Positions 1 to 64,000 of a stretch of 64,000 bases of DNA are shown in pieces. Location: the NCBI RefSeq assembly GCF_014023125.1, contig NZ_CP048914.1, positions 248,001 to 312,000 on the forward strand, read 5' to 3'. Positions within the stretch are counted from its first letter, which is position 1. Every line of letters begins with the position of its first letter. The notes beneath the pieces were generated by a model. That model was not told the origin of the DNA, did no database searches, and worked only from the letters and a program-made list of their open reading frames with translations. The stretch is from Candidatus Xianfuyuplasma coldseepsis. Lineage in GTDB: Bacteria; Bacillota_I; Bacilli_A; Izemoplasmatales; Izemoplasmataceae. Position numbers and translations under genes: made by a program.

Positions 1-832
1 GAGATTGGATGTAGTCCTCTAGTAGATTCATCGCCACATGACGGCGATAGTGTTGATTTGAACGTTGGTCATCAATCGGATGAATCAACGCATTGTATTG
101 CGTTTTAATAGTCATGAGTTGGTGGTGAACTTCTGGTATGGTTAATCCTATCAATTGTTGTTCGATTTCTCGACTGCGAACAACCGTTGGTGCAATAGCA
201 CCAAAACAGATGCGTATGTCTGAAATAATCGAATGCTTAATCGTCGTTACCGCTGCAAACGATAGTTTACTTATCGCATCGGCTTTACGACCTCCGACTT
301 TGACAAATGAATGCGTCGTAAAGGACAGAAGTGGAACTTGAATTTCAACAATGATTTCATTGGGTTGAATCGTCGTTTTACGAGGTCCCGTAATAACTGC
401 TTCGATCGGTAAAATCCGTTTGTTATGAAGACTTTGAACGACGATTTTCGCATCGAGAAGATAGAGGATTGGCAACGTATCTCCTGCTGGAGAAGCATTC
501 CCAATATTTCCCGCAATTGTTGCGAGGTTCCGCAACGCAGGGGAGGCAATTTCTGCAATCGCATCATGTAAAATCTGCGGCGTATCAGGATGGGCGTAAA
601 TGTCCGTTAAGGATACAGTTGAACCAATATGCATAACGCCATTCGTAACATCTATTTCTTGAAGTTTTGGAATATGCATGATGTTCATGGTTCCTTCAAA
701 ATCAGGAACCGTGTTCGCCCAACGACGACGTTGAACCATGAGATCGGTACCACCGGCTATGATATCAAGTGAATGCGTATCGAGTAACGATAGAGCTTCT
801 TCTAACGTTGTGGGAAGATAATGTTTTACCAT
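1..832 (-). CDS. Molybdenum hydroxylase FAD-binding subunit (set 1), partial
   Basis: I translated 277 in-frame residues from an ATG at 832; the frame is still open at base 1, so the C-terminus is missing. The protein is the FAD subunit of a xanthine-dehydrogenase-type enzyme, carrying electrons from the Fe-S subunit to an acceptor. Visible signs are the N-terminal AGGTDLMVQ flavin loop (about residues 26-34) and the segment NLATIAGNIGNASPAGDTLP (about 102-121), both typical of the PCMH-type FAD domain. The family is usually about 270-295 residues, so little is lost. Its start overlaps the stop of the Fe-S subunit gene by a few bases, so translation is probably coupled. It is the last gene visible of the purine operon. 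Substrate specificity cannot be read from this subunit. Confidence 0.88.
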   Translation of the reverse strand, partial: MVKHYLPTTLEEALSLLDTHSLDIIAGGTDLMVQRRRWANTVPDFEGTMNIMHIPKLQEIDVTNGVMHIGSTVSLTDIYAHPDTPQILHDAIAEIASPALRNLATIAGNIGNASPAGDTLPILYLLDAKIVVQSLHNKRILPIEAVITGPRKTTIQPNEIIVEIQVPLLSFTTHSFVKVGGRKADAISKLSFAAVTTIKHSIISDIRICFGAIAPTVVRSREIEQQLIGLTIPEVHHQLMTIKTQYNALIHPIDDQRSNQHYRRHVAMNLLEDYIQS

Positions 833-1299
833 AATCCTTCACCTTCTTTTGCGGCTCGTTTCACCGCATTAATAATCATATTGTAGCCCGTGCAACGACA
901 AAGATTTCCGGACAATCCAATTTTAATATCAAGATCACTAGGATGAGGGTTTTGTAATAACAATCCGTGGGATGCAATTAACATACCCGGTGTGCAAAAT
1001 CCACATTGGACAGCACCTTCTTTACTGTACGCCGCTTGTAATAGTTGCCCCTGTTTACTAGCAACCAAACCTTCGATCGTCACAACGGATTGATTCATAA
1101 TTGTTCCAACAGGAACCAAACAAGAGTTGACAACCCGATCATTGAGCAACACCGCACAAGCACCGCATTCTCCTTCACCGCATCCTTCTTTGGGTCCGGT
1201 GAGTTTAAAATCATGACGAAGAACATCCAACAATCGTTTCGTTGGATCGATGTCAATGGTGACGTCTTTATGATTTAGTTGAAAGGTAATTTTACTCAT
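826..1299 (-). CDS. Molybdenum hydroxylase [2Fe-2S] subunit (set 1)
   Basis: A 157-residue small subunit that passes electrons from the molybdenum site to FAD. It has both expected domains: a plant-ferredoxin-type cluster site with GCGEGECGACAVLL near residues 39-52, and an alpha-helical second cluster site with CGFCTPGM and LCRCTGY. Length and motif order match the XdhC/CoxS family. The ATG at 1299 lies inside the 3' end of the Mo-subunit gene (8-base overlap), and its own stop overlaps the FAD gene start, so all three subunits are coupled. The name XdhC for this subunit should not be confused with the XdhC maturation factor encoded at 7507-8352. Confidence 0.93.
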   Translation of the reverse strand: MSKITFQLNHKDVTIDIDPTKRLLDVLRHDFKLTGPKEGCGEGECGACAVLLNDRVVNSCLVPVGTIMNQSVVTIEGLVASKQGQLLQAAYSKEGAVQCGFCTPGMLIASHGLLLQNPHPSDLDIKIGLSGNLCRCTGYNMIINAVKRAAKEGEGLW

Positions 1300-3379
1300 C
1301 CTGCATCAACTCCATAATATATTCGGGAGTAACCGGTATTTTTGTGATGCGTTTATGAATCGCGTTTTCAATCGCAAGGGCAACAGCTGGGGCACCACCA
1401 ACTAAGGTTAACTCCCCTGCTCCTTTCGCACCATAGGGTCCTAATGGGTACGGATTATCCATAAGATAATTGTGCATAATCGGTGTATCAACTGTTGTCG
1501 GAATGATATAGTCCGTCACATTTTTATGTTGAATAATTCCGTCTTTATGCGTCATTTTTTCCATATAGCCATAGCCAAGGCCCTGTAGTTGGCCTCCGTC
1601 GGCTTGACCAAGAATGATTTGTTCATCGATGGCTTTTCCGACATCGTATATATTCCATTCTTCTAGTACGGACACTTCATAGGTGCGTTTATCTACGGCC
1701 ACTTCAACAACGTTGATTCCCCATGAATACGCGGGATAGGCATCCCCGGTGAAGGTTTCTTCGTCCCACTGAATGTACTTGGGTTGTTGGAAGTGTTCGG
1801 TCGTGTGTTGCGCTGTATGTGGTTGCCATGCTTCTTTCATCTTCCGGGCTGCTCGTGCAACCAATCCTCCGACAATCATCATTGTTCGCGATGCAACTGT
1901 CGGTCCCGAATCGGGAACGTAATTGGTATCTGGATGATTGTAGATGACTTGTTCGATGGGAATATCCAAAATCGTTGCAACCAGTTTTCGCATCGTTGTT
2001 TTGACACCTTGTCCCATATCGACTGCCGCAATTAAAATCGTTACTTCATCGGCTTCGTTCTTATCCAATTCTACAACGGCTTTGATGTGCGTTGCTTCCC
2101 CACTACCGGTAAAGCCACAGCCATGTAAGAACCAACTCATTCCAATGCCACAAAACGCATTGGATGTTTCATAGTGTTTTACTTTATCCGTGTAGTTGGA
2201 TTCTTGTAGTATCTTTTCCAGCATTTCCGGCATGATGATCGGATCACGGAAGGTACCATTGGTACTTGTTTTATCATGTTGTTTCGCTAAATGTTGTTGT
2301 CGTAATACCAACGGATCGATACCAATTTCTTTGGCGACATGATGAATAAACATTTCGATGGCAAACAACATCTGCGGAGCCCCAAAACCACGAAACGCTC
2401 CATTGGGAACCGTGTTGGTTTTAAAGACATCCCCGGTCACATCGAGATGATGGATGGTATAGGCGCCGGTGGATGCGATGAGCGCTCGGGAAAGAACAAC
2501 TCCTGACAATCCGATATAGGCCCCACCATCAATTCCGACGATACTTTTCATACCGATAATGTCTTGATCTTTTACATAGGCTTCTAAGGTAATTTTCGCC
2601 GGATGACGTTTTGTGGTTACATGCATATCTTCTTCACGTTCATAGATTAGACTAATCGGTTGTTGTAGTTTGTGAATTGCCACTGCTAGTTGACAGGCAA
2701 TCAGGGATGGAAACTCCTCTTTACCACCAAAGGCACCACCCACAGTAGCTTGTTTTACACGAACATAGTCATTATCACAATCTAAGATGGATATCACCGC
2801 ATTCTTGACATAATACGGACATTGAATACTTCCGACAAGCGTAACTTGACCCGCATCGTAATAACCGATCATCCCTTGTGGTTCAATATAAAGCTGTTCT
2901 TGATATGGGGTTTCATAGGAAATAGTGATCGTTCGATCACTCTCTTCTTTGGCTTTCTGAATATTTCCCTTATCAAAATGATAGTGAATCACGGAATTGG
3001 TAAAGTCAAATTCCGGTGTTAGGGGTTCATATTCAATCTGTACATGTTCGACTAAATCGGCTACGATGTCTTTATCCGGACCAATCACAAGGGCGATAGG
3101 CTCCATGTAATGTTCGACTTGATCGACGGCGAAAACCGGCCAATCCTCAAAAATGATCTTGATAAAATTGACACCGGGTATATCGGTATGATCAATGATA
3201 TAATAGCCGTCGGGAAGTGATGGATATTGCCGTGATACAATTTGGGCTTTTGGATGCGGACTCCGCACTGTTTTCGCATGCAACATTCCGTCAATATGAA
3301 GATCACTGATATATGGTGTTGCCCCAGATGACTTCACATGTGCATCTACTTTTTCAATCGATGTGCTTATATCTTTCAT
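1292..3379 (-). CDS. Molybdenum hydroxylase, molybdopterin-binding subunit (set 1)
   Basis: A 695-residue catalytic subunit of the xanthine dehydrogenase/aldehyde oxidase family. It begins with the a/b hammerhead domain (SSGATPYISDL, about residues 16-26) and contains GGAFGGKEE and AFRGFGAPQM, which line the molybdopterin pocket. Near the C-terminus is GAKGAGELTLVGGAP, whose Glu is the usual catalytic base. It is clearly shorter than the second copy in this operon (769 residues). The ends look intact, so the difference comes from internal loops. I chose the ATG at 3379 over a TTG at 3382 because a GAGGTGA ribosome site sits at suitable distance only from the ATG. Likely substrates are hypoxanthine, xanthine or a related N-heterocycle; this is inference from the neighbours. 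Confidence 0.9.
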   Translation of the reverse strand: MKDISTSIEKVDAHVKSSGATPYISDLHIDGMLHAKTVRSPHPKAQIVSRQYPSLPDGYYIIDHTDIPGVNFIKIIFEDWPVFAVDQVEHYMEPIALVIGPDKDIVADLVEHVQIEYEPLTPEFDFTNSVIHYHFDKGNIQKAKEESDRTITISYETPYQEQLYIEPQGMIGYYDAGQVTLVGSIQCPYYVKNAVISILDCDNDYVRVKQATVGGAFGGKEEFPSLIACQLAVAIHKLQQPISLIYEREEDMHVTTKRHPAKITLEAYVKDQDIIGMKSIVGIDGGAYIGLSGVVLSRALIASTGAYTIHHLDVTGDVFKTNTVPNGAFRGFGAPQMLFAIEMFIHHVAKEIGIDPLVLRQQHLAKQHDKTSTNGTFRDPIIMPEMLEKILQESNYTDKVKHYETSNAFCGIGMSWFLHGCGFTGSGEATHIKAVVELDKNEADEVTILIAAVDMGQGVKTTMRKLVATILDIPIEQVIYNHPDTNYVPDSGPTVASRTMMIVGGLVARAARKMKEAWQPHTAQHTTEHFQQPKYIQWDEETFTGDAYPAYSWGINVVEVAVDKRTYEVSVLEEWNIYDVGKAIDEQIILGQADGGQLQGLGYGYMEKMTHKDGIIQHKNVTDYIIPTTVDTPIMHNYLMDNPYPLGPYGAKGAGELTLVGGAPAVALAIENAIHKRITKIPVTPEYIMELMQDE

Positions 3380-3388
3380 CAAATCACC

Positions 3389-4459
3389 TCACTTGAGGGC
3401 ATGAGTTGGGCATTTGGAGATGCACAACCCACAACCAAAACATTTCTCTGGGTTGATCGTAATGATGTCTTCCATGGTAATGGCAAAATAGGGACATATC
3501 TTCTCGCAAAGCATACATTCCGTGCATTTTTCGACATCCAGTTCAGGAATACGGGGTTCATAGGTCACGGGGTTCTTTAGTACGGTTTGTTGTACATCTT
3601 CGATACTTGTATAGCCATATTTTTTTAATACTTTTGGCAAATCATTAATTATTTTCTTGTATAATTGCTTTCCTTTGATCAAAGCACCACTCAACATTTG
3701 AACAGCATCGGCTCCAGCTAACATAAACTCAATTACATCTTCAGCTGAGGCAATCCCCCCTACACCAATAACGGTAAAGTCCGGCATTACTTGTTTGATG
3801 GTGTACACAGTGGCTTGCGCAAGATGTTTAATCGCTGGTCCACTCATCCATACAAAGCCACTCTCTGGTGCATACTCAATTTGTCTTGTTTTCGCATTGA
3901 TTTTCATTGTCGGACCGAGGCTATTGATGGCTACGAGTCCACTCGCTCCTGCAGCTTGTACTGCCTTTGCAAATGCGACCGGGTCAGGAATATGAGGACT
4001 GATTTTCATATAGATCGGTTTTTCTGTATGAGACCGAATCGTGCGTACTGTATCAGCAATCACATCAAGGTTCTTACCGACATAGTGGGTCGATACTTCA
4101 AAGGCATCCGCAAACGGATCCAGTTTCGGAATCAGATACTCCATATCCTCTTTGGTATATCCGACACTGATAATTAACGGTCGTGTTTTTTGTTTCACAA
4201 GGTTGGGTAAGAACGATTCGATCCAGGTAGATGCTGCATGTTCGGACCATAATTCAGAGTTCATAACGAATGTACGATCGCCATAAATACAAGGACGAGG
4301 AATTTGGGGTTCTTTGGTGGATATGGTTTTGGTGACAAGGGCACCAACCCCTTCACCTTGTAAGAATAGTAGTTTTTCATCATCCCCGACAATGGGTCCA
4401 CTCGCAGGCATCAGTGGATTGTCCAATTGCAGTCCATCAATGGTTACTTTTAGGTTCAT
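3389..4459 (-). CDS. PreA-like dihydropyrimidine/dihydroorotate dehydrogenase-family protein with two 4Fe-4S motifs
   Basis: A 356-residue protein with an N-terminal flavin TIM barrel of the dihydroorotate/dihydropyrimidine dehydrogenase class (NPLMPASGPIVGDDEKLL near the start, VIGVGGIASAEDVIEFMLAGA further on). A C-terminal ferredoxin module follows, with CTECMLCEKICP and CFGCGLCISKCP. This is the layout of PreA, the catalytic half of NAD-dependent dihydropyrimidine dehydrogenase. No PreT partner is in view, so its electron partner may be another flavoprotein. The ATG at 4459 overlaps the TGA of the SsnA-like gene (ATGA), which favours it over upstream codons. In this operon it could reduce or oxidise a pyrimidine-like or hydantoin-like ring; the exact reaction is not determined by sequence. 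Confidence 0.85.
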   Translation of the reverse strand: MNLKVTIDGLQLDNPLMPASGPIVGDDEKLLFLQGEGVGALVTKTISTKEPQIPRPCIYGDRTFVMNSELWSEHAASTWIESFLPNLVKQKTRPLIISVGYTKEDMEYLIPKLDPFADAFEVSTHYVGKNLDVIADTVRTIRSHTEKPIYMKISPHIPDPVAFAKAVQAAGASGLVAINSLGPTMKINAKTRQIEYAPESGFVWMSGPAIKHLAQATVYTIKQVMPDFTVIGVGGIASAEDVIEFMLAGADAVQMLSGALIKGKQLYKKIINDLPKVLKKYGYTSIEDVQQTVLKNPVTYEPRIPELDVEKCTECMLCEKICPYFAITMEDIITINPEKCFGCGLCISKCPTHALK

Positions 4460-5751
4460 TGTTTCCCTTCTTTCGCTATCTTGTCCCATACACGCAGGGC
4501 TGCGTTTTGAGCTTGTTGATAGATGTCTTGTTCTTCCATTTGTAAATTTCTATTACGTAACACTTGTTGGCCATTTATAAATACATTCGATGGGTTCCAA
4601 TTGGAGAATAACCCAAAGAACAAATGACCAAACATATTGTTTGTTGTCATGGGTGTTGGTGGTTGATACACAATCAGTTGTAAATCTGCGGTATAACCTG
4701 GTTGAACTCTACCGAGTGAAACACCCAATCGACGAGATGCGTACTGATAGGTCGAATCAATCATATCAATCACATCTTGAAAGTTGAATCCTATAGGTGA
4801 TGTTGATTGATGATGCATCGCGTAGTATACAGCTTGATACTCACTTGTGATTTGGGTGCTAATGCCATCATTCCCAATGATAACGGGGATTCCTCGTTGT
4901 TTGAACAGATGGTAATCTGGTAAACCGACACCATTGTTCATATTTGAGGTGACATTAAACGCCATAACTGCTTTACGCTTTTTAATAATATCGAGTTCGT
5001 CGTCACTAAGGTAGATTCCATGCGCAAGAATACTGTCTTCTCGAACCAATCCAAATTGATCAAGACGCTTGACAACTCGACATTGATGATGTTTAAGCGT
5101 GTGTTCCTGATCCTCGATGCTTTCTGCGACATGAATATGAATCGGTTGATGGGGAAATGTTTCTTGGATTTGTTGCAATGTTTTGTCGGACAACGTTAAC
5201 GATGCATGAAGTCCGACGAGGCCAGCAGTTGTCGCTGACTGTGAATCAACGTACTGTTGATTTTCCTTAATACAATCATCCACATCAAAGCGATCACTTG
5301 TTTCAAAGCAGAGGATTTTTCGCAAACCAATTTGAGTTAGTGCTTTATTGATTGCATCCAATGATCCTTGAATCGTACCACTGGCATGATGATCAATAAT
5401 CGTCGTAGTCCCATGCTTTACATGTTCGATCCCATTGATCATCGCACAATAATAGACGGCATCGAGATCAAGATGTCGATCCAATTTCCACCATAATTGT
5501 TCCAGAAGTTCTTGAAATGATGTGGGGTTAAACGGTACGGTCATTCCTCTGGCAAATGTGCTGTAAATATGGTTGTGCCCATTGATGAAACCTGGCATCA
5601 ACAACTGATGTTCTCCATCGATAATGTAGTCATAATCACCAGAGAAATCCGTCATTGCGCCAACGGCTTTAATCGTCTCATCAAAGACCACAAACCCCGA
5701 AGGAATGTAGTGATGAAAATCATATATTTGAATGTTCTTTATCGCAATCAT
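4456..5751 (-). CDS. ssnA: SsnA-like metal-dependent amidohydrolase/aminohydrolase
   Basis: A 431-residue amidohydrolase of the chlorohydrolase/guanine-deaminase branch, closest in feel to SsnA. The metal-binding HxH is in GHNHIYSTFARGMT (about residue 58 on). A further His lies in IHIHVAESIEDQEH, another in LAHGIYLSDDE, and the catalytic Asp is in IGNDGIST. Such enzymes hydrolyse exocyclic amino groups of purines or related rings, and ssnA-type genes commonly sit beside molybdenum hydroxylase and hydantoinase genes. A GAGGTGA ribosome site precedes the ATG. The stop is shared with the start of the PreA-like gene. Substrate is inferred from context only. Confidence 0.85.
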   Translation of the reverse strand: MIAIKNIQIYDFHHYIPSGFVVFDETIKAVGAMTDFSGDYDYIIDGEHQLLMPGFINGHNHIYSTFARGMTVPFNPTSFQELLEQLWWKLDRHLDLDAVYYCAMINGIEHVKHGTTTIIDHHASGTIQGSLDAINKALTQIGLRKILCFETSDRFDVDDCIKENQQYVDSQSATTAGLVGLHASLTLSDKTLQQIQETFPHQPIHIHVAESIEDQEHTLKHHQCRVVKRLDQFGLVREDSILAHGIYLSDDELDIIKKRKAVMAFNVTSNMNNGVGLPDYHLFKQRGIPVIIGNDGISTQITSEYQAVYYAMHHQSTSPIGFNFQDVIDMIDSTYQYASRRLGVSLGRVQPGYTADLQLIVYQPPTPMTTNNMFGHLFFGLFSNWNPSNVFINGQQVLRNRNLQMEEQDIYQQAQNAALRVWDKIAKEGKQ

Positions 5752-5760
5752 AGGGTCACC

Positions 5761-7053
5761 TCATCGCTTAACTAATTGTCCAATATGGGGAATAAATGAT
5801 TGATGTTTGACGACAAATTCCCCACGGGATATCGTTGATATGACGTCTCCATTTACCTCAAAACCTTCGTATATGGTGTAATCGCATGCACCATGTCCAA
5901 GGGTAATTGTACGTGGTTGTTGACGGTAGATGAATAGATCCGCATCACTACCGATGGCAATCACACCTTTTCGTGGATACAGATGATGGGCTTTGGCGAC
6001 ATTGATGGTCATTTTATCAATGATGTTGATACCACATTTGGTGAACAATATCCGGAAAGATTCTTCGACGCCGTTCACCCCAAGCGGTATGTTTTGAAGT
6101 AGTGTATGTTTCTTGTCAGTCTGTAGAAACGTACAATGATCGGTACCAATGGTATCGATGTTGTCGATATTGGCAATCAACAACTCCTGTTCTTGCTGTG
6201 ATCGTAATGGGGGAGCCATGGTAAAGAGATATCCGTGTACGCGGTTTAACACAGAATGGTTAAACATCACATAATGGGGACACGTCTCAACGAGAAATTG
6301 CGTATGCAAAATATCGGAATACTGCTCGGATAACGCTTGAATCGTATTCCCACTCGAACAGTGCACCATGTATAGTGTTCCACCAGTCTCCCGAACAAAA
6401 CCAGCAAGCTTCAATGCTTCATTTGTCTCCGCTTCAGTTGGTCTAGCTTGTGGTAGTGATTGATAGGGTAGCGATGGGTCTTTATTGATCATCTCATCGT
6501 TTTCAATATGAGCCGTAACGGTAAATCCGTGTCGTTTAGAATATCGTAACAGTTCTTGTATTTCCGGATCATACGTTCGGCGATTGGATTCGGAATAGGT
6601 CGTAAAGATTTTCACCGTTTTGAGGTGATTGTCGTTCATCGCCTGGACAATTTCTTCGATGCCTAAGGGATTACGCAAGCAAGCATGAAATGCATAGTCA
6701 ATAACACTGTTTTGTGCCTGCTGTTTACGTTCTTTGTAGGTTTGATGTAATTCGGAAGCCGTTTGCGCTGGCTGCAAGAAATCAATGATTGTGGTTACAC
6801 CGCCAAAGGCGGCCGCTTTTGTACCATGGTAAAAATCGTCCTTGGAGGATTGTGTCCCAAGATCGAGTTCAAAATGCGTATGGGGATCAATGATTCCTGG
6901 AAGAACCAGATCACCTTCACAATCATAGGTTTCTTTGGCCTCATATACATCTGTAGTAATGGCAGATATGATACCATCTTTGATGTATATGTTTGTCGGT
7001 ACAAATTGGTTGTTTTGATAGACTAGGCCATTGATTATACGAAGATCATCCAT
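5761..7053 (-). CDS. hydA: Dihydropyrimidinase / hydantoinase family protein
   Basis: A 430-residue cyclic-amidohydrolase-type enzyme that would open dihydropyrimidine- or hydantoin-like rings in the cytoplasm. The expected metal ligands are visible in order: HTH in IDPHTHFELDLG, a Lys in TVKIFTTYS that is the candidate for the carbamylated bridging lysine, His in TAHIEN, His in MVHCSSG, and Asp in IGTDHC. Length is near the family norm (about 450). It starts at an ATG preceded by GAGGTGA and lies 9 bases from the SsnA-like gene. With the deaminase, hydroxylases and PreA-like protein it makes a plausible route that oxidises and then opens heterocyclic rings. Confidence 0.88.
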   Translation of the reverse strand: MDDLRIINGLVYQNNQFVPTNIYIKDGIISAITTDVYEAKETYDCEGDLVLPGIIDPHTHFELDLGTQSSKDDFYHGTKAAAFGGVTTIIDFLQPAQTASELHQTYKERKQQAQNSVIDYAFHACLRNPLGIEEIVQAMNDNHLKTVKIFTTYSESNRRTYDPEIQELLRYSKRHGFTVTAHIENDEMINKDPSLPYQSLPQARPTEAETNEALKLAGFVRETGGTLYMVHCSSGNTIQALSEQYSDILHTQFLVETCPHYVMFNHSVLNRVHGYLFTMAPPLRSQQEQELLIANIDNIDTIGTDHCTFLQTDKKHTLLQNIPLGVNGVEESFRILFTKCGINIIDKMTINVAKAHHLYPRKGVIAIGSDADLFIYRQQPRTITLGHGACDYTIYEGFEVNGDVISTISRGEFVVKHQSFIPHIGQLVKR

Positions 7054-7067
7054 GGACTCACCTCACG

Positions 7068-7538
7068 TTACACGATGTCGTAAGAAGTTATTGAAAAGGT
7101 GCTGACGACATCGTCAATTAAGTCTTTACGGACCGTTATATATGCTTCTATATCATGTTTAACAATAAACTGTAATAGCTTCGCAAAACATTTGTGTTGT
7201 AATTCTAAGAGACCAATTTCATCGAGGAAAATTGGTGATGCTCCTTGTTTGATACTGTTGATTATCTCTTGTTCAATATCTTGTAAAACGTCCTTGAAAA
7301 AGAGATAGGGACCGATTTGACAAGCAATCTCTCGATCTGTATCATGATAAAATTTCTCATGCATGACAAAGGGTCGTGTGGATAAATCACGCAATCGTAG
7401 TAGATCATACCCATGAACGGTTTGATAGTGCATTCGCTTGACACTGATGAATCCATCCCCTTGTTGGTGTTGGTGATACAAGTGTAATAGTCGACTGGAT
7501 TTCCCACTATTTATTGTCCCAGTAACGATATGAATCAT
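7068..7538 (-). CDS. Small P-loop NTPase (nucleoside-triphosphatase-like)
   Basis: A 156-residue P-loop protein with Walker A GTINSGKSS at residues 7-15 and a Walker-B-like LDEIGLLEL around residue 105. This fits the small NTPase group often called nucleoside-triphosphatase (THEP1-like). Its N-terminus overlaps the 3' end of the XdhC-type gene by 32 bases, which points to coupled expression and a job in the same process. A role in assembling or inserting the molybdenum cofactor is a reasonable inference but not shown by sequence. No transmembrane segment is seen. Confidence 0.75.
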   Translation of the reverse strand: MIHIVTGTINSGKSSRLLHLYHQHQQGDGFISVKRMHYQTVHGYDLLRLRDLSTRPFVMHEKFYHDTDREIACQIGPYLFFKDVLQDIEQEIINSIKQGASPIFLDEIGLLELQHKCFAKLLQFIVKHDIEAYITVRKDLIDDVVSTFSITSYDIV

Positions 7539-8352
7539 GTTGCACCAGCTCCCTCATATGTTTGTGGCCTTTCTTCTGATGGGATACAGCCAACATTTCA
7601 CTACAGATGGAAATCGCAATTTCTGCGGGTGAACCACCACCGATATCAAGTCCAATCGGGGAATAGAAGTTCGATAAATCAATATCTTTGGAAAAGGCTT
7701 CATAGGTTTTATCCAAATAGTCCATCAACTTTTGCATCGAACACAACATCCCAATGTATTTCAGTTGAATCTTTTGTTTGATGACTTGATGGATGACGTT
7801 GTAATCGTACTTATGCGACGGGGTGCATACAATCACCATACTGTCTTCTTGTAATCCGTGTTGTTCAATGTACTGGGCAAATGGCATATGAACGAGTTCA
7901 TCGGCACCATGAAACTGATCGATGACGGCTTGGCGTTCATCGATGACGGTGACATGAAAATTCATCGTTTTAAGAACGGTAGTGACCGCTTGGCCAACAT
8001 GTCCCGCACCAAAAATATAGACGTATTCACTCGGTCCAATGTATTCAAAAAACAAGGTTACTTGGCCGCCACATGCCATCGGTAATGTTTCGGTATTGGG
8101 GATGATTTTACCTTCATCCAGCAAATAGGTTTTGGTTTCACTCTGTTTTGTTTGGAAAATCGTTTTACAGTATTCTCTCGCTTCGTACTCTAGGGCGCCA
8201 CCACCGACGGTACCACTGGCTTCATTGTGTGCGGTAACCAGCATCTTTTTACCAACTTCGACGGGGCCTTCACCACGTTTTTCCACAACAGATACCACCA
8301 CTATTGGGATTCCTTTATTCTTGTAGTCAGAGGTCATCTGGTAAATGTTCAT
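7507..8352 (-). CDS. xdhC: XdhC/CoxI-family molybdenum hydroxylase maturation factor
   Basis: A 281-residue protein of the XdhC/CoxI family, which binds molybdenum cofactor, promotes its sulfuration and hands it to the hydroxylase. The N-terminal part has the family segments VSVVEKRGEGPVEVGKKMLV, VGGGALEYEAR and PMACGGQVTLFFEYI. The C-terminal part is a Rossmann fold with YIFGAGHVGQAV and the conserved IGLDIGGGSPAEIAISI. The start has a strong GGAGGAG site 7 bases upstream. One factor for two hydroxylase sets implies that it serves both. Confidence 0.92.
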   Translation of the reverse strand: MNIYQMTSDYKNKGIPIVVVSVVEKRGEGPVEVGKKMLVTAHNEASGTVGGGALEYEAREYCKTIFQTKQSETKTYLLDEGKIIPNTETLPMACGGQVTLFFEYIGPSEYVYIFGAGHVGQAVTTVLKTMNFHVTVIDERQAVIDQFHGADELVHMPFAQYIEQHGLQEDSMVIVCTPSHKYDYNVIHQVIKQKIQLKYIGMLCSMQKLMDYLDKTYEAFSKDIDLSNFYSPIGLDIGGGSPAEIAISICSEMLAVSHQKKGHKHMRELVQHDSYRYWDNK

Positions 8353-8365
8353 GGGGACTCCTCCT

Positions 8366-8989
8366 CTATAAGGTATAGGTTAATACGAGTGCAACAAGAA
8401 ATAAGAACGATGCCAAACTGAGTCGATGTGAGACTTGAGGAAGGGACACTTTTACATGGTCATTGATGACCACAAACAAGGTTCCAATCGCTCCACTAAG
8501 TAGTCCCGTGATGATGATAAAGTCGGCGATTAATGCCGGTGTGGCAAGATAGGGTGCGAGATTCCCAGTTGTCGCATATTGGAATCCCATCCACATCACA
8601 AACAACCCACGCCAAGCAATACTGGCGATTGGAAATGCGAGTAGTTTAGGAACTTGTTTATCACTGGTAAGTAGGGAGACCACAACGACAACCATCAATG
8701 CTTCCATCACGATTGAGATCATCGGATTGATCGTTTTAAAAATCGAATATTGAGGCAAGAAGAAATTCACGGATTTGATTGTTGCGGCAACAACACCAAT
8801 CCACAGCAATGCTCCTTTTGATCCGGTGACGTTATACGCACGGTACAAAATCAATCCAGCAATAGGAAAGAGAATGCTTCCAGCAATCGTTGCGGGTATT
8901 AAGTGTAAGACGTATCCAAGGGTTGCTTCCACGATTCCCCAGAGGGCTCCAAAGAAAAGTATTTGTACTATAAGTTTTTTATTCATCAT
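8366..8989 (-). CDS. Unknown multi-pass membrane protein of the Mo-hydroxylase operon
   Basis: A 207-residue, very hydrophobic protein with about six predicted membrane helices (for example residues 6-27, 34-52, 60-75, 88-106 and 188-206). I do not recognise a named family. Its ATGATG start overlaps the stop of the large Mo subunit (TGA inside ATGATG), so it is made together with the hydroxylase. Its size and lack of soluble domains recall small substrate-binding membrane subunits of vitamin-type importers, but no signature motif supports that. A transporter for a purine-like substrate is the most natural guess from position; a membrane anchor for the enzyme is another. Confidence 0.7.
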   Translation of the reverse strand: MMNKKLIVQILFFGALWGIVEATLGYVLHLIPATIAGSILFPIAGLILYRAYNVTGSKGALLWIGVVAATIKSVNFFLPQYSIFKTINPMISIVMEALMVVVVVSLLTSDKQVPKLLAFPIASIAWRGLFVMWMGFQYATTGNLAPYLATPALIADFIIITGLLSGAIGTLFVVINDHVKVSLPQVSHRLSLASFLFLVALVLTYTL

Positions 8990-11295
8990 TGTTCATCCTT
9001 TCGTAACATCGCAAGACGTATTTTTTCGGGTGTAATTGGTAACTCTGTAATCCGTACACCTACGGCATTGTATATCGCATTGGCGATCGCGGCTGGTGGG
9101 GTATCAATCCCAATTTCACCAACGCTTTTAGCACCAAATGGACCGGTTTCTTCATAACTTTCAGCAAATTCTGTTGTTAGGTTTTTTATTTCATGACGTG
9201 TGGGAATTAAATAACTGACAAAATCATTGGTGATGAGTCGTCCCGATTTCGAATACTTCACATCTTCATAAGAGGCCATTCCGATTCCTTGAACGATACC
9301 ACCTTCTACTTGTCCCCGGGCCAACATCGTATTGAGTGGCGTACCACAATCAACGATACTGGTGTAATTGTTGATGTCGTATTCACCGGTTTCGATATCA
9401 ATAGTTATATCGGCATATCCCGTCATAAATGGCGGTGGCGATTTGTGGCCAACATAACTCGATGTTGCCATTAACTGACGTTGATCATCGTTGTAATACA
9501 AGCGATTGGCTAATTCATTAATTGTTAATGACTGCGTATTTGCAATGAACATTGTACCATCAAACTCCACGTCATCCACATCTGCATCGAGACGTTTTGC
9601 GGCTTCTTCAATCATCATTTGCTTCATTTTCATAGCCGCCTTATAGACCGCATTTCCACTGACATAGGTTGTACTAGATGCATAAGCACCGGTATCAAAT
9701 GGCGTTAAATCACTATCGGATGAATACACAATCATGTGATCCATATCACAACCGAGAACTTCAGCAGCAATTTGAGCTAAGACGGTATCGCTTCCTTGGC
9801 CAATATCGGTAGCACCGATTAAGAGGTTGAAAAACCCATCGTCATTTAACTTGATGGTGGCACTTCCCATATCAATGTAGGGGATGCCACTTCCTTGCAT
9901 CGCAATCGCCATACCAATGGCGCGTCGTTTGGTTGGTGAAATTTGTTGATAGGGATAAATCTCATTCCACTTACTAACCTCGCGACCACGATGGAGACAG
10001 TACTCCAATTTACAACTATCCATCGTCATCGCAGTTCCTTCCGTTCCTTCACCCATGATGGCGAAAATTGGCGATGTTTCTCCTTCTTTCATCATGTTAT
10101 TATCACGGAACTCAAGGGGATCGATTCCAAGTTTCTCACAAAGGATATCAATGGCACTTTCTAAGGCAAAGTTTCCTTGGATTGCACCATAACCACGGAA
10201 GGCTCCGGCAGCGTTGTGGTTGGTATAGACAACATCACCATAGAAACGGACACTGTTGACTTTGTTGTAAAGTGGCAATACTTTACTACCTGCAACCATA
10301 AAGACGGTTAAGGCATGTTCACCGTAAGCTCCTGTATCACTTAAGACGTGACAATCGATGGCACGTAAGGTTCCGTCTTTGTCGGCACCAAGTGTCATCT
10401 TAATGCGCATTTTATGTCGTGTTGGACTGGCTTCAAACACTTCTTTTCGCGTGTAGACCATTTTTGCAGGTTTTCCAGTTCGCAAAGTAACAGCACTGAC
10501 AAGCATCTCTCCATGCAGCGATTGTTTTCCCCCGAAGCCGCCACCAACACGGGGTTTAATTACCCGGATTTTCGATAACGGTACCTCGAGTGTTTGGGAA
10601 ATAATCCGACGAACATGGAATGGTGTTTGGGTCGCACTGTACAAAACGAGTCGATTTTGGAAGTCAATGCGGGCATTTACCGTGTGGGGTTCCATCATCG
10701 CATGCATCTGTGCTTGCGTATAGAATGTTTCGTTAATTACCACATCACATTTCTTAAGCTCGGCTTCGACATCTCCTACTTCCATATGATAGCTCGCAGC
10801 AATGTTTCGTTTCGGTTCATAACCAATGGGGAACATCTCGTGAACTTCGTCTTCAGGATGAAGGACGACGTCATGATCTATGGCTTGTTCAAAATCAAGA
10901 ACGGGTTGTAATATGTCGTACTCTACCTCGAGTACATCCAGGGCTTGATCACAGAGTGCTTCAGTCTTCGCCGCAACACAGGCGACTTCATCACCGACGT
11001 GACGTACGTATTGATCCAAGACAAATTTATCGTGAGGAGATGGCTCTGGATATCCTTGGCCAGCTCGGGTAAAGGGAATCCGTTTAAAATCCTTATAGGT
11101 TAGTACTAGTTCAACACCCGGTATGGATAGGGCTTTATCGGTGTTGATGTGTACAATTTTTGCATGAGGATGAGGACTACGCAACACTTTTACAATCAAT
11201 GAGTTGGGTTCGGCAAGATCGTCAGTGTATGCAGGACGTCCCATCATTAACCCTTTACCATCAACGGATGGGATTGGTTGTTTAATTAGTTTCAT
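8986..11295 (-). CDS. Molybdenum hydroxylase, molybdopterin-binding subunit (set 2)
   Basis: A 769-residue catalytic subunit, the usual length for xanthine-dehydrogenase-type enzymes. The hammerhead domain begins near GRPAYTDDLAEPNSL. PRVGGGFGGKQS and AGAFRGYGAIQGN mark the pterin-binding core, and GPFGAKSVGEIGID near the C-terminus carries the conserved active-site Glu. The true start is the ATG at 11295, with GGAGG 7 bases upstream and an ATGA overlap with the Fe-S subunit stop; the reading frame extends further upstream but that part is antisense-like to the Fe-S gene. It forms a complete enzyme with the next two genes upstream. Whether the cofactor is selenium-containing cannot be decided here, since no selenium genes are in view. 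Confidence 0.93.
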   Translation of the reverse strand: MKLIKQPIPSVDGKGLMMGRPAYTDDLAEPNSLIVKVLRSPHPHAKIVHINTDKALSIPGVELVLTYKDFKRIPFTRAGQGYPEPSPHDKFVLDQYVRHVGDEVACVAAKTEALCDQALDVLEVEYDILQPVLDFEQAIDHDVVLHPEDEVHEMFPIGYEPKRNIAASYHMEVGDVEAELKKCDVVINETFYTQAQMHAMMEPHTVNARIDFQNRLVLYSATQTPFHVRRIISQTLEVPLSKIRVIKPRVGGGFGGKQSLHGEMLVSAVTLRTGKPAKMVYTRKEVFEASPTRHKMRIKMTLGADKDGTLRAIDCHVLSDTGAYGEHALTVFMVAGSKVLPLYNKVNSVRFYGDVVYTNHNAAGAFRGYGAIQGNFALESAIDILCEKLGIDPLEFRDNNMMKEGETSPIFAIMGEGTEGTAMTMDSCKLEYCLHRGREVSKWNEIYPYQQISPTKRRAIGMAIAMQGSGIPYIDMGSATIKLNDDGFFNLLIGATDIGQGSDTVLAQIAAEVLGCDMDHMIVYSSDSDLTPFDTGAYASSTTYVSGNAVYKAAMKMKQMMIEEAAKRLDADVDDVEFDGTMFIANTQSLTINELANRLYYNDDQRQLMATSSYVGHKSPPPFMTGYADITIDIETGEYDINNYTSIVDCGTPLNTMLARGQVEGGIVQGIGMASYEDVKYSKSGRLITNDFVSYLIPTRHEIKNLTTEFAESYEETGPFGAKSVGEIGIDTPPAAIANAIYNAVGVRITELPITPEKIRLAMLRKDEQ

Positions 11296-11744
11296 TGGTC
11301 GTCCTCCAGATAATGTAATATCGCTTCTTGTTGTCCATGATATCCGGTACAGCGACAGAGATTTCCAACCAAGAATGCTCGAATATCCGCATCTGATGGG
11401 TGGGGATTTTCTTGTTGAAGAGCATGAACACTTAAGGCTAGTGAAGGATTGCAATAGCCACACTGATCGGCACCGTTATGTCCCATGAACTCACTCAATC
11501 GTTCGGCCTCTTTTGCGATGCCTTCTACAGTCACTACCTCTTTGCCGTCAATGGAAGCGGAAAGTATGCTACAAGAAGGAACTGCTTTCCCATTTAATAG
11601 CACAGTACAAACACCACAACTTGTGGTATCGCAGCCACGTTTGACCGATACGATGTGATGGGTGCGTAAACTATCGAGTAAGTAATCGTTGGGATGTACG
11701 TCCCAGGTTTCTTCTTGATGATTTAAGATAAAGGTAACTTTCAT
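11292..11744 (-). CDS. Molybdenum hydroxylase [2Fe-2S] subunit (set 2)
   Basis: A 150-residue two-cluster iron-sulfur subunit. The ferredoxin-type site reads GCDTTSCGVCTVLL (about residues 38-51), and the second cluster uses CGYCNPSL and LCRCTGYHG. The Asn in CGYCNP replaces the Thr more common in this family, a difference also from set 1 (CGFCTP). The start has a GGAGGTG site, and both ends overlap neighbours by 4 bases (ATGA), so translation of the FAD, Fe-S and Mo subunits is chained. The two sets differ in sequence throughout, so they are not a recent duplication. Confidence 0.93.
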   Translation of the reverse strand: MKVTFILNHQEETWDVHPNDYLLDSLRTHHIVSVKRGCDTTSCGVCTVLLNGKAVPSCSILSASIDGKEVVTVEGIAKEAERLSEFMGHNGADQCGYCNPSLALSVHALQQENPHPSDADIRAFLVGNLCRCTGYHGQQEAILHYLEDDQ

Positions 11745-12535
11745 TGTTTACACACCTCCTTTAGTCCGCGTTTGACATAGACTTTAATGAGTAATTCACG
11801 GTATTCTTGTGAAGCACGAAAATTACTCGATACATGTATTTCTTCTTGGGCAATCTGTGCCGCCTGATCCATTACTTCATCCGTGATTGGTAAGTGGCTG
11901 TTGATGTATTCCATCGCTTTCGTAGCAATGACGGATCCTCCAGGACGAGCACCAATAGCAATCGTGCATGAATCTCCATTGACAATGGCTACATTCAATA
12001 CCGCAAAATCAATCGCTGTTTTCTTCACGTTATAAAAATAACCAGGGTAATTCGTTTTCGGAATTTTGATGGCTACCAAGATATCCTTTTCAACGTGTTT
12101 GGTGTTTAAAAAGTCCGCCAATGCCATCTCTTTATTGTGATAAAACACCAATGTCGCATTCATCGCTAGGAGTGGTGTAATGATATCACTGAACGAATAT
12201 TTTCCCATGATACTTCCGCCAATTGTAGCGATATTACGGACATTCATTCCCATAATCGAGTTCGCTGCTTTCGCCAAAATACCCTGGCAACATTCCTGGA
12301 TGATTGGACTGGTTTCTAACTGCCTTAGTGTCGTCATCGATCCAATAACAATATTATCATTCTGTTGTTCAATCGTGTGTAGTTGTAGTTCTGAGATATC
12401 AATGATGGTGTCGACGTTTCGGTTGGTTAACTTCAACCATGCCCCGCCACCCATGACCGTATTGTCATCGTTTTGAAGTAACAATTGATACGCTTCTTCC
12501 ATGGTCTGTGGTCGTTGATAGGCTTGAATTTTCAC
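11741..12535 (-). CDS. Molybdenum hydroxylase FAD-binding subunit (set 2)
   Basis: A 264-residue FAD-domain subunit. MGGGAWLKL near residue 28 and the segment NIATIGGSIMGKYSFSDI (about 100-117) mark the flavin-binding loops. The second loop lacks the NASPAGD form seen in set 1, so the flavin pocket may differ. It starts with GTG at 12535 in a GTGA overlap with the stop of the cytidylyltransferase gene, and its stop overlaps the Fe-S subunit start. The length is slightly short of the family norm. Confidence 0.88.
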   Translation of the reverse strand: MKIQAYQRPQTMEEAYQLLLQNDDNTVMGGGAWLKLTNRNVDTIIDISELQLHTIEQQNDNIVIGSMTTLRQLETSPIIQECCQGILAKAANSIMGMNVRNIATIGGSIMGKYSFSDIITPLLAMNATLVFYHNKEMALADFLNTKHVEKDILVAIKIPKTNYPGYFYNVKKTAIDFAVLNVAIVNGDSCTIAIGARPGGSVIATKAMEYINSHLPITDEVMDQAAQIAQEEIHVSSNFRASQEYRELLIKVYVKRGLKEVCKQ

Positions 12536-13098
12536 TCTACTTCACCCTTTCGTAATAACTGTTTCATATCGTGTTGATGATCAATGTCGTGGAGTATATT
12601 GGGATCATCTACTTGGATGTACTCGACGTCATATTGATCGCGAAATTCTTTTAAGTTGCTTGTAATAGGTTGGGCCAATAATTCATGATGAATCATCTCG
12701 GATATAAAGATTGGATGTCCTCGTCTTTGCTGATAAACGGGAACGCGAATCAGACCACTTCCGCGACACAACGTGTCAATGGTGGATGGTTTGACCGTTG
12801 GACAATCACCAGGAATAACCATGACATCCTGTGTTGCATGTTTGATCCCAGTTTGTACCGAACTAAACATACCCATTTCATAATTATCATTATGAACAAT
12901 TTGAACCGAAGGATGCGTTAAATATGGAAGAATATAGTCTGCTGAATAATGTCCACTAACAATTATGACCTTGTTTGAAAAATCTAAGAATGGTTGAATT
13001 GTATAATATAGAAGCGGTTTATCATTCATTAATTGTGCAAGTTTATTTTCCGAATAGCGCGATGATTTACCACCTGCAAGAACAACAATATCAATCAC
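12532..13098 (-). CDS. mocA: MocA-like molybdenum cofactor cytidylyltransferase
   Basis: A 188-residue nucleotidyltransferase of the MobA/MocA type. It carries LAGGKSSRYSENKLA (residues 7-21), where the Lys and Arg contact the nucleotide, and VIPGDCPTVKP, whose Asp would bind the metal. In this family MocA joins CMP to molybdopterin to give the cytosine dinucleotide cofactor used by xanthine-dehydrogenase-type enzymes, which fits its place as first gene of the operon. Translation begins with GTG at 13098; an excellent GGAGGTGA site at 13105-13112 is 6 bases upstream. Other MobA-like activities on nucleotide sugars cannot be excluded, but context argues for cofactor synthesis. Confidence 0.85.
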   Translation of the reverse strand: MIDIVVLAGGKSSRYSENKLAQLMNDKPLLYYTIQPFLDFSNKVIIVSGHYSADYILPYLTHPSVQIVHNDNYEMGMFSSVQTGIKHATQDVMVIPGDCPTVKPSTIDTLCRGSGLIRVPVYQQRRGHPIFISEMIHHELLAQPITSNLKEFRDQYDVEYIQVDDPNILHDIDHQHDMKQLLRKGEVE

Positions 13099-13104
13099 GA
13101 TCGA

Positions 13105-13112
13105 TCACCTCC
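13105..13112 (-). promoter_or_regulatory. Ribosome binding site deciding the GTG start of the Mo-hydroxylase operon
   Basis: GGAGGTGA on the minus strand, 6 bases upstream of GTG at 13098. No ATG is at suitable distance, so the first gene of the operon uses GTG. Confidence 0.8.
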
Positions 13113-13152
13113 ACTTTTTTTAATGTATTTTTTAGAACTGTTTACAATTAAG

Positions 13153-13172
13153 GTTAAGCCCTTTGTTAAGCC
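13153..13172. repeat. Direct repeat GTTAAGCC x2 in the purine operon leader
   Basis: GTTAAGCC occurs at 13153-13160 and again at 13165-13172, 12 bases apart, in the 5' leader between the operator and the ribosome site. Direct repeats spaced by about one helical turn can be activator or repressor sites, or pairing elements in the leader RNA. No function is established. Confidence 0.45.
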
Positions 13173-13181
13173 GTTTAAAGG

Positions 13182-13195
13182 TGTAAACGCTTACA
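13182..13195 (-). promoter_or_regulatory. cre-type LacI-family operator upstream of the Mo-hydroxylase operon
   Basis: On the minus strand the site reads TGTAAGCGTTTACA, a full match to the cre consensus TGWAANCGNTNWCA. It lies about 25-40 bases downstream of the predicted transcription start, where a bound CcpA/LacI-type repressor would block elongation. Similar but weaker sites occur at the glucan promoters in this window (45219, 45379, 47560 and 54560), so the purine operon may share a sugar-responsive regulator with them. Confidence 0.75.
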
Positions 13196-13228
13196 TATAT
13201 AGCGAAAAAAATTACCTTATTTCTATTC

Positions 13229-13257
13229 ATTATACCACAGATTGACCAAACTTTAAA
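13229..13257 (-). promoter_or_regulatory. Promoter of the Mo-hydroxylase operon
   Basis: Minus-strand TATAAT (13229-13234) preceded at 17 bases by TTTAAA (13252-13257). The -10 is perfect and the -35 weak. It would give a leader of about 120 bases before the GTG start. The rest of the 13,099-13,399 gap contains the operator and direct repeat listed separately, plus the promoter of the tRNA. Confidence 0.6.
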
Positions 13258-13353
13258 TATCGTAATTGATTGACAACTCTTATTCCAATAATTTCTAAAT
13301 AGCTCCGGTAGATATATATTTATGAATGGTTCGTTATTTTCAAATTATTTCGT

Positions 13354-13381
13354 TTGCAATTCTCTGTTTTTATGGTATATT
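13354..13381 (+). promoter_or_regulatory. Promoter of the tRNA-Thr gene
   Basis: TTGCAA (13354-13359), a 16-base spacer, then TATATT (13376-13381), about 19 bases upstream of the mature tRNA 5' end. Confidence 0.55.
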
Positions 13382-13399
13382 ATTTATAGACTTTTTAAG

Positions 13400-13475
13400 G
13401 CCGAAATAGCTCAGTCGGTAGAGCAACTGTCTCGTAATCAGTAGGTCGTAGGTTCGATTCCTATTTTCGGCACCA
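13400..13475 (+). tRNA. tRNA-Thr (anticodon CGU)
   Basis: A complete 76-base cloverleaf. The acceptor GCCGAAA pairs with TTTCGGC and is followed by A and an encoded CCA. The D arm is GCTC/GAGC, and the T arm is GTAGG-TTCGATT-CCTAT. The anticodon loop is CTCGTAA, giving anticodon CGU (13433-13435) for threonine ACG codons. The anticodon stem has one T-T mismatch next to the loop. It is one of only three plus-strand genes in the window. Confidence 0.95.
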
Positions 13476-13486
13476 TTTTCCAATAA

Positions 13487-13516
13487 AAGGCTTGTTTTCA
13501 AGTCTTTTCTTTTTAC
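13487..13516 (+). terminator. Rho-independent terminator after tRNA-Thr
   Basis: Stem AAGGCTTG/CAAGTCTT (one G-T pair) with a TTTT loop, followed by a T-rich run. Confidence 0.7.
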
Positions 13517-13561
13517 GCTATATGCGATATAATGGCGATAGAAAATAATTGAGGTGATTCG

Positions 13562-13987
13562 ATGTTAGAAAATGAAATGGCAAGTTTGGTTTTAGAAATG
13601 ACTATATTCTTAGTTGGATCTTTTCTTCTGGTATACGGTATGTTATTTCTGATCAATCAGTATCACGGATTTAAATTGAAGAAACGAAAAGAACAACGAG
13701 CAATCTTGATTATGGCGACCGTATTATTCGCCTTTGTCGTCATGATGGCGGGGGGACTACTAGCCTATGATTCGGTATCACAATATTCCCAAAATGTAAA
13801 TGATCAGTACGGAATCTTAATGGGGACAACCTATGATGAAGTGTACTGGGATATGCAGGATGTTCTTGCTGGGTATAACGATATTTACTCCTTCACACTG
13901 ATGTTCACAAGAACCATGTCTACCTTGATTGGTAGTACCGCTGCGTATATGATCTTTGTTCGGAAAGCCCCATTACAAAAAAAATAA
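13562..13987 (+). CDS. Small membrane protein of unknown function
   Basis: A 141-residue protein with three predicted membrane helices: roughly residues 9-30, 48-68 and, less certainly, 116-133. The stretch between helices 1 and 2 is strongly basic (LKKRKEQRA). The helix 2-3 loop is acidic and rich in Tyr and Asp, so it probably lies outside the cell. No family is recognised. It has a GAGGTGA ribosome site and a TATAAT box at 13528-13533, so it is transcribed on its own between the tRNA and a terminator shared with the glycolytic operon facing it. Confidence 0.75.
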   Translation: MLENEMASLVLEMTIFLVGSFLLVYGMLFLINQYHGFKLKKRKEQRAILIMATVLFAFVVMMAGGLLAYDSVSQYSQNVNDQYGILMGTTYDEVYWDMQDVLAGYNDIYSFTLMFTRTMSTLIGSTAAYMIFVRKAPLQKK

Positions 13988-14010
13988 GCTGATTCAGCTT
14001 ATTCTTTTTT
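13983..14010. terminator. Bidirectional terminator between the small membrane protein gene and tpiA
   Basis: AATAAGCTG-ATT-CAGCTTATT (13983-14003) is a perfect 9-base stem. It has a T run on the plus side and an A run before it that acts as the T run for minus transcripts. It can end both converging transcripts. Confidence 0.85.
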
Positions 14011-14013
14011 TTA

Positions 14014-14772
14014 CTATTTTTTAACAGCGGCATTCACCAAGACCAAGAAACTGTCCGGATCTAAGCTGGCACCACCAACAAGTGCGCCATCGATATCGCT
14101 CATTGAGAGTAATTCATCAACATTTGCTGGTTTAACACTACCACCGTATTGGATACGCATGGTATCTGCGGTTTCCTCATCGTACAAGTCTCGAACGACG
14201 TTACGAATGGCTTTGATGGTATCGTTTGCCATTTCAGCGGTTGCGGTTTTGCCAGTACCAATTGCCCAAATAGGTTCATAGGCGATGACAAGTTCTTTCA
14301 CTTGTTCGCTTCCAAGTCCTTTTAAATCGGCAACAACTTGTTTTTTCACGAACGCATCGGTTTCACCAGCTTCTCTGGTTTCTAGCGATTCACCCACACA
14401 TAGAATTGGAGTGATTCCATAACGGAATGCTTGATGTAACTTCTTATTGATTGCAGCATCGGTTTCATTGTAGTATGCACGGCGTTCACTGTGACCAATG
14501 ATGACGTAGGATACGCCAACATCTTCAAGGAGTGGTGCACTGATTTCACCAGTATAAGCACCGCTATCCAAATAATGCATGTTTTGCGCTCCGATACGGA
14601 GATTATCTCCTTGACGTTTAACTAAATCACGTAACACAGGAGATTGCGCACATACAACACTTTCCACATATTCTTTTGAGGGAACTTTCATATTGACACT
14701 GTACACGAATTGCAATGCTTCATCGCGTGTTTTGTGCATTTTCCAGTTACCTGCGATAATCGGTTTTCTCAT
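14014..14772 (-). CDS. tpiA: Triosephosphate isomerase
   Basis: A 252-residue TIM-barrel enzyme that interconverts dihydroxyacetone phosphate and glyceraldehyde-3-phosphate. Catalytic residues are visible: Lys in NWKMHK (residues 10-15), His in IIGHSERR, and Glu in AYEPIWAIGTGK, followed by the phosphate-gripping loop. GGSVKP and the C-terminal DGALVGGASL complete the barrel. Its ATG directly follows the stop of the HPr-like gene, and it is the last gene of the pgk-HPr-tpiA operon. Confidence 0.97.
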   Translation of the reverse strand: MRKPIIAGNWKMHKTRDEALQFVYSVNMKVPSKEYVESVVCAQSPVLRDLVKRQGDNLRIGAQNMHYLDSGAYTGEISAPLLEDVGVSYVIIGHSERRAYYNETDAAINKKLHQAFRYGITPILCVGESLETREAGETDAFVKKQVVADLKGLGSEQVKELVIAYEPIWAIGTGKTATAEMANDTIKAIRNVVRDLYDEETADTMRIQYGGSVKPANVDELLSMSDIDGALVGGASLDPDSFLVLVNAAVKK

Positions 14773-15030
14773 TTAATTGTCTTCCTTACTTAAGAGTTTT
14801 TGTAGTTCCCGCATTACGTCTTCGGCATCATCACCCTCGGTAATGATTTGAAGATTTTCACCACTTGGAATCGCGAGCGACAACAATCCCAATAAGCTCT
14901 TCGCATCAATCACTGTGTGTTCATATACCACTTCTACTGTGGATTGATATTTATGAGCTAATGAGACAATTTTCGCCGCTAAACGGGCATGTAAGCCGCG
15001 GGTGCTGGTTAATGTGACTTCTAGTTTCAT
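14773..15030 (-). CDS. HPr-family phosphocarrier protein
   Basis: An 85-residue protein with the HPr fold pattern. The phosphorylatable His is in GLHARLA (about residue 15), where the usual Pro of HARPA is replaced by Leu. The regulatory Ser region KSLLGLLSLAI around residue 45 is kept. HPr carries phosphate from enzyme I to PTS sugar transporters, and in Firmicutes the Ser-phosphorylated form is the CcpA partner. No PTS permease is in the window. Its place between pgk and tpiA is unusual and suggests that production is tied to glycolysis, possibly as a Crh-like signalling protein rather than a transport HPr. Confidence 0.85.
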   Translation of the reverse strand: MKLEVTLTSTRGLHARLAAKIVSLAHKYQSTVEVVYEHTVIDAKSLLGLLSLAIPSGENLQIITEGDDAEDVMRELQKLLSKEDN

Positions 15031-15055
15031 ATTGAAACACCTTCTTTATCGATTG

Positions 15056-16249
15056 TTATAACTCATCCACAGCAGCTACACCTGGTAAGGTTTTACCTTC
15101 CAAGTACTCTAAGCTTGCCCCTCCACCTGTTGAAATGTGGGTGAATTTGTCAGCATATCCTAATTGGATTGCTGCAGCAGCGCTGTCGCCACCACCAATA
15201 ATGGTTGTAACGTTATCTAAGCCAGCTAAGATTTCGCAAATACCAATCGTTCCTTTGGCGAAGTTTGAAAATTCAAATACACCGGCAGGTCCGTTCCATA
15301 CGACGGTTTTTGCATCTTCTAAAATCGCTTTGTATTTGGCCAATGTTTTCGGACCGATATCGAGTCCCATTTCATCTGCTTTGATATCGCTGTAATCGGC
15401 AATACGTGATGGTGCATCATTGCTGAATTCTTTGGTAACGTTGATATCAAGTGGTAATTCTAATTTTCCTTGTGCTTTATCTAGGATTTCTTGCGTTAAC
15501 TCAAGCAAGTCATCTTCACAAAGAGAGGTACCAATTTCATATCCTTGGACTTTGAGGAAGTTGTAACTCATTCCACCGACGATTAAAATTTTGTCTGCTT
15601 TTTCAAGCAAGTTGGTGATAACACCAATTTTACTTCCGACTTTCGCACCACCTAATATAGCAACAAATGGACGTTTTGGTTCATCCACAGCACCACCGAT
15701 AAACTTGATTTCTTTTTCCAATAAGTATCCTGCGGCACTTTCGTTACTGTAGGTTGCAATACCAACGTTTGATGCATGGCTACGGTGTGCGGTACCAAAT
15801 GCATCATTGACGAATACATCGCCAAGAGATGCCCAGTACTTACCAAGTTCGGGATCGTTACCCGATTCTTTCTTACCGTCAACATCTTCAAAACGAGTAT
15901 TTTCAAACATCAATACGTCGCCTTCTTCAAGAGCTTTAATTGCTTCTTCTAACGCTTGGCCACGAGTTTCAGGTACAAAAGTAACGTCTTGTCCTAAGTA
16001 TTCTGCAAGTTTTGCAGCGATAGGAGCAAGGCTTTTTCCTTCTTTGTCTTCTTCTTTTTTTACTCGTCCTAAGTGTGAGAATAATACGAGTTTACCACCG
16101 CGACTAAGGATGTCTTTGATGGTAGGTAATGCTTGTACGATGCGGTTATCATCTGTGATAGCCCCATCAATCATGGGAACGTTAAAGTCGACACGACATA
16201 AAACAGTTTTGCCTTTAACATCCACATCACGAACAATTTTCTTTGCCAT
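15056..16249 (-). CDS. pgk: Phosphoglycerate kinase
   Basis: A 397-residue glycolytic enzyme making ATP from 1,3-bisphosphoglycerate. It shows the N-terminal signature [11 protein letters not shown], the substrate loop SHLGR (His and Arg), the hinge region WNGPAGVFE and the C-terminal nucleotide site GGGDSAAA. It is full length. It is first in the pgk-HPr-tpiA operon, with TATAAT at 16285-16290 and an AAGGAG site before the ATG. Confidence 0.97.
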
Positions 16250-16284
16250 TGTATTACTCCTTTTTTATTTTTTCTACCATCATC

Positions 16285-16290
16285 ATTATA
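16285..16290 (-). promoter_or_regulatory. -10 box of the pgk operon
   Basis: Perfect TATAAT on the minus strand about 36 bases upstream of the pgk ATG. The -35 region overlaps the ComK-like gene terminator and is a poor match. Confidence 0.5.
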
Positions 16291-16292
16291 CA

Positions 16293-16312
16293 AGATTTTT
16301 CCAAAAAAATCT
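16293..16312 (-). terminator. Weak terminator after the ComK-like gene
   Basis: AT-rich hairpin AGATTTTT/AAAAATCT with a 4-base loop directly after the ComK-like stop. There is only a short U-rich follow-up, so some read-through into pgk is possible. Confidence 0.45.
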
Positions 16313-16316
16313 AATG

Positions 16317-16745
16317 TTAAACCATTGTGTAAACACTTTCTTTTTGTGAAAAATGATGAATATGAACCGCAAGCGCACTTGCTTGAGCAAGTCGTTTTTT
16401 AAAGAGTGATTTACTCATTGGAACTTCACAGGAGTTCCCACTAATAAATGTTATTTCGATCACATCGGCTTCCGTATGCCATTGATAGATATTTTGGACA
16501 TTGATTACAACACATTTGGGATGACGTAAAGCATGGGTTGTAATTAAAATAACTTTCTCGTTGATATACATGGGTGGATTTTGTGTGATATGGAGAATAT
16601 ATCGGGCTGCTTCCAACCGACCTTGAAGCGACGATCCATGTTGTAATGCCAAATTATTGATTGTATAAAAGAGACCTTGTGCACAGATTTCCTTGTGTTC
16701 TCCTTGAAGAAGGATTCCTGCTTTATGTCTTGTTATGAAGTCCAT
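16317..16745 (-). CDS. comK: ComK-like competence transcription factor
   Basis: A 142-residue protein that I relate to ComK by its pattern along the length: GSSLQGRLEAARYIL followed by a short helix-like stretch and NPPMYINEKVILITTHALRHPKC, then a strand pattern ending in EVPMSKSLFKKRLAQA. In ComK the corresponding segments read GSSYAGRKAG, KPPIMV and LPISYNSFENQ. ComK activates DNA-uptake genes in bacilli. The sequence is shorter than the Bacillus protein (192 residues), mainly at the C-terminus. I prefer the ATG at 16745 (GGGTGA site upstream) over an ATG at 16781, which has no ribosome site. Identity as a homologue is fairly safe; control of competence here is inference. Confidence 0.7.
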   Translation of the reverse strand: MDFITRHKAGILLQGEHKEICAQGLFYTINNLALQHGSSLQGRLEAARYILHITQNPPMYINEKVILITTHALRHPKCVVINVQNIYQWHTEADVIEITFISGNSCEVPMSKSLFKKRLAQASALAVHIHHFSQKESVYTMV

Positions 16746-16798
16746 TGTATCACCCAATATAGATACGGTTAGGGAATCCATTTTTCTTTATATTTGAC

Positions 16799-16823
16799 AA
16801 AAAAAAACACCCAAGCGGGTGTT
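16799..16823 (-). terminator. Terminator after the MsmK-type ATPase gene
   Basis: On the minus strand AACACCC-GCTT-GGGTGTT is followed by a run of T. It is a strong intrinsic terminator. Confidence 0.85.
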
Positions 16824-16827
16824 TTAT

Positions 16828-17925
16828 TTATTTCAAGCGTAATTCTGTTTCTGGATCGAAGAAATGAACAGTTTCCATATCGAATGCCAATTGAATGTCG
16901 TCACCGATGTGTAAGTCTGCACGCGCACTAACTTTCGCTGTTAATGTGTGATCTCCGATTTGGGCATGAATGTTGGTTTCGGCTCCGAGTAACTCGGCAA
17001 CGTCTACTTTCAACTTCACAATCGAATCTTTGAACTTCAATAGTTGTTCTTCTTGGTCATGAATGTTTTCTGGACGAACACCAAGAACAACTTCTTCATT
17101 GATTTTTTTGTTTTCTTTTAAGATTTTTAATTTGCTTTCCGGAACTTTTACAGAAATTCCTTCGCCTTTGAATGTATCTTTTTCGACTTTACCATAGATA
17201 AAGTTCATTGGTGGAGTACCGATGAATCCACCGACAAACATATTGGATGGATTGTCATAAATATCTTTTGGTGCTCCAACTTGTTGGATGTATCCATCTT
17301 TCATAACAACAATACGAGACGCCATGGTCATCGCTTCAATTTGGTCATGGGTAACGTAGATGGTTGTGGTTTCAATCCGTTCGTGAAGTTTGATTAACTC
17401 CGCGCGCATTTGAACCCGTAATTTTGCATCCAAGTTTGATAGTGGCTCATCCATCAAGAATACTTTTGCATCCCGTACAATAGCACGTCCTAATGCAACC
17501 CGTTGGCGTTGCCCACCAGATAATGCTTTTGGTTTACGGTCTAAGTATGGGGTTAATCCTAAAATATCAGCTGCGTTTTGTACGCGACGATCAATTTCGT
17601 CTTTTGGCATTTTCCGTAATTTTAATCCAAATGCCATATTGTCATATACCGTCATGTGAGGATAGAGTGCGTAACTTTGGAATACCATTGCAATGTTCCG
17701 GTCTTTTGGTGCAACATCATTAACGAGTACATCATCAATGTAGAGCTCACCAGCGGTGATTTCTTCTAATCCTGCTACCATCCGTAAGGTGGTGGATTTT
17801 CCGCATCCTGATGGACCAACGAAAACGATGAATTCTTTATCGCGAATTTTTAATGAAAAATCAAATACTGCTTGGACACCATTGTCGTATACTTTATCCA
17901 ATCCTTTAAATAATAGTTCTGCCAT
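16828..17925 (-). CDS. msmK: Sugar ABC transporter ATP-binding protein (MsmK/UgpC type)
   Basis: A 365-residue ATPase with Walker A GPSGCGKSTT (about residues 37-46), Q-loop FQSYALYPHM, signature LSGGQRQRVALGRAIV, Walker B VFLMDEPLSNLDAKLR and H-loop VTHDQIEAM. The C-terminal third is the TOBE/MalK-type regulatory domain (VLGVRPENIHD). Members with this architecture energise many different CUT1 sugar importers. The two permease pairs of the beta-glucan locus (28-37 kb) have no ATPase beside them, so this protein is the likely motor. It is transcribed alone, with TATAAT at 17964-17969. Confidence 0.93.
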   Translation of the reverse strand: MAELLFKGLDKVYDNGVQAVFDFSLKIRDKEFIVFVGPSGCGKSTTLRMVAGLEEITAGELYIDDVLVNDVAPKDRNIAMVFQSYALYPHMTVYDNMAFGLKLRKMPKDEIDRRVQNAADILGLTPYLDRKPKALSGGQRQRVALGRAIVRDAKVFLMDEPLSNLDAKLRVQMRAELIKLHERIETTTIYVTHDQIEAMTMASRIVVMKDGYIQQVGAPKDIYDNPSNMFVGGFIGTPPMNFIYGKVEKDTFKGEGISVKVPESKLKILKENKKINEEVVLGVRPENIHDQEEQLLKFKDSIVKLKVDVAELLGAETNIHAQIGDHTLTAKVSARADLHIGDDIQLAFDMETVHFFDPETELRLK

Positions 17926-17974
17926 AATTCTCTCCTTTGTATAGATATCTTTTCACTGTCCCTATTATAAAAAA

Positions 17975-18019
17975 AAGTACGGAATTATCCTATGTGCATT
18001 GTGCACAAAATCCGTACTT
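17975..18019 (-). terminator. Branched terminator after the PucR-type gene, overlapping the ATPase promoter
   Basis: The outer stem AAGTACGGA (17975-17983) pairs with TCCGTACTT (18011-18019). Inside lies a second hairpin, TGTGCA-TTG-TGCACA. A T run follows on the minus strand, and the TATAAT box of the ATPase gene begins only 6 bases further on, at 17964-17969. The inner inverted repeat could also bind a regulator of the ATPase gene. Confidence 0.7.
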
Positions 18020-18584
18020 AGAATTGATATAACATATAGATGGCATTCGCCCCTTTAAATGTTTTAACATTAATATGGGTTGCATCGATGAAGTTATCGA
18101 TTCGATAATTGAGCGTGTTGCGGTGCATATAGAGTTTCTTCGCACTGACTGAACTATTCATATTGTTGGTGATAAACTCACGCACAGTATGAATCACATC
18201 TGCATTGATTTGTGATTGAATATAATCTTTAACTGCTTGCTTGAACGATTCGTTTTGATAGAGTACCGCATACACGATCACATCCTCAAATTCTAGAATG
18301 CGTTGTGGCAATTGTTTGATGAATGACTTGCATTCTTCTTGAAGTGGAAACGGGGTCGTTGAATAGGGTTCTAAAATCATTGTGAACGGGGTTTTAAAAT
18401 CATCGACAAGCAGCATGTACAGCTCATCAATATCCAGTGGTTCTTCATTGTAATAATCTTCATCATACAAGGTGATTACATTGTCCTCTACGGTCTCCAC
18501 ATGAATCATGTCACTAAGAGATGACAATACCGCAATCAGTTCATCTGGGATGTGTTCTTGATAAATATATATACGACGAAACAT
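18018..18584 (-). CDS. PucR-type C-terminal HTH regulator
   Basis: A 188-residue protein whose last 60 residues match the PucR/CdaR C-terminal helix-turn-helix. The core is VSAKKLYMHRNTLNYRIDNF, a pattern (HRNTLxYR) typical of that domain. The first 120 residues are not recognised and lack the GAF-like or PucR-like sensory domains of the long members. PucR regulators control purine catabolism in bacilli, so a link to the heterocycle operon is attractive but unproven. It lies 11 bases downstream of the diguanylate cyclase gene and is probably co-transcribed. Confidence 0.75.
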   Translation of the reverse strand: MFRRIYIYQEHIPDELIAVLSSLSDMIHVETVEDNVITLYDEDYYNEEPLDIDELYMLLVDDFKTPFTMILEPYSTTPFPLQEECKSFIKQLPQRILEFEDVIVYAVLYQNESFKQAVKDYIQSQINADVIHTVREFITNNMNSSVSAKKLYMHRNTLNYRIDNFIDATHINVKTFKGANAIYMLYQF

Positions 18585-18595
18585 TCAATCATCTC

Positions 18596-19714
18596 CTAAT
18601 CTGAGCGGCGACGTCTATAGTTTTTGTGAATTGCTTTTTGTTGGTACATTTTTTCATCGACATCACGTAACAACTCATCGATGTTTTGATGATTCGATTC
18701 TTTGGTACATAACGATCCATAACTAAATCGAATATCAATATCCGTTTGCTGCTCAATCGTGTTGTAAATTTGGGTAATTGCCTTTTGCAACAAAACATCA
18801 TCACAATATTCGACAACGGCAAGAAACTCATCACCACCAACTCGTGCAACCATACTATTATCCAAAAATGCATCACGAATGGCATGAGCTAATATGATTA
18901 GAGCTTGATCCCCTGTGTGATGTCCTTGCGAATCGTTTAATTCTTTCAAGTTATCCATATCAAACAACACAACTCGAAACTGTACACCCAATTCATGTTG
19001 TGACTGCAAGTAATCCATCACTTTCTTTCGGGTAAACAAATTGGTTAAACTATCACGATTTACAGCAATGTTTTCTAAGGCAATATAACATGTCAACAAT
19101 CCCAAGACAAACATTGAAAACAAGGATGTTAATCCATAGAACATCATTTGCAAACTTCCACCAATTCCTGGAAAAATCAGTAGTGCTAACAACCCACCAA
19201 AGCTTCGGTTGGAGAGTTTCTTTCTTTGAAAAATCAAGTTGAGTAGTAAAAAGATAAACATCACGTACAGAACAACCATGCTAACAACGATCCCCGATTC
19301 ACGGGTAAAAACATTGTCTTGACTAACACTAAACAATATCGGAAACATGAGATTTAATGCAAGTAACATAATTGTGGTAATAATAGGATAACTATAGTAC
19401 AGCAATCGTTGTAATCGCTTCAATGAGTGAAACAACTTATAATCGATAAAAATCGCCCAAATAGTAGCTATAACAGAGGTACCTAAAAACAGAATTGTAT
19501 TCAAAACGATATTTAAGACTCGATATCCTGCAGTACCATCAATAAAGAATGTGATGGCTTCTATTATTAACATAATGAACGTTAAGAAAATCATAATGGC
19601 CAATATTTTTTCATGAAATGCATAAATATCACGTCGAGCCAAAATAATCAGTAACAGAATTAAGGTAATAATTGCCGCATAGAAATCAACATATGCACCA
19701 AAGTAAAGAAGCAT
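18596..19714 (-). CDS. Membrane-bound GGDEF-domain diguanylate cyclase
   Basis: A 372-residue protein with about seven membrane helices (residues 1-210) and a C-terminal GGDEF domain (about 225-365). The active-site motif is canonical (ARVGGDEFLAVVEY), and the substrate pocket segment VVLFDMDNLKELNDSQGHHTGD is present, so it should make cyclic di-GMP. No RxxD inhibitory site is seen before GGDEF. The ATG at 19714 has a good AGGTGGTGA site; an upstream ATG gives a less plausible N-terminus that overlaps the tkt terminator. Cyclic di-GMP targets are not visible in the window. Confidence 0.88.
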   Translation of the reverse strand: MLLYFGAYVDFYAAIITLILLLIILARRDIYAFHEKILAIMIFLTFIMLIIEAITFFIDGTAGYRVLNIVLNTILFLGTSVIATIWAIFIDYKLFHSLKRLQRLLYYSYPIITTIMLLALNLMFPILFSVSQDNVFTRESGIVVSMVVLYVMFIFLLLNLIFQRKKLSNRSFGGLLALLIFPGIGGSLQMMFYGLTSLFSMFVLGLLTCYIALENIAVNRDSLTNLFTRKKVMDYLQSQHELGVQFRVVLFDMDNLKELNDSQGHHTGDQALIILAHAIRDAFLDNSMVARVGGDEFLAVVEYCDDVLLQKAITQIYNTIEQQTDIDIRFSYGSLCTKESNHQNIDELLRDVDEKMYQQKAIHKNYRRRRSD

Positions 19715-19760
19715 ATCAATCACCACCTGACATCTTATTATATCGCAATTATGAATAATA

Positions 19761-19782
19761 AAAAACCCCATTACAGGGTTTT
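19761..19782 (-). terminator. Terminator of tkt
   Basis: AAAACCC-CATTACA-GGGTTTT overlapping the tkt stop codon, with a T run on the minus strand. Confidence 0.8.
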
Positions 19783-21717
19783 ATATAACTTCTTAACGGT
19801 TTCGACATTGAAACCAAAGTAATCAATGGCTTTAGAACCTGGTGCACTGACACCGAAGCGATCAATACCTTTGACATTTTTGGCAAACTGATACCAGAGA
19901 TCAGGTGCGCCCATTTCAATCGCTAAGCGTTTGGTACAAGCCGAGGGTAAAATCGATTCTTGATACCGTTTGGATTGTTCTTTGAAGACATCCATGCTTG
20001 GCATCGAAACAACGCGTACGGCGATATTTTCTTTATCCAACGCTGCTTGAACATCGAGTGCAAGTCCTACTTCACTTCCGGTCGCAATTAAGATTCCTTC
20101 AAAATCTTTACGATCACTGATGACGTAAGCGCCACGTTTAAATTTTGAATAAGTGGTTTTCACTTTCACTGACAAGTTTTGCCGTGATAACACAATCACA
20201 CTTGGATGTTTCGTACTTTCGAGTGCAGCGCGAAAGGCAAAATTGGTCTCATTCGCATCACAAGGACGATAGACATGGACATTCGGTGTTGTCCGAAGCA
20301 TACTCAATTGTTCGATTGGTTCATGGGTCGGGCCATCTTCTCCAACAGCGACACTATCATGGGTAAAGACATAGATTGATGGGATGTTCATGATTGCAGC
20401 CATCCGCATTGCAGGCTTCATGTAATCGGCAAAGACAAAGAAGCCACCACTGAATGCTTTTAGACCATGCAATGTCATTCCGTTAACCATCGCTGCCATC
20501 GCATGTTCACGAACACCAAAATTGACATTACGTCCAGTGGGTGTGTCATTGCTGAAATCACCCTGGATTCCTTTGGCTTTGGTCGACTTGGTTAAGTCGG
20601 CACTACCGCCAACAAGGTGAAGGATTTCCTGACTTAGTGCCGTAATTGCTTTTCCACCACTGACGCGGGATGCTTCTTTTGTTCCGATTGTTGCTTGTGG
20701 TAATACTTTGTTCCAATCAACATCGAGGTCTCCTTGTAATACCTGATCGAACTTCATTGCAAGTTCCGGATATTCTGCACGGTATTGTTCCAGCAATGTG
20801 TTCCATTCTTGTAGTGCATGATCTCCTCGTTCTTTGGTATTCACACGGAAATCTTCATAGGCTTCTTCGGGTGCCGTAAATGCTTCATAGTGATACCCCA
20901 TGCGCTCACGCATTTGATCGGTTTCTTCGATACCCAGTGGTGCCCCGTGGGTTGCACTATCTCCGGCTTTACTACTACCGTAACCGATGATGCTTTTGAC
21001 TTCGATAATCGATGGCTGGTCGGTAACTCCTTTGGCGATGTTGAGTGCTTCAATCAACTCATCGGTATCATTTGCATCACGGACTTTCATGTAGTGCCAG
21101 TTCATCGCCCGGTATTTATCTTGAACATTTTCACTGTTGGCCCACTCCAGTGGTCCATCCAGTTGAATGTCATTGGAATCGTATAATACTATTAATTTTC
21201 CTAGTCCAATATGTCCCGCTAAACTAATTGCCTCTTGTGTAACCCCTTCTTGCAAGTCTCCATCCCCACAAATGACATAGGTGAAATGATCGACTACATC
21301 GAATCCGGGTTTGTTAAAGGTAGCCCCCAAATAACGTTCGGCAATGGCCATACCTGCTGCCATTGCAATTCCTTGTCCAAGTGGTCCACTTGTAGCGTCC
21401 ACACCGGCTGTATGTAAATATTCCGGATGTCCTGGAGTTAAACTATTAAGTTGACGAAACTCTTTTAAATCTTGCATTGAAACTGGATATCCAGCGAGAT
21501 GTAATGTCGAATACAACATCGCACTACCATGTCCTGCTGCGAGGACAAATCGATCACGGTTAAACCATAATGGCTCTGTTGGTGTTAGGTGCATAAATTT
21601 CGTATATAGCGTATGAATCATTGGTGCGGCACCAAGAACAATTCCTGGGTGTCCACTATTTGCTTTGTTGATCGCGTCCATTCCTAAGAAACGAATGGCG
21701 TTGATGGTTTTATTCAT
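19771..21717 (-). CDS. tkt: Transketolase
   Basis: A 648-residue thiamine-diphosphate enzyme moving two-carbon units in the pentose phosphate pathway. The N-terminal signature is AINKANSGHPGIVLGAAPM, the ThDP site GDGDLQEGVTQE, and the pyrimidine-domain segment THDSVAVGEDGPTHEP carries the conserved His and Glu. The length is standard. Two ATGs are in frame: the one at 21717 is 8 bases from AGGAG and is preferred to 21723, which is only 2 bases away. The gene is monocistronic with its own promoter and terminator. Confidence 0.97.
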   Translation of the reverse strand: MNKTINAIRFLGMDAINKANSGHPGIVLGAAPMIHTLYTKFMHLTPTEPLWFNRDRFVLAAGHGSAMLYSTLHLAGYPVSMQDLKEFRQLNSLTPGHPEYLHTAGVDATSGPLGQGIAMAAGMAIAERYLGATFNKPGFDVVDHFTYVICGDGDLQEGVTQEAISLAGHIGLGKLIVLYDSNDIQLDGPLEWANSENVQDKYRAMNWHYMKVRDANDTDELIEALNIAKGVTDQPSIIEVKSIIGYGSSKAGDSATHGAPLGIEETDQMRERMGYHYEAFTAPEEAYEDFRVNTKERGDHALQEWNTLLEQYRAEYPELAMKFDQVLQGDLDVDWNKVLPQATIGTKEASRVSGGKAITALSQEILHLVGGSADLTKSTKAKGIQGDFSNDTPTGRNVNFGVREHAMAAMVNGMTLHGLKAFSGGFFVFADYMKPAMRMAAIMNIPSIYVFTHDSVAVGEDGPTHEPIEQLSMLRTTPNVHVYRPCDANETNFAFRAALESTKHPSVIVLSRQNLSVKVKTTYSKFKRGAYVISDRKDFEGILIATGSEVGLALDVQAALDKENIAVRVVSMPSMDVFKEQSKRYQESILPSACTKRLAIEMGAPDLWYQFAKNVKGIDRFGVSAPGSKAIDYFGFNVETVKKLYKTL

Positions 21718-21750
21718 TCTCATCTCTCCTCATATTAAATCTTCATACCT

Positions 21751-21778
21751 ATTATATACTAAGACAAATGATATACAA
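21751..21778 (-). promoter_or_regulatory. Promoter of tkt
   Basis: TTGTAT (21773-21778), a 16-base spacer, then TATAAT (21751-21756) on the minus strand. Confidence 0.6.
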
Positions 21779-21814
21779 AAGCAATCGCGAAATTATGAAA
21801 AGATTTTCAAAAAG

Positions 21815-21844
21815 AAAAGCAAAATGATTGTTCATTTTGCTTTT
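21815..21844 (-). terminator. Terminator at the end of the beta-glucan operon
   Basis: AAAAGCAAAATGA-TTGT-TCATTTTGCTTTT is a perfect 13-base stem followed on the minus strand by T-rich sequence. It overlaps the end of the cytoplasmic GH16 gene and closes the long operon before tkt. Confidence 0.85.
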
Positions 21845-22544
21845 ATTGATAAACTCTTATGGCTTTAACAACCATTTCTTGAGGAAACATCGTGTAGTCT
21901 ACTGCCCCACCAAAGGTGCCCCCAATGGCCAAGTTCAAGATGAGGTAATAGTCATGTGTAAACGGCCATCCACTTGGACCGGGATCTTTTCCATGTTCAC
22001 CCCGTTTATAATGAGCAACGACTTCACCATCCACATAATACGTGATTTGACTCTCTTCCCATTTGAGGGCAAAGGTGTGAAAATCATCGGCAATATTCGG
22101 GAAAATATCATCGGTATAGTATTGATCATCTGGTTTGCGGTGATTGTATTTTTCCGTATGCAAACAGAAGAATAAACGGTCTTTCTTGTTCGCAGCATAT
22201 TCGACAATATCAATTTCGCCACTTTTGGGCCAATGGCCATAGATTTTTTCATTGGGCATCATCCATATTGCTGGCCAAGTGCCTTTTCCACCGGGTAACT
22301 TCGCATCAATTTCAATCAATCCATAGGTAAAATAAAAATTGTCTTTTGTATCCATACGAGCACTACGTATTGTGGTTCCATCGTATGTTGCTTTTAAAAC
22401 TAACCCATCCTGAAACAAGATGTGTTCCTTATCGTTTACATAGTGTTGGAGCTCACGGTTGGCCCATTTATCTCCAACACGGACATTCCAATCCTTGTCC
22501 AGTGTTGTCATGCTTGTAAAATCATATTCTTTGATTAACTTCAT
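21843..22544 (-). CDS. Cytoplasmic GH16 beta-glucanase (laminarinase-type)
   Basis: A 233-residue GH16 enzyme without signal peptide. The catalytic motif GEIDIVEY (about residues 111-118) is intact, with the nucleophile and acid/base Glu in the E-x-D-x-x-E arrangement of laminarinases. GKGTWPAIWMMP just before it is typical of beta-1,3-glucan-active members. The secreted copy at 46358-47512 shares the same core. An endo-enzyme inside the cell implies that sizeable oligosaccharides are imported. It is the last gene of the long operon. Confidence 0.9.
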   Translation of the reverse strand: MKLIKEYDFTSMTTLDKDWNVRVGDKWANRELQHYVNDKEHILFQDGLVLKATYDGTTIRSARMDTKDNFYFTYGLIEIDAKLPGGKGTWPAIWMMPNEKIYGHWPKSGEIDIVEYAANKKDRLFFCLHTEKYNHRKPDDQYYTDDIFPNIADDFHTFALKWEESQITYYVDGEVVAHYKRGEHGKDPGPSGWPFTHDYYLILNLAIGGTFGGAVDYTMFPQEMVVKAIRVYQ

Positions 22545-22571
22545 TGGTACTACCTCATTTCGTGAATGGAT

Positions 22572-24779
22572 CTACTGCAATCCTTCTAAGAATCGTTTTT
22601 TCCATGTTGCATAGTCGGTATCGGTCCATTGATGACGATGTTTAAACCGTCTCAGGATCCGACCAAGTGGTTCTTCCATATTATACCAAGGAATGGTTCC
22701 GACTTCTGCCTCTAAACGTTTAATAACATCTTTTTTAAATGGTACAAAGGCTTTTACTGGGTGGTACATTGTAAGAGTTTGAAACAGTATTGGCTCCCCA
22801 TCGATTTGGATTTCATCTTCCAAATAAAAATCTTGAACATTTTGTCCAATGTATAGTTGATACATTCCTGGTTCCACAACAAATGATTGCGAATACTCAT
22901 TGTATACCACAAAACTCTTATCCGTTAATGGAAGTGTAACATCAACTTTTGTATGAGCTGGAATCAGTACCTTTTGAAACGCTTGTAAGGTTTTTGGTGG
23001 TCGTCCAATGATACTATCTTTTTTACCAATATATAGTTGGACAACATCCTTCCCATCTACATCGGATGTGTTGGTTATTGAAATCGTACATTCATATCCG
23101 GAGGGTGTCTTATTTGTTTGAACGTGATTATATGTAAACGAGGAATACGACAATCCGTATCCAAATGGGTATCGTGGTTTCAATTGATGATTGTCATAGT
23201 AGCGATACCCCAGATCATAGAGATCACTGTGATAGCGTACGGTATCTTTGTTACAAGGATATTGGCCATAAAAAGGCGTCTGTTCGAGAGACATTGGGAA
23301 CGTCTCGGTTAGATGCCCCGATGGGTTGACATCCCCACTAATGACATCGACAATGGCTTGTCCATGGGCACTGCCAAGTAACCATGTTTGCAGCATCGCA
23401 CTCGCCGTTCCTACAAATGGAGTCACGTCAATACTACTACCTGTACTTAAAACAACAATGACGGGTTTGTTGTGAGCTAAAATGCGTTGATAAACGGCGA
23501 TATGATCCTTTGGAATGGAAATTGTAGAGCGATCGTTTCCTTCTGTTTCTAGGGATGCGGTAGCATCGGTGAAAAAGAGAATGACGTCCCCTTTTTCACA
23601 AGCTTTGTCCACACCTTTTAAAAGATCTTCCGTAGTATCTAGTTCTTGATACCCCTGGGCATAGTGCACGTCATAGGCTTCCTGAAATCGATCCAATGGA
23701 TTATCAATTTTATATGGACGCAAGGACGCACTTCCACCACCATTGATTCGGGGCTCTTTTGCGCGTTCTCCAATAATGGTAATCGGTAAGCCTTTAGCGA
23801 GTGGCAATATCCCATCATTCTCGAGTAAGACAATCGCTTCTTTGGCAATGTTGTATGCAACATCAAGGTGTTGTTCAAGATCCACCGCTTGTCCTTGTTT
23901 GGTATTGGTGATTGCATAATCGTAAAAATCAAACAACGGTACCAAACTAGCATCGAGTTCTGTTTCTACAAGAGATCCGTCTTCGAGTGCATCATGGAGG
24001 TGTTGCTGAAACTCACCCGGTCCGGGCATTTCAATATTCATCCCATTTTTGACACTTTTGACTTTATGTTGGACTGCACCCCAATCGGACATGACAAGTC
24101 CTGTATAATTCCATCGATTACGTAAAATGTCTTGAAGTAAGAATGAGGACTCACTGGCGTAATCACCACGAATCTTGTTGTAGCTACTCATGATGGCTTT
24201 GGGGTTCGCATGTTCAATCGCATAGTGAAATGGTGCTAAATAGACTTCATGTAAGGTACGATCATCAATTTCGGTATTGATAAAACGACGATAGGTCTCT
24301 TGTTCATTCAAGGCATAGTGTTTAATACAAGCCCCTACCCCTTCAGATTGTACCCCATTGATATAGGCACTCGCCATGACACCTGTTAGATAGGGATCTT
24401 CACTGTAGTACTCAAAATTACGACCACCAAGTGGACTTCGTTTTAAGTTCACACCGGGAGCTAATAATAAGTCAACACTGTGATGATTGCATTCTTTTGC
24501 AATGGTGCGACCAATTTCGTGGACCAACTCTGGATGGAATGTACTGGCCATTGCAGTCGCAATCGGAAACAGGGTTGTTGGTTCCAATGCACTGTGATGA
24601 AACAACGCTTCCGTATTATCTTTTTTATAAGCTCGTAGACCATGAGGTCCATCCCCACAGACGAGGGAACGCATGTCTAAACGAGGAATGCCAAAGAATG
24701 TCCAGCGTCCCGTTCCTGTTGTTAAGTTCACTTTTTCATCAATAGTTAGTTGCTTTAAAACCTCTTTATTTGTACTCAC
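22572..24779 (-). CDS. Cytoplasmic GH3 beta-glucosidase
   Basis: A 735-residue GH3 glycosidase without a signal peptide. The N-terminal barrel contains RSPLGGRNFEYYSEDPYLTG and the nucleophile region GLVMSDWGAVQ (Asp near residue 235). A middle alpha/beta sandwich follows, and a C-terminal fibronectin-III-like domain starts near DVVQLYIGKKDS. This layout is that of beta-glucosidases that trim non-reducing glucose units. The substrate is expected to be beta-1,3- or beta-1,6-linked gluco-oligosaccharides. It lies 8 bases downstream of the GH3 lipoprotein gene. Confidence 0.92.
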   Translation of the reverse strand: MSTNKEVLKQLTIDEKVNLTTGTGRWTFFGIPRLDMRSLVCGDGPHGLRAYKKDNTEALFHHSALEPTTLFPIATAMASTFHPELVHEIGRTIAKECNHHSVDLLLAPGVNLKRSPLGGRNFEYYSEDPYLTGVMASAYINGVQSEGVGACIKHYALNEQETYRRFINTEIDDRTLHEVYLAPFHYAIEHANPKAIMSSYNKIRGDYASESSFLLQDILRNRWNYTGLVMSDWGAVQHKVKSVKNGMNIEMPGPGEFQQHLHDALEDGSLVETELDASLVPLFDFYDYAITNTKQGQAVDLEQHLDVAYNIAKEAIVLLENDGILPLAKGLPITIIGERAKEPRINGGGSASLRPYKIDNPLDRFQEAYDVHYAQGYQELDTTEDLLKGVDKACEKGDVILFFTDATASLETEGNDRSTISIPKDHIAVYQRILAHNKPVIVVLSTGSSIDVTPFVGTASAMLQTWLLGSAHGQAIVDVISGDVNPSGHLTETFPMSLEQTPFYGQYPCNKDTVRYHSDLYDLGYRYYDNHQLKPRYPFGYGLSYSSFTYNHVQTNKTPSGYECTISITNTSDVDGKDVVQLYIGKKDSIIGRPPKTLQAFQKVLIPAHTKVDVTLPLTDKSFVVYNEYSQSFVVEPGMYQLYIGQNVQDFYLEDEIQIDGEPILFQTLTMYHPVKAFVPFKKDVIKRLEAEVGTIPWYNMEEPLGRILRRFKHRHQWTDTDYATWKKRFLEGLQ

Positions 24780-24787
24780 AATATCAC

Positions 24788-26734
24788 CTAATCAATATAC
24801 TGTAATCCATATCCAAACGGAAACAGTACACTGTCTTCATCGTAATCTTCTTCATTGGATGTATAACCCACTTGGGCAAAATCAATCGGCCATGTAAAGG
24901 CCAGGGTTCCGGTAAAATTGTAATCTCCAAAGACGACATCACGGATTCCAAGACCCCCTTCTGAACCAGGTAACCATGCAGCGATAAAGGCATCGAATGA
25001 TTCCAGGTGATCCTCAAGTAATAACGGACGTCCACTAATTAAAATACCAATAACATTTTTACCGTTTGCTTGAGCTGTTTGTGCAATCTGAAGTGCAGTT
25101 GTATTGTCAGGATGAGCGTTACCACTGGTTAAGGTTAACGTTCCATTATCTCCGACACCTTCCGAGTATGGTGTCTCTGCTAAAACGACCACAACGGTAG
25201 ATGCATCAGTCATATTATTTACCAATTGACCACCGTTGCTACTAATCACATCATAAAAGGCATCATAGATGGATGTTCCAACACCGATATCAGCGTTATT
25301 ATTTCCCTGCCAGTAGGTGGTCCATCCTCCTGACATGTAGCCGACATTATTGGCTCCAGGTCCGGTAATATAGATGGTATCATCCTTTGCTAACGGGAGG
25401 GCGTTGTCATCATTCTTAAGAAGTACAAGACTTTTTCGTACCGCTTCACGCGCTAAGTCTTGGTGTTCTTGATTGTATAAATATGACGTACTAAGACGGG
25501 CGTATGGATCGTCGATTAGACCGCGTTTAAACTTAATATATAATATCCGACTAACCGCATCATTAATCCGTTCTTCTGTGATTTTATTATTGTTGACATT
25601 ATTCACAATTGCTTGAATTGTTTCTTGCCATCTTGATGGTTCCATCAACATATCTACACCAGCATTGATACTTTGCTCTACCTGATATTCAAAACTACCG
25701 GATAATTGGTGAATCGCATTCCAATCACTTATGACAAATCCCTTGAATCCAAGTGTTCCTTTTAAGACGTCATTAATCCAGTAATCATGACCATGCATCT
25801 TGACGCCATTGATGGAGGAATAGGAGATCATAACGGTATCAACATCGGCTTTGACCGCTTCTAGATATGGCGCGAGATGTAACGCTTCAACAATGTCATT
25901 TGCTACAATCACATTGCCTTGATCGATACCGTTATATGTTCCACCATCACCGAGATAGTGTTTCGCGGTTGCAGCAACACCGGCATCTTGAAAACCTGCA
26001 ATGGCTTGGTAGGTTAAACGATCGTGAACCATTGGATTTTCACTGTATCCTTCATACGTACGACCCCAACGAATATTTTGTACAACACTGAGTGCAGGGG
26101 CAAAGGTCCAGTTGATTCCCGTCGTTAACATTTCTTCAGCGGTTGCTTTACTAATATTGTAAATCAACTCGGGATCATTAGTAGCCCCAAGTCCTATATT
26201 ATGAGGAAAAATGGTTGCCCCATAGAGATTATTGTTCCCATGTACGGCATCAATTCCATAGATGATTGGAATACCACTACCACTCTCTAGTGCGGCATCT
26301 TGATAGGCTTCATACATGTCATACCACACATCGGCAGAATCATTGTAGCTACTCGGATGACTTCCACCACCGCTTAAAATCGATCCAACACCATAGGTTC
26401 TCACTTGTGCGGGTGTGATACTTCCGCGTTCTGCTTGTACCATTTGTGCCGCTTTTTCAGCCAATGTTAAGGAATGTAATATAGCTTCTACTTCGACCAT
26501 AATTTGATCGTAATGATCTTGATCAAATGCCTCATTGTAATCGATATATTCGTACGATGGATCAAGAAGTGGATTCGTTGGTTCTACCGGATAATCGTTT
26601 GGATCATCTGTGCAGTCTTCATGCGTTGGTTCGATTGTGCAATCGACATCATCATCCTCGACGTTTGGTGTGTTACTGCATGCCGATAAGAATGCAATTA
26701 AGGCAAATATTGTAATTAGTATTAGTTTCTTCAT
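24788..26734 (-). CDS. Surface GH3 glycosidase lipoprotein
   Basis: A 648-residue protein starting with a lipoprotein signal (MKKLILITIFALIAFLSAC, lipobox LSAC, Cys 19), so it is anchored outside the membrane. The GH3 barrel follows, with WGRTYEGYSENP and nucleophile region GFVISDWNAI, then the second alpha/beta domain ending in FPFGYGLQYID. There is no fibronectin-like C-terminal domain, unlike the cytoplasmic GH3. The ATG at 26734 is fixed by an AAGGAG site and by the ATGA overlap with the GH5 gene; the longer reading frame upstream lies in that gene. The likely role is surface exo-hydrolysis of beta-glucan. Confidence 0.92.
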   Translation of the reverse strand: MKKLILITIFALIAFLSACSNTPNVEDDDVDCTIEPTHEDCTDDPNDYPVEPTNPLLDPSYEYIDYNEAFDQDHYDQIMVEVEAILHSLTLAEKAAQMVQAERGSITPAQVRTYGVGSILSGGGSHPSSYNDSADVWYDMYEAYQDAALESGSGIPIIYGIDAVHGNNNLYGATIFPHNIGLGATNDPELIYNISKATAEEMLTTGINWTFAPALSVVQNIRWGRTYEGYSENPMVHDRLTYQAIAGFQDAGVAATAKHYLGDGGTYNGIDQGNVIVANDIVEALHLAPYLEAVKADVDTVMISYSSINGVKMHGHDYWINDVLKGTLGFKGFVISDWNAIHQLSGSFEYQVEQSINAGVDMLMEPSRWQETIQAIVNNVNNNKITEERINDAVSRILYIKFKRGLIDDPYARLSTSYLYNQEHQDLAREAVRKSLVLLKNDDNALPLAKDDTIYITGPGANNVGYMSGGWTTYWQGNNNADIGVGTSIYDAFYDVISSNGGQLVNNMTDASTVVVVLAETPYSEGVGDNGTLTLTSGNAHPDNTTALQIAQTAQANGKNVIGILISGRPLLLEDHLESFDAFIAAWLPGSEGGLGIRDVVFGDYNFTGTLAFTWPIDFAQVGYTSNEEDYDEDSVLFPFGYGLQYID

Positions 26735-27729
26735 TGTAAAAACTCCTTCATATTTATAATGCCATCGTCTACCAATTGTCGAAAATTCCAACCGCTGTAT
26801 TGTCGTTCTATTTTATAACTCCAAAACACATGTCCACTGCATTCTTTCATCGCATGAAGTTGTGCGGATGCATATTGTGCTAACATGTTTTTCTCTTGGA
26901 TTTGTGTATGTTGTGATAAGCGAATACCCAAACTCCATTCACCGACGATGACGGGTACATATTGTTCGACATTTTGTAATAATGTAGTCCGCTTTTGGGC
27001 ATATTCACAATGTTGTTCAATGCTATATGAAAAGAGTCGTTCATCAAAACTTTGATACATATGCGTATCCAAAATCACATTGGAAAATTCTTTCGTTGTA
27101 AAGAACTCTTCCCATGCATTCATTCGAAAGGAATCATGCATCACTATATAGCGTTGTTGATTCACTGTGCGTAATCGTTGATAGGCTCGTATATAAAAAT
27201 CTTGAACGATGTCTAGTGGAATTTTTTTTAATGGTTCATTTAACAACTGAATGCTGTGAAAATGGGATACATTGTTATAGCGTTTCATAATCGATTCCAA
27301 GACATCAATGGTTGTATCAATATTGGCCGGATCTTTATGCCACGTAAAGACATGTTGAATCCCCCCATTGTCAAATCCATTTTGACAACCTGGTGCGGTA
27401 TGCAAGTCCAACATAAAGTCTAATCCAACATCATCGATCATCTCGAGTGCTTGATCAATTGCATCGACGGTTTTATGATATACACCCTCACCAAACAACC
27501 ACCATGGGATTGGAATACGAACAAGGTTCACACCCTGTGCTTTCAACCATTCAATATCGGATCTAGTAATCCAGGTTTGGTGATGGTGATCTAATAAGTC
27601 ATGGGCGTTGTCTTGCTCCATAAAACACGTCTCATCATTACAACCCTCTTTTGCGTTTTGAAATAATGAGGGTGTCATCCAATGTTCTAAGACAAACCAT
27701 CCGCCAAGATTGACAGCACGTAACTTCAT
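26731..27729 (-). CDS. GH5-family exo-beta-1,3-glucanase-like enzyme, cytoplasmic
   Basis: A 332-residue GH5 protein. Its start, RAVNLGGWFVLEHWMTPSLF, closely follows the pattern of fungal exo-beta-1,3-glucanases. The acid/base Glu is in QLLNEPLKK (about residue 166) and the nucleophile Glu in VIVGEWSLG (about residue 265). No signal peptide is present. It fits between GH30 and GH3 in the operon, with 4-base overlaps on both sides. Activity on beta-1,3-linked gluco-oligosaccharides is expected from subfamily resemblance, not proven. Confidence 0.85.
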   Translation of the reverse strand: MKLRAVNLGGWFVLEHWMTPSLFQNAKEGCNDETCFMEQDNAHDLLDHHHQTWITRSDIEWLKAQGVNLVRIPIPWWLFGEGVYHKTVDAIDQALEMIDDVGLDFMLDLHTAPGCQNGFDNGGIQHVFTWHKDPANIDTTIDVLESIMKRYNNVSHFHSIQLLNEPLKKIPLDIVQDFYIRAYQRLRTVNQQRYIVMHDSFRMNAWEEFFTTKEFSNVILDTHMYQSFDERLFSYSIEQHCEYAQKRTTLLQNVEQYVPVIVGEWSLGIRLSQHTQIQEKNMLAQYASAQLHAMKECSGHVFWSYKIERQYSGWNFRQLVDDGIINMKEFLQ

Positions 27730-29039
27730 GAGAAAACAACCGTAATAATCGAATGCGGTTCCATTGCAATATCAATCGTTTCATCGTGTAATTGTAGTGC
27801 GGTTGTAATCTTCTTATCGGTTTCGTTTAGGATAACTGCAGCAATCGTTCCATCGACATTTTTAAATGCGGTTACTTGTAGCTTTGGATGGGTATTATTA
27901 CATCCAATACGAACCGCATCAGGACGAATATACTTACTGAAATGGCCAATGTAATAATAACTGCTTTGATGGACTAATTGTTCCGGAAACACATCGACGA
28001 TAATTGGCGAATCACATAAATTATTTACGTGGTTTGGTCCACCCGTATTATCCAAGAACAAGTTCCAATCAATGTATCCCTGACAGAAATTATTAAAGTC
28101 ACCAATCATATTCCGCGCATAGCGTTCGCCGGTTTCAAAAGTATCCCAATGAACGCCCTCTTCTTGACAACCTTCGGTAAATAGTAATCCCTTATCTGGG
28201 AAGAGTTCATGGACTTTTCCAACATTCTCAAAGGCTTCACTACCATACCAATGGAATCCTGTCCCCCAGACGTATTTTGCGGCATCTTCATCCTCTAGGA
28301 CAATCGATGCACGTTCAACCATAATATCGCGATTATGGTCCCAAATCAATATATTGACATCCTTGGCACTACTGTTTTCAAACGTCGGCCCAAGATGATT
28401 TTTGACAAAATCACGTTCCTCTTCAGCGGTGTAAACACAAGAATCCCACCGTTGTTTTGCAGCTGGTTCATTTTGAACCGTCACGCCCCACATCGTTAAT
28501 CCATGAGCTCGGTACGATTCAATGAACTTGACAAAATAATCGGCCCATAATTGGTAGTATTCCGGCAAAAGTTTTCCGCCTTGAATCATCGATTTATTGT
28601 CTTTCATAAACGCCGGTGGACTCCACGGACTTCCGAGTAGTTTAATCTCTTTAGCATATTTTTGTGCATCTTTGATTAACGGTATCACCGCTTGTTCATC
28701 TCGAGAGATATCAAATGTTTCTAAGGTGGTATCTCCCTCATCGATATAGGTATAGCTGTTTAAACTAAAGTCACAGGAATGAATACTGACGCGACCAAGA
28801 GTATACCCCAGTCCATCAACAGGATCAAAGTATGCTTTGATTGCTTCTTCCCGTTTTGCTTCGTTAATCCGTAATAAATTATACGCACTACTTTCCGTAA
28901 ACGCACCACCAAACCCTAACATCGTCTGATAGGTTGTTTGGGGATTGAGTATAATTGTTGGTTTTGCAGTTGTTGTAGAAATGGATTCTTGTTCAAGTCG
29001 CTTGTTTGACGTCGACTCGGTTCGAATGATATATGACAT
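27726..29039 (-). CDS. GH30-family beta-glucanase (candidate beta-1,6-glucanase)
   Basis: A 437-residue GH30 enzyme with acid/base Glu in GVTVQNEPAAK and nucleophile Glu in LFTEGCQEEG, plus the family segment DWNLFLDNTGGPNHVNN. GH30 members of this type act as glucosylceramidases, beta-glucosidases or endo-beta-1,6-glucanases. In a locus full of beta-1,3-glucan enzymes, cutting the beta-1,6 branches of laminarin is the best-fitting role. There is no signal peptide. The ATG at 29039 has GGAGG 6 bases upstream; reading frame upstream of it crosses a hairpin and is not coding. Confidence 0.88.
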   Translation of the reverse strand: MSYIIRTESTSNKRLEQESISTTTAKPTIILNPQTTYQTMLGFGGAFTESSAYNLLRINEAKREEAIKAYFDPVDGLGYTLGRVSIHSCDFSLNSYTYIDEGDTTLETFDISRDEQAVIPLIKDAQKYAKEIKLLGSPWSPPAFMKDNKSMIQGGKLLPEYYQLWADYFVKFIESYRAHGLTMWGVTVQNEPAAKQRWDSCVYTAEEERDFVKNHLGPTFENSSAKDVNILIWDHNRDIMVERASIVLEDEDAAKYVWGTGFHWYGSEAFENVGKVHELFPDKGLLFTEGCQEEGVHWDTFETGERYARNMIGDFNNFCQGYIDWNLFLDNTGGPNHVNNLCDSPIIVDVFPEQLVHQSSYYYIGHFSKYIRPDAVRIGCNNTHPKLQVTAFKNVDGTIAAVILNETDKKITTALQLHDETIDIAMEPHSIITVVFS

Positions 29040-29060
29040 AAAAAACCTCCGTAAATCTGG

Positions 29061-29090
29061 GAAAACACCACGACGAATCGTGGTGTTTTC
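29061..29090. other. Perfect 13-base hairpin between permease and GH30 genes
   Basis: GAAAACACCACGA (29061-29073), loop CGAA, then TCGTGGTGTTTTC (29078-29090). On the minus transcript only about four T follow before C residues, so it is a poor terminator. Its place between transporter genes and cytosolic enzyme genes suggests a transcript-processing or stability element that sets different expression levels. A leaky terminator is the alternative. Confidence 0.7.
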
Positions 29091-29136
29091 ATGATTTATT
29101 GTTGTAATGTAACTAGTTGATGCATGATAATACCTC

Positions 29137-30063
29137 TTATTGTCCGGTGATACCGACCGATTCAATACCTTCAACAAATTGACGTTGGGTAAAGATATAG
29201 ATCAGTAACAATGGGGCAATGGAAAGAATCGTTGCCGCTGATTCAAAGGCTTCACTGATGCGATCATTACCACCAGCAGACTGACCAAACAAGGTTTGGA
29301 ACTGTCCGAGTTTACCGGTTAATAAATCGACACCGTCGGCTAAGAATATATTGGTGACAAAATCTTCATTCCAGTTCCATACAAAGCTGAACAAGAAGAC
29401 GACAAACATAATCGCAAGCGAAATCTTAACGGTAATGTGCCAGAAGATTTGCATCGTATTGGCTCCATCAATGTTCGCTGCTTCATATAAGTCTTTTGGT
29501 ATTTTTTGGAAGAAACTCTGGAAGATGATAATGAGAATCGCGGAATTGATACCTTGACCAAAGATCAACATGATCATTTGTGGTAGTAAACTACCATAAA
29601 ATGACATTCCAAGGACATCTCCTAAGGTTGAAAAAATGATTTGGTGTGCCGTGGTTAATAACTGAACAGGCAGGATGAACGACAAGATTAACATCGTAAA
29701 TAAGAGTCGTTTTCCACGGAAATTGTACCGTGCAAATGCATATCCTGTCAGTGCCGACACACTGGTTTGGACAATAGCAAACAAACCCGATACCCAAATT
29801 GAGTTAATCAGGGCATTCCAGTAATCCATAACCAGGATGGCAACCTTAAAGTTGTTGACACTAAAGTTGCTTGGTACCCACAAAATATCTGGTGCAACAA
29901 TGTCTTCAACCGTCATAAACGATTGACTTAACATACTTAAAATCGGGAACAAGAACACGAAACTGAGGGCGATCAAGACAATGTATAAGAACACCAGCCC
30001 AGCGCGATCATTAATCTTCTTCGTGAAGGCTTTGGATTGTAATAATTGTTGTACTTTATTCAT
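29137..30063 (-). CDS. Sugar ABC transporter permease, MalG type (importer B)
   Basis: A 308-residue inner-membrane permease of the carbohydrate-uptake class. It has six predicted helices and the cytoplasmic EAA loop YEAANIDGANTMQIFWHITVK, which contacts the ATPase. It overlaps the MalF-type partner by 8 bases. No ATPase gene is adjacent; MsmK at 16.8 kb is the likely motor. The cargo is inferred to be beta-gluco-oligosaccharides. Confidence 0.92.
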   Translation of the reverse strand: MNKVQQLLQSKAFTKKINDRAGLVFLYIVLIALSFVFLFPILSMLSQSFMTVEDIVAPDILWVPSNFSVNNFKVAILVMDYWNALINSIWVSGLFAIVQTSVSALTGYAFARYNFRGKRLLFTMLILSFILPVQLLTTAHQIIFSTLGDVLGMSFYGSLLPQMIMLIFGQGINSAILIIIFQSFFQKIPKDLYEAANIDGANTMQIFWHITVKISLAIMFVVFLFSFVWNWNEDFVTNIFLADGVDLLTGKLGQFQTLFGQSAGGNDRISEAFESAATILSIAPLLLIYIFTQRQFVEGIESVGITGQ

Positions 30064-31102
30064 TACTCATCGCCTCCTGTTGTTTTTGAAGCTCGTATAG
30101 TTCTTGTGTTCGAATATACCGTTTTTTCTCAATCACAATGTCATCTTTCTCACGGAGTAGTAACAATAACACCCCGATGAATAAGAAGGTCACAACCGTA
30201 TACAAGAAGGCATAGGTAGCTGCATTTCCTAAATTAGTTGCGGTCATCATGATCTGATCTTGCAGTAATAAGAATAACGGGTTGATGTTATAAATACCAA
30301 CTTGAACGACACTGAAGATTCCAATGACAAGGGCGGTTGATTTAATGTTAGGTATAATAATCAACCATAAGATTTGCCAGGAGTTTCCACCGTCAATCCG
30401 AGCGGCTTCGTAGATTCCCCGATTGATTTTTTGAAGACCGTTGATATAGAGCACAATCGGTACTCCAGTAAACCAGAGAATGACAATTAACACATTAAAC
30501 ATGCTTTCCAGTCCGTTTGCCATGAAGGGGATGTATTGTTCAATCATACTAAAGACAAAGACCCCGTCAACATTTAACAGTGTATTCTCTCCGGTTGATG
30601 TGTTGACTATATTTGTCAATGTCGCATTGCTTAACAGGACCACTGGCAAGAAGAACATCACGCGGAAGACGACACGGAACTGAAAGTCGTTGTTGAGTAA
30701 TAAAGCAATTAGGAACGAAATAATAATAATCACCGGAATGTAGGTTACGAGTAACCCCACATATCCAAACAAGGCTTGATAGAAATCGGGATTGGTAAAG
30801 GCAAACAAGAAATTATCAATACCAATAAACTCAAAATCAAATCCTTGAGGTGTTTTTAACACATCATGTACACTCATGTATACAATCATTAAGACCGGTA
30901 ATACGACAAATATTACAAGTCCGATTAACCACGGTGTTAATAAGAAATACGGCGTTTTCTTATTTTCACGTTCTTGTTTTTGGGGACGGTTTTGTTTGCG
31001 ATACTCGCGTTTAAACGTATAGTTTTTCACGACGGATGTATTGTTAAACCATTTCCAAGCTTCCTTCAATGCCGAACGTACTTTTTCCATAAATTCTTTC
31101 AT
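30056..31102 (-). CDS. Sugar ABC transporter permease, MalF type (importer B)
   Basis: A 348-residue permease with a basic, hydrophilic N-terminus (about 50 residues) followed by membrane helices and the EAA loop YEAARIDGGNSWQILWLIIIP. The C-terminal tail after the last helix is long and charged. It pairs with the downstream MalG-type gene. Both lie directly after the DUF5696-like gene, so that surface protein may belong to this importer. Confidence 0.92.
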   Translation of the reverse strand: MKEFMEKVRSALKEAWKWFNNTSVVKNYTFKREYRKQNRPQKQERENKKTPYFLLTPWLIGLVIFVVLPVLMIVYMSVHDVLKTPQGFDFEFIGIDNFLFAFTNPDFYQALFGYVGLLVTYIPVIIIISFLIALLLNNDFQFRVVFRVMFFLPVVLLSNATLTNIVNTSTGENTLLNVDGVFVFSMIEQYIPFMANGLESMFNVLIVILWFTGVPIVLYINGLQKINRGIYEAARIDGGNSWQILWLIIIPNIKSTALVIGIFSVVQVGIYNINPLFLLLQDQIMMTATNLGNAATYAFLYTVVTFLFIGVLLLLLREKDDIVIEKKRYIRTQELYELQKQQEAMSNE

Positions 31103-31114
31103 CTCGTCACCACC

Positions 31115-33493
31115 CTACTCGGACACAACAAGATAACTTGTTGCCTCGACTACGTTGCCGTTCACGGTAACGTCATCCTCCGTATAGTTGATAATGATTT
31201 GAATATCGTTGGTGTATTGATTTACAATCACGCCGTTTTCAACCACCAATCGATTGAGCCACGTTTCACCAAGTACAGGTGATAACGCGTCATTTGCTTG
31301 TTGATAGATTTGGACAATTAAATCTTCATAATCACGGAACTGGGTTGAGATGTACTCATTGGAGTTGGTACTTCCAAGAACATAGGATGGTTGCTGTGTT
31401 AGGACAAAGGATGGATATACATTGTAATCAATCATCCGTAATACATCTTTTTCCGAGCTAAAACTAAAGTTGGAATATGGAGCATACAGTTCCACTGTCC
31501 CTGCAATCACCATTTGTAAGAATGGTACCGTATCTGACGCAATAATAAACTGCGTACTATAGACTGGAATATTCAAATACCGTTCAATTGAATCGAGTAA
31601 GAACACATGTGGTTGATCACCAGCAATGGTGATATCCGTGGATAACTCCAATAGTGTTTCGTGATACTTGTTTTTCACATCGGTAATCGTTAAATCATCG
31701 TAGGAATCTCCATAGAGCAGATTCGACAATCCATAGACGGTGATACTATCTCCACCGAGGTCTAGTACTTCTTCTGTGTGATCATCTAACCATGAAACTG
31801 CATTGTTTGGTTTGGCTAGATATTCGGTCATTACGGTTTGACTATTGGCTAAATTGATTTCATAGTATTTTCCGTTATTGTGTTTTACAGCATCCCCTAG
31901 TAGGGACATCATATCTTCATTAATCGTCAAGAAATCTTGACTTAGCGATATATCATATCCCAAAGAAGCTGCGGTAACTAGTAATTCTTCGAACGTCGAT
32001 TTGGACCCAATCGAGTTGGTGAAGTCCATATCTTTTGGCGAGGTTAAAATCATCCCGCCATCTTGCCATCCAAGTAGTCCTCCGTTGAGGTTCATGACGT
32101 TGCGCTCGTGAAGCGTTTCAATCATTGCCGCAACATCATCCATTGTTGTTGCGACTTGTTCTTCATAGCCAAAGATTCCCGTTTTACTGTCGGCCATTAA
32201 GAAGTCGACACGAATCGGGATATCGGTTAAGGACGAGTTCAACGGTGTTAAAATTCCAGCTTCTAGTAGATATTCACGGTAGGCCATCGCCATCCCGACA
32301 TAACTCGCTGGTTTTCCATCAGTTGATCCATCACCCTGTAAAAACTCATAGCGTAACACCACATCAAAATGTTGCCGATCATCCGGCAGACGGTCATACC
32401 CATCGCCACGGTCATTATAGACTTGACGATATACATTGCTATAAACAAATGTACTGTAGGTTTGAACATACCCTAAGGTGCTGGATAGTGGTACAGAGAC
32501 AACTTGCATGTACTCATCACCCTCTATCGCATAAGCGACAAAAGCTGCTTCGGTATCATCCCCGTACGACATCCCAAATACCGGTAGGGTTGCGGTTTTG
32601 GCTTCGAGATACTCCAGTGCATCTTTGGTATGACTATAGTAACTGGTTAAATTATCACCATACACGTCACCGACATACTCATCGACATCAATATTGGTAT
32701 CCTCATAACGGATTAACGCCCCCGATCCATCAGGGATAAACGAGTATCCAGGATTGATCGGATTCGGTTCAGCAAAATCGTCGTTGTATTCGAGTTCGAC
32801 ATCATCAAAGGGGATGTAGTATCCTCCCTGAGCACCCATGAATGGGGTTATCGAAATGTTCAGTAATTTCTCAGGCTCTACGACATCAATTTCATGGTCG
32901 CGGATTTCGTAGGTAACGCCTTCTTCATCGAAATAGAGATGAACGCGCACTTCGATATCATAGCGTCCATAATCCACATCCAAGAACCAATGCGAATCAT
33001 CATCCCCACGTGAGAGAGAACTACGATAATCATCCGAGGCGCTGTACAGACGTCTCGTTCGTGCGCCAATTTCATCGAGGTATTCCACAACTAAGAAACT
33101 ATTGACATAATCCCGTGCAGCGCTCGATAAATCTTGAATCGGTACACAGGTATCTTCAACATCTTGTGGAGTATACCCTCCGGCATCAATCATATCCATA
33201 CAAGTGTCTTCAAGATCATCATTCATCGGGACATCCATACCGGTTTTATAGGTAAAATCATTTGCTTTGTCATAAATGGCGAGGACATCTCGTTCATCCC
33301 GGAAATAGAAAGTGAAACGGTCATTATCATGAAGCAATTCCATATCTTCGGGTTCACTAATGGTATAGACAATTTCATCCGGTGCTTCTTTGGTGTCACG
33401 CGAGTTTGGTATGTATTCAGCAAAGACAACGGCCGTTGTTACAGATACAACCGCTAAAACTAACACGATATGCTTTATCAGTGATTTATACAA
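31115..33493 (-). CDS. DUF5696-like surface protein, membrane-anchored
   Basis: A 792-residue protein starting with TTG at 33493, chosen because GGGAGGTG lies upstream and no ATG fits; the start overlaps the NHL/Yip1 gene stop by 8 bases. An N-terminal hydrophobic helix (about residues 5-27) is followed by a large extracellular part. The segment FIPDGSGALIRYED (about residues 255-268) is the hallmark I associate with DUF5696. The second half, with HERNVMNLNGGLLGWQDGG, resembles a glycosidase-like barrel. The biochemical function is unknown. It sits between two ABC permease pairs with a solute-binding protein, so a role in capturing or presenting beta-glucan is likely. Confidence 0.7.
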   Translation of the reverse strand: MYKSLIKHIVLVLAVVSVTTAVVFAEYIPNSRDTKEAPDEIVYTISEPEDMELLHDNDRFTFYFRDERDVLAIYDKANDFTYKTGMDVPMNDDLEDTCMDMIDAGGYTPQDVEDTCVPIQDLSSAARDYVNSFLVVEYLDEIGARTRRLYSASDDYRSSLSRGDDDSHWFLDVDYGRYDIEVRVHLYFDEEGVTYEIRDHEIDVVEPEKLLNISITPFMGAQGGYYIPFDDVELEYNDDFAEPNPINPGYSFIPDGSGALIRYEDTNIDVDEYVGDVYGDNLTSYYSHTKDALEYLEAKTATLPVFGMSYGDDTEAAFVAYAIEGDEYMQVVSVPLSSTLGYVQTYSTFVYSNVYRQVYNDRGDGYDRLPDDRQHFDVVLRYEFLQGDGSTDGKPASYVGMAMAYREYLLEAGILTPLNSSLTDIPIRVDFLMADSKTGIFGYEEQVATTMDDVAAMIETLHERNVMNLNGGLLGWQDGGMILTSPKDMDFTNSIGSKSTFEELLVTAASLGYDISLSQDFLTINEDMMSLLGDAVKHNNGKYYEINLANSQTVMTEYLAKPNNAVSWLDDHTEEVLDLGGDSITVYGLSNLLYGDSYDDLTITDVKNKYHETLLELSTDITIAGDQPHVFLLDSIERYLNIPVYSTQFIIASDTVPFLQMVIAGTVELYAPYSNFSFSSEKDVLRMIDYNVYPSFVLTQQPSYVLGSTNSNEYISTQFRDYEDLIVQIYQQANDALSPVLGETWLNRLVVENGVIVNQYTNDIQIIINYTEDDVTVNGNVVEATSYLVVSE

Positions 33494-35528
33494 TGCCAAA
33501 CACCTCCCGGAAGACCACAACAATAAACTCGACAATGCGTGAGAACATCAATTGAATAAAGATGATTGTTATCGCGACAATGACCATTAATAAAACGGAT
33601 AAAATCAAGCTTTTTGTTGTATCTCTAAACTCGTAATTTTGAATCTCATTGACACCGACAAAGAGTAAGATAAAGGTGTAGAGGTATCCGATTGTGAGAA
33701 CAAACATCACAAAGAAACTCTCATCCAATGTTAGAACATGCGTCAACAAGGTACTTAGGAATAATCCAATTAATAGTGGTAAGAATGAATAGGTTGTTTG
33801 AATATAAATCTTCTTCAAACCACTTTCTCCCTGGTTGATCGATGTGATTAGGTAATTCGATATAATGTAAATCAATACAATACTGAAAAACCCTAAGATA
33901 ATCGCATAGATATTTAAATCTTCAATGTCGGTTAATTGATATAAAAATCCTTTAAATGCGGAGTTGAGTAGGAAGCCTACAAAGGTTAATAGCAACATCG
34001 TCGTCGCAACCACGAGATTTCCTTTCCGCTCTTTCTTAATTTCATAGTAGGCATTTACGGGATGCCTTGCTACGGTAAATACGTACAAGAACTCTTCGAC
34101 CCAATAATGGGTTTTAATCTCTTTGATTTTCTCCTCAAGCGGTGCGAGATAGCGCCATTTGCGGTTGGTACGTTTCACCACTTGATAAATCACAAACGTA
34201 CTAACAAGAAGAACTAAGACAATGCCTAAGTTTTCTTGAATCCAATTGTTCCGGATTTCCCAATAACTTTCGGAGTAGAACTCTCGGTTTTCAGCGAGTT
34301 CAAAGTGTAGTGCCGCAAGATCGAATTCTTGTTGGTACAAGTACGATTTTGCCAACTGGTTGTTCCCCAGTTTTGACATTTGATTGAGCATCAACACTTC
34401 TTGCCATTGTTCGGCCGCTTCATCGTAACGTCCTTCTTCAAACAGATTCAATCCGTTGTAAATACCAAGGGCGTATTCGGTAGGGTTATACGATAAGAGA
34501 TAGGTTTTCTCACTATCCACGGTGTAAATATCACCACTGCTGTTAACGGCAATCGATTCCAACGTGTCGTACAAGCCAATGACGTCGTCATTACTGGTTC
34601 CACCAAAACTAAAGATGAAATCACCGTATTTACTGTAGATATCAATATACCCTTCCGATTCGGACGAGGTAAATATGATCCCACTCTTGTTGACGTATAA
34701 ATCCGTCATCCCGTTACTACGGGTATAAATACCACCAAATAAATTACTACCGCTTGTCGAGTGTTTCTTGACAAGATCATTGAGCACTTCACTGGAGGTT
34801 GTGGAATATAAAATTCCTTTGTCATCGACAAACACATTGCTAAATGTTGCCGGTAATTTGACACTGTTTAAATCTTTATCGACTAAGTCATAGAAGAATT
34901 TTTGAACCAACTCTTCGATGGAATAATAAACTTGGTTGGTAGCGAAATATCCAAGAAACTCTCCGGTTTTGGATAATTGTAAAATCCCTGAGGATTCCCC
35001 TTCGGCAACAACATAAATGTTCCCGGTATTATCCACCGCTAGTTTTTTCGGACGGAACTCTGCAGTCGTATATGCCCGTGCTTCAGGACGATCAATCTCA
35101 TAAGCGAAATCAAGATTATCATCAAAGACAAAGATGCGTTGTGCATTTGCATCGGCGACATATAGCCACCCATCTGCGGTAATCGAGATTCCCGTTGGCG
35201 ACTGGAAGTCCGGGTGGGTTAACTCATTGATGATTAATCCACTGTCCGGATCATACATTACAATTCGGGCGGTATCGTCATCCCCTTGGGGATCGTAGTC
35301 AGCGATGTACAATATATCATTCGCATCAAAGAATAGGTCCTGCGGTGCATACAGTCCTAAATCGACACGATACTGATCGGGCAAGTAGGCATTTTGGGTA
35401 ATGATCAGTTCATTGTCCGAAGATAGGGCGTACGTGAACGTTGTGTTCGATGATGCATCGACTTCTGTCGTTTGGTGCAGTATCATGATAATCGCAAGGA
35501 GAATCATGATTGTTAGTTTTCGTTTCAT
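33486..35528 (-). CDS. Secreted NHL-propeller / TPR-like / Yip1 membrane protein
   Basis: A 680-residue multidomain protein. A signal peptide covers residues 1-25. About six NHL-type propeller blades follow (about 40-340; repeats such as GISITADGWLYVADANAQ and LAVDNTGNIYVVAEG). A short TPR-like helical part covers 350-425 (YDEAAEQWQEV), then one membrane helix (about 430-450), and a C-terminal Yip1-type domain with four or five helices (about 490-680). The propeller therefore faces outward. It lies among transporter genes of the glucan operon; the function is unknown, possibly sensing or scaffolding the importer. Confidence 0.75.
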   Translation of the reverse strand: MKRKLTIMILLAIIMILHQTTEVDASSNTTFTYALSSDNELIITQNAYLPDQYRVDLGLYAPQDLFFDANDILYIADYDPQGDDDTARIVMYDPDSGLIINELTHPDFQSPTGISITADGWLYVADANAQRIFVFDDNLDFAYEIDRPEARAYTTAEFRPKKLAVDNTGNIYVVAEGESSGILQLSKTGEFLGYFATNQVYYSIEELVQKFFYDLVDKDLNSVKLPATFSNVFVDDKGILYSTTSSEVLNDLVKKHSTSGSNLFGGIYTRSNGMTDLYVNKSGIIFTSSESEGYIDIYSKYGDFIFSFGGTSNDDVIGLYDTLESIAVNSSGDIYTVDSEKTYLLSYNPTEYALGIYNGLNLFEEGRYDEAAEQWQEVLMLNQMSKLGNNQLAKSYLYQQEFDLAALHFELAENREFYSESYWEIRNNWIQENLGIVLVLLVSTFVIYQVVKRTNRKWRYLAPLEEKIKEIKTHYWVEEFLYVFTVARHPVNAYYEIKKERKGNLVVATTMLLLTFVGFLLNSAFKGFLYQLTDIEDLNIYAIILGFFSIVLIYIISNYLITSINQGESGLKKIYIQTTYSFLPLLIGLFLSTLLTHVLTLDESFFVMFVLTIGYLYTFILLFVGVNEIQNYEFRDTTKSLILSVLLMVIVAITIIFIQLMFSRIVEFIVVVFREVFGIV

Positions 35529-35538
35529 GACTTCCTCC

Positions 35539-36411
35539 TTACTTCACACCAGAATGACTCATGGTATCCATGACGTTACTTTGCATGACGATGAATATCA
35601 CAAGGTTCGGTATAAACATAATTAATCCCGCAGCAGCAGCTAGACCTTGTCCAGCAACACTAAATTCTACGGTACTGGTTAACGTCGACATGTAGAAAGC
35701 AAACGTCTTCTTCACGTCGGTATTAATATAAAATTGTGAGGTAATTAAGTTCGACCACGTCGCTTGGAAGGTTAAAATCGCAACCGTTGCGAGCGCTGGT
35801 TTGGTGAGTGGTACAACAATTTTGCGAATGATGTGCAAATCCGTCGCTCCATCAATCCGGGCGGCTTCAATAATTTCATTCGGTAATTGATCGATAAATT
35901 GCTTGATTAAGAACACTCCTACTGGCATTGCCAGGAGTGGCAAAATATGAGCGATATACGTATCTAGAATATTCGCGTTTACAATGACTAAGAATGTCGG
36001 AATCGCAACGGCGATTGGTACAAACATCAAGGCTGCTTGGTTGATTTTAAAGATGGTATCTCGCCCTTTGAAGTGTTTCTTTGAAAGAGCATACCCAGCC
36101 AGCATTGTCATTGTCAAGTTCAAGGTAATGGCGACGGAAGCGACCACCACGGAGTTAAACAGATAGACCGTTAGCGGAATTCCGGTTTCCGTAGCCGTAC
36201 GTACCAACATTTCCAAGTTTCGGAGAGTTGGTTTTTGGACCAAGAAACGCGGTGGGAATAACATTAATTCGTCCAGTGGTTTTAGCGCTTGCGAGAAGAT
36301 GTACAAGATTGGTAACATCATCACCGCAGCAATTGGGATTAGGATGAGATAAAATTTGAGTTGCGAACGATGGAATCGTTTCGGATTGATTTGGGTTCCT
36401 TGTAGACTCAT
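35539..36411 (-). CDS. Sugar ABC transporter permease, MalG type (importer A)
   Basis: A 290-residue permease with six predicted helices and the EAA loop IEAARIDGATDLHIIRKIVVP. A strong AGGAGGTGA site precedes the ATG. It forms a pair with the MalF-type gene 11 bases upstream and follows two solute-binding protein genes. Confidence 0.92.
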   Translation of the reverse strand: MSLQGTQINPKRFHRSQLKFYLILIPIAAVMMLPILYIFSQALKPLDELMLFPPRFLVQKPTLRNLEMLVRTATETGIPLTVYLFNSVVVASVAITLNLTMTMLAGYALSKKHFKGRDTIFKINQAALMFVPIAVAIPTFLVIVNANILDTYIAHILPLLAMPVGVFLIKQFIDQLPNEIIEAARIDGATDLHIIRKIVVPLTKPALATVAILTFQATWSNLITSQFYINTDVKKTFAFYMSTLTSTVEFSVAGQGLAAAAGLIMFIPNLVIFIVMQSNVMDTMSHSGVK

Positions 36412-36422
36412 ACGTTCACCTC

Positions 36423-37361
36423 CTAATCATCCGATCCGAACAGTAGATGTCCGAATCGACTAAACGCATAGACGACAATAAATAACACGACACTGAGGGC
36501 GGAGGCATAGCCCATTTCATACCGCAAGAAACCGTAGTCGGCAACGTGGTTAACAATCAAAGAACCACTGTATTGCGGTGTCGGGTTAACCCCGGATAAT
36601 AGGACCCCAATTTCCCCCATGTTGAACGCACCAACGACAGCCATAACGGCCCCAAAGAGCATCTGTGGTTTCATTGATGGAATCGTGATGTAGAAGATCT
36701 CTTGGAAGCGGTTTTTGATGCCGTCAATTCGCCCGGCTTCATAGAGCTCGGGATTGACGTTCAAAATACCAGCAAGCATCGCTAAGAATCCAATTCCCAT
36801 ACTACTCCAGAGGGAAACAATAATCATGATGTTTAATAAATACTCCGGAGATTGTAAAAATTGAATCGGTGCTTCAATAAAGTCGTTATCGAGTAAGAAC
36901 GCATTGATGTATCCACTTTCACTACCGTTGAATAGCGAGCGCCAAAGAATCGTGACTAAAATAGCTCCAACCATCGATGGTGCGTACAGTAGTAAGGACA
37001 AGTATTTTCGTGGAGTTGCTTGGATTTGCGATAACATCCAGGCCATGAAGAAGGATAAAGCAAATCCTCCCGGCCCCACAATCAATGCATATTTTAATGT
37101 ATTGGGTATAATGTTTTTAACAAATTGTTCATCGCCAGTAACCATAAAGACATAGTTCTGCATCCCGGCAAACTCCGGTGGGTTAATCGCATCATAATAG
37201 GTAAATGATAACGAAAAGGCAATGAGGATTGGGATGATGATAAATCCGGCAAAGATAAAGACATACGGAAGAATCAGTAACCACGAAGACAATCGGTCTT
37301 TGGCGCGATCACTGAGGTGTAGCCACTTGGCTAAACGATCGATTAATTTGACGTTACTCAT
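36423..37361 (-). CDS. Sugar ABC transporter permease, MalF type (importer A)
   Basis: A 312-residue permease with EAA loop YEAGRIDGIKNRFQEIFYITIP, in which Gly replaces the third Ala-region residue. Two ATGs sit side by side (37364 and 37361); 37361 has the better distance to AGGTG. The start overlaps the end of the large solute-binding protein gene by 8 bases, a sign that the two are produced together. Confidence 0.9.
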   Translation of the reverse strand: MSNVKLIDRLAKWLHLSDRAKDRLSSWLLILPYVFIFAGFIIIPILIAFSLSFTYYDAINPPEFAGMQNYVFMVTGDEQFVKNIIPNTLKYALIVGPGGFALSFFMAWMLSQIQATPRKYLSLLLYAPSMVGAILVTILWRSLFNGSESGYINAFLLDNDFIEAPIQFLQSPEYLLNIMIIVSLWSSMGIGFLAMLAGILNVNPELYEAGRIDGIKNRFQEIFYITIPSMKPQMLFGAVMAVVGAFNMGEIGVLLSGVNPTPQYSGSLIVNHVADYGFLRYEMGYASALSVVLFIVVYAFSRFGHLLFGSDD

Positions 37362-40317
37362 CATTCTCACCTGCCGCTTCATCCATCCGTTCTTGAATCC
37401 AGTAGACATCGGCGATGATGTAATCTTGCACTAACACACCATCTTCGAGATAACCGAATTCCGTCATTTTCCGACGAATCTCACGATTCATATCGGTAAC
37501 GACTTCATCAATGGCAACCCGGGCATTGGTATTTTCAAACACCATTTTGTTCCAGATATCACTGATTCCTCGTTCGACGAGGTATTGTCCTGGTGTCCGC
37601 GGTACGTCGCGTAGCCAAGTGATTTGTTCTAAGATAATTTGTTTGTCATCCGCAGGGATTGGAAGTTGTTCAATCGCTTGTTGGTTCGCGGATAACCATA
37701 GGAATGTTGGTCCATAGGTGGACAACAAGGTTTGGGCAAATTCAATTTGGGTATCGGTTGATTGCCACCATTTAAAGAATTCCCAGGTTTCCTCTTTGTA
37801 CTGTGAATCATTAAAGATGATTCCACCCATACCATTCCCAACGTACCAACGATTTAACTCGCCCGTCTCTTCATCGATGTATCCCGGGGTAGGTGCTAAT
37901 TCCCATTTCCCTTGTATCTCTGGAGCCGAGGTTTGAATCGTCACGTAGTCATTGAACGAAATGATTCCAATCGGTAAGGATCCATAACGGAAGTCATTGT
38001 AGAACGATGGTACCTGTGTTGGCACACTGTAGGTGGTAAATAAATCCCCTAAGAATTGCAGTGCTTCGACACTGGCTTGATCGTCCAGCTCTACTTCGAG
38101 TCCATTTGGAGCGTAAATCGTTCCACCATATTGATAGATTAACGGCACGGTTTGATAGAACCATTTGGTTGACGCACCACCGGATGTTGGATAATAGAAA
38201 TTCATGTCGTATCGTTGTAATTGGGGCAAGATTCCTAAGACATCGTCCCAGGTATCCGGTACCGCTATGTTGAGTGATTCAAAAATGTCTTCACGATACA
38301 TAATCGCATTGAAATTCAGTGTTTCCGGCATCGCATATACCCCTTCATTAAAGGTATATGGAACCATCGATCCGGCGACAAATTTATCACTGGTGTAACT
38401 CCAGAAATCATCAAACTCAGTCAAATCGTAGAGCGCACCGCGAATCGCCAAGTTATACGGTACATAGGACGGCAATCCGAGGGCCGCATCCGGTGTCGTA
38501 TCACCGGCACTTGCAAGCACGAGTTTGTCGACGACTGGCATAACACTAAAGTCAACTTGAATACCGGTTTCGGTAGTGAACTCACTGTCAACTAATTTCT
38601 GCATTGCATCGACATAGGTCGTTGCCCGACCGACCCAAATTTGAACGGTTTCTTTATCTTCACTATAGGTATAGTATTTATTCGACGTAATGGATAAGTA
38701 GAAATCACTGATCATATGGCCAACAATTTGGAAGACATTGGCATCCAAACGTTCGGGCGGTTCATTCGCCAAAATGACTTTATTAAGCGCCATGTGTTGT
38801 TCTTCAATAAAGGTAATTGTATCGCCAAGATATTGGTTTACCGAGCCACTACCACTATATAAATCTTCAATATAGAGAGGTAATTCATCGGGTTTTTCAC
38901 TGACGTCTTCAATCGTTCGTAAGGCCATGTTTAAATAGGACAACTCACTCGATAAGTCCCGTTCACTAGAATACTGAGACAGCATAATGATGTTCCATTT
39001 TAACATCGTTGCATAGGCATCTAAGTACTCCTCGGTTTCCGGAAGGATCTTCGTTAGTTCCCAGGTTCGTGAATCATCGTCGGTGTTTCCACTGACTTTA
39101 CGAATATCAAGGGCAAATTGATTGATATGATCAATGATGATTTGTAAATCATTGATTCGTGCACTAAGTGGTGCAATATCGGTGGTAAATGTAATTGTGT
39201 TACTACCGGCGTCTAGGTAAAATTTCAAGGGTTCCCCATCTTGTTCAAACGTGTCTGTTGTCCACTGATTATCGGTTGCTTCAAATTCATAGGACATCAC
39301 TTCTTGATAGGGAATTACACCGTTGATTCGAACCGTACGAAAGACATTGAAATCCGATGCATCGGTTTCATAGTATAACGACAATTCGTAGAGTCCAGCT
39401 GTTGGAGCTACGACATTGTACGTAATCGATTGTCCCGATTGATCCCAGGATTCAACGATATTTAGTCGTTTGTATTCATTGTCAAACGGTTTGGTGTCCG
39501 GCGATTGGTTATTATCCAACCGAATAAACGAGGAGTTCTTACGGGTGTAACTGATGGCATCAATCATCAGTACATCATCCACTTCTTGTCCACCGACAGT
39601 ACTGAGATATTCGGTATATGTCGGAATCTCGGTTGGGGCAATCAGGATAACGTCACCTAAATAAAAACTTTCTGTGCTGTCACTACCGAAGGTAATCGTA
39701 TGGGTCCCGGTGTCGAAATAAAAGAGTAAGCCTTCTTCGGTATAATAGCGATTATCGTGTAACTCGGTTTGATGCCATCCCTCAACGACAATTTGATTGG
39801 GGATGAATTCATCACCGTAACGATCGGTGTCGAAATCTTTGGTTTCGTCTTCCCATATAATGGGGACATTGATTAATGAACTCTCATAAAATGGAATCTC
39901 ATCGTTAATCGTTACTTGCAATAAGTAATCATTCAACGTGTCACCATTGAGATAATAGTCGATGCCAATGCGGTAATATCCCGCTTCACTAACACTGACT
40001 TCATAGGTTGCAGTTTGGGTTAATGTTACATCGGTAACGACATCTCCGTCGTACACAATGTCGTTAACGAGCACGCCGTCGCTGTAGGTCGTTTCGTAGT
40101 TGTCCAATGTATAGTCAAGAGCTACGTCATCCATCAGGTTGACGTAGCTATTTAACTCTACAGTTTCAGCAAGTACATTATATGCGGCTTGATAGGACGC
40201 GCGATTGACGTCTTGTTCAAATTCGTCAAGACGACTGTTTTTTAGTCCCGTTGCCGCAAACACAATGACTGCAACTATGATTAGTGGTGGCAAGAATTTA
40301 AGTAAGCGTTGTTTCAT
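37354..40317 (-). CDS. Membrane-anchored solute-binding protein with two N-terminal CBM-like domains
   Basis: A 987-residue protein. A membrane helix at residues 5-27 has no lipobox Cys. Two beta-sandwich, carbohydrate-module-like domains follow (about 80-235 and 265-400), each with the shared pattern of a Y/L-S-V/L strand, AGYYRIGIDYYL or AGLYELSLYYE, and then a short R/T-I-N-G/D strand. A helical linker comes next, and the C-terminal 430 residues resemble a sugar-binding protein of ABC importers (VPDTWDDVLGILPQL, KEETWEFFKWW). The ATG at 40317 is 7 bases from AAGGAG. Fusion of glycan-binding modules to a transport receptor suggests capture of polymeric or long glucan chains. Cargo is inferred. 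Confidence 0.82.
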   Translation of the reverse strand: MKQRLLKFLPPLIIVAVIVFAATGLKNSRLDEFEQDVNRASYQAAYNVLAETVELNSYVNLMDDVALDYTLDNYETTYSDGVLVNDIVYDGDVVTDVTLTQTATYEVSVSEAGYYRIGIDYYLNGDTLNDYLLQVTINDEIPFYESSLINVPIIWEDETKDFDTDRYGDEFIPNQIVVEGWHQTELHDNRYYTEEGLLFYFDTGTHTITFGSDSTESFYLGDVILIAPTEIPTYTEYLSTVGGQEVDDVLMIDAISYTRKNSSFIRLDNNQSPDTKPFDNEYKRLNIVESWDQSGQSITYNVVAPTAGLYELSLYYETDASDFNVFRTVRINGVIPYQEVMSYEFEATDNQWTTDTFEQDGEPLKFYLDAGSNTITFTTDIAPLSARINDLQIIIDHINQFALDIRKVSGNTDDDSRTWELTKILPETEEYLDAYATMLKWNIIMLSQYSSERDLSSELSYLNMALRTIEDVSEKPDELPLYIEDLYSGSGSVNQYLGDTITFIEEQHMALNKVILANEPPERLDANVFQIVGHMISDFYLSITSNKYYTYSEDKETVQIWVGRATTYVDAMQKLVDSEFTTETGIQVDFSVMPVVDKLVLASAGDTTPDAALGLPSYVPYNLAIRGALYDLTEFDDFWSYTSDKFVAGSMVPYTFNEGVYAMPETLNFNAIMYREDIFESLNIAVPDTWDDVLGILPQLQRYDMNFYYPTSGGASTKWFYQTVPLIYQYGGTIYAPNGLEVELDDQASVEALQFLGDLFTTYSVPTQVPSFYNDFRYGSLPIGIISFNDYVTIQTSAPEIQGKWELAPTPGYIDEETGELNRWYVGNGMGGIIFNDSQYKEETWEFFKWWQSTDTQIEFAQTLLSTYGPTFLWLSANQQAIEQLPIPADDKQIILEQITWLRDVPRTPGQYLVERGISDIWNKMVFENTNARVAIDEVVTDMNREIRRKMTEFGYLEDGVLVQDYIIADVYWIQERMDEAAGENDE

Positions 40318-40349
40318 ACACATTCTCCTTTGCCACGATTTATTGTTAC

Positions 40350-41939
40350 TTATTCACTAAATCGTGCGTCATCTGTATCGTAGCCATAATAGTCTACGAG
40401 CGCATTTTCAATTTCAGTCCAAGCAAGTGCTAAACGATCGTTAAATAGATCGGTCCAGCTGTCCAATTTACTAAAGATTAAATCTTGCCATTCTGGCGCA
40501 CTGATCGGGGTTTCATCGACATCGTAGAAGAACCAGAATTCTTCAAAGATCATTTGTCGGGTTTCTGTGGTTTCATCGGTAAAGAACCATGGGTATACTT
40601 TATCACTGATGGCTTTTACTTCACCACTACGAATGATATCTAGTACCGCGTTAAATCCTTCTTTATCTTCATAGTATCCATTACTTCCGATTTGATACCA
40701 ATATGCAAGTTGTTCGTTAAATGCGTCACCAACGGTTACTGGTAAACTTGCATCTGCTGCACCAGTTAATACAGTTAAGTTACCATCGGTATCGATTTCA
40801 CCATATTCAACTTCAGCGCGTGCTTTCCATGCACGAGTATCGGCAATCATGAAGGATGCGAATTCATACGCGATATCCAATTTTAATTGTTCTTCTTCAT
40901 TACACTCTGGATTTCCGTCATCGTTACAATAGTTGTATACACCAAGTGGATCGGTAACGGTAGAGATGGTATTTCCACGACCGTTATAATCTGGATATGG
41001 ATAGACATCAAATCCTTCTGGTCCTGGTAAGGTTCCTTCTTGAATCGCAAAGGCATCTAAGTACCATGCATCTTCCGGATACACCGTAACAACACCGGCA
41101 CTAAACGCATTGATTGACCAGGATTGATACACACTTTGATAATCTTCTTCATGGCTATAGAATTGGTAGTCGTTCCATACTTCCATACCATCGCTTAAGA
41201 AATCTTTGACTTCTTGCGTATTTAAATCGACTTCACCGAAGTCATAGAGTGCATCATAGATAAACATTTGTTTCATCCATGTACTTGGTAATGCACCGAG
41301 TCCACTGTAGCCGTCATCGAGTCCTTCACCATTGGTTACCAAATCGGTGAACTCATCAAATGTCCAGTCTGGGGATACTTCATCTAAGAACTCGTCTGTG
41401 ATGATGCCCGGATTTATAAACATTCCCGATGGAATAAAATATCCCGGCAATGCTGCTTGCATTCCATAGTAGTTGGCTTGCTCTAATAATCCTGGGTTTA
41501 AGGTTTGATAGAGATCATCATCTTCATAGATCGACAAATCTGCCAATACCCCTTGTTTTAATAGGGCAACCGTATCACTGATTGCAAATACGGCTGGATA
41601 CACATCGTATTTATCCTTGTAGTTTGCCAACGTTTGATCCCACACAACACCACCATCATCAGGTCCTGCAGGTTTCCCGTAATAGTTGATTTTGACATTG
41701 GGATAAATCTCATTAAATGCCTTTGCTGTTGCAAAAATAGATGCTACTTTTTTACTGGTTAAATCTTCTGGTAAAAAGTTTTGTTGACCAATGTTTAGAT
41801 AACGGATGTCGTTACCCGCCCAGGTCACTAAATCAATTTCACCAGCTACTTCGGTGTCCAAACCGTCGTCTCCGCCTTTACATGCAGAAAGTCCAATTAT
41901 AGACAATGCTACCATTGCTGCTACTAATAACTTTTTCAT
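40350..41939 (-). CDS. Solute-binding lipoprotein of a sugar ABC importer
   Basis: A 529-residue lipoprotein with signal MKKLLVAAMVALSIIGLSAC (lipobox LSAC, Cys 20). The mature part matches the extracellular solute-binding family 1 pattern, with AKAFNEIYPNVKINYYG near the N-terminus and a C-terminal helical lobe rich in Trp, a common feature of sugar-binding sites. It lies directly upstream of the larger binding protein and the importer A permeases. With two binding proteins and two permease pairs, this one may serve either importer. Confidence 0.9.
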   Translation of the reverse strand: MKKLLVAAMVALSIIGLSACKGGDDGLDTEVAGEIDLVTWAGNDIRYLNIGQQNFLPEDLTSKKVASIFATAKAFNEIYPNVKINYYGKPAGPDDGGVVWDQTLANYKDKYDVYPAVFAISDTVALLKQGVLADLSIYEDDDLYQTLNPGLLEQANYYGMQAALPGYFIPSGMFINPGIITDEFLDEVSPDWTFDEFTDLVTNGEGLDDGYSGLGALPSTWMKQMFIYDALYDFGEVDLNTQEVKDFLSDGMEVWNDYQFYSHEEDYQSVYQSWSINAFSAGVVTVYPEDAWYLDAFAIQEGTLPGPEGFDVYPYPDYNGRGNTISTVTDPLGVYNYCNDDGNPECNEEEQLKLDIAYEFASFMIADTRAWKARAEVEYGEIDTDGNLTVLTGAADASLPVTVGDAFNEQLAYWYQIGSNGYYEDKEGFNAVLDIIRSGEVKAISDKVYPWFFTDETTETRQMIFEEFWFFYDVDETPISAPEWQDLIFSKLDSWTDLFNDRLALAWTEIENALVDYYGYDTDDARFSE

Positions 41940-41948
41940 AATTTCCTC

Positions 41949-44900
41949 CTATTGTTTTTTCCAATATATCGTAATGGTGTTGATGTCACCGTTTCGAACT
42001 TGTTGAGCAAGATTCCCTTGAATCTTCGGTTGATTGAGTTGGACTCCATCTACCAGTATTTTGTCAATCATGATATTGTCATCATACGTCGCGAGTCCGG
42101 TCTCGTTGACGTAGGTAACAGTAACTTGATTGAGCAGTCGGAACTGAACTTGATGCTGGTCATCAAACCACTCTTGTTGTAATACCGGTTTCAAATTTAA
42201 TGTTAGTTTGTTATCGTCCATGATGAACGGATGTGGTCCCATCATCATATACGACCAGATCGACAACATTTCCGCCGTTGAACCCGATAAGCGAGCGACA
42301 AACCCTTGTCCGTGCAAGGCGGGATCGGGGTTATTGCTTGTCGCGATGAACGAGGAGTTCTCCAACGTAGACCGGCCATAGACTTCCGGATCCATAAAAC
42401 AGACCAAATTGGTTTCTATCTCTTGATAAAACTCATCATATAGTCCACTTTTTAACAATCCATACAAATACTTATACGTCATATGCAGGAAGTTGCTTTC
42501 GCGTTCCAACCAGCCTTTGCTAAAAGCTTTGATGCGACCGATTTCAAACGATGCATCGGTTAAATCATCACTGGTTTTATACATCTTCAAGGTGGCATCA
42601 TACACACCACTTTGTTTAATGGACTGAACCATCTGTTTATTAAATGTTGTATCGGTACTTATTTTTAGCAATCGTGCCGGTGCTTCTAAAAATGCCGGTA
42701 ACGATTGTAGTTCAAACGCGTTCACATGAACTTTCGGCATCCCATAATGCGTGTAAACAATACCCTGTTCATTTTGTACAACTTCAAATTCTGTAGCTTC
42801 ATACGTTAGGAATGTCGGTACAATCTCCGCATCCAGTGCTTTAATTTGTTCGACTGCGTTCTCCAATTTCTGAACGATTCGATGAACAAATGATGTGATG
42901 TCTTGACTGTGAACTGTTACCGTTTCAGAAGCACCAAAGCGCGTCTCTTTCATGTACGCATCGCGAATATCATTCGTTGCATGCCAGTAGTCCATCGGTG
43001 ATTCATCTAGTACTTTTTCAATCGCCTTCATAAATGGAACAAATTCAGCGATGAGAGGAATCTCTTGTTGTGGTTGATCCTCTAAAACTGATTGCAAGAA
43101 TCGCGCAACTCGTAAAATTTCAAATGTTTCACTGGTACCTGAACCAAAGAGTCCAGGAAGACCATTCATCGCATCATTCCAGCCTGGTTTATCAGCTTCC
43201 ATTTCAATCCCTAGCCCATAGGGATCAAGTTGCGAAATTTTATTCACGACAAGCATAAATAGTTTTCCAAATAGGTTTGTTTCAACGGGATGCCCGTGTT
43301 GATTCTTCATCCAGTTGGTGCCTTCTTGCAATTCTAAGCGATGAACTTTTTCTTTGTCGTAATGGTTGATCGCGCCATATTGACGAACTGCCCCATCACT
43401 GCGTTGCACCATTTTTTCCGTTTTTGGATAGACGGTTGCTGGTGATAAGAAAAAGCGATAATCTTGTCGCTTGAAGACCAATTCTTCCAAGCGATCAGGA
43501 TAGACATTTATCGTGTTTTCAACCAAATCTAAAATGTAGGTAAAGTGATCAATCCAATAGCCTTCGCCAAAGGCGGATTGATAATGGACTTCCACATCGC
43601 TCATAATGTGTTCAAACAGTGTTGCATCATCCATATCGAGTTCAATATCATTCATCCGAAGCGCATTCATCACATCACCAGGACTGAACAATCCTGACAG
43701 GATCGGAACCATCAAATCCGCGTGTTCCTTAAATACGTCTTTGCACAATCTATTGACATCACCGGTATAGGTGAATTTAAGTCCCATAACCGATAAAGGG
43801 TTATAACCATCGTGTTGGATTAAACTCGCGAACATGTGGACATTCGCATCGTATACCCTCGGTTCAAAGTACACATCATTGCGTCGATTTTGACAAACAT
43901 CACGGAAGTTGGCATTTCCTTGGGAGTAAAACTCTGGTTCTATCACAAAGAAATTATAATCCCGTTCCAAATCGCCATGTTTCCGTGAATATAGATGATA
44001 GGTATAGTCCTTGTTTTTTGATTCCAAGATGAATGGATATCCACCACGAAGGACATTGTCCAATTGATTTTGCTTGACGTATTCATCAAAGATTGGAAAT
44101 GCAGATTTTGTGGCGACCGGCGTTAACAATTCATCAATGACTTGTTTGTTTTCTTCTTGCTTTCGATCAAAATAGGATGAATCAATTGTCGAGAGTAGTT
44201 GTTCGACAAGACAATCGGTTTTCGCCGCACCAATCAAGGTATCAATCCGCACTGTTTCTCCTGCGCTTAATGTTCCTTGATAAAGGGTAAAACCACATGG
44301 AAACTTGTTTTGATCAACTTGTGGTGAAGCCATGATGTCACGGACACTACTTTGAATAAATCCATAGGGTGTCGTAAAGGACGTATCATGTTCATACAGC
44401 AACGCCTTATCAATCAACGGAGCTTGTTGGATACCATTGACGTAACTAACGTAAAAACTTCCCTCTTCGACTTGTTTCACTTCCGCAGTGTCACCCGTTG
44501 ATGCTTTGACTTTTAAGTATGCGTATTGATCCTCAAGGTGTTGTACTTCGACAAAACTTCGGAACAGGTTGGACATCTCTTTATATACCGCATTGGATAT
44601 TCCAAGTGGAATCAATTGATTGACACCATCAGCAATTTCAAATGCACGAGTGGTGTCGGATAAATCCGTAAATGTCACACGGCGGATTAATCCTGCTACT
44701 CCTTCATTGGGTAGGGTAAAGTAGCGAACGGTCATTTGAAACTGATGCGTCTGATTCGTTTCAACAATTTCCACGGCTTCCTTGGTGATGTTCATCACTC
44801 TATTTACGGACACATCATCATTATGACCAAACACTTCAATCACAGTGCCATCGAGTTTGACAAAGGTACGAAAGCCAATGCGATCCGTATTTTGATATGC

Positions 44901-45107
44901 GGTGTTCGCTGGTGAAAATTCCAAAATGGGTCCATTTTTATCGCGTAATCCAAAACTGGAAACCGCTTGGCCACGATTCACATAAAAACACCACATCGGA
45001 ATTCCCTTCTTGCCAGCAATACCTGGTAAGAAGCTCGCAAACGGTTTTTGCTTATTATAATCTTGGATGACAAATGTCTTGTCATCGAAGTAGTATTTCT
45101 CATTCAT
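41949..45107 (-). CDS. Large beta-1,3-oligoglucan phosphorylase-like enzyme (GH161/GH149-type)
   Basis: A 1052-residue cytosolic protein of the GH94-related phosphorylase group. The catalytic segment KPGWNDAMNGLPGLFGSGTSE carries the Asp acid, and PAAYQN-type N-terminal sandwich features are visible (SFGLRDKNGPILEFSPANTA). Its size is larger than GH94 cellobiose phosphorylases (about 800) and suits GH149 or GH161, whose known members phosphorolyse beta-1,3-glucan oligosaccharides to glucose-1-phosphate. I cannot settle the family by eye. It is the first gene of the long glucan operon; the ATG at 45107 has GAGGCAG 6 bases upstream and is preferred to a TTG at 45119. Confidence 0.8.
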   Translation of the reverse strand: MNEKYYFDDKTFVIQDYNKQKPFASFLPGIAGKKGIPMWCFYVNRGQAVSSFGLRDKNGPILEFSPANTAYQNTDRIGFRTFVKLDGTVIEVFGHNDDVSVNRVMNITKEAVEIVETNQTHQFQMTVRYFTLPNEGVAGLIRRVTFTDLSDTTRAFEIADGVNQLIPLGISNAVYKEMSNLFRSFVEVQHLEDQYAYLKVKASTGDTAEVKQVEEGSFYVSYVNGIQQAPLIDKALLYEHDTSFTTPYGFIQSSVRDIMASPQVDQNKFPCGFTLYQGTLSAGETVRIDTLIGAAKTDCLVEQLLSTIDSSYFDRKQEENKQVIDELLTPVATKSAFPIFDEYVKQNQLDNVLRGGYPFILESKNKDYTYHLYSRKHGDLERDYNFFVIEPEFYSQGNANFRDVCQNRRNDVYFEPRVYDANVHMFASLIQHDGYNPLSVMGLKFTYTGDVNRLCKDVFKEHADLMVPILSGLFSPGDVMNALRMNDIELDMDDATLFEHIMSDVEVHYQSAFGEGYWIDHFTYILDLVENTINVYPDRLEELVFKRQDYRFFLSPATVYPKTEKMVQRSDGAVRQYGAINHYDKEKVHRLELQEGTNWMKNQHGHPVETNLFGKLFMLVVNKISQLDPYGLGIEMEADKPGWNDAMNGLPGLFGSGTSETFEILRVARFLQSVLEDQPQQEIPLIAEFVPFMKAIEKVLDESPMDYWHATNDIRDAYMKETRFGASETVTVHSQDITSFVHRIVQKLENAVEQIKALDAEIVPTFLTYEATEFEVVQNEQGIVYTHYGMPKVHVNAFELQSLPAFLEAPARLLKISTDTTFNKQMVQSIKQSGVYDATLKMYKTSDDLTDASFEIGRIKAFSKGWLERESNFLHMTYKYLYGLLKSGLYDEFYQEIETNLVCFMDPEVYGRSTLENSSFIATSNNPDPALHGQGFVARLSGSTAEMLSIWSYMMMGPHPFIMDDNKLTLNLKPVLQQEWFDDQHQVQFRLLNQVTVTYVNETGLATYDDNIMIDKILVDGVQLNQPKIQGNLAQQVRNGDINTITIYWKKQ

Positions 45108-45125
45108 AGGCTGCCTCAATTCTTG

Positions 45126-45194
45126 TTATACACCTTATAAACTACAAAAAACATCAAGAATCGGCTTGGTTATTGACGTGTCAAAGGTGTATAA
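45126..45194 (-). promoter_or_regulatory. Structured 5' leader of the glucan operon
   Basis: TTATACACCTT (45126-45136) and AAGGTGTATAA (45184-45194) are perfectly complementary over 11 bases and would enclose a 47-base loop. That loop contains a smaller hairpin, CAAG-AATCGG-CTTG (45155-45168). The structure lies between the predicted transcription start and the ribosome site of the first gene. It is a candidate RNA regulatory element; no known riboswitch family is recognised. Confidence 0.5.
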
Positions 45195-45199
45195 AATAT

Positions 45200-45216
45200 T
45201 ATAAAAACCGATTTCT
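45200..45216. repeat. 17-base block shared by two glucan promoters (copy 1)
   Basis: TATAAAAACCGATTTCT is identical here and at 47540-47556. In both places it directly follows the cre-like operator in the early transcribed region. It may be a second protein site or an RNA element. Confidence 0.7.
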
Positions 45217-45218
45217 CT

Positions 45219-45232
45219 TGTGTACGCTTACA
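45219..45232 (-). promoter_or_regulatory. cre-like operator of the long glucan operon
   Basis: Minus-strand TGTAAGCGTACACA matches 13 of 14 positions of cre consensus TGWAANCGNTNWCA. It abuts the -10 box, so a bound LacI-family protein would block promoter use. Confidence 0.7.
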
Positions 45233-45260
45233 TTATATCATAACGACCTAGGCTATGCAA
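45232..45260 (-). promoter_or_regulatory. Main promoter of the long glucan operon
   Basis: TTGCAT (45255-45260), a 17-base spacer, and TATAAT (45232-45237) on the minus strand. It drives the phosphorylase, transporter and hydrolase genes down to 21.8 kb. The 325-base gap 45,120-45,444 also holds the leader structure, a second operator and a terminator, listed separately. Confidence 0.75.
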
Positions 45261-45378
45261 CTATGTTTTCGGTAATTTATCGACCATTATTAAAATACTA
45301 TGTATTTAAATAAAGCCATAAGTAGGTATAATCCAATTTACCTTCTTAGTTAAAATATAGTATAAATAGTTCTTTTTT

Positions 45379-45392
45379 CGAAATCGTTTACG
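45379..45392 (-). promoter_or_regulatory. Second cre-like operator, upstream of the long glucan operon
   Basis: Minus-strand CGTAAACGATTTCG matches 12 of 14 cre positions. The core AAACGATTTCGAAA is shared with the site at 54560. A TATACT box lies at 45359-45364 but its -35 is poor, so this may be an upstream repressor site for DNA looping rather than a promoter of its own. Confidence 0.55.
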
Positions 45393-45402
45393 GAATAACA
45401 AA

Positions 45403-45430
45403 AAAGGACAAACGTCTCCGTTCATCCTTT
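45403..45430 (-). terminator. Terminator after the CBM-like lipoprotein gene
   Basis: Imperfect hairpin AAAGGA...AACG-TCTC-CGTT...TCCTTT followed on the minus strand by a T run. It separates the surface-protein unit from the long glucan operon. Confidence 0.65.
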
Positions 45431-45444
45431 ATGCGTGTTTTTCC

Positions 45445-46305
45445 TTAGTCTGCTGAGTATTCAGCGACTACTACGTTATCGATGTATACGTCAGTAACAA
45501 TTCCTTCAGCAGGATCGTCTTCTGGGAATACACCCATTTCAAATGTTACAACACCATCAGTTGTATCGACTTCAGGATCTCCATCAACTGTAAACTCATA
45601 AGTGAATGTTTGCATTTCTGTTGTCAATTCAAAAACCCATTGCTCATCATAGTTTACAAACCAAGGAGCACCACTAAGTAATACACCTACTTGTGAAGCC
45701 ATTTTACGAGGTGAATCAGCACGGGCATCAAAGGATACTTGGTAGGTTTTTCCTACTTCGTAGGTCATACCTGCTTGATGTACACGTGGGGATGCAGGAC
45801 CAGCCCATGATACGGTAGTAATGTTAACTAGTAATTCACCCTCAACAATACTCATGTTGAATGCGCCACCTTCAAACTCACCTTTTACCCATACAGCAAG
45901 TTGTGTGTCGTCTTCAAAGTCACCATTAACAACCATGTTTTCACCTGCAGTAGGTTCACCTTTTGCAATGTTAACCGTTGAGATTTTCATCGCACTTAAA
46001 TCGTTGCTATTGGTTACGTTGTAAATTAATTGGCAACTTAATCCACCAACTGTGGTTAATCCATCAACCAGTGATAAACAATCAAGTCCATCAATCGTGA
46101 TATCATCGGTGATGTCGCCATCGATTGTATCGGTTGCTGTAACACCTTCAAGCGGATCAAATGCATCGCCAGCAGTTAATGATACGATACTTGAAATTCC
46201 TGAGAATGTTGGTACAGTTGCTTCTACTTCTGGTTCCGTTTCACCACAAGCACTTAGTACAAATAATGTTAATGCTACTAATACTAAACTAATAATTTTT
46301 TTCAT
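45445..46305 (-). CDS. Lipoprotein with Ig-like (DUF5011-type) and carbohydrate-binding-like domain
   Basis: A 286-residue surface lipoprotein: signal with lipobox LSAC, a DUF5011-type Ig domain (about residues 35-115; GDAFDPLEGVTATDTIDGDITD), then a CBM4/9-like sandwich (about 125-286; MVVNGDFEDDTQLAVWVKGEF and YQVSFDARADSPRKM). Modules of this kind bind beta-glucans. The ATG at 46305 follows GGAGG; an ATG at 46317 lies inside the ribosome site. It is co-transcribed with the secreted GH16 gene, so it may hold glucan at the cell surface for that enzyme. Confidence 0.85.
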   Translation of the reverse strand: MKKIISLVLVALTLFVLSACGETEPEVEATVPTFSGISSIVSLTAGDAFDPLEGVTATDTIDGDITDDITIDGLDCLSLVDGLTTVGGLSCQLIYNVTNSNDLSAMKISTVNIAKGEPTAGENMVVNGDFEDDTQLAVWVKGEFEGGAFNMSIVEGELLVNITTVSWAGPASPRVHQAGMTYEVGKTYQVSFDARADSPRKMASQVGVLLSGAPWFVNYDEQWVFELTTEMQTFTYEFTVDGDPEVDTTDGVVTFEMGVFPEDDPAEGIVTDVYIDNVVVAEYSAD

Positions 46306-46357
46306 GTTTTCCTCCATTTTTTATATTGGTAATTTAGACTATTCTAAATTTGTGCCC

Positions 46358-47512
46358 TTATTCATCTTGCAATCCCGTTGCTTCATAGACGCGAACGTAA
46401 TCTATTAAGAAGTCCGCTTGTTCGATGGTTTCATCAATACCCTGAGCGCCACCCCAGTTACCACCAAAGGCAAAGTTTAAAATCAAATAGAAATCTTGGT
46501 TGTATGGCCAAATTGTATAATACTGATCCTCGGTAATATTGTCAAATGAGTCCACAATAAAACGATAGGTAAAAAATTCTTCGCCATCCACGGACCAAAT
46601 CAGTTTGTCCGGCAACCACTCTAACGTATATACATGGAATTCCTCTTCCGCAGTTTCTACAGTTAAACTACGTCCTATTTGAGTTCCATCTTGACCATTG
46701 TGCGCATCGGTATGAATGGTTCCATGAACAACATTTGGTTGATATCCTACATACTCCATAATATCAATCTCACCGCTATTCGGCCAACCACCATAGACAC
46801 TGTCTTGTGGCATCATCCAAATCGCCGGCCAGGTTCCTTTTCCTTCAGGTAATTGTGCCCGGACTTCGATTTTACCATAAGTCCATGCAGCAATGTCTCT
46901 TGTCCAAATCTTCGCCGATGTGTAATATCGATTAGAATACACTTCTTTAAGGAGACGAATGGTTAAGACACCATCTTCAACAAAGGCATTGTCTAAACGA
47001 TCGGTATAATATTGAATCTCATTATTACCAAAGCCCCAACCTCCGGTTTGGAAATTCCATTTCGAAGAATCCGGACTTCCGGTGTAATCAAACTCATCAG
47101 AAAATACAAGTTCATACTCACCAATCTCGTAATCTCCTAATTCTTCAAAGAAACTACGTACAGTGACTACTAGATCATGTTCCGCCGTTTTACCAGAGGA
47201 GTTCACAACTTTATATGTCAGTGTGTAGGTTCCAGATGCCGTAATTTTATTGGAAGTACTGAGTGGAAAATCACCCAATCCGAGAATTACCATTTGATCG
47301 GTGATGTTTCCATCTTTGGGATCAAAGGCAAACACACCAGCATATGGATCGAATACATCGCCAACCCATAATGTTAATTCATCACTTGTTCCTTGAAACT
47401 CAGGAACGATTGTATCAGGGTTCACCGTTGCGTTATTACATGCAGCTAATATCGTAATCAACACGACAACCAGTGTCGATAAAGTCACTTTTCGTAAAAA
47501 CATGGATTTCAT
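46358..47512 (-). CDS. Surface GH16 laminarinase lipoprotein
   Basis: A 384-residue lipoprotein with lipobox LAAC (Cys 25), a DUF5011-type Ig domain (about residues 40-120; GDVFDPYAGVFAFDPKDGNITD) and a GH16 catalytic domain (about 130-380). The active site GEIDIMEY is intact and GKGTWPAIWMMP matches the cytoplasmic GH16. It should make the first, endo-type cut of beta-1,3-glucan outside the cell. An AAAGGAGG site precedes the ATG. It has the strongest promoter seen in the locus, with an operator over the start site. Confidence 0.93.
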   Translation of the reverse strand: MKSMFLRKVTLSTLVVVLITILAACNNATVNPDTIVPEFQGTSDELTLWVGDVFDPYAGVFAFDPKDGNITDQMVILGLGDFPLSTSNKITASGTYTLTYKVVNSSGKTAEHDLVVTVRSFFEELGDYEIGEYELVFSDEFDYTGSPDSSKWNFQTGGWGFGNNEIQYYTDRLDNAFVEDGVLTIRLLKEVYSNRYYTSAKIWTRDIAAWTYGKIEVRAQLPEGKGTWPAIWMMPQDSVYGGWPNSGEIDIMEYVGYQPNVVHGTIHTDAHNGQDGTQIGRSLTVETAEEEFHVYTLEWLPDKLIWSVDGEEFFTYRFIVDSFDNITEDQYYTIWPYNQDFYLILNFAFGGNWGGAQGIDETIEQADFLIDYVRVYEATGLQDE

Positions 47513-47539
47513 TTTCGTCCTCCTTTAGGGCGAAACAGC

Positions 47540-47556
47540 TATAAAAACCGATTTCT
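47540..47556. repeat. 17-base block shared by two glucan promoters (copy 2)
   Basis: Identical to 45200-45216, again just downstream of a cre-like operator. Confidence 0.7.
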
Positions 47557-47559
47557 TTA

Positions 47560-47573
47560 TGTGTACGCTTTCA
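47560..47573 (-). promoter_or_regulatory. cre-like operator of the surface GH16 unit
   Basis: Minus-strand TGAAAGCGTACACA matches 13 of 14 cre positions and abuts the -10 box. Confidence 0.7.
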
Positions 47574-47601
47574 TTATACACAGTAAGGCAGTAATTGTCA
47601 A
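47573..47601 (-). promoter_or_regulatory. Consensus promoter of the surface GH16 unit
   Basis: Perfect TTGACA (47596-47601), 17-base spacer, perfect TATAAT (47573-47578) on the minus strand. Such a strong promoter is probably kept silent by the adjacent operator. Apart from this, the operator and the shared block, nothing else was recognised in the 249-base gap 47,513-47,761. Confidence 0.85.
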
Positions 47602-47761
47602 CAACAATTGATTTGTTGAAATTTGGTCCATTACGCAACATTAACGCCTATTTTTAGCGATAAAGTCTGAACAAAATAGAGCGGTTTACTGTGAAATTTA
47701 TAAACAAGAAATGATTTCTTTGAAAACGTTAAAGGTATTTTCACTAATACCGATTTATGTT

Positions 47762-48769
47762 CTATGCAGATTCGCGTTTGACAAATGTTGGGCGAATTCG
47801 TAACTCACCCATTTTTGATGATTCGTCCTGTCCTTCTTCAATTTGTTGGATTAAATACTTTGCCGCACCAACACCAATTGCGAGACGATCTTGATGCAAG
47901 GTACTTAGTGGGGGATCAAAATATTTGGCAAATGGACCATCGTCAAAACCAATTACAGCAATGTCCTGTGGGACGCGATATCCATTCTCATGGAATCGTT
48001 TGATTGCGCCAAATGCTAAATCGTCACCCGCTGCAAATACAGCAGTTGGGATTTCATCCATAGCAAGGACATTTCCAGCAGCCACATATCCATCTTCAAA
48101 CGTAAATCCTTCGGTGACAAAAATCAAATCATCACTATCTTCTAATCCCACTTCATTCATTCCTTTACGGTACCCAACAAGTCGTTCACTACCGGCATAC
48201 GAATTTAGTGATCCGGTTATGTGGGCAATCTGACGGTGGCCGTTGTTAAAAAATTCTAATACCGCTCGTTTTGCCCCGTATTCATTGTCGGTCATTACGG
48301 TAAAGATATTGTCTTCGACAAGATCGGTCGTAACACAAGGAATATCGCTATCGATTAATTCTTGTAAGTCTTTATCGCTGTGTTCGGCTACCACAATGAA
48401 GACGCCATCTAGTTGTTTATGTTTGCAAAACTCCAAAAACGTCATTTCCGTATTTCCCAAATTGCGGATGACAAAGGTGATTTCATATCCTTTGGTTTCC
48501 ACATAATCCTTAAACGCTTGGATGACACTGCTGAAAAAATGGTGTTCGAGTCCAATATTAAGATTTTCGGAATAAATAATACCGATGGAATACGAACGTT
48601 TCGTTTTTAACCGCGATGCATTGGCGTTGGGTATATAACGGACTTTATTTGCGTATCGAATGATTTTATTTCGTGTTTTTTCACTGACTCCACTGCCACC
48701 ATTCAAGGCTTTGGATACTGTGCTTGGTGCAACACCAAGCGCTTTTGCTATATCGTAAATCGTTGTCAT
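47762..48769 (-). CDS. LacI-family transcriptional regulator 1
   Basis: A 335-residue LacI-type repressor. The N-terminal helix-turn-helix reads TIYDIAKALGVAPSTVSKALNGG, with the hinge helix region near residues 48-60 (NANASRLKTKRSY). The remainder is the periplasmic-binding-protein-like sensor domain (VIGFDDGPFAKYFDPPLSTL). It lies between the GH94 gene and the surface GH16 unit, so a breakdown product of beta-glucan is the likely inducer. It may bind the cre-like sites listed here; LacI regulator 2 and a CcpA outside the window are rivals for those sites. Confidence 0.93.
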   Translation of the reverse strand: MTTIYDIAKALGVAPSTVSKALNGGSGVSEKTRNKIIRYANKVRYIPNANASRLKTKRSYSIGIIYSENLNIGLEHHFFSSVIQAFKDYVETKGYEITFVIRNLGNTEMTFLEFCKHKQLDGVFIVVAEHSDKDLQELIDSDIPCVTTDLVEDNIFTVMTDNEYGAKRAVLEFFNNGHRQIAHITGSLNSYAGSERLVGYRKGMNEVGLEDSDDLIFVTEGFTFEDGYVAAGNVLAMDEIPTAVFAAGDDLAFGAIKRFHENGYRVPQDIAVIGFDDGPFAKYFDPPLSTLHQDRLAIGVGAAKYLIQQIEEGQDESSKMGELRIRPTFVKRESA

Positions 48770-48829
48770 AATACGTCTCCCTTTCTTGTGGATATTATAT
48801 CACAATTTACATTGTATTTCAGCAACAAA

Positions 48830-51487
48830 TTACCGGGTTAGATAACCATCAATCGTTGCTGATTTGGATAGTTTGTCACGAGGTATTAGGGGGTTGTTTT
48901 GATGTGTATCAAATGGATATTCTTCCCCATTGATTTGAATGGATGATATCGTGTACTCACCATAGTCCAAGTCATCCGGATTATGGTAGTTAATTGTTAT
49001 CATTCGATCATTAAACAACGTTGTAATGCTTGCCTTGCCATCGACCCAGTCTTCTTGCGATAGTTTCGGTTGTAACACCATATCACCAAAATATCCTTGA
49101 ATCCCAAATACTTCCGTAACCAAGGTATATAAATACCAGGAAGCTGATCCGGTTAAATAGGAATACATACCGCGGCCTTTGATGTCGAAGTACTCTGGTA
49201 ATCCGGGATACATTTTCGATCGTGTAGAATCTTGTACTTGTTCATATAAGGACATCATCGCTTTGCGCCCATGTTTGACGAATCCACGTTGATATAGGGC
49301 ATTGGCAAACATCACCGCCATATGACTAAATACAGCGCCATTTTCTTTGTGTCCATAGGCAAATCCAAACATCCGTCCGAGATTGGTTTTTACTTCATCA
49401 AAGTCATTGTTTAAGGCATAGCCACCACGATGTTTATCGTATAGATAGATATCTGCAGCAGCTAATATTTTTGGTATTTGGTCATCGGTTGCGACCCGAC
49501 TCATAATAGTAAATACTTGTCCGGTTAAAGTCATACGAACAGGCTCTTGTAAGGATTCTAGTTTCATTCCATCGTTATCATAGTATCCGTTGTATAGTCC
49601 CAGGGAATCTTGTTCATGCCATTCTTGTTTCCGTAACAGTGACGTTATAAAGTCGGCTTTTTTGCGTAGATCTTGAATCACGGCCGTGACCTCTACGTCG
49701 ACTTGTTCACCAGATACGTTGGTCATAACAGAATCAAAATAGCGGTGTAAAAGTGCTTGTTTGGATTCAACGTTTTCATAATTCACTGGTGTCGATAACG
49801 TATCGAACAAATAGACGACTTCTTTGGCGATGGTAATGGTTCTTAACCCGCGATTGTGCAACGCTTCTAATAAGTCGGCGATATCACTCATGTTTTTTTG
49901 ATACATTGCCGTGAAAGCCACACTCTCTCCATGATCGGGTGCCATGTCGAGACCATCGTTCCAATCGGCGTTTTCAAGCCGCATGATATTATGGGAATCG
50001 ACATTGTAGAAGGGGACAAGATTTTGAATCAGAATGTGTTCCAAAATCGTTCCTTCATAGATGTCATTGTTCGCGGTAAATAAGATTTCTCGATCATCTT
50101 GTTGCGGTGTTATCTTTCGCGTGTAATGGGTATGTTGATCATGGAAATATCGTTGTTTTTCAAATAGTATGTCGCTATTTCCCGATCGCTCAATGAAGAG
50201 TTTTGTGGTTAAGAACGGCCATACACCGTGATCCATCCACACCCGAACAATGTGATTACGGTCGGATTTGAACTCGCCATCGGTATCGCCGATGATGGTT
50301 GCATTGGATCCATCGATGCGAACACCCGCATAGTTTTTATACAGCATGTCTTCGACACCGTGAGGATCTAAGAATAGTAAAGTTAACGCATCCTGCCATA
50401 AATCACGCCATCCGCGTCCTCCTTTACCATAATCATGATGTGGCAAATAAGAATTCCCAAATAACCGGCGTAAAATTGGTTGGATTGTCACCCATTTTAA
50501 CCAGTTTGCATAGTCGGTATCGCGCATCGTGAATTGAAGTTGGTCGAGTTCTTTTTGCCATGTTTGATTCGATGCCTTTAGTGCGTTATCAAATGCTTCT
50601 TCAGTATGATATTGTGCTCCGTATTGACGAACTTTTTCAAGTGTATCACCAATCGTTAATGCAACAATAAAGGTCGTTGATTCTTGTGGTTTGACTGAAA
50701 GTGACTCAAAGGTTAGTCCACCAATTGCTTCATAACCATCGACTCGAGAACCAACATCGTAATTTGATGCGTCTGGATGTTTTAATGCTCCGGGATGTAA
50801 TAGCGTATTCCCATCACCGACAAATTCTTCCATGACAGGATGTCGGTGAGTAATGGTGGCATTCTGATGGTACGCAAAAACACCATATGCGCGATGATTA
50901 CGTTGATGTCCCCGTTCATCGAATGTCATCGTTGGTTGATTGACAATCCCATCCTCTAGAACATGCACTTGATTTAAGAGTGCGGTTACATGCCGGTGAT
51001 CACGAATCGATTCGGCACTACGTCCATAGATGGGAATTGCGGTCATAAATTGCATCGTTTGTGTTGTTTGCGAGGTGTTGGTATAGACGACCTTGTGTAA
51101 TTCTACTACGGGATTGTCATAGGGAATAAACGAGGTTATCGCAACGGAAAAATCGGAGAATGATTTCTCTAGTTTATGCGATAGAAACTGTCCCTGAACA
51201 GTGGTTTGCACGTCAGGTTGTTGCCCCAAATCAAGCATTGGGTAGGCGTGGTTATCTACCGTAAACCAGAGGTTTCTTGACAACAAACTCGCGTGTAAAT
51301 CTTCTTGGCTTACCGGTAGCAATAAGAACGAGTTTTGATCGATTTTCGTATCCCCATGAAACGATGGCGTAATCGAACTACGAATTCCCCCATTTCCAAC
51401 TAAGGGGAAATAGGTGTAATTAAATTGATTGGCATGATTCACTATGAACGAACCATCACGCCCAGTAAATGTATAAAACGGTTTCAT
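48830..51487 (-). CDS. GH94 phosphorylase, candidate laminaribiose phosphorylase
   Basis: An 885-residue cytosolic GH94 enzyme. The N-terminal sandwich (PLVGNGGIRSSITPSFHGDT region) and the (alpha/alpha)6 barrel segments GGRGWRDLWQDALTLLF and LENADWNDGLDMAPDHGES are typical; the Asp in NADWNDGLD is the general acid. Members act on cellobiose, laminaribiose, chitobiose and others. Laminaribiose is the best guess because all other enzymes in the locus point to beta-1,3-glucan. Products would be glucose-1-phosphate and glucose. The ATG at 51487 follows AAAGGA; further upstream codons lack a ribosome site. Confidence 0.88.
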   Translation of the reverse strand: MKPFYTFTGRDGSFIVNHANQFNYTYFPLVGNGGIRSSITPSFHGDTKIDQNSFLLLPVSQEDLHASLLSRNLWFTVDNHAYPMLDLGQQPDVQTTVQGQFLSHKLEKSFSDFSVAITSFIPYDNPVVELHKVVYTNTSQTTQTMQFMTAIPIYGRSAESIRDHRHVTALLNQVHVLEDGIVNQPTMTFDERGHQRNHRAYGVFAYHQNATITHRHPVMEEFVGDGNTLLHPGALKHPDASNYDVGSRVDGYEAIGGLTFESLSVKPQESTTFIVALTIGDTLEKVRQYGAQYHTEEAFDNALKASNQTWQKELDQLQFTMRDTDYANWLKWVTIQPILRRLFGNSYLPHHDYGKGGRGWRDLWQDALTLLFLDPHGVEDMLYKNYAGVRIDGSNATIIGDTDGEFKSDRNHIVRVWMDHGVWPFLTTKLFIERSGNSDILFEKQRYFHDQHTHYTRKITPQQDDREILFTANNDIYEGTILEHILIQNLVPFYNVDSHNIMRLENADWNDGLDMAPDHGESVAFTAMYQKNMSDIADLLEALHNRGLRTITIAKEVVYLFDTLSTPVNYENVESKQALLHRYFDSVMTNVSGEQVDVEVTAVIQDLRKKADFITSLLRKQEWHEQDSLGLYNGYYDNDGMKLESLQEPVRMTLTGQVFTIMSRVATDDQIPKILAAADIYLYDKHRGGYALNNDFDEVKTNLGRMFGFAYGHKENGAVFSHMAVMFANALYQRGFVKHGRKAMMSLYEQVQDSTRSKMYPGLPEYFDIKGRGMYSYLTGSASWYLYTLVTEVFGIQGYFGDMVLQPKLSQEDWVDGKASITTLFNDRMITINYHNPDDLDYGEYTISSIQINGEEYPFDTHQNNPLIPRDKLSKSATIDGYLTR

Positions 51488-51509
51488 TATTATCATCCTT
51501 TACAATACT

Positions 51510-51548
51510 GATAAAAACGACTGCTTCCCTGAAACAGTCATTTTTATC
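51510..51548 (-). terminator. Terminator after the repeat lipoprotein gene
   Basis: GATAAAAACGACTG (51510-51523) pairs with CAGTCATTTTTATC (51535-51548) with one mismatch pair. T-rich sequence on the minus side follows only weakly, so some read-through into the GH94 gene is likely. I saw no convincing separate promoter for GH94. Confidence 0.65.
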
Positions 51549-51598
51549 ATGTAGTATATTTTAGAAGAGAACTGAAAAAACAGTATTATTTCTTATAA

Positions 51599-54505
51599 TT
51601 ATGACGGTAATACAACATCGACACTGTGTACTGTAACGGTTCCCGTTCCATCCACAGTGGTTGCAAATAATACAATCAATGTCAACTGTGGAATTTGCTC
51701 AGCGGTAAATCCGTCTAGTGGAATACTAACGACTTGTTCTGCTCCTGTTCCTGTAAATGGTACTTCTAGGAATGCACCACCAGTAATTTCAATTTTTAAC
51801 ATGAAATCTTGAACTGGTGCAGTTAACGTTACATCAACACTTGTTGCCGTAGCATCAATTGCTGGCATAAGTGGATATTGTGCATTGTTGTTCCAGAATT
51901 GATTGGCATCGGTTCCAGAGAAATCAAATACATAATCGTCACCACTTTGTGTCATCGTCCATCCATAGGCAATCCATGCAGGCATTATAACATCAACACT
52001 GTGAACGGTAACAGTTCCAGTTCCATCTACGGTGGTTGCGAACAATACGACTAGATTCAGTTGTGGAATTTGTTCTGCGGTAAATCCATCAAGTGGAATA
52101 CTAACGACTTGTTCTGCTCCTGTTCCTGTAAATGGTACTTCTAGGAATGCACCACCAGTAATTTCAATTTTTAACATGAAATCTTGAACTGGTGCAGTTA
52201 ACGTTACATCAACACTTGTCGCATTCGCATTGATTGGGGGATCGATTGTATATTGTGCATTGTTGTTCCAGAATTGATTGGCATCCGTTCCTGAGAATTC
52301 AAATACAAAGTCATCACCACTTTGTGACATTGTCCAACCATAAGCATTCCATGTGGTTGGTTCTGGAGCTACTACATCAACACTGTGTACCGTAACTGTT
52401 CCTGTACCATCCACAGTCGTTGCGAATAATACAATCAATGTTAATTGTGGAATTTGTTCGGCTGTGAATCCGTCAAGTGGAAGACTAACTACTTGTTCAG
52501 CACCCGTTCCTGTAAATGGAACTTCTAAGAATGCGCCACCAGTGATTTCAATTTTTAACATAAAGTCTTGAACTGGCGCGGTTAACGTTACTTCAACACT
52601 AGTTGCATTTGCTTCTAATGCAGGAGCGATTGCAAATTGTGCATTGTTGTTCCAGAATTGATTGGCATCGGTTCCAGAGAATTCAAATACATAATCGTCA
52701 CCACTTTGTGACATTGTCCATCCATACGCAACCCAATCAGTTGGCTCAGCGACGACGACATCAACACTGTGTACGGTAATGGTTCCTGTACCATCAACAG
52801 TGGTTGCAAATAAGACAATTAATGATAACTGTGGAATTTGTTCTGCTGTGAATCCGTCAAGTGGAATACTAACGACTTGCTCCGCACCGGTACCAGTAAA
52901 TGGTACTTCTAAGTTGGCGCCTCCAGTAATTTCAATTTTTAGCATGAAATCTTGAACTGGTGCAGTTAATGTTACATCAACACTTGTTGCGTTGGCGTCT
53001 AGTGCAGGATCAATTGTATATTGTGCATTGTTGTTCCAGAATTGATTGGCATCGGTTCCAGAAAACTCAAATACAAAGTCATCACCACTTTGTGACATTG
53101 TCCAACCATAAGCATTCCATGCAGTTGGTTCAGGGACAACGACGTCAACACCGTGTACCGTAACGGTTCCTGTACCATCCACAGTCGTTGCGAATAAGAC
53201 GACCAATGATAACTGTGGAATTTGCTCGGCTGTGAATCCGTCAAGTGGAATACTGACAACTTGCTCAGCACCGGTTCCCGTGAAGGGTACTTCTAAGTTT
53301 GCGCCACCAGTAATTTCAATTTTTAGCATGAAATCTTGTTCGGGAGCGGTTAACGTTACATCAACGCTCGTGGCGTTTGCATCAAGAGCGGGATCGATGG
53401 CAAATTGTGCATTGTTGTTCCAGAATTGATTGGCATCGGTTCCAGAGAACTCAAACACATAATCACTACCACTTTGTGTCATTGTCCAGCCATAGGCTAC
53501 CCATGCAGGTTCCGCCATTACAAATTGAACACTATGAACGGTAACACTACCTGCACCATCAACAGTGGTTGCAAATAAGACTAATTTTTCTAATCCTGTA
53601 ATCTCTTCTGCAGTCAATGTATCAAGTGGAACAGATACAACTTCTTCTTCACCTGTAGCTGTTACAGATACTTCAGACGAGTATGCATTTCCAGGTCCTT
53701 CAGCTTTGAAGATATAATCTTGTCCCAATTCACCAGTAAAGGTAAATTCAACAGCTGAAATCGATGCATCCAATGCTTCTGCAAGCGGATATTGTGCATT
53801 CATATTCCAGAATTGAGCAGTTACACCAGAATATGTAAAGGTGTAAGCATCACCATTTAAAGCCATATCATAACCATAAGAAACCCATAAGAGTTCTCCA
53901 ATGGTTACAGCGCGTGATACAGTAACGGTATTGTCATCGGCATCGGTAACACTGTAGACAAATGTCCAGATACCATCCACGGAATCATCAAATGTGGTTT
54001 CTCCATTTGGCCCGGTTACCGTATACGTAATGCTTGATGTTAAATCACCATCTTCAACATCGGCAGCTACAACACTATCCAATGGATCAAAGGTCATTCC
54101 CTCTTCAACCAATACATCACCAGCACCAGTAATGACTGGATCATTATCCGTAATCGCATCTGCAGTGATGGTTACTGTAATTGTTTGGAATGTCGTAATA
54201 TCCCCAACAACGACTTCATAGGTAACAGTACAAGTACCTGCTGTTGATGTATCTAATATACCATCGGTAATTGTACAAGTAGAATCCAGTGTTAAATCAT
54301 CAAGATAATTTCCTTCGTCATCACCAAGAACGGTGACACCTTCCAGTAAATCAACTTCGGCTCCTACAGCAACTTCTATATCTTCCACACCACTAATCGT
54401 GAGATCCGATAAGATGTTTTGTATTCCAGGACTATTTAATAAATCACAAGCTGATAAAGTGAGTACGAATAATCCTAATATTAAAGCAGTTAATAACTTT
54501 TTCAT
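51599..54505 (-). CDS. Surface lipoprotein with two Ig-like domains and six repeated beta-sandwich modules
   Basis: A 968-residue lipoprotein (lipobox LSAC, Cys 20). Two Ig/HYR-like domains follow (about residues 35-110 and 118-205; the second carries the DUF5011 hallmark FDPLDSVVAADVEDGDL). Then come six modules of about 125-128 residues: one divergent (about 208-335) and five nearly identical, each beginning W-x-AYGWTM and ending VTVHSVDV. Conserved Trp and Phe (NQFWNNNAQ) are in position to stack on sugar rings, so a glucan-binding role is likely, though no named CBM family was recognised. No catalytic motif is seen. It has its own strong promoter with a cre-like site. The near-identity of the repeats suggests recent expansion. 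Confidence 0.85.
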   Translation of the reverse strand: MKKLLTALILGLFVLTLSACDLLNSPGIQNILSDLTISGVEDIEVAVGAEVDLLEGVTVLGDDEGNYLDDLTLDSTCTITDGILDTSTAGTCTVTYEVVVGDITTFQTITVTITADAITDNDPVITGAGDVLVEEGMTFDPLDSVVAADVEDGDLTSSITYTVTGPNGETTFDDSVDGIWTFVYSVTDADDNTVTVSRAVTIGELLWVSYGYDMALNGDAYTFTYSGVTAQFWNMNAQYPLAEALDASISAVEFTFTGELGQDYIFKAEGPGNAYSSEVSVTATGEEEVVSVPLDTLTAEEITGLEKLVLFATTVDGAGSVTVHSVQFVMAEPAWVAYGWTMTQSGSDYVFEFSGTDANQFWNNNAQFAIDPALDANATSVDVTLTAPEQDFMLKIEITGGANLEVPFTGTGAEQVVSIPLDGFTAEQIPQLSLVVLFATTVDGTGTVTVHGVDVVVPEPTAWNAYGWTMSQSGDDFVFEFSGTDANQFWNNNAQYTIDPALDANATSVDVTLTAPVQDFMLKIEITGGANLEVPFTGTGAEQVVSIPLDGFTAEQIPQLSLIVLFATTVDGTGTITVHSVDVVVAEPTDWVAYGWTMSQSGDDYVFEFSGTDANQFWNNNAQFAIAPALEANATSVEVTLTAPVQDFMLKIEITGGAFLEVPFTGTGAEQVVSLPLDGFTAEQIPQLTLIVLFATTVDGTGTVTVHSVDVVAPEPTTWNAYGWTMSQSGDDFVFEFSGTDANQFWNNNAQYTIDPPINANATSVDVTLTAPVQDFMLKIEITGGAFLEVPFTGTGAEQVVSIPLDGFTAEQIPQLNLVVLFATTVDGTGTVTVHSVDVIMPAWIAYGWTMTQSGDDYVFDFSGTDANQFWNNNAQYPLMPAIDATATSVDVTLTAPVQDFMLKIEITGGAFLEVPFTGTGAEQVVSIPLDGFTAEQIPQLTLIVLFATTVDGTGTVTVHSVDVVLPS
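51603..53523. repeat. Five tandem coding repeats of about 384 bp
   Basis: Marker sequence tgcattgttgttccagaatt recurs at 51881, 52256, 52640, 53024 and 53408, giving periods of 375, 384, 384 and 384 bases. The shorter first interval reflects a three-residue shorter linker. High DNA identity makes copy number prone to change by recombination. Confidence 0.9.
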
Positions 54506-54545
54506 TTTTTCCTCCTATTTTTTTGAAAACGCTTTATTTAAATAT

Positions 54546-54574
54546 AGTATAAAGCATTTCGAAATCGTTTGCAA
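54546..54574 (-). promoter_or_regulatory. Promoter of the repeat lipoprotein gene
   Basis: TTGCAA (54569-54574), 17-base spacer, TATACT (54546-54551) on the minus strand. In the rest of the 54,506-54,774 gap I see only the operator, AT-rich sequence and the LacI 2 terminator. Confidence 0.75.
54560..54573 (-). promoter_or_regulatory. cre-like operator inside the repeat lipoprotein promoter
   Basis: Minus-strand TGCAAACGATTTCG matches 12 of 14 cre positions and overlaps the -35 box. The core AAACGATTTCGAAA is identical to that of the site at 45379. Confidence 0.6.
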
Positions 54575-54738
54575 TAGCGAAACAATAGAATTTCCTTTCG
54601 AGCAACGAAACCCATTTCTCAGCCTTATAATTATATATATACAAAGTATATATATAAAACCAAATATATGAAGAAAAAAATTTTTTGAGTATCGGTTTCT
54701 ATAATTGTTTCTAAATTAGGAACAAAAAGATTAAAAAA

Positions 54739-54762
54739 AAGCAATCAAAATTTGATTGCTCT
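54739..54762 (-). terminator. Terminator after LacI regulator 2
   Basis: AGCAATCA / TGATTGCT hairpin with an A-rich flank that gives a T run on the minus transcript. Confidence 0.75.
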
Positions 54763-54774
54763 GATATCCTAAAA

Positions 54775-55788
54775 TTAAATACTTTTAGTGCTTTCTCCAA
54801 CGACCAATACAGGTTCTATTGTGACTGTTTTGGGACGGTTGGGTATCTCGTTGGTAATGACTCGGAGTAAGTAATCTGCGGCTTGCTTACCAATTTCGAT
54901 GGTGTCTTGTTTAACGGTTGTTAATTGAGGGGAAGCATATTGGTTTACTTGCGTCCCATCAAATCCAATCACGGAAATATCATTGGGACAGTTCCATCCG
55001 GCATCATTAATTTTACGTACTCCACCCAGGGCTTGTAAATCAGAGGCACAGATAACGGCTGTTGGTGGGTCTTCTAACGCAAGCAATTCACCCATTGCGC
55101 GGTATCCACCTTCAAAGGTGAACGCATCTCCGTCGACGACATAGTTTTGATTAAATGGTAGATTGTGAGCTTCAACTTGTTGGCGAAACGATTGGAAACG
55201 TTCTTGTCCAGCAAGCGAAATTGTAGATCCATATATGTGAGCAATTTTGCGATGACCCAAGCGGTATAAGTGTTCGAAGGCAATTTGTATTCCTGAGAAG
55301 TTATTGGTGGTAAAATTGTACATATTTCCACTGCGATGATCGAAAACCACACAAGGTATTTCACTATAACTTAGTTTTTTGTATGCTTGTGATCCGTAGT
55401 CGGTAACGATAACAAATACGCCATCAACACCTTTGCGTCGTGCATGTTCCAAATACGTAGTCATCCGGATATCACCAACATTTAAGGATAAAAACATAAT
55501 ATCATATCCATGTTGTTCGACTTCACGTTTAAAAGAATCGAGTACTTCAGCGAACAAGGGATGGCGTAAGCCAATACCACTTGCTTCATCCATGACAATC
55601 CCAATCGTCCACGAACGTTTCATAACCAATCCGCGTGCTTGGAAGTTGGGAACGTATCCCAAACGTTTTGCAATTCGCTTGATTGATTCGCGGGTATCGT
55701 CATTGACATCGGTATATCCATTTAGGGCTTTCGATACGGTTGTAATCGAAAATCCAGATGCCTTGGAAATATCTTTTAACGTAACCAT
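54775..55788 (-). CDS. LacI-family transcriptional regulator 2
   Basis: A 337-residue LacI-type repressor. Its DNA-binding helix-turn-helix is VTLKDISKASGFSITTVSKALNGY, followed by the hinge and a sugar-sensing domain (VIGFDGTQVNQYASPQLTTV). The ATG at 55788 follows GGGAGG; reading frame upstream of it is not coding. A perfect 21-base inverted repeat overlaps its own promoter, which points to autorepression. With regulator 1 it brackets the GH94 and repeat lipoprotein genes. The two recognition helices differ (VAPSTVSKAL versus SITTVSKAL), so they may read different operators. Confidence 0.93.
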   Translation of the reverse strand: MVTLKDISKASGFSITTVSKALNGYTDVNDDTRESIKRIAKRLGYVPNFQARGLVMKRSWTIGIVMDEASGIGLRHPLFAEVLDSFKREVEQHGYDIMFLSLNVGDIRMTTYLEHARRKGVDGVFVIVTDYGSQAYKKLSYSEIPCVVFDHRSGNMYNFTTNNFSGIQIAFEHLYRLGHRKIAHIYGSTISLAGQERFQSFRQQVEAHNLPFNQNYVVDGDAFTFEGGYRAMGELLALEDPPTAVICASDLQALGGVRKINDAGWNCPNDISVIGFDGTQVNQYASPQLTTVKQDTIEIGKQAADYLLRVITNEIPNRPKTVTIEPVLVVGESTKSI

Positions 55789-55830
55789 GATAGGACCTCC
55801 CGTACAAGTTTCAGGTTTTTTCAACACATC

Positions 55831-55871
55831 ATTATATCATATTTTCGAAACATCGAAAACAGTTTTCGATG
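55831..55871 (-). promoter_or_regulatory. Promoter and inverted-repeat operator of LacI regulator 2
   Basis: CATCGAAAAC-A-GTTTTCGATG (55851-55871) is a perfect 10-base inverted repeat with one central base. TATAAT lies at 55831-55836 on the minus strand with its -35 region inside the repeat. A second TTTCGAAA half is at 55843-55850. This is the expected form of an autoregulatory LacI-type site and differs from the cre-like sites elsewhere. Confidence 0.7.
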
Positions 55872-55881
55872 AAAATAAAAA

Positions 55882-55905
55882 AGGAGAGAAATTAGTTTCT
55901 CTCCT
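55882..55905 (-). terminator. Terminator of the suf operon
   Basis: AGGAGAGAAA-TTAG-TTTCTCTCCT is a perfect 10-base stem followed by a T run on the minus strand. Confidence 0.88.
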
Positions 55906-55915
55906 AATGATTGTA

Positions 55916-57337
55916 TTATCCGATGGATCCTTCCATTTCCAATTTAATCAGTTGATTGAGTTCAACCGCATATTCCATTGGCAGTTCTTTTGCAAATGGT
56001 TCGATGAATCCCATAATGATCATTTCTGTTGCTTGTTCTTCAGTTAGTCCACGACTCATCAGATAGAACAATTGTTCTTCTGAGACTTTCGAGACTTTTG
56101 CTTCGTGTTGTACTTGTGCTTGATTGTTTAAGACGATGTTGTAAGGCAAGGTATCCGATACGCTGATATCATCGAGAATAATCGTATCACACTCGACGTT
56201 ACTTTTAGCGCCGATCGCGTTCTTACCATGTTTGATCATACCACGATAGTTGACTCGTCCACCCTTCGCACTCATCGATTTACTGATGATTTTAGAGGTC
56301 GTGTCTTTTCCGATGTGAATCATTTTCGCACCGGTATCTTGATTCATTCCTTCACCGGCAAAGGCGATAGAAATGGTCGTTCCTTTGGCGCGATCACCTT
56401 TCAAGATACAAGCTGGATACTTCATATTTATTTTACTTCCGATGTTGCCATCGATCCATTCCATGTGGGCATCTTCTTCTACTAGGGCTCGTTTCGTTAC
56501 GAGGTTGATGATGTTGTTGGCCCAGTTTTGAACAGTAGAATATCGACAGTGACCACCTTTCTTAACAAAGATTTCAACTATCGCAGCATGTAAACTGTGT
56601 TTGGTGTATACCGGAGCGGTACACCCTTCAACATAGTTGACAGTTGCACCTTCATCAACGATGATCAAAGTCCGCTCAAATTGCCCCATTTGTTCACTAT
56701 TGATGCGGAAATACGATTGTAGTGGTTTTTCTACAGTTACTCCTGGTGGTACATAAATGAAACTACCACCACTCCATACAGCACTATTTAGTGCAGCATA
56801 TTTATTATCTCGATAAGGAACAACTTTACCAAAATACTCTTTGACCAGTTCAGGATATTCACGGAGTGCAGTATCGGTATCGGTAAAGATGACACCGAGG
56901 TCTTCGAGTTCTTTGATCGTGGAGTGATAGACCACTTCACTTTCAAATTGGGTACTGACACCGGCGAGGAATTTTTGTTCCGCTTCCGGAATTCCTAATT
57001 TGTCAAATGTCTCTTTGATTTCTTCAGGTACGTCATCCCAACTGTCTTCTGATTTCTCAGTTGATTTGATGTAATAGGTGATTTCATCAAAATCGATTTC
57101 ACTTAAATCAGGACCCCATGTCGGTTGTGGTTTTTCCATAAACGCATGATAGCTTTTCACACGAAAATCAGTCATCCATTGTGGTTCTCCTTTAATACGA
57201 GAGATTTCCCGAACAACATTTTCGTTTAATCCCTTACCCGTATCTAAGAAACTTTTTGTTTCCGTTTTGAAGCCATATTTATAATCCCCAATAATTTCCC
57301 GGATCTCTTGTTTAGTTTTTTCACTCATGGTGCTCAC
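55916..57337 (-). CDS. sufB: Fe-S cluster assembly scaffold protein SufB
   Basis: A 473-residue scaffold subunit on which Fe-S clusters are built with SufC and SufD. The long beta-helix core and C-terminal helices match SufB ([23 protein letters not shown] and [23 protein letters not shown]). The GTG at 57337 overlaps the SufU stop (GTGA); an ATG at 57328 is the alternative, and neither has a strong ribosome site. It is the last gene of the operon. The many iron-sulfur proteins of the purine operon would depend on this system. Confidence 0.96.
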
Positions 57338-57765
57338 TCACTTTCTTCTAGCGTTCCTTCAAATGCTTTCCAGGCAATTGAAGCGCATTTAATTCGTGCG
57401 GGAAACTGTCTAACTCCTTGGTAGACAATCGCTTCTTCCAAATCGACCGTTTCGTCGTAGGGTTGATTGCCCATCCAGTTTAGATAGTTTACCGTAAGAA
57501 TTCTCGCTTCATCGACGGATTTACCGATTAATGTTTCACTCATAACACTCGCACTACTACAACAGATGCTGCATCCGGTACCATCATGCCGGACATCTTT
57601 GACAACGCCGTTTTCTACTTTGGATTGGACGGTGATATCATCGCCACAGGTAGGGTTTTTGATGTGGATTGTCTTGTAGGAGGTATCTTGAAGCAACCCT
57701 TTATTACGAGGGTTCTTGTAGTGATCCATAATCACTTGTCGATACAATTGTTCCATATTATTCAT
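57334..57765 (-). CDS. sufU: SufU-type sulfur-transfer protein
   Basis: A 143-residue protein of the IscU/SufU group. The conserved Cys residues are at [21 protein letters not shown] and [12 protein letters not shown]. The insertion between the second and third Cys (about 20 residues longer than in IscU) marks SufU, a zinc-dependent acceptor of sulfur from SufS in Firmicutes. It starts at an ATG after AGGTGAGA and overlaps sufB by 4 bases. Confidence 0.94.
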
Positions 57766-57773
57766 CGTCTCAC

Positions 57774-58982
57774 CTAAAATCCCATTTCTGTGAAAAAGTC
57801 ACGTGCTTGATGCAATACCTCAATAAACCGATCCGCATCGTCTTTTGTGTTATAGATATAAAAGGATACGCGTAAGGTTGCGGCTACTTCCAGCCATTTT
57901 ATGACGAGTTGGGCGCAGTGATGTCCCGCTCGCATACAGATGTTTTCTTGGTCGAAGAAGGTGACTGCATCATGAGGATGTACACCTGATAAGTTAAAGC
58001 TGATCACACCGGTTTCGGCGGTTTTGTTATAAATCTCTACACCGTCAATTGCTTCCATTTTGGAAACAACATAATCGTGTAGTTCTTGTTCATGATGATG
58101 AATGTTATCTAAACCAATCGCTTGTAAGTACGAGATTGCTTTTCCAAGACCAATCACTTCAGCAATCGGTGGCGTTCCGGTTTCAAATTTATACGGTACT
58201 TCCTTCCAGCTCGCATCGTATTTGTTAACATTATCGTTCATGTCACCACCGAATTCAATGGGGGGCATGGCGTCGAGTAGATGACGCTTACCATATAAGA
58301 CACCAACACCCGTAGGTCCAAGCATTTTATGACCGCTAAAAGCTAGAAAATCGCAATCCAACTCTTGGACATCGACGGTCATGTGTGGGGTTGCTTGTGC
58401 GGCATCGACACTGACGACTGCTCCTACTTCATGGGCTAAATGGATAATCTCTTTAATGGGTGTGATATAGCCCATGACATTACTAACGTAGGTTAATGCA
58501 ACGATTTTTGTATTTGTTGACAACACCTTTTTGACGTTTTCAGTTGTGATGCGTCCCTCTTCATTTAGGGGGACATAGATTAATTTGGCTCCTGTAATCC
58601 GACTGACGTTCTGCCACGGTAAGACGTGGGAGTGGTGCTCGAGTTCACTGACGATGATTTCATCGTCAGGACCGAGATTATTCAATCCATAACTGGATGC
58701 GATGAGATTTAACGCACTGCTTGCTCCGCGAGTAAAGACAATTTCATGAAATGACGCATTGATGAAAGAAGCGACTTGTTGTCGTGCTTCTTCATATTTC
58801 GTTGTGGCAACGTAGCTTAAATTGTAGACACCACGATGAACATTGACGCCGTAATTGGCATAGTATTCGTCCATGGCATCCATGACGACTTGTGGTTTTA
58901 AGCTGGATGCGGCACTGTCCAAATAGATCAACTTAGGATCGCTGAGGACAGGGAAATCATTGCGAAGGTCATGTGCGTTCAT
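57774..58982 (-). CDS. sufS: Cysteine desulfurase SufS
   Basis: A 402-residue PLP enzyme that takes sulfur from cysteine. The PLP lysine is in FSGHKMLGPTG (about residue 222) and the active-site Cys in RAGHHCAQ (about residue 360), the arrangement of group II desulfurases. The sequence is complete and follows SufD with a 12-base gap and a GGGAG site. Confidence 0.96.
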   Translation of the reverse strand: MNAHDLRNDFPVLSDPKLIYLDSAASSLKPQVVMDAMDEYYANYGVNVHRGVYNLSYVATTKYEEARQQVASFINASFHEIVFTRGASSALNLIASSYGLNNLGPDDEIIVSELEHHSHVLPWQNVSRITGAKLIYVPLNEEGRITTENVKKVLSTNTKIVALTYVSNVMGYITPIKEIIHLAHEVGAVVSVDAAQATPHMTVDVQELDCDFLAFSGHKMLGPTGVGVLYGKRHLLDAMPPIEFGGDMNDNVNKYDASWKEVPYKFETGTPPIAEVIGLGKAISYLQAIGLDNIHHHEQELHDYVVSKMEAIDGVEIYNKTAETGVISFNLSGVHPHDAVTFFDQENICMRAGHHCAQLVIKWLEVAATLRVSFYIYNTKDDADRFIEVLHQARDFFTEMGF

Positions 58983-58994
58983 AATCGTACTCCC

Positions 58995-60092
58995 TTAACT
59001 GGTTTTTACCTCTACTTTTTGGATGAAGTCGTTGCGTAAAGCATCCGTGGATAAAATCCGTAACACAGGACTTAGGAAACCACTGATGATTAAGCGCTCG
59101 GCAACTTTAAGGGTAAGTCCGCGACTCATTAAATAGTAGAGTTGTTCCTCATCGATTTTTCCGATGGCTGCACCATGGGATGCTTCAACATCGTATTCAT
59201 CGATTAAGAGGAGTGGATTGGCATCTAAACGAGAATCATTTCCGAGGACAATCCCCCGATTCGATTGACGAGCAACCGAACGTTTCATATTTTTATTGAT
59301 TTTACCTACCCCTTCAAAAGTCAACTGACTGGCATGATTACTCACGCCGTAGTTTTCAATATAGCCTTCTGTTTCGGGGGCGTTGTGTTCAATCATTTGT
59401 TTGTAGATGGCAGCTTGGTTATTGCTGGTAATCGCAACGGTTTTACTGGTTCCAGAAGCGTATTTTTCTTGTAAGAAGATGTTGGTGTTGTTATCAATAT
59501 CACCATCGTTTACTTCGGCAACGCTGTAATGGCTTTTTCCGTAACGAGATACATAGCTATTGCGACGGATATCACAGGTGGCATTCTCATCTAAGTTGGA
59601 AATACCGGAGTATTGCAACGATGCGTTTTCTTTCACAATGCTATTGGTAACAAAGTTAATGTTACTAGCAGATTCATTGTAGAGGTATTCGAAATACGAT
59701 AACTCTGCATTTGGTTCTAGAATCAATCGTGTATTGTGAACCAAATCTCCATCCGCTTGGATGTAGAATACGTGTAAACGTTCTTCCACATACGTATTTT
59801 TTGGTACGTGTATCAACAGCCCACTGTTGACATGATTAATGTTGTAATCATACACGGCGTCATCAGCAGCAAAATCGTTGACGAACTCCGTGTCTAAAAA
59901 ATGGTTGATGTATTCAGGCAAGGCATGTTCATAGGATTCGATGAGAACTTCATCAAAGGCAGAGGATAATTCTTTGGTGAGAATGTGTCCATCTTTGATA
60001 ATAATGTAGTTGGTTAGGTCATCGACAAGAAGGTCTTGGATATGACCGGGGATGACGTTGTCTTTGAGTGGTTTGATTTCAAAGGATTTCAT
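58995..60092 (-). CDS. sufD: Fe-S cluster assembly protein SufD
   Basis: A 365-residue SufB paralogue that pairs with SufB and SufC. The beta-helix core and the C-terminal segment [21 protein letters not shown] are typical; the same motif occurs in SufB. Shorter than many SufD proteins (about 420), mainly at the N-terminus. Its ATG directly abuts the sufC stop. Confidence 0.93.
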   Translation of the reverse strand: MKSFEIKPLKDNVIPGHIQDLLVDDLTNYIIIKDGHILTKELSSAFDEVLIESYEHALPEYINHFLDTEFVNDFAADDAVYDYNINHVNSGLLIHVPKNTYVEERLHVFYIQADGDLVHNTRLILEPNAELSYFEYLYNESASNINFVTNSIVKENASLQYSGISNLDENATCDIRRNSYVSRYGKSHYSVAEVNDGDIDNNTNIFLQEKYASGTSKTVAITSNNQAAIYKQMIEHNAPETEGYIENYGVSNHASQLTFEGVGKINKNMKRSVARQSNRGIVLGNDSRLDANPLLLIDEYDVEASHGAAIGKIDEEQLYYLMSRGLTLKVAERLIISGFLSPVLRILSTDALRNDFIQKVEVKTS

Positions 60093-60926
60093 TTACAGAT
60101 CCAATGCTTCTTTGGTAGCACAAACACCAAGCATAACGCGTGCTTGTTCGTCGTCTTCAATCACCCGTACATCGTCAATACCAACTTCTTCTTTAATCCA
60201 ATCGTATCCTTCTGTATCAATTTTACGAATCAATTCCATGTCGCCACTTTTCACGATGCGACCTTTCATCATGACATGAACTTTGTCGGCCGTGATGTAG
60301 TCTAGTAATCGTTGATAGTGGGTGATGAGCAATAATCCAAGGTCTTTGGATTTCATACTGGTGACGTTTTCGCCAACGACTTTTAAGGCATCGACGTCTA
60401 ATCCACTGTCAATTTCGTCTAAAATCGCAATTGATGGTTTCAACATTTTCATCTGCAATACTTCGTTGCGTTTTTTCTCACCACCACTGAATCCTTCGTT
60501 TAAATAACGATGTGGGAGGTCGCCTTCCATTTTTAAGTCTTCAATCGCATGATCGAGTTCGCGGATAAACTTAAAGAGGCTAACGCTTTTCCCTTCTTCC
60601 ATCCGGGAATTGATGGCGGTTTTAATGAAGTCGCTATTGGTGACTCCTGGTACTTCTGCTGGGTGTTGCATTCCAAGGAACAACCCAGCGCGGGCGCGCT
60701 CGTCGACTTCCATCGCCAACACATCTTGTCCATCTAAGGTAATCGTTCCCTTGGTTACGTCAAAGCGTGGGTGCCCCATGATGACACTTGCCAAGGTTGA
60801 TTTACCGGTCCCATTGGGACCCATTATCGCGTGGGTTTCCCCACCGGTTATTTCTAAATTTACACCTTTTAAGATTTCTTTACCGTCTACTTCGGCGTGT
60901 AGGTCTTTTATTATTAATGTACTCAC
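60093..60926 (-). CDS. sufC: Fe-S assembly ATPase SufC
   Basis: A 277-residue ABC-type ATPase, slightly longer than usual (about 250-260). Walker A is GPNGTGKST (residues 36-44), the signature FSGGEKKRNEVLQM and Walker B IAILDEIDSGLDVDA. It energises the SufBCD scaffold. The start is a GTG with an AAGGAGTGA site 6 bases upstream. Extra residues at the C-terminus (after LLITHYQRLLDYI) are acidic and may be lineage-specific. Confidence 0.95.
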   Translation of the reverse strand: MSTLIIKDLHAEVDGKEILKGVNLEITGGETHAIMGPNGTGKSTLASVIMGHPRFDVTKGTITLDGQDVLAMEVDERARAGLFLGMQHPAEVPGVTNSDFIKTAINSRMEEGKSVSLFKFIRELDHAIEDLKMEGDLPHRYLNEGFSGGEKKRNEVLQMKMLKPSIAILDEIDSGLDVDALKVVGENVTSMKSKDLGLLLITHYQRLLDYITADKVHVMMKGRIVKSGDMELIRKIDTEGYDWIKEEVGIDDVRVIEDDEQARVMLGVCATKEALDL

Positions 60927-60957
60927 AATAAATCACTCCTTAATTCGTTATTTATAA

Positions 60958-60974
60958 TACTATATATAATAGTA
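60958..60974. promoter_or_regulatory. Inverted repeat in the suf promoter
   Basis: TACTAT-ATATA-ATAGTA lies between -35-like TTGGCA (60978-60983) and -10-like TATTAT (60954-60959) on the minus strand. A repressor such as an Rrf2/IscR-type or Fur-type protein could bind here, but the sequence does not match a consensus I can name. Confidence 0.5.
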
Positions 60975-61021
60975 ATTTGCCAATGAAACGATATATTTTT
61001 TAAATAAGGAAAAACCTATAA

Positions 61022-61046
61022 AAAACGACGATTTATTCGTCGTTTT
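61022..61046 (-). terminator. Terminator after the CotH-like gene
   Basis: AAAACGACGA-TTTAT-TCGTCGTTTT, a perfect 10-base stem with T run on the minus strand. Confidence 0.85.
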
Positions 61047-61054
61047 ACAGGTCA

Positions 61055-62524
61055 TTATTCGGTGCTTCGTTGTTGCTCATAATACGCGACTTGATCACGA
61101 ACGATCAGCGCTTTATTTGAAAAGTACCCCAGATTGGGAATCTGGAAGGAATACGTATCACCGTATAAGCTTTTGGCTTTGAGGTACTGATTCATGAATG
61201 CATCCTGAGTGAACAGGGTATCAAGAAATTCGATTAAGTAGGATTCATACAGCTCCTGATTGGATTCATCTGCGATGATTGTGTCCCATAAAGGTGTGGA
61301 AAATGTCGTCCACATTGGTTGTCCCCATTCATAGATATCATTGCCGAGGGTGTTGTTGATAAAGGTAGGTTCTCCGGTCCATCCAACACCAAGAATGTTT
61401 GTATAACTAGAAGGAATAACAGTCATATAGTTGGACTCATCAAAATAATAATAGACATTTCGTCCATAACTACGATAATCATCGACGTGTCCCAACAAGA
61501 TATGCATCGCGGACATTCGCAAAAAGGCATCGACGTTGATATGGGTATCGAGATAGACTTGTAACGCCGCTCCTTCTAATGTATGAAGATTGGTGGATAC
61601 ATCGATAATATCCGTGTAATCAAGATGTTCTTCGTTGGATCGACGTTCGTATAGCGGAGTATAAAATATCGATTCATCCTTGATCCCCACTACGGTTGGA
61701 TCGCTGATGAGTTCTAGGGTTGCGCCATCATTTGCTTCGTATAGATTGCCGACGTCATCGACATCGAATTGACGACGAATAAATTCTTCATCTATTTGTT
61801 CAATCATGGTATACAGTGATTGATGTACAATGGTTTCATCGACGGTAAAGACCACTTCTGTGTAGGTCGCATTTGGTGCGTTTACACCGGCTTTTCGTGC
61901 CATTTGATGACCAAATATGGTTTTTGAGTGAGAGGGGTCGTTGTTGCTGTTATAACGAAAGATTAATTCTTCAATCCCGGCAAACTCACGAGTTTTTAAG
62001 CGAATGTATGTTTGTGATGTCATGGTTGTATCAAACGTTTCATTAAACTTGAGTAAGAAATGGATGTCTTGCCAGTCGTTCGTATCGTTTATCGGTAACC
62101 GTCGTTCGTCGGTTGAACCAGTAAGACGAAAGCCAACATCCGTGAATAAGACTGGTGTATCATTCACCTGGTAGTATACATTAACAGGATAATAGGTATT
62201 GAGTTGATAGGTCCCATAAATGCTGTAGTATTGCTGTAAGTCTGCGATCATTTGATCGAGTGTAGTTTGTTTAAAATCAATGACAAATGTATGCTTTTCA
62301 TCCAACTTAAACAACTCTTTATACCCAGCATCGGGGTCGGTTTGAAGTGCTTCAGCCATCAGTTCTTGGATTTCTTTGGAACGTTCTTGCAAGGTTTCAA
62401 TGGTTTGGATGATATCATCACTATTTGGTTGATTGAGCCACAAGGATTCACTGGAGGCGTATTGTAAAACAAACAACATCGTTGCTAATAATAGAATGAT
62501 TGTAAATCGCTTGAATGTTTTCAT
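61055..62524 (-). CDS. CotH-family protein, probably exported, with altered active site
   Basis: A 489-residue protein with an N-terminal hydrophobic segment (about residues 5-22, no lipobox) and a CotH-kinase-like fold. Recognisable parts are HFLLKFNETF, YIRLKTREFAGIEELIFRYN, GHQMARKAGVNAP, the MIEQIDEEFI region and GHVDDYRSYGRNVYYYFD. CotH proteins are atypical protein kinases. Here the segment that normally reads like iPWDlD is MTVIPSSYTNILG, so the second catalytic Asp appears to be missing. The ATG at 62524 follows AGGAGG. Its target is unknown, and loss of kinase activity is inference. Confidence 0.8.
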   Translation of the reverse strand: MKTFKRFTIILLLATMLFVLQYASSESLWLNQPNSDDIIQTIETLQERSKEIQELMAEALQTDPDAGYKELFKLDEKHTFVIDFKQTTLDQMIADLQQYYSIYGTYQLNTYYPVNVYYQVNDTPVLFTDVGFRLTGSTDERRLPINDTNDWQDIHFLLKFNETFDTTMTSQTYIRLKTREFAGIEELIFRYNSNNDPSHSKTIFGHQMARKAGVNAPNATYTEVVFTVDETIVHQSLYTMIEQIDEEFIRRQFDVDDVGNLYEANDGATLELISDPTVVGIKDESIFYTPLYERRSNEEHLDYTDIIDVSTNLHTLEGAALQVYLDTHINVDAFLRMSAMHILLGHVDDYRSYGRNVYYYFDESNYMTVIPSSYTNILGVGWTGEPTFINNTLGNDIYEWGQPMWTTFSTPLWDTIIADESNQELYESYLIEFLDTLFTQDAFMNQYLKAKSLYGDTYSFQIPNLGYFSNKALIVRDQVAYYEQQRSTE

Positions 62525-62593
62525 GTCGCACCTCCTGTATAACATTGTAACATATAATGGTCCTCTTTCTTTATAAGATTCTTACAAAAAAAA

Positions 62594-62613
62594 AACAGGT
62601 TCGAAAACCTGTT
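62594..62613 (-). terminator. Terminator after the SGNH hydrolase gene
   Basis: AACAGGTT-CGAA-AACCTGTT overlapping the stop codon, followed by a long T run on the minus strand. Confidence 0.85.
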
Positions 62614-63226
62614 ATGCGTGTTGACGGATGAGCGACGTGTAGAGATCATATCCTTTTTCATTAAGATGGAACCCGTCACTTGTATATTGAATATGGAGTT
62701 GATCAAAATCATTTTTCAGATGTTTGTAGGCATCTACAATCCGCAGGTGCTTACGTCGTGCATAGTTTTTCAAGTAATAATTCAACATTTCGACTTCAAT
62801 GTTATCGATGTCTTTCGCCCGTTCATGTACACCATGGCCACGCATCGATGGATGAACCGGTAATAATGTTACGAGAATAATCTCTGTTTCTTTCGTACGA
62901 CGTTTTAGCTCGGTAAGGATCTCCACAATGTTGTTGTAGATTTCCTTGACACTAAGTGTTTCATCGGCGATGTCATTGAGTCCAATCGATAAAAATAGTT
63001 TGGACGGTTTGTACTTGATTGCTCGTTTGTACAGTGTTTGATGTAATGTCGTTGTTGTATCACCTGAAAGCGAGTTGTTGTATATGGTTCGATCCGGAAA
63101 ATACTTCGCCATATCGATATTTTCCATGATACAATCACCAAGTAATACAACTTGTCCTTGCTCAATCTCGCGATGGGATATGATGTCTAACTGTTCTTTG
63201 TATTTACGTTTCATGTCTCGTGTCAT
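62612..63226 (-). CDS. SGNH/GDSL-fold hydrolase with Cys at the nucleophile position
   Basis: A 204-residue protein of the SGNH hydrolase fold. The block I motif, normally GDS, reads LLGDCIMEN, with TGT (Cys) at 63132-63134. Block III is SIGLNDIAD (Gly, Asn present) and block V SDGFHLNEKGY (Asp and His present), so the rest of the catalytic set is intact. It may be an esterase or acylhydrolase that works with a thiol nucleophile, or an inactive relative. The ATG at 63226 follows GGTGGA; an ATG at 63238 is less well placed. It is alone between its own promoter and terminator and has no signal peptide. Confidence 0.82.
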   Translation of the reverse strand: MTRDMKRKYKEQLDIISHREIEQGQVVLLGDCIMENIDMAKYFPDRTIYNNSLSGDTTTTLHQTLYKRAIKYKPSKLFLSIGLNDIADETLSVKEIYNNIVEILTELKRRTKETEIILVTLLPVHPSMRGHGVHERAKDIDNIEVEMLNYYLKNYARRKHLRIVDAYKHLKNDFDQLHIQYTSDGFHLNEKGYDLYTSLIRQHA

Positions 63227-63291
63227 TGAATCCACCATCCTTATGTTAACCCTAGTAAACATTGTAGTCGGTTACCTCACAATGCTTTACA

Positions 63292-63303
63292 TTCCCATGG
63301 GAA
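63292..63303. promoter_or_regulatory. Palindrome TTCCCATGGGAA downstream of the SGNH promoter
   Basis: A perfect 12-base palindrome a few bases after the -10 box of the SGNH hydrolase gene, in the initial transcribed region. It is well placed for a dimeric repressor. No known regulator is assigned. Confidence 0.55.
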
Positions 63304-63309
63304 CATATC

Positions 63310-63338
63310 ATTATATACTGTTCAATCGGAAAAATCAA
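63310..63338 (-). promoter_or_regulatory. Promoter of the SGNH hydrolase gene
   Basis: TTGATT (63333-63338), 17-base spacer, TATAAT (63310-63315) on the minus strand. Confidence 0.7.
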
Positions 63339-63412
63339 GAGACAAGTCAAAAATAATGATAGCGTTTTCTTTTTGAAAATCAAATCATTCGAGTATGAGT
63401 GGTATTCTATGG

Positions 63413-63418
63413 TATAAT
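63413..63418 (+). promoter_or_regulatory. -10 box of the divergent lipoprotein gene
   Basis: TATAAT on the plus strand, 38 bases upstream of the ATG at 63457. The -35 region is a weak match. Confidence 0.5.
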
Positions 63419-63456
63419 AAAGTACGAACATCCTGATTCAAACGAGTGTGATTATT

Positions 63457-64000
63457 ATGAAACAATGGCTAGTATTCCTTGTTGCCACACTAGCGCTACT
63501 GCTGGTGGGGTGCGAGGTCGAAACAGCATGGTCCGCCCATGAGGAAGAGTTTAATCGAATTCGTGAACTTCTTCCCCAGCAATACAGTACCAATCTATCC
63601 TTACCGGAGTCCAGTCGTGAGGATGTTTTCGTCGTGTATAGTATTGATGGGGTCATGGTAGAGGATAATCGATTGCTTTATACCAATCCTGATGTGGATA
63701 CAACCATTGAGTTAACATTATCGATTACCCACGCGAATCAAGTACGTCAATATACGATTGACATCATTGAAGTCAGTGAAGCCAATCGGGATTTAAATGT
63801 GGTGTTTGATATTATTTTTGATACGATTGATGCGAAGATTCCTTCTCGGGTTACCGCCAATCTTGCGGTACCACAGGTGTATAGTGTTGATGCGGACATT
63901 GATTACTTGATTGATTGCACCGATATCGTTCGCAATCGGATTGTCTATACATTTCCCGATCAGAATGAAACGTGCTCATTAACGGCAATTGTAACCTATG
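63457..64000 (+). CDS. Lipoprotein of unknown function, partial
   Basis: I translated 181 in-frame residues from ATG 63457 to the window edge; the gene continues outside. It begins with a lipoprotein signal (MKQWLVFLVATLALLLVGC, lipobox LVGC, Cys 19). The visible mature part is acidic and strand-rich, with repeated stretches ending VxYxF or xVTY, suggesting Ig-like beta-sandwich domains. A paired Cys spacing (DCTDIV ... NETCSL) could form a disulfide. No family was recognised. It is divergent from the SGNH gene. Confidence 0.75.
   Translation, partial: MKQWLVFLVATLALLLVGCEVETAWSAHEEEFNRIRELLPQQYSTNLSLPESSREDVFVVYSIDGVMVEDNRLLYTNPDVDTTIELTLSITHANQVRQYTIDIIEVSEANRDLNVVFDIIFDTIDAKIPSRVTANLAVPQVYSVDADIDYLIDCTDIVRNRIVYTFPDQNETCSLTAIVTY

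Follow-up and report, generated by a model that had tools for sequence, protein, structure and literature searches.

The genome of Candidatus Xianfuyuplasma coldseepsis encodes a short protein of the ComK family together with ComEA, ComEC and a type IV pilus, the genes on whose presence the initial annotation had staked its interpretation; it has no match to DprA, and it belongs to an order, the Izemoplasmatales, in which comEA and recA often share an alternative promoter element. The comK gene lies in the window analysed here, a stretch of 64,000 nucleotides (positions 248,001 to 312,000 of contig NZ_CP048914.1). The interpretation preferred here, which falls just short of an even chance, is a competence-type programme under SigH and ComK that does without DprA and imports DNA, plausibly as a nutrient. 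The initial annotation, which had proposed a competence factor in a Mollicutes-like genome, was right in outline, the organism being a wall-less member of the Izemoplasmatales, and the K-box test that it suggested fails.

A short protein of the ComK family

The open reading frame identified as comK (Table 1) encodes a real ComK-family protein, as the initial annotation had supposed: in a Pfam profile search, the 154-aa frame that begins at an upstream ATG (16781) matched PF06338 with 53.1 bits (E = 4e-14), against a cut-off of 22.3. The start at ATG 16745, the one given in the initial annotation, yields 142 aa; it is preceded by GGGTGAT (16755-16749) and aligns with the starts of relatives. 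This frame is the sole PF06338 match in the whole genome (one contig of 1,958,905 bases), and among 14 control genomes only that of B. subtilis gave a match. An NCBIfam search of the same frame returned no credible match. Similarity to 21 relatives is low, 18-32% in the alignment, and P58, N82 and F100 are invariant across the 22 aligned short ComK sequences. An AlphaFold model built from seven sequences was set aside (mean pLDDT 41.4).

Residues 28-142 of the 154-aa frame align with positions 31-148 of the 152 in the profile, indicating that the N-terminal segment is missing; 12 residues follow the match at the C-terminal end, where the profile itself stops at 152 positions. ComK of B. subtilis is 192 aa long, and relative to it the C terminus appears short, by comparison of length rather than of sequence. 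To that extent the shortened C terminus of the initial annotation stands, and what the profile directly reveals is a short N terminus. At six loci of family f13 (L002-L007), ComK proteins of 147-164 aa match PF06338 from position 2-3, and their genes lie between dnaN-like and recF-like genes (neighbours named from sequence).

Short forms of ComK are known elsewhere. In both B. cereus and S. aureus a ComK2 protein that lacks the C-terminal part is described (PMC3128618, PMC12491500), the S. aureus protein being devoid of both the C-terminal helix and the N-terminal extra residues of ComK1 (PMC12491500). ComK2 is reported to lower comG expression under some conditions, namely overexpression of B. 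subtilis ComK for the B. cereus protein (PMC3128618) and strong oxygen limitation for that of S. aureus (PMC12491500), and B. subtilis ComK deprived of 25 C-terminal residues is reported to bind DNA with no activation (PMC3128618). The short ComK of X. coldseepsis may thus be an activator or a repressor, its shape fitting a ComK2-type repressor equally. Such a repressor would silence the DNA-uptake genes driven by SigH until the cell senses DNA or starvation, a possibility that we consider real but doubtful: both the N-terminal segment and, apparently, the C-terminal end are missing, as the model would have it, but no operator was found, and the genome contains no other ComK, hence no ComK1 to antagonise, whereas ComK1 coexists with ComK2 in B. 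cereus and S. aureus.

Gene neighbourhood of comK

Table 1. Features in and around comK within the window.
Positions	Strand	Feature	Basis or remark
14014..14772	-	Triosephosphate isomerase (tpiA)	Name read from sequence; same position in relatives
14773..15030	-	HPr-like protein	PF00381, 82.5 bits
15056..16249	-	Phosphoglycerate kinase (pgk), often found downstream of comK	Name read from sequence
16317..16745	-	Short ComK-family protein (142 aa)	PF06338; start placed by GGGTGAT and by comparison with relatives
16760..16788	-	Weak element AAGAAA-N16-GTATCTA, upstream of comK	Score 5.8, below control 90th percentile of 7.0; not significant alone
16804..16825	-	Hairpin resembling an intrinsic terminator, separating the msmX-like gene from comK	
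16828..17925	-	Sugar ABC-transporter ATPase (MsmX/UgpC type), often adjacent to comK	ORF and position in relatives; name read from sequence
18018..18584	-	PucR-type C-terminal HTH protein, upstream of msmX	PF13556, 42.6 bits
19771..21723	-	Transketolase-like gene (tkt), head of neighbourhood	Name read from sequence

The run of tkt, msmX, comK, pgk and tpiA is kept with small insertions in the four relatives that were read (G001, G002, G012, G019), three of which (G001, G012, G019) have, judged by size, a similar ORF in the place of the PucR-type HTH protein. The order msmX-comK-pgk is also present in members of families f3, f7, f12 and f16; at two loci of the same family (L025, L029) a transketolase-like ORF takes the place of msmX, and the comK loci of f11 and f13 have a different gene order.

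This conservation suits a different role, in which the short ComK would regulate its carbohydrate and energy neighbours (tkt, msmX, pgk, tpiA) and DNA uptake would be at most a side branch. S. aureus ComK is reported to raise, apparently by an indirect route, glycolysis genes among which are tpiA, pgk and tkt (PMC8938553), which agrees with this role. However, gene order is weak evidence of regulation and is lost in f11 and f13; the terminator-like hairpin separates msmX from comK, so that comK may have its own promoter; and in one relative (G012) comK is immediately preceded by a pilin-like gene (L100 8447-9370) that separates it from msmX. On balance, regulation of the carbohydrate neighbours is rather unlikely to be the main function of this protein.

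Distribution of ComK in the order and class

With PF06338, ComK was found in 84 of 150 genomes of the class; a profile of the 22 short ComK sequences, built from the same genomes that were searched, raised this to 98 of 150, including 76 of the 90 genomes of the order; a few of its matches span a stop. Named relatives with ComK comprise Candidatus Izimaplasma/Izemoplasma and Mycoplasmatota metagenome-assembled genomes (six loci). A genome of the same genus (G003) has PilB and ComEC and gave no ComK match. Low similarity to the relatives and the shortened ends would be expected of a vestigial ComK with no regulatory role left, but its presence in so large a part of the order and its conserved P58, N82 and F100 make this explanation very improbable. 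A survey of 58 genomes found ComK only in Bacillales (PMC1524751); ComK in the Izemoplasmatales would extend the family well beyond that order.

A strong PilB match is absent from 35 of the 76 ComK-bearing genomes of the order, several of them more than 90% complete, with a PilB fragment in two of the 35 (G015, G083), and ComK and PilB show no co-occurrence within the order (p = 0.56). The persistence of ComK in these 35 genomes, like its absence from G003, counts against the competence-type programme; the former would also favour its being a carbohydrate regulator. Across the 150 class genomes, DprA was matched in 2 of the 98 with ComK (one, G136, below the cut-off) versus 34 of the 52 without it, a Fisher p of 3e-18 that is overstated because the pattern follows clades.

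DNA-uptake machinery

The comEA and comEC genes are adjacent in this genome (L091 8437-11077). TIGR00426 and TIGR00361 were matched above their cut-offs, and TIGR01259 with 120.7 bits, below its cut-off of 152.35. A pil operon (L092) encodes, by profile, a PilB-type ATPase, PilC, a pilin, a prepilin peptidase and PilM, along with PilN/PilO-like proteins and additional pilin-like ORFs, these being recognized from sequence or by one more N_methyl match. The one strong match among T2SSE-family ATPases in the genome is PilB, for which type_IV_pilB was the best model (620.2 bits, below the cut-off of 675.65). No ATPase of ComGA size was found in this genome, and its only PilT-family match is the PilB gene, below the cut-off. 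A PilT-family match above the cut-off occurs in only G003 and G012 of the 61 genomes searched.

DprA (PF02481) has no match in this genome and was not found in 89 of the 90 genomes of the order, many of them incomplete, with a match in the remaining one. This system differs from competence in B. subtilis both in having a PilB-type ATPase instead of ComGA and in that DprA was not found. DprA takes part in transformation in other species (PMC3364868), and since it was not found here the interpretation of the genes as a transformation system is weakened.

ComFC was also sought in this genome, and TIGR00201 gave weak matches far below its cut-off, the better of them falling on an ORF of 178 aa that is flanked by tilS-like and ftsH-like ORFs and whose sequence suggests a hypoxanthine phosphoribosyltransferase (named from sequence); these candidates were rejected. 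Besides recA, a 366-aa frame at G000:C1:713983-714702 matches the RecA family weakly (68.5 bits).

A promoter element shared by comEA and recA

Sequences upstream of comEA in the family contain AAGAA[AT], 16 bases and GTA[CT][CT]AT, with a ribosome site immediately after. The element was spotted by eye upstream of comK and comEA, and a matrix was then fitted on 11 comEA upstreams, this genome excluded; comEA and comK are consequently not blind tests of it, whereas recA is. For recA, loci were taken by strength of RecA match from 76 genomes, with the promoter playing no part in their choice, and 28 of 30 loci gave a start; in a further set of comEA loci, 12 of 18 gave a start, three of which (L040, L049, L091) had previously been seen. 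A score of at least 12 was reached by 18 of the 28 recA upstreams, counts that are not independent since the genomes are related, by 6 of the 12 comEA upstreams outside the fit, and by 2 of 624 controls. The controls were upstreams from loci of the order and class, of which 7 of 629 matched; five of these proved to be comEA (L038, L049, L055, L093, L096) and were set aside. A shared alternative promoter element is thus present at comEA and recA in the order. Its consensus over 23 recA promoters is AAAG[AT]AAA ... GTATTAT, and the recA genes of G066, G034, G024, G062 and G022 score below 7. One of the two control matches is a pilB start in G009 (L121) with a full-scoring element (16.0).

The recA gene of X. 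coldseepsis has an exact match to the element and radC (PF04002, TIGR00608) has one with a single mismatch. At comEA the -10 is kept and the -35 lost (score 7.4; control 90th percentile 7.0); at comK the -35 and the spacing are kept and the -10 is lost (Table 1). Strong elements were found at 4 of 35 comK upstreams, all in one genus, g7, to which X. coldseepsis does not belong (four of the six g7 genomes scored, none of 29 upstreams elsewhere). The 35 were scored as sets of 22 and 13, the second giving 12 misses and one strong match (G029, whose locus is nearly the same as that of G040). Thus comK is linked to the comEA/recA element in one genus only, and this link in four genomes counts against a carbohydrate regulator.

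Genome-wide, the element with at most one mismatch occurs at 85 sites versus 65 for the reversed pattern, a mild excess. Five of the 85 are intergenic and precede a gene by 16-29 bases; the genes are recA, radC, those for surface-type proteins of 422 aa (L347 2863-4131) and 607 aa (L346 2017-3840), and a 215-aa ORF. A control pattern whose spacing was off (N17 followed by G) gave 62 matches versus 72 reversed, with one site before a gene in the 30 loci examined. The 215-aa ORF (L344 2185-2832, G000:C1 near 945,700) has no Pfam or NCBIfam match and contains a PD-(D/E)XK-like stretch recognized by eye.

A SigH-like sigma factor

Sigma-70 region 2 was matched five times in this genome. One of the factors, of 179 aa, is encoded between an rlmB-like gene and secE-nusG-rplK, and the order rlmB-sigma-secE-nusG recurs in G001, G003, G009 and G013, and largely in G058 (names from sequence). 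The neighbourhood of rlmB, secE and nusG is the place of sigH in the Firmicutes. The best NCBIfam match of the 179-aa factor is spore_sigH, at 56.7 bits far below the cut-off of 294.8; the sigma70-ECF superfamily was the only model passed among the matches listed.

The sigH loci of Lactobacillus sakei and S. aureus are described as organized like that of B. subtilis (PMC3364868). The SigH elements quoted in PMC8510167 are RNAGGAWWW and RNNGAATWW, whereas here the -35 is AAAG[AT]AAA and the -10 is GTA[CT][CT]AT, a difference of about one base each. The comEA/recA element is likely to be a SigH-type promoter, judging from its sequence; its spacing presumably agrees with that of SigH promoters. 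Both recA and radC are competence genes of streptococci.

In the regulons of SigH and ComX described for S. aureus, L. sakei and streptococci, as here, a sigma factor occupies the sigH place and com genes stand behind an alternative promoter (PMC8938553, PMC3364868), and in S. aureus SigH and ComK are reported to be jointly needed for competence genes (PMC8938553). The systems differ in that pil is preceded here by a promoter of TTGTAA/TATAAT type (read by eye), and in that DprA, strongly SigH-driven in L. sakei (PMC3364868), was not found here. In the same species SigH is reported to have raised recA only 2.7-fold (PMC3364868), which counts against the preferred interpretation, as does the low spore_sigH score.

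Search for ComK binding sites

The initial annotation had suggested AAAA-N5-TTTT boxes upstream of com genes, an expectation that failed: they are not above chance at comEA, pil or comK. A single exact box was found in the 22 pil upstreams, against 2.2 expected, a single one in the 9 comEA upstreams (0.7 expected) and none in the 23 comK upstreams (2.0 expected); with at most one mismatch there were 32 at pil (28.2 expected), 8 at comEA (10.2) and 14 at comK (21.5), some comK starts in these counts having been set by a rough rule. With no enrichment, AAAA-N5-TTTT was rejected as the ComK site here; a diverged site is possible, and no ComK binding site was found. The protein resembles ComK of B. 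subtilis in belonging to PF06338 and in being encoded alongside ComEA and ComEC, but differs in its length of 142 rather than 192 aa, in having no N-terminal segment and in the lack of K-box enrichment.

DNA uptake in a DNA-degrading order

Members of the order are reported to degrade DNA, and X. coldseepsis to be able to use it for growth, with xanthine dehydrogenase loci described (PMC8289736). A long run of ORFs at positions 1-13098 of the window was read as xanthine dehydrogenase subunits, a deaminase, hydantoinase-like enzymes and molybdenum-cofactor proteins, that is, as purine breakdown. Its xanthine dehydrogenase-type ORFs, read from sequence, fit the published loci, and the association of purine breakdown with DNA uptake, as the initial annotation had it, fits the published DNA-eating lifestyle (PMC8289736). 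In the relative Hujiaoplasma nucleasis zrk29, comE and comF are reported to rise with nucleic acids and, in situ, by up to 120-fold, glycolysis genes falling in situ (PMC10470597). The present system thus resembles DNA degradation in Ca. Izemoplasma in belonging to the same order, in growth on DNA, in xanthine dehydrogenase loci and in comE/comF induction (PMC8289736, PMC10470597), and differs from it in that extracellular nucleases and nucleoside uptake are described there (PMC8289736). The main text of PMC8289736 contains none of the terms competence, ComEC, pilus or DNA uptake; ComEC is mentioned for a holothurian relative in PMC7761423. Among CC-licensed papers in PMC, none combines Izemoplasma with ComK, and none of those listed in wider searches dealt with ComK or a SigH regulon in the order.

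In the competence-type programme preferred here, a short, ComK2-shaped DNA-binding regulator, acting with a SigH-type sigma factor, would modulate a competence-like response in the Izemoplasmatales, comprising import of single-stranded DNA by ComEA-ComEC, a PilB-driven type IV pilus, and recA and radC. We infer that SigH reads the element, that ComK acts on these genes and that the purpose is nutritional. The imported strand would serve as food and repair material rather than as a substrate for transformation, the more likely fate given that the organism is able to grow on DNA and that no DprA was found. In a more specific version, which we offer tentatively and consider unlikely as a whole, a SigH/ComK regulon would have lost its sexual output, there being no DprA, and would now serve feeding and repair, in which the pilus and ComEA bind DNA, ComEC imports one strand as a nutrient, recA and radC are expressed from the same promoter, and the short ComK sets the threshold.

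It has long been asked whether competence evolved for food, for repair or for gene exchange. Beyond comK itself, the analysis points to a competence-type promoter common to comEA and recA in an order whose members feed on DNA, and in a cultured organism that can grow on DNA and possesses ComK, ComEC and a SigH-like promoter at recA, without detectable DprA, the food hypothesis would be directly testable. In the order of this wall-less deep-sea bacterium, the comEA/recA promoter hints at competence for eating DNA rather than for gene exchange.

Follow-up and report, generated by a model that had tools for sequence, protein, structure and literature searches.

The window, i.e., the whole stretch of 64,000 nucleotides of Candidatus Xianfuyuplasma coldseepsis that was analyzed, contains a cassette of eight genes, which are all located on the minus strand in the order SBP1, SBP2, permease A, permease B, NHL-TPR-Yip1, DUF5696, permease C and permease D. 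An earlier note on this DNA had placed three large surface proteins of 987, 680 and 792 residues between positions 31115 and 40317, and these coordinates and lengths match the sequence to the base. The cassette genes, the hairpin downstream of them and an ATPase gene located elsewhere in the window are the following:

40350..41939, minus strand: SBP1, divergent solute-binding lipoprotein with the lipobox LSAC (similarity to SBP1 of other copies)
37354..40317, minus strand: SBP2, solute-binding protein, 987 aa (Pfam, AlphaFold2, Foldseek, profile search against the PDB, topology)
36423..37361, minus strand: permease A, MalF/UgpA-like, EAA loop EAGRIDG (Pfam/NCBIfam)
35539..36411, minus strand: permease B, MalG/UgpE-like, EAA loop EAARIDG (Pfam/NCBIfam)
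33486..35528, minus strand: NHL-TPR-Yip1 membrane protein, 680 aa (Pfam, topology)
31115..33493, minus strand: DUF5696 protein, 792 aa, TTG start (Pfam, AlphaFold2, Foldseek, conservation)
30056..31102, minus strand: permease C, MalF-like (Pfam/NCBIfam)
29137..30063, minus strand: permease D, MalG-like (Pfam/NCBIfam)
29061..29090, minus strand: perfect hairpin of 13 bp downstream of permease D and ahead of GH30, putative terminator or attenuator
16828..17925, minus strand: MalK/MsmX/UgpC-type ATPase, the sole one in the genome (single OB_MalK match genome-wide)

The gene run of the cassette starts with a GH161 gene, which is separated from SBP1 by 9 bp. From GH161 (45119) to permease D, the intergenic gaps range from -8 to +32 bases. 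SBP2 and permease A share eight bases (ATGAGTAA at 37361-37354), as do the NHL-TPR-Yip1 and DUF5696 genes (TTGTATAA at 33493-33486). Both overlaps had been read as binding two particular genes to each other. They are real, but permease C overlaps with permease D by eight bases likewise, and an overlap seen three times indicates ordinary operon packing. The gap between permease D and the GH30 gene is 97 bases long and contains the hairpin. A promoter scan of the locus gave a signal no higher than in shuffled sequence.

SBP2 carries an uncleaved transmembrane anchor without a lipobox at its N-terminus, according to topology prediction. In the predicted structure (AlphaFold2 pLDDT 84.9) two CBM35-like beta-sandwiches (residues ~102-226 and 285-379) are followed by a helical spacer (382-544) and the solute-binding domain (557-987). 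The SBP_bac_1 match of 61.5 bits is above the Pfam cut-off, and the CBM_35 match, with 17.8 bits, stays under its cut-off of 28. Across 48 homologues at E <= 1e-3, the CBM_35 model matches 6 and Golvesin_C 19. The label "CBM-fused" is nevertheless fair, because the predicted structure shows two beta-sandwich domains, for which sugar binding is putative. The solute-binding domain matches Lin1841 (PDB 5ysb) with 102 bits in the profile search against the PDB, and its nearest solved relatives are binders of beta-1,2-gluco-oligosaccharides and other sugars. SBP1 is the variable partner of the cassette, and a Pfam search with the SBP1 of this locus gave no match.

The engine of the cassette is a CUT1 ABC importer and thus of a known kind, with MalF/MalG-like heterodimers bearing EAA loops, an extracellular solute-binding protein and an ATPase of the MalK/MsmX type. 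Permeases A and B have six- and five-transmembrane profiles, respectively. Permease C stays just below the Pfam cut-off (22.3 against 26.4 bits) and matches the UgpA/GlcT models. All loci checked have EAA-type loops in A and B, and most have one in D; in permease C the motif is often a variant (EAS/EAA..EG), and 19 of 79 sequences were unmatched by the pattern used. In the third cassette of the genome, C and D are fused to one protein of 630 residues (L040:2824-4716). An ATPase gene was looked for in the cassette core and not found, and few ATPase genes lie nearby. Since the genome encodes a single MalK-type ATPase, this one is probably common to every permease pair.

The NHL-TPR-Yip1 protein consists of a signal, an NHL propeller, a TPR region, one transmembrane segment and a multi-transmembrane Yip1 domain, in this order. 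The Yip1 (50 bits) and NHL (47 bits) matches are both above the Pfam cut-offs.

The neighboring protein had been called DUF5696-like. Its assignment was borne out, and with a match of 448 bits, which is above the Pfam cut-off, it is a full-length DUF5696 protein rather than a mere relative. It has an N-terminal membrane anchor or signal and an ectodomain which was modeled with confidence (AlphaFold2 pLDDT 86.5, pTM 0.89) as a beta-sandwich, a TIM barrel and a C-terminal beta domain, i.e., a GH129/GH101-like three-domain fold. The top solved match in Foldseek is DagB of Zobellia (5opq, E 7e-33). GH129-type structures give TM scores (target) of 0.71-0.75, including NagBb (5wzn, 0.73), and GH101 and GH36 enzymes rank after DagB and NagBb. 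Independently, the sequence profile matches DagB (E 1.6e-4 to 2.5e-4) and weakly NagBb. Among 65 DUF5696 homologues the best-conserved features are the motif GYxFVPDGSGALI and a few Gly, Asn and Tyr residues. No assigned role had been noted for the three large proteins, in agreement with the finding that DUF5696 is mentioned in no open-access paper.

The import of glycans, which had been proposed for the cassette, is supported by the enzymes encoded on both sides of it:

48830..51496, minus strand: GH94 laminaribiose phosphorylase (865 bits to 6ggy, Pfam)
47762..48769, minus strand: LacI-type regulator (sequence, HTH start MTTIYDIAKALGVAPSTVSKAL)
46358..47512, minus strand: GH16 laminarinase, extracellular lipoprotein (domain match, lipobox in the sequence)
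45445..46317, minus strand: CBM4_9 lipoprotein (domain match)
41949..45119, minus strand: GH161 beta-1,3-oligoglucan phosphorylase, cytoplasmic (753 bits to the solved GH161 9qqk)
27726..29039, minus strand: GH30, cytoplasmic, ATG start MSYII (domain match)
26731..27729, minus strand: GH5, cytoplasmic, exo-beta-1,3-glucanase type (domain match)
24788..26734, minus strand: GH3 lipoprotein (domain match, lipobox LSAC)
22572..24779, minus strand: GH3, cytoplasmic (domain match)
21843..22544, minus strand: GH16 without signal peptide, cytoplasmic endo-beta-1,3-glucanase (domain match, sequence)

This set of enzymes points to beta-1,3-glucan, in the form of sizeable oligosaccharides, as the cargo. 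The presence of an endo-acting GH16 in the cytoplasm suggests that chains beyond a few units enter the cell. Beside the laminaribiose phosphorylase gene, positions 51599-54505 of the window encode a lipoprotein with five tandem repeats of ~384 bp (128 residues), 84% matching, which is possibly a surface glycan-binding array. Other cassettes are accompanied by genes for glycoside hydrolases from a wide range of families, GH43, GH26, GH67, a fucosidase and a melibiase among them, and for LacI/AraC regulators and further solute-binding proteins. Next to a cassette copy in an alpha-glucan setting, two genes (L005:7327-11784 and 12054-13415) encode surface proteins with a hydrophobic segment and RKK at the C-terminus, which look like a pullulanase/amylase pair. 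On the Paenibacillus cellulosilyticus plasmid NZ_CP054609.1, the cassette lies beside four genes for LLM-class flavin oxidoreductases and one for a UgpC ATPase. As these flavin monooxygenases are found there and no obvious glycan enzymes, a non-polysaccharide cargo is suggested for this copy, and the range of cargoes may be wider than glycans.

The gene order SBP2-A-B-NHL-Yip1-DUF5696-C-D is fixed. The host genome itself encodes three DUF5696 proteins and three members of the Yip1 family, and all three pairs are adjacent and part of an ordered cassette with SBP1. The three cassettes adjoin different enzyme sets. Further genomes show this order, too, as far as their contigs extend. A survey of 195 genomes from the phylum of the host yielded 80 full or partial copies of DUF5696 in 30 genomes and 77 copies of NHL-Yip1 in 29 genomes. 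The earlier note would have been contradicted by genes that mostly occur apart in other genomes, and this is not what the survey gave, as all 77 NHL-Yip1 copies adjoin DUF5696. Conversely, 77 of the 80 DUF5696 copies adjoin NHL-Yip1, two lie at contig ends and one is a deletion fusion; 75 of the adjacencies were found directly, and the surrounding DNA resolved a further two copies of each family. Seeming DUF5696 singletons were thus resolved as full cassettes, contig ends or the deletion fusion. Weak DUF5696 matches (E 1e-3 to 1e-15, partial coverage) were rejected as other proteins, the one inspected (L136) being without a cassette.

In the fusion (L135:9904-10923, genome G042), the first 142 residues of GH161 are joined in frame to the last ~205 of DUF5696. 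The genes from SBP1 to NHL-Yip1 are missing and C, D and GH30 are retained, which could reflect a natural deletion or a misassembly.

Among named GTDB-species genomes, at least 581 loci encode a relative, and the best 80, which are closest to the query, were examined with flanks of 10 kb. The complete cassette in identical order is present at 68 of these 80 loci. Of the remaining 12, eleven are truncated at contig ends. The twelfth, L127, is a variant in which NHL-Yip1, DUF5696, C, D and SBP1 are present without SBP2, A and B upstream, their place being taken by a GH130-like gene and a gene for a secreted protein of 996 residues. In the same 80 loci, NHL and Yip1 are fused in 19 and encoded by two neighboring genes in 61. 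The listed loci belong to Paenibacillus, Cohnella, Lederbergia, Thermobacillus, Acholeplasma, Lachnospiraceae, other Clostridia and Treponema, and the cassette was also found on plasmids of Butyrivibrio and Paenibacillus. Taken together, the neighborhood surveys rule out chance co-location. They support the earlier note in so far as the three large surface proteins are inherited as a single unit with both permease pairs.

The cassette had also been likened to a counterpart of SusD-type proteins in a bacterium without an outer membrane, which implies that it belongs to such bacteria. For the host, an outer membrane was ruled out by the absence of Omp85 from the genome, yet the implied restriction does not hold, since the cassette is present in Treponema genomes. 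DUF5696 was found in 15 of 120 genomes of the family of Treponema, and three Treponema contigs carry the full cassette, so this occurrence is not explained by bin contamination alone.

The components of the cassette diverge to different degrees. Between the three copies of the genome, the identity is 49-59% for A/B, 25-40% for C/D, 34-35% for SBP2, 27-29% for NHL-Yip1, 26-27% for DUF5696 and 22-26% for SBP1. Across 44 loci, it amounts to 70% for A, 67% for B, 56% for the SBP2 binding domain, 53% for C, 52% for D, 40% for DUF5696 and 34% for SBP1. In the latter set, SBP2 tracks A/B (r 0.91-0.93) above C (r 0.85) and SBP1 tracks C (r 0.95) above A (r 0.86), with correlations that are inflated by common ancestry, from which the within-genome comparison of only three copies is free. 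The partial correlation of SBP1 with C is 0.82 given A and 0.42 the other way, and the divergence of DUF5696 and NHL tracks C. The sign of the correlation differences was kept in 300 of 300 draws when half of the 44 loci were sampled. Our reading is that a near-constant unit of A/B and SBP2 would be combined with an exchangeable unit of SBP1, C/D, DUF5696 and NHL.

Based on these data, it seems somewhat probable that the eight proteins form one surface-anchored two-transporter oligosaccharide importer with a scaffold of pseudo-glycosidase, propeller and Yip1 domain. The conserved module would consist of the CUT1-type permeases A/B and the membrane-anchored, CBM-bearing SBP2, and a substrate-tuned module of the CUT1-type permeases C/D and the lipoprotein SBP1. 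The NHL-TPR propeller on its multi-pass Yip1 domain and the DUF5696 ectodomain, which would have kept binding or docking and probably lost catalysis, may build the extracellular scaffold. This scaffold would sit chiefly on the substrate-tuned module, link both transporters and pass glycan chains to them, and the single MsmX/MalK-type ATPase would power all permease pairs. At the locus described here, the external GH16 would cut the beta-1,3-glucan polymer into sizeable chains, which after import would be finished by the cytoplasmic GH16, GH5, GH30, GH3, GH161 and laminaribiose phosphorylases. A bolder version, in which the propeller/Yip1 scaffold and the dead glycosidase lock two ABC transporters into a supercomplex that reels long glycans across the membrane of Firmicutes, Mollicutes and Spirochaetes, with A/B-SBP2 as constant engine and C/D-SBP1-DUF5696-NHL as exchangeable specificity unit, is only tentatively put forward and rather to be doubted. 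It counts against the two-transporter importer that the co-inheritance of an operon is no proof of physical contact.

Part of the same data could also be accommodated by SBP2-A/B and SBP1-C/D as conventional importers in their own right, which share an operon since they take up different products of one glycan, with NHL-Yip1 and DUF5696 as accessory glycan-binding surface proteins that form no physical link between them. Each permease pair apparently has its own solute-binding protein, both pairs have EAA-type loops, the modules diverge at different rates, and in L127 one of them occurs with NHL-Yip1 and DUF5696 in the absence of SBP2, A and B. However, NHL-Yip1-DUF5696 always lies between the two pairs in a near-invariant order in Bacilli, Clostridia, Mollicutes and Spirochaetes, and the sequence of A/B is nearly independent of the substrate, unlike that expected of a second substrate-specific importer, which makes this explanation unlikely. 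A role of A/B-SBP2 in sensing for, or regulating, the C/D importer, in place of transport, would agree with the conservation of this module whatever the neighboring enzymes are, but is highly improbable, as A and B retain transporter-type transmembrane profiles and EAA coupling loops, and neither a kinase nor a regulator is fused to them or constantly adjacent.

The scaffold role given to DUF5696 in the favored two-transporter importer has to be weighed against the reading that it is an active GH129/GH101-clan glycosidase, which works outside the cell and trims the glycan ahead of import. The full three-domain GH129-like fold would allow this, as would an Asp near the presumed nucleophile position of the barrel in 55% of the sequences. 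On the other hand, the 65 homologues have no conserved acid pair at barrel strands 4 and 5, with the catalytic positions mapped by strand counting and not by residue-level superposition, and the family is kept in cassettes for very different glycans. The Pfam family GH129 has no match in the protein of this locus, in which DUF5696 alone matches at E <= 0.1. A search with the GH129 Pfam model for a sequence to align, by which the catalytic residues could be placed, left even the controls without a match and has no bearing on this. An active enzyme is therefore quite improbable, and from the missing acid pair DUF5696 is probably a glycosidase fold without catalysis.

The cassette, with at least 581 loci and several copies per genome, occurs in bacteria of soil, rumen, gut and termite. 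If the proposed importer is confirmed, functions could be given to DUF5696 and to the bacterial NHL-Yip1 proteins, the substrate specificity would become predictable from the variable module, and glycan loci with two permease pairs, two binding proteins and no ATPase would be explained. The supercomplex, if true, would be a categorically new importer class. Apparently, the cassette was never described as a unit before: the NCBI annotation names its parts individually, no description was found in the open-access literature on Yip1/NHL with ABC transporters, and a paper on laminarin in Bacillus weihaiensis mentions neither Yip1 nor NHL.

Several known systems are close to the cassette or to parts of it. 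DUF5696 has its architecture in common with the GH129 and GH129-like enzymes NagBb (5wzn) and DagB (5opq), with faint sequence similarity. DagB comprises a beta-sandwich, a TIM barrel and an Ig-like domain with the catalytic residues Asp486 and Glu517 (PMC5698469). In contrast to both enzymes, to which it is ~10% identical, DUF5696 is membrane-anchored, has no conserved catalytic pair and, wherever an intact copy could be tested, lies within a transporter operon. The excerpted text on GH161/GH94 beta-1,3-glucan clusters reports for Acholeplasma and Paenibacillus that GH161 is neighbored by GH94, GH16, GH3 and ABC permease genes, with ATPase genes missing (PMC6484121). These enzymes match those of our locus, whereas the transporter is treated there as an ordinary ABC system, with NHL, Yip1 and DUF5696 unmentioned in the excerpts. 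In importers of the CUT1 type powered by MsmX/MalK, such as the beta-1,2-glucan system of Listeria with Lin1841 (5ysb), the permease folds, the EAA loops, the extracellular solute-binding protein and an ATPase encoded elsewhere are the same as in the cassette, which differs from them by two permease pairs, a membrane-anchored binding protein with beta-sandwiches, NHL-Yip1 and DUF5696.

AlgM1M2SS of Sphingomonas is an ABC importer to which the uptake of a long polysaccharide, alginate, is ascribed, but it has a single permease pair and other partners and belongs to a Gram-negative pit system. For large glycans, the best-known model of capture and import is SusCD of Bacteroidota. The cassette differs from it by a primary ABC pump and, in the present host, by the lack of an outer membrane, and a Pfam search of the eight proteins found no SusD-type or TonB-dependent domains. 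The resemblance lies in the proposed role alone, i.e., the surface capture of large glycans coupled to their import, and the cassette is a widespread, order-conserved candidate for a SusCD-like task in monoderms and Treponema.
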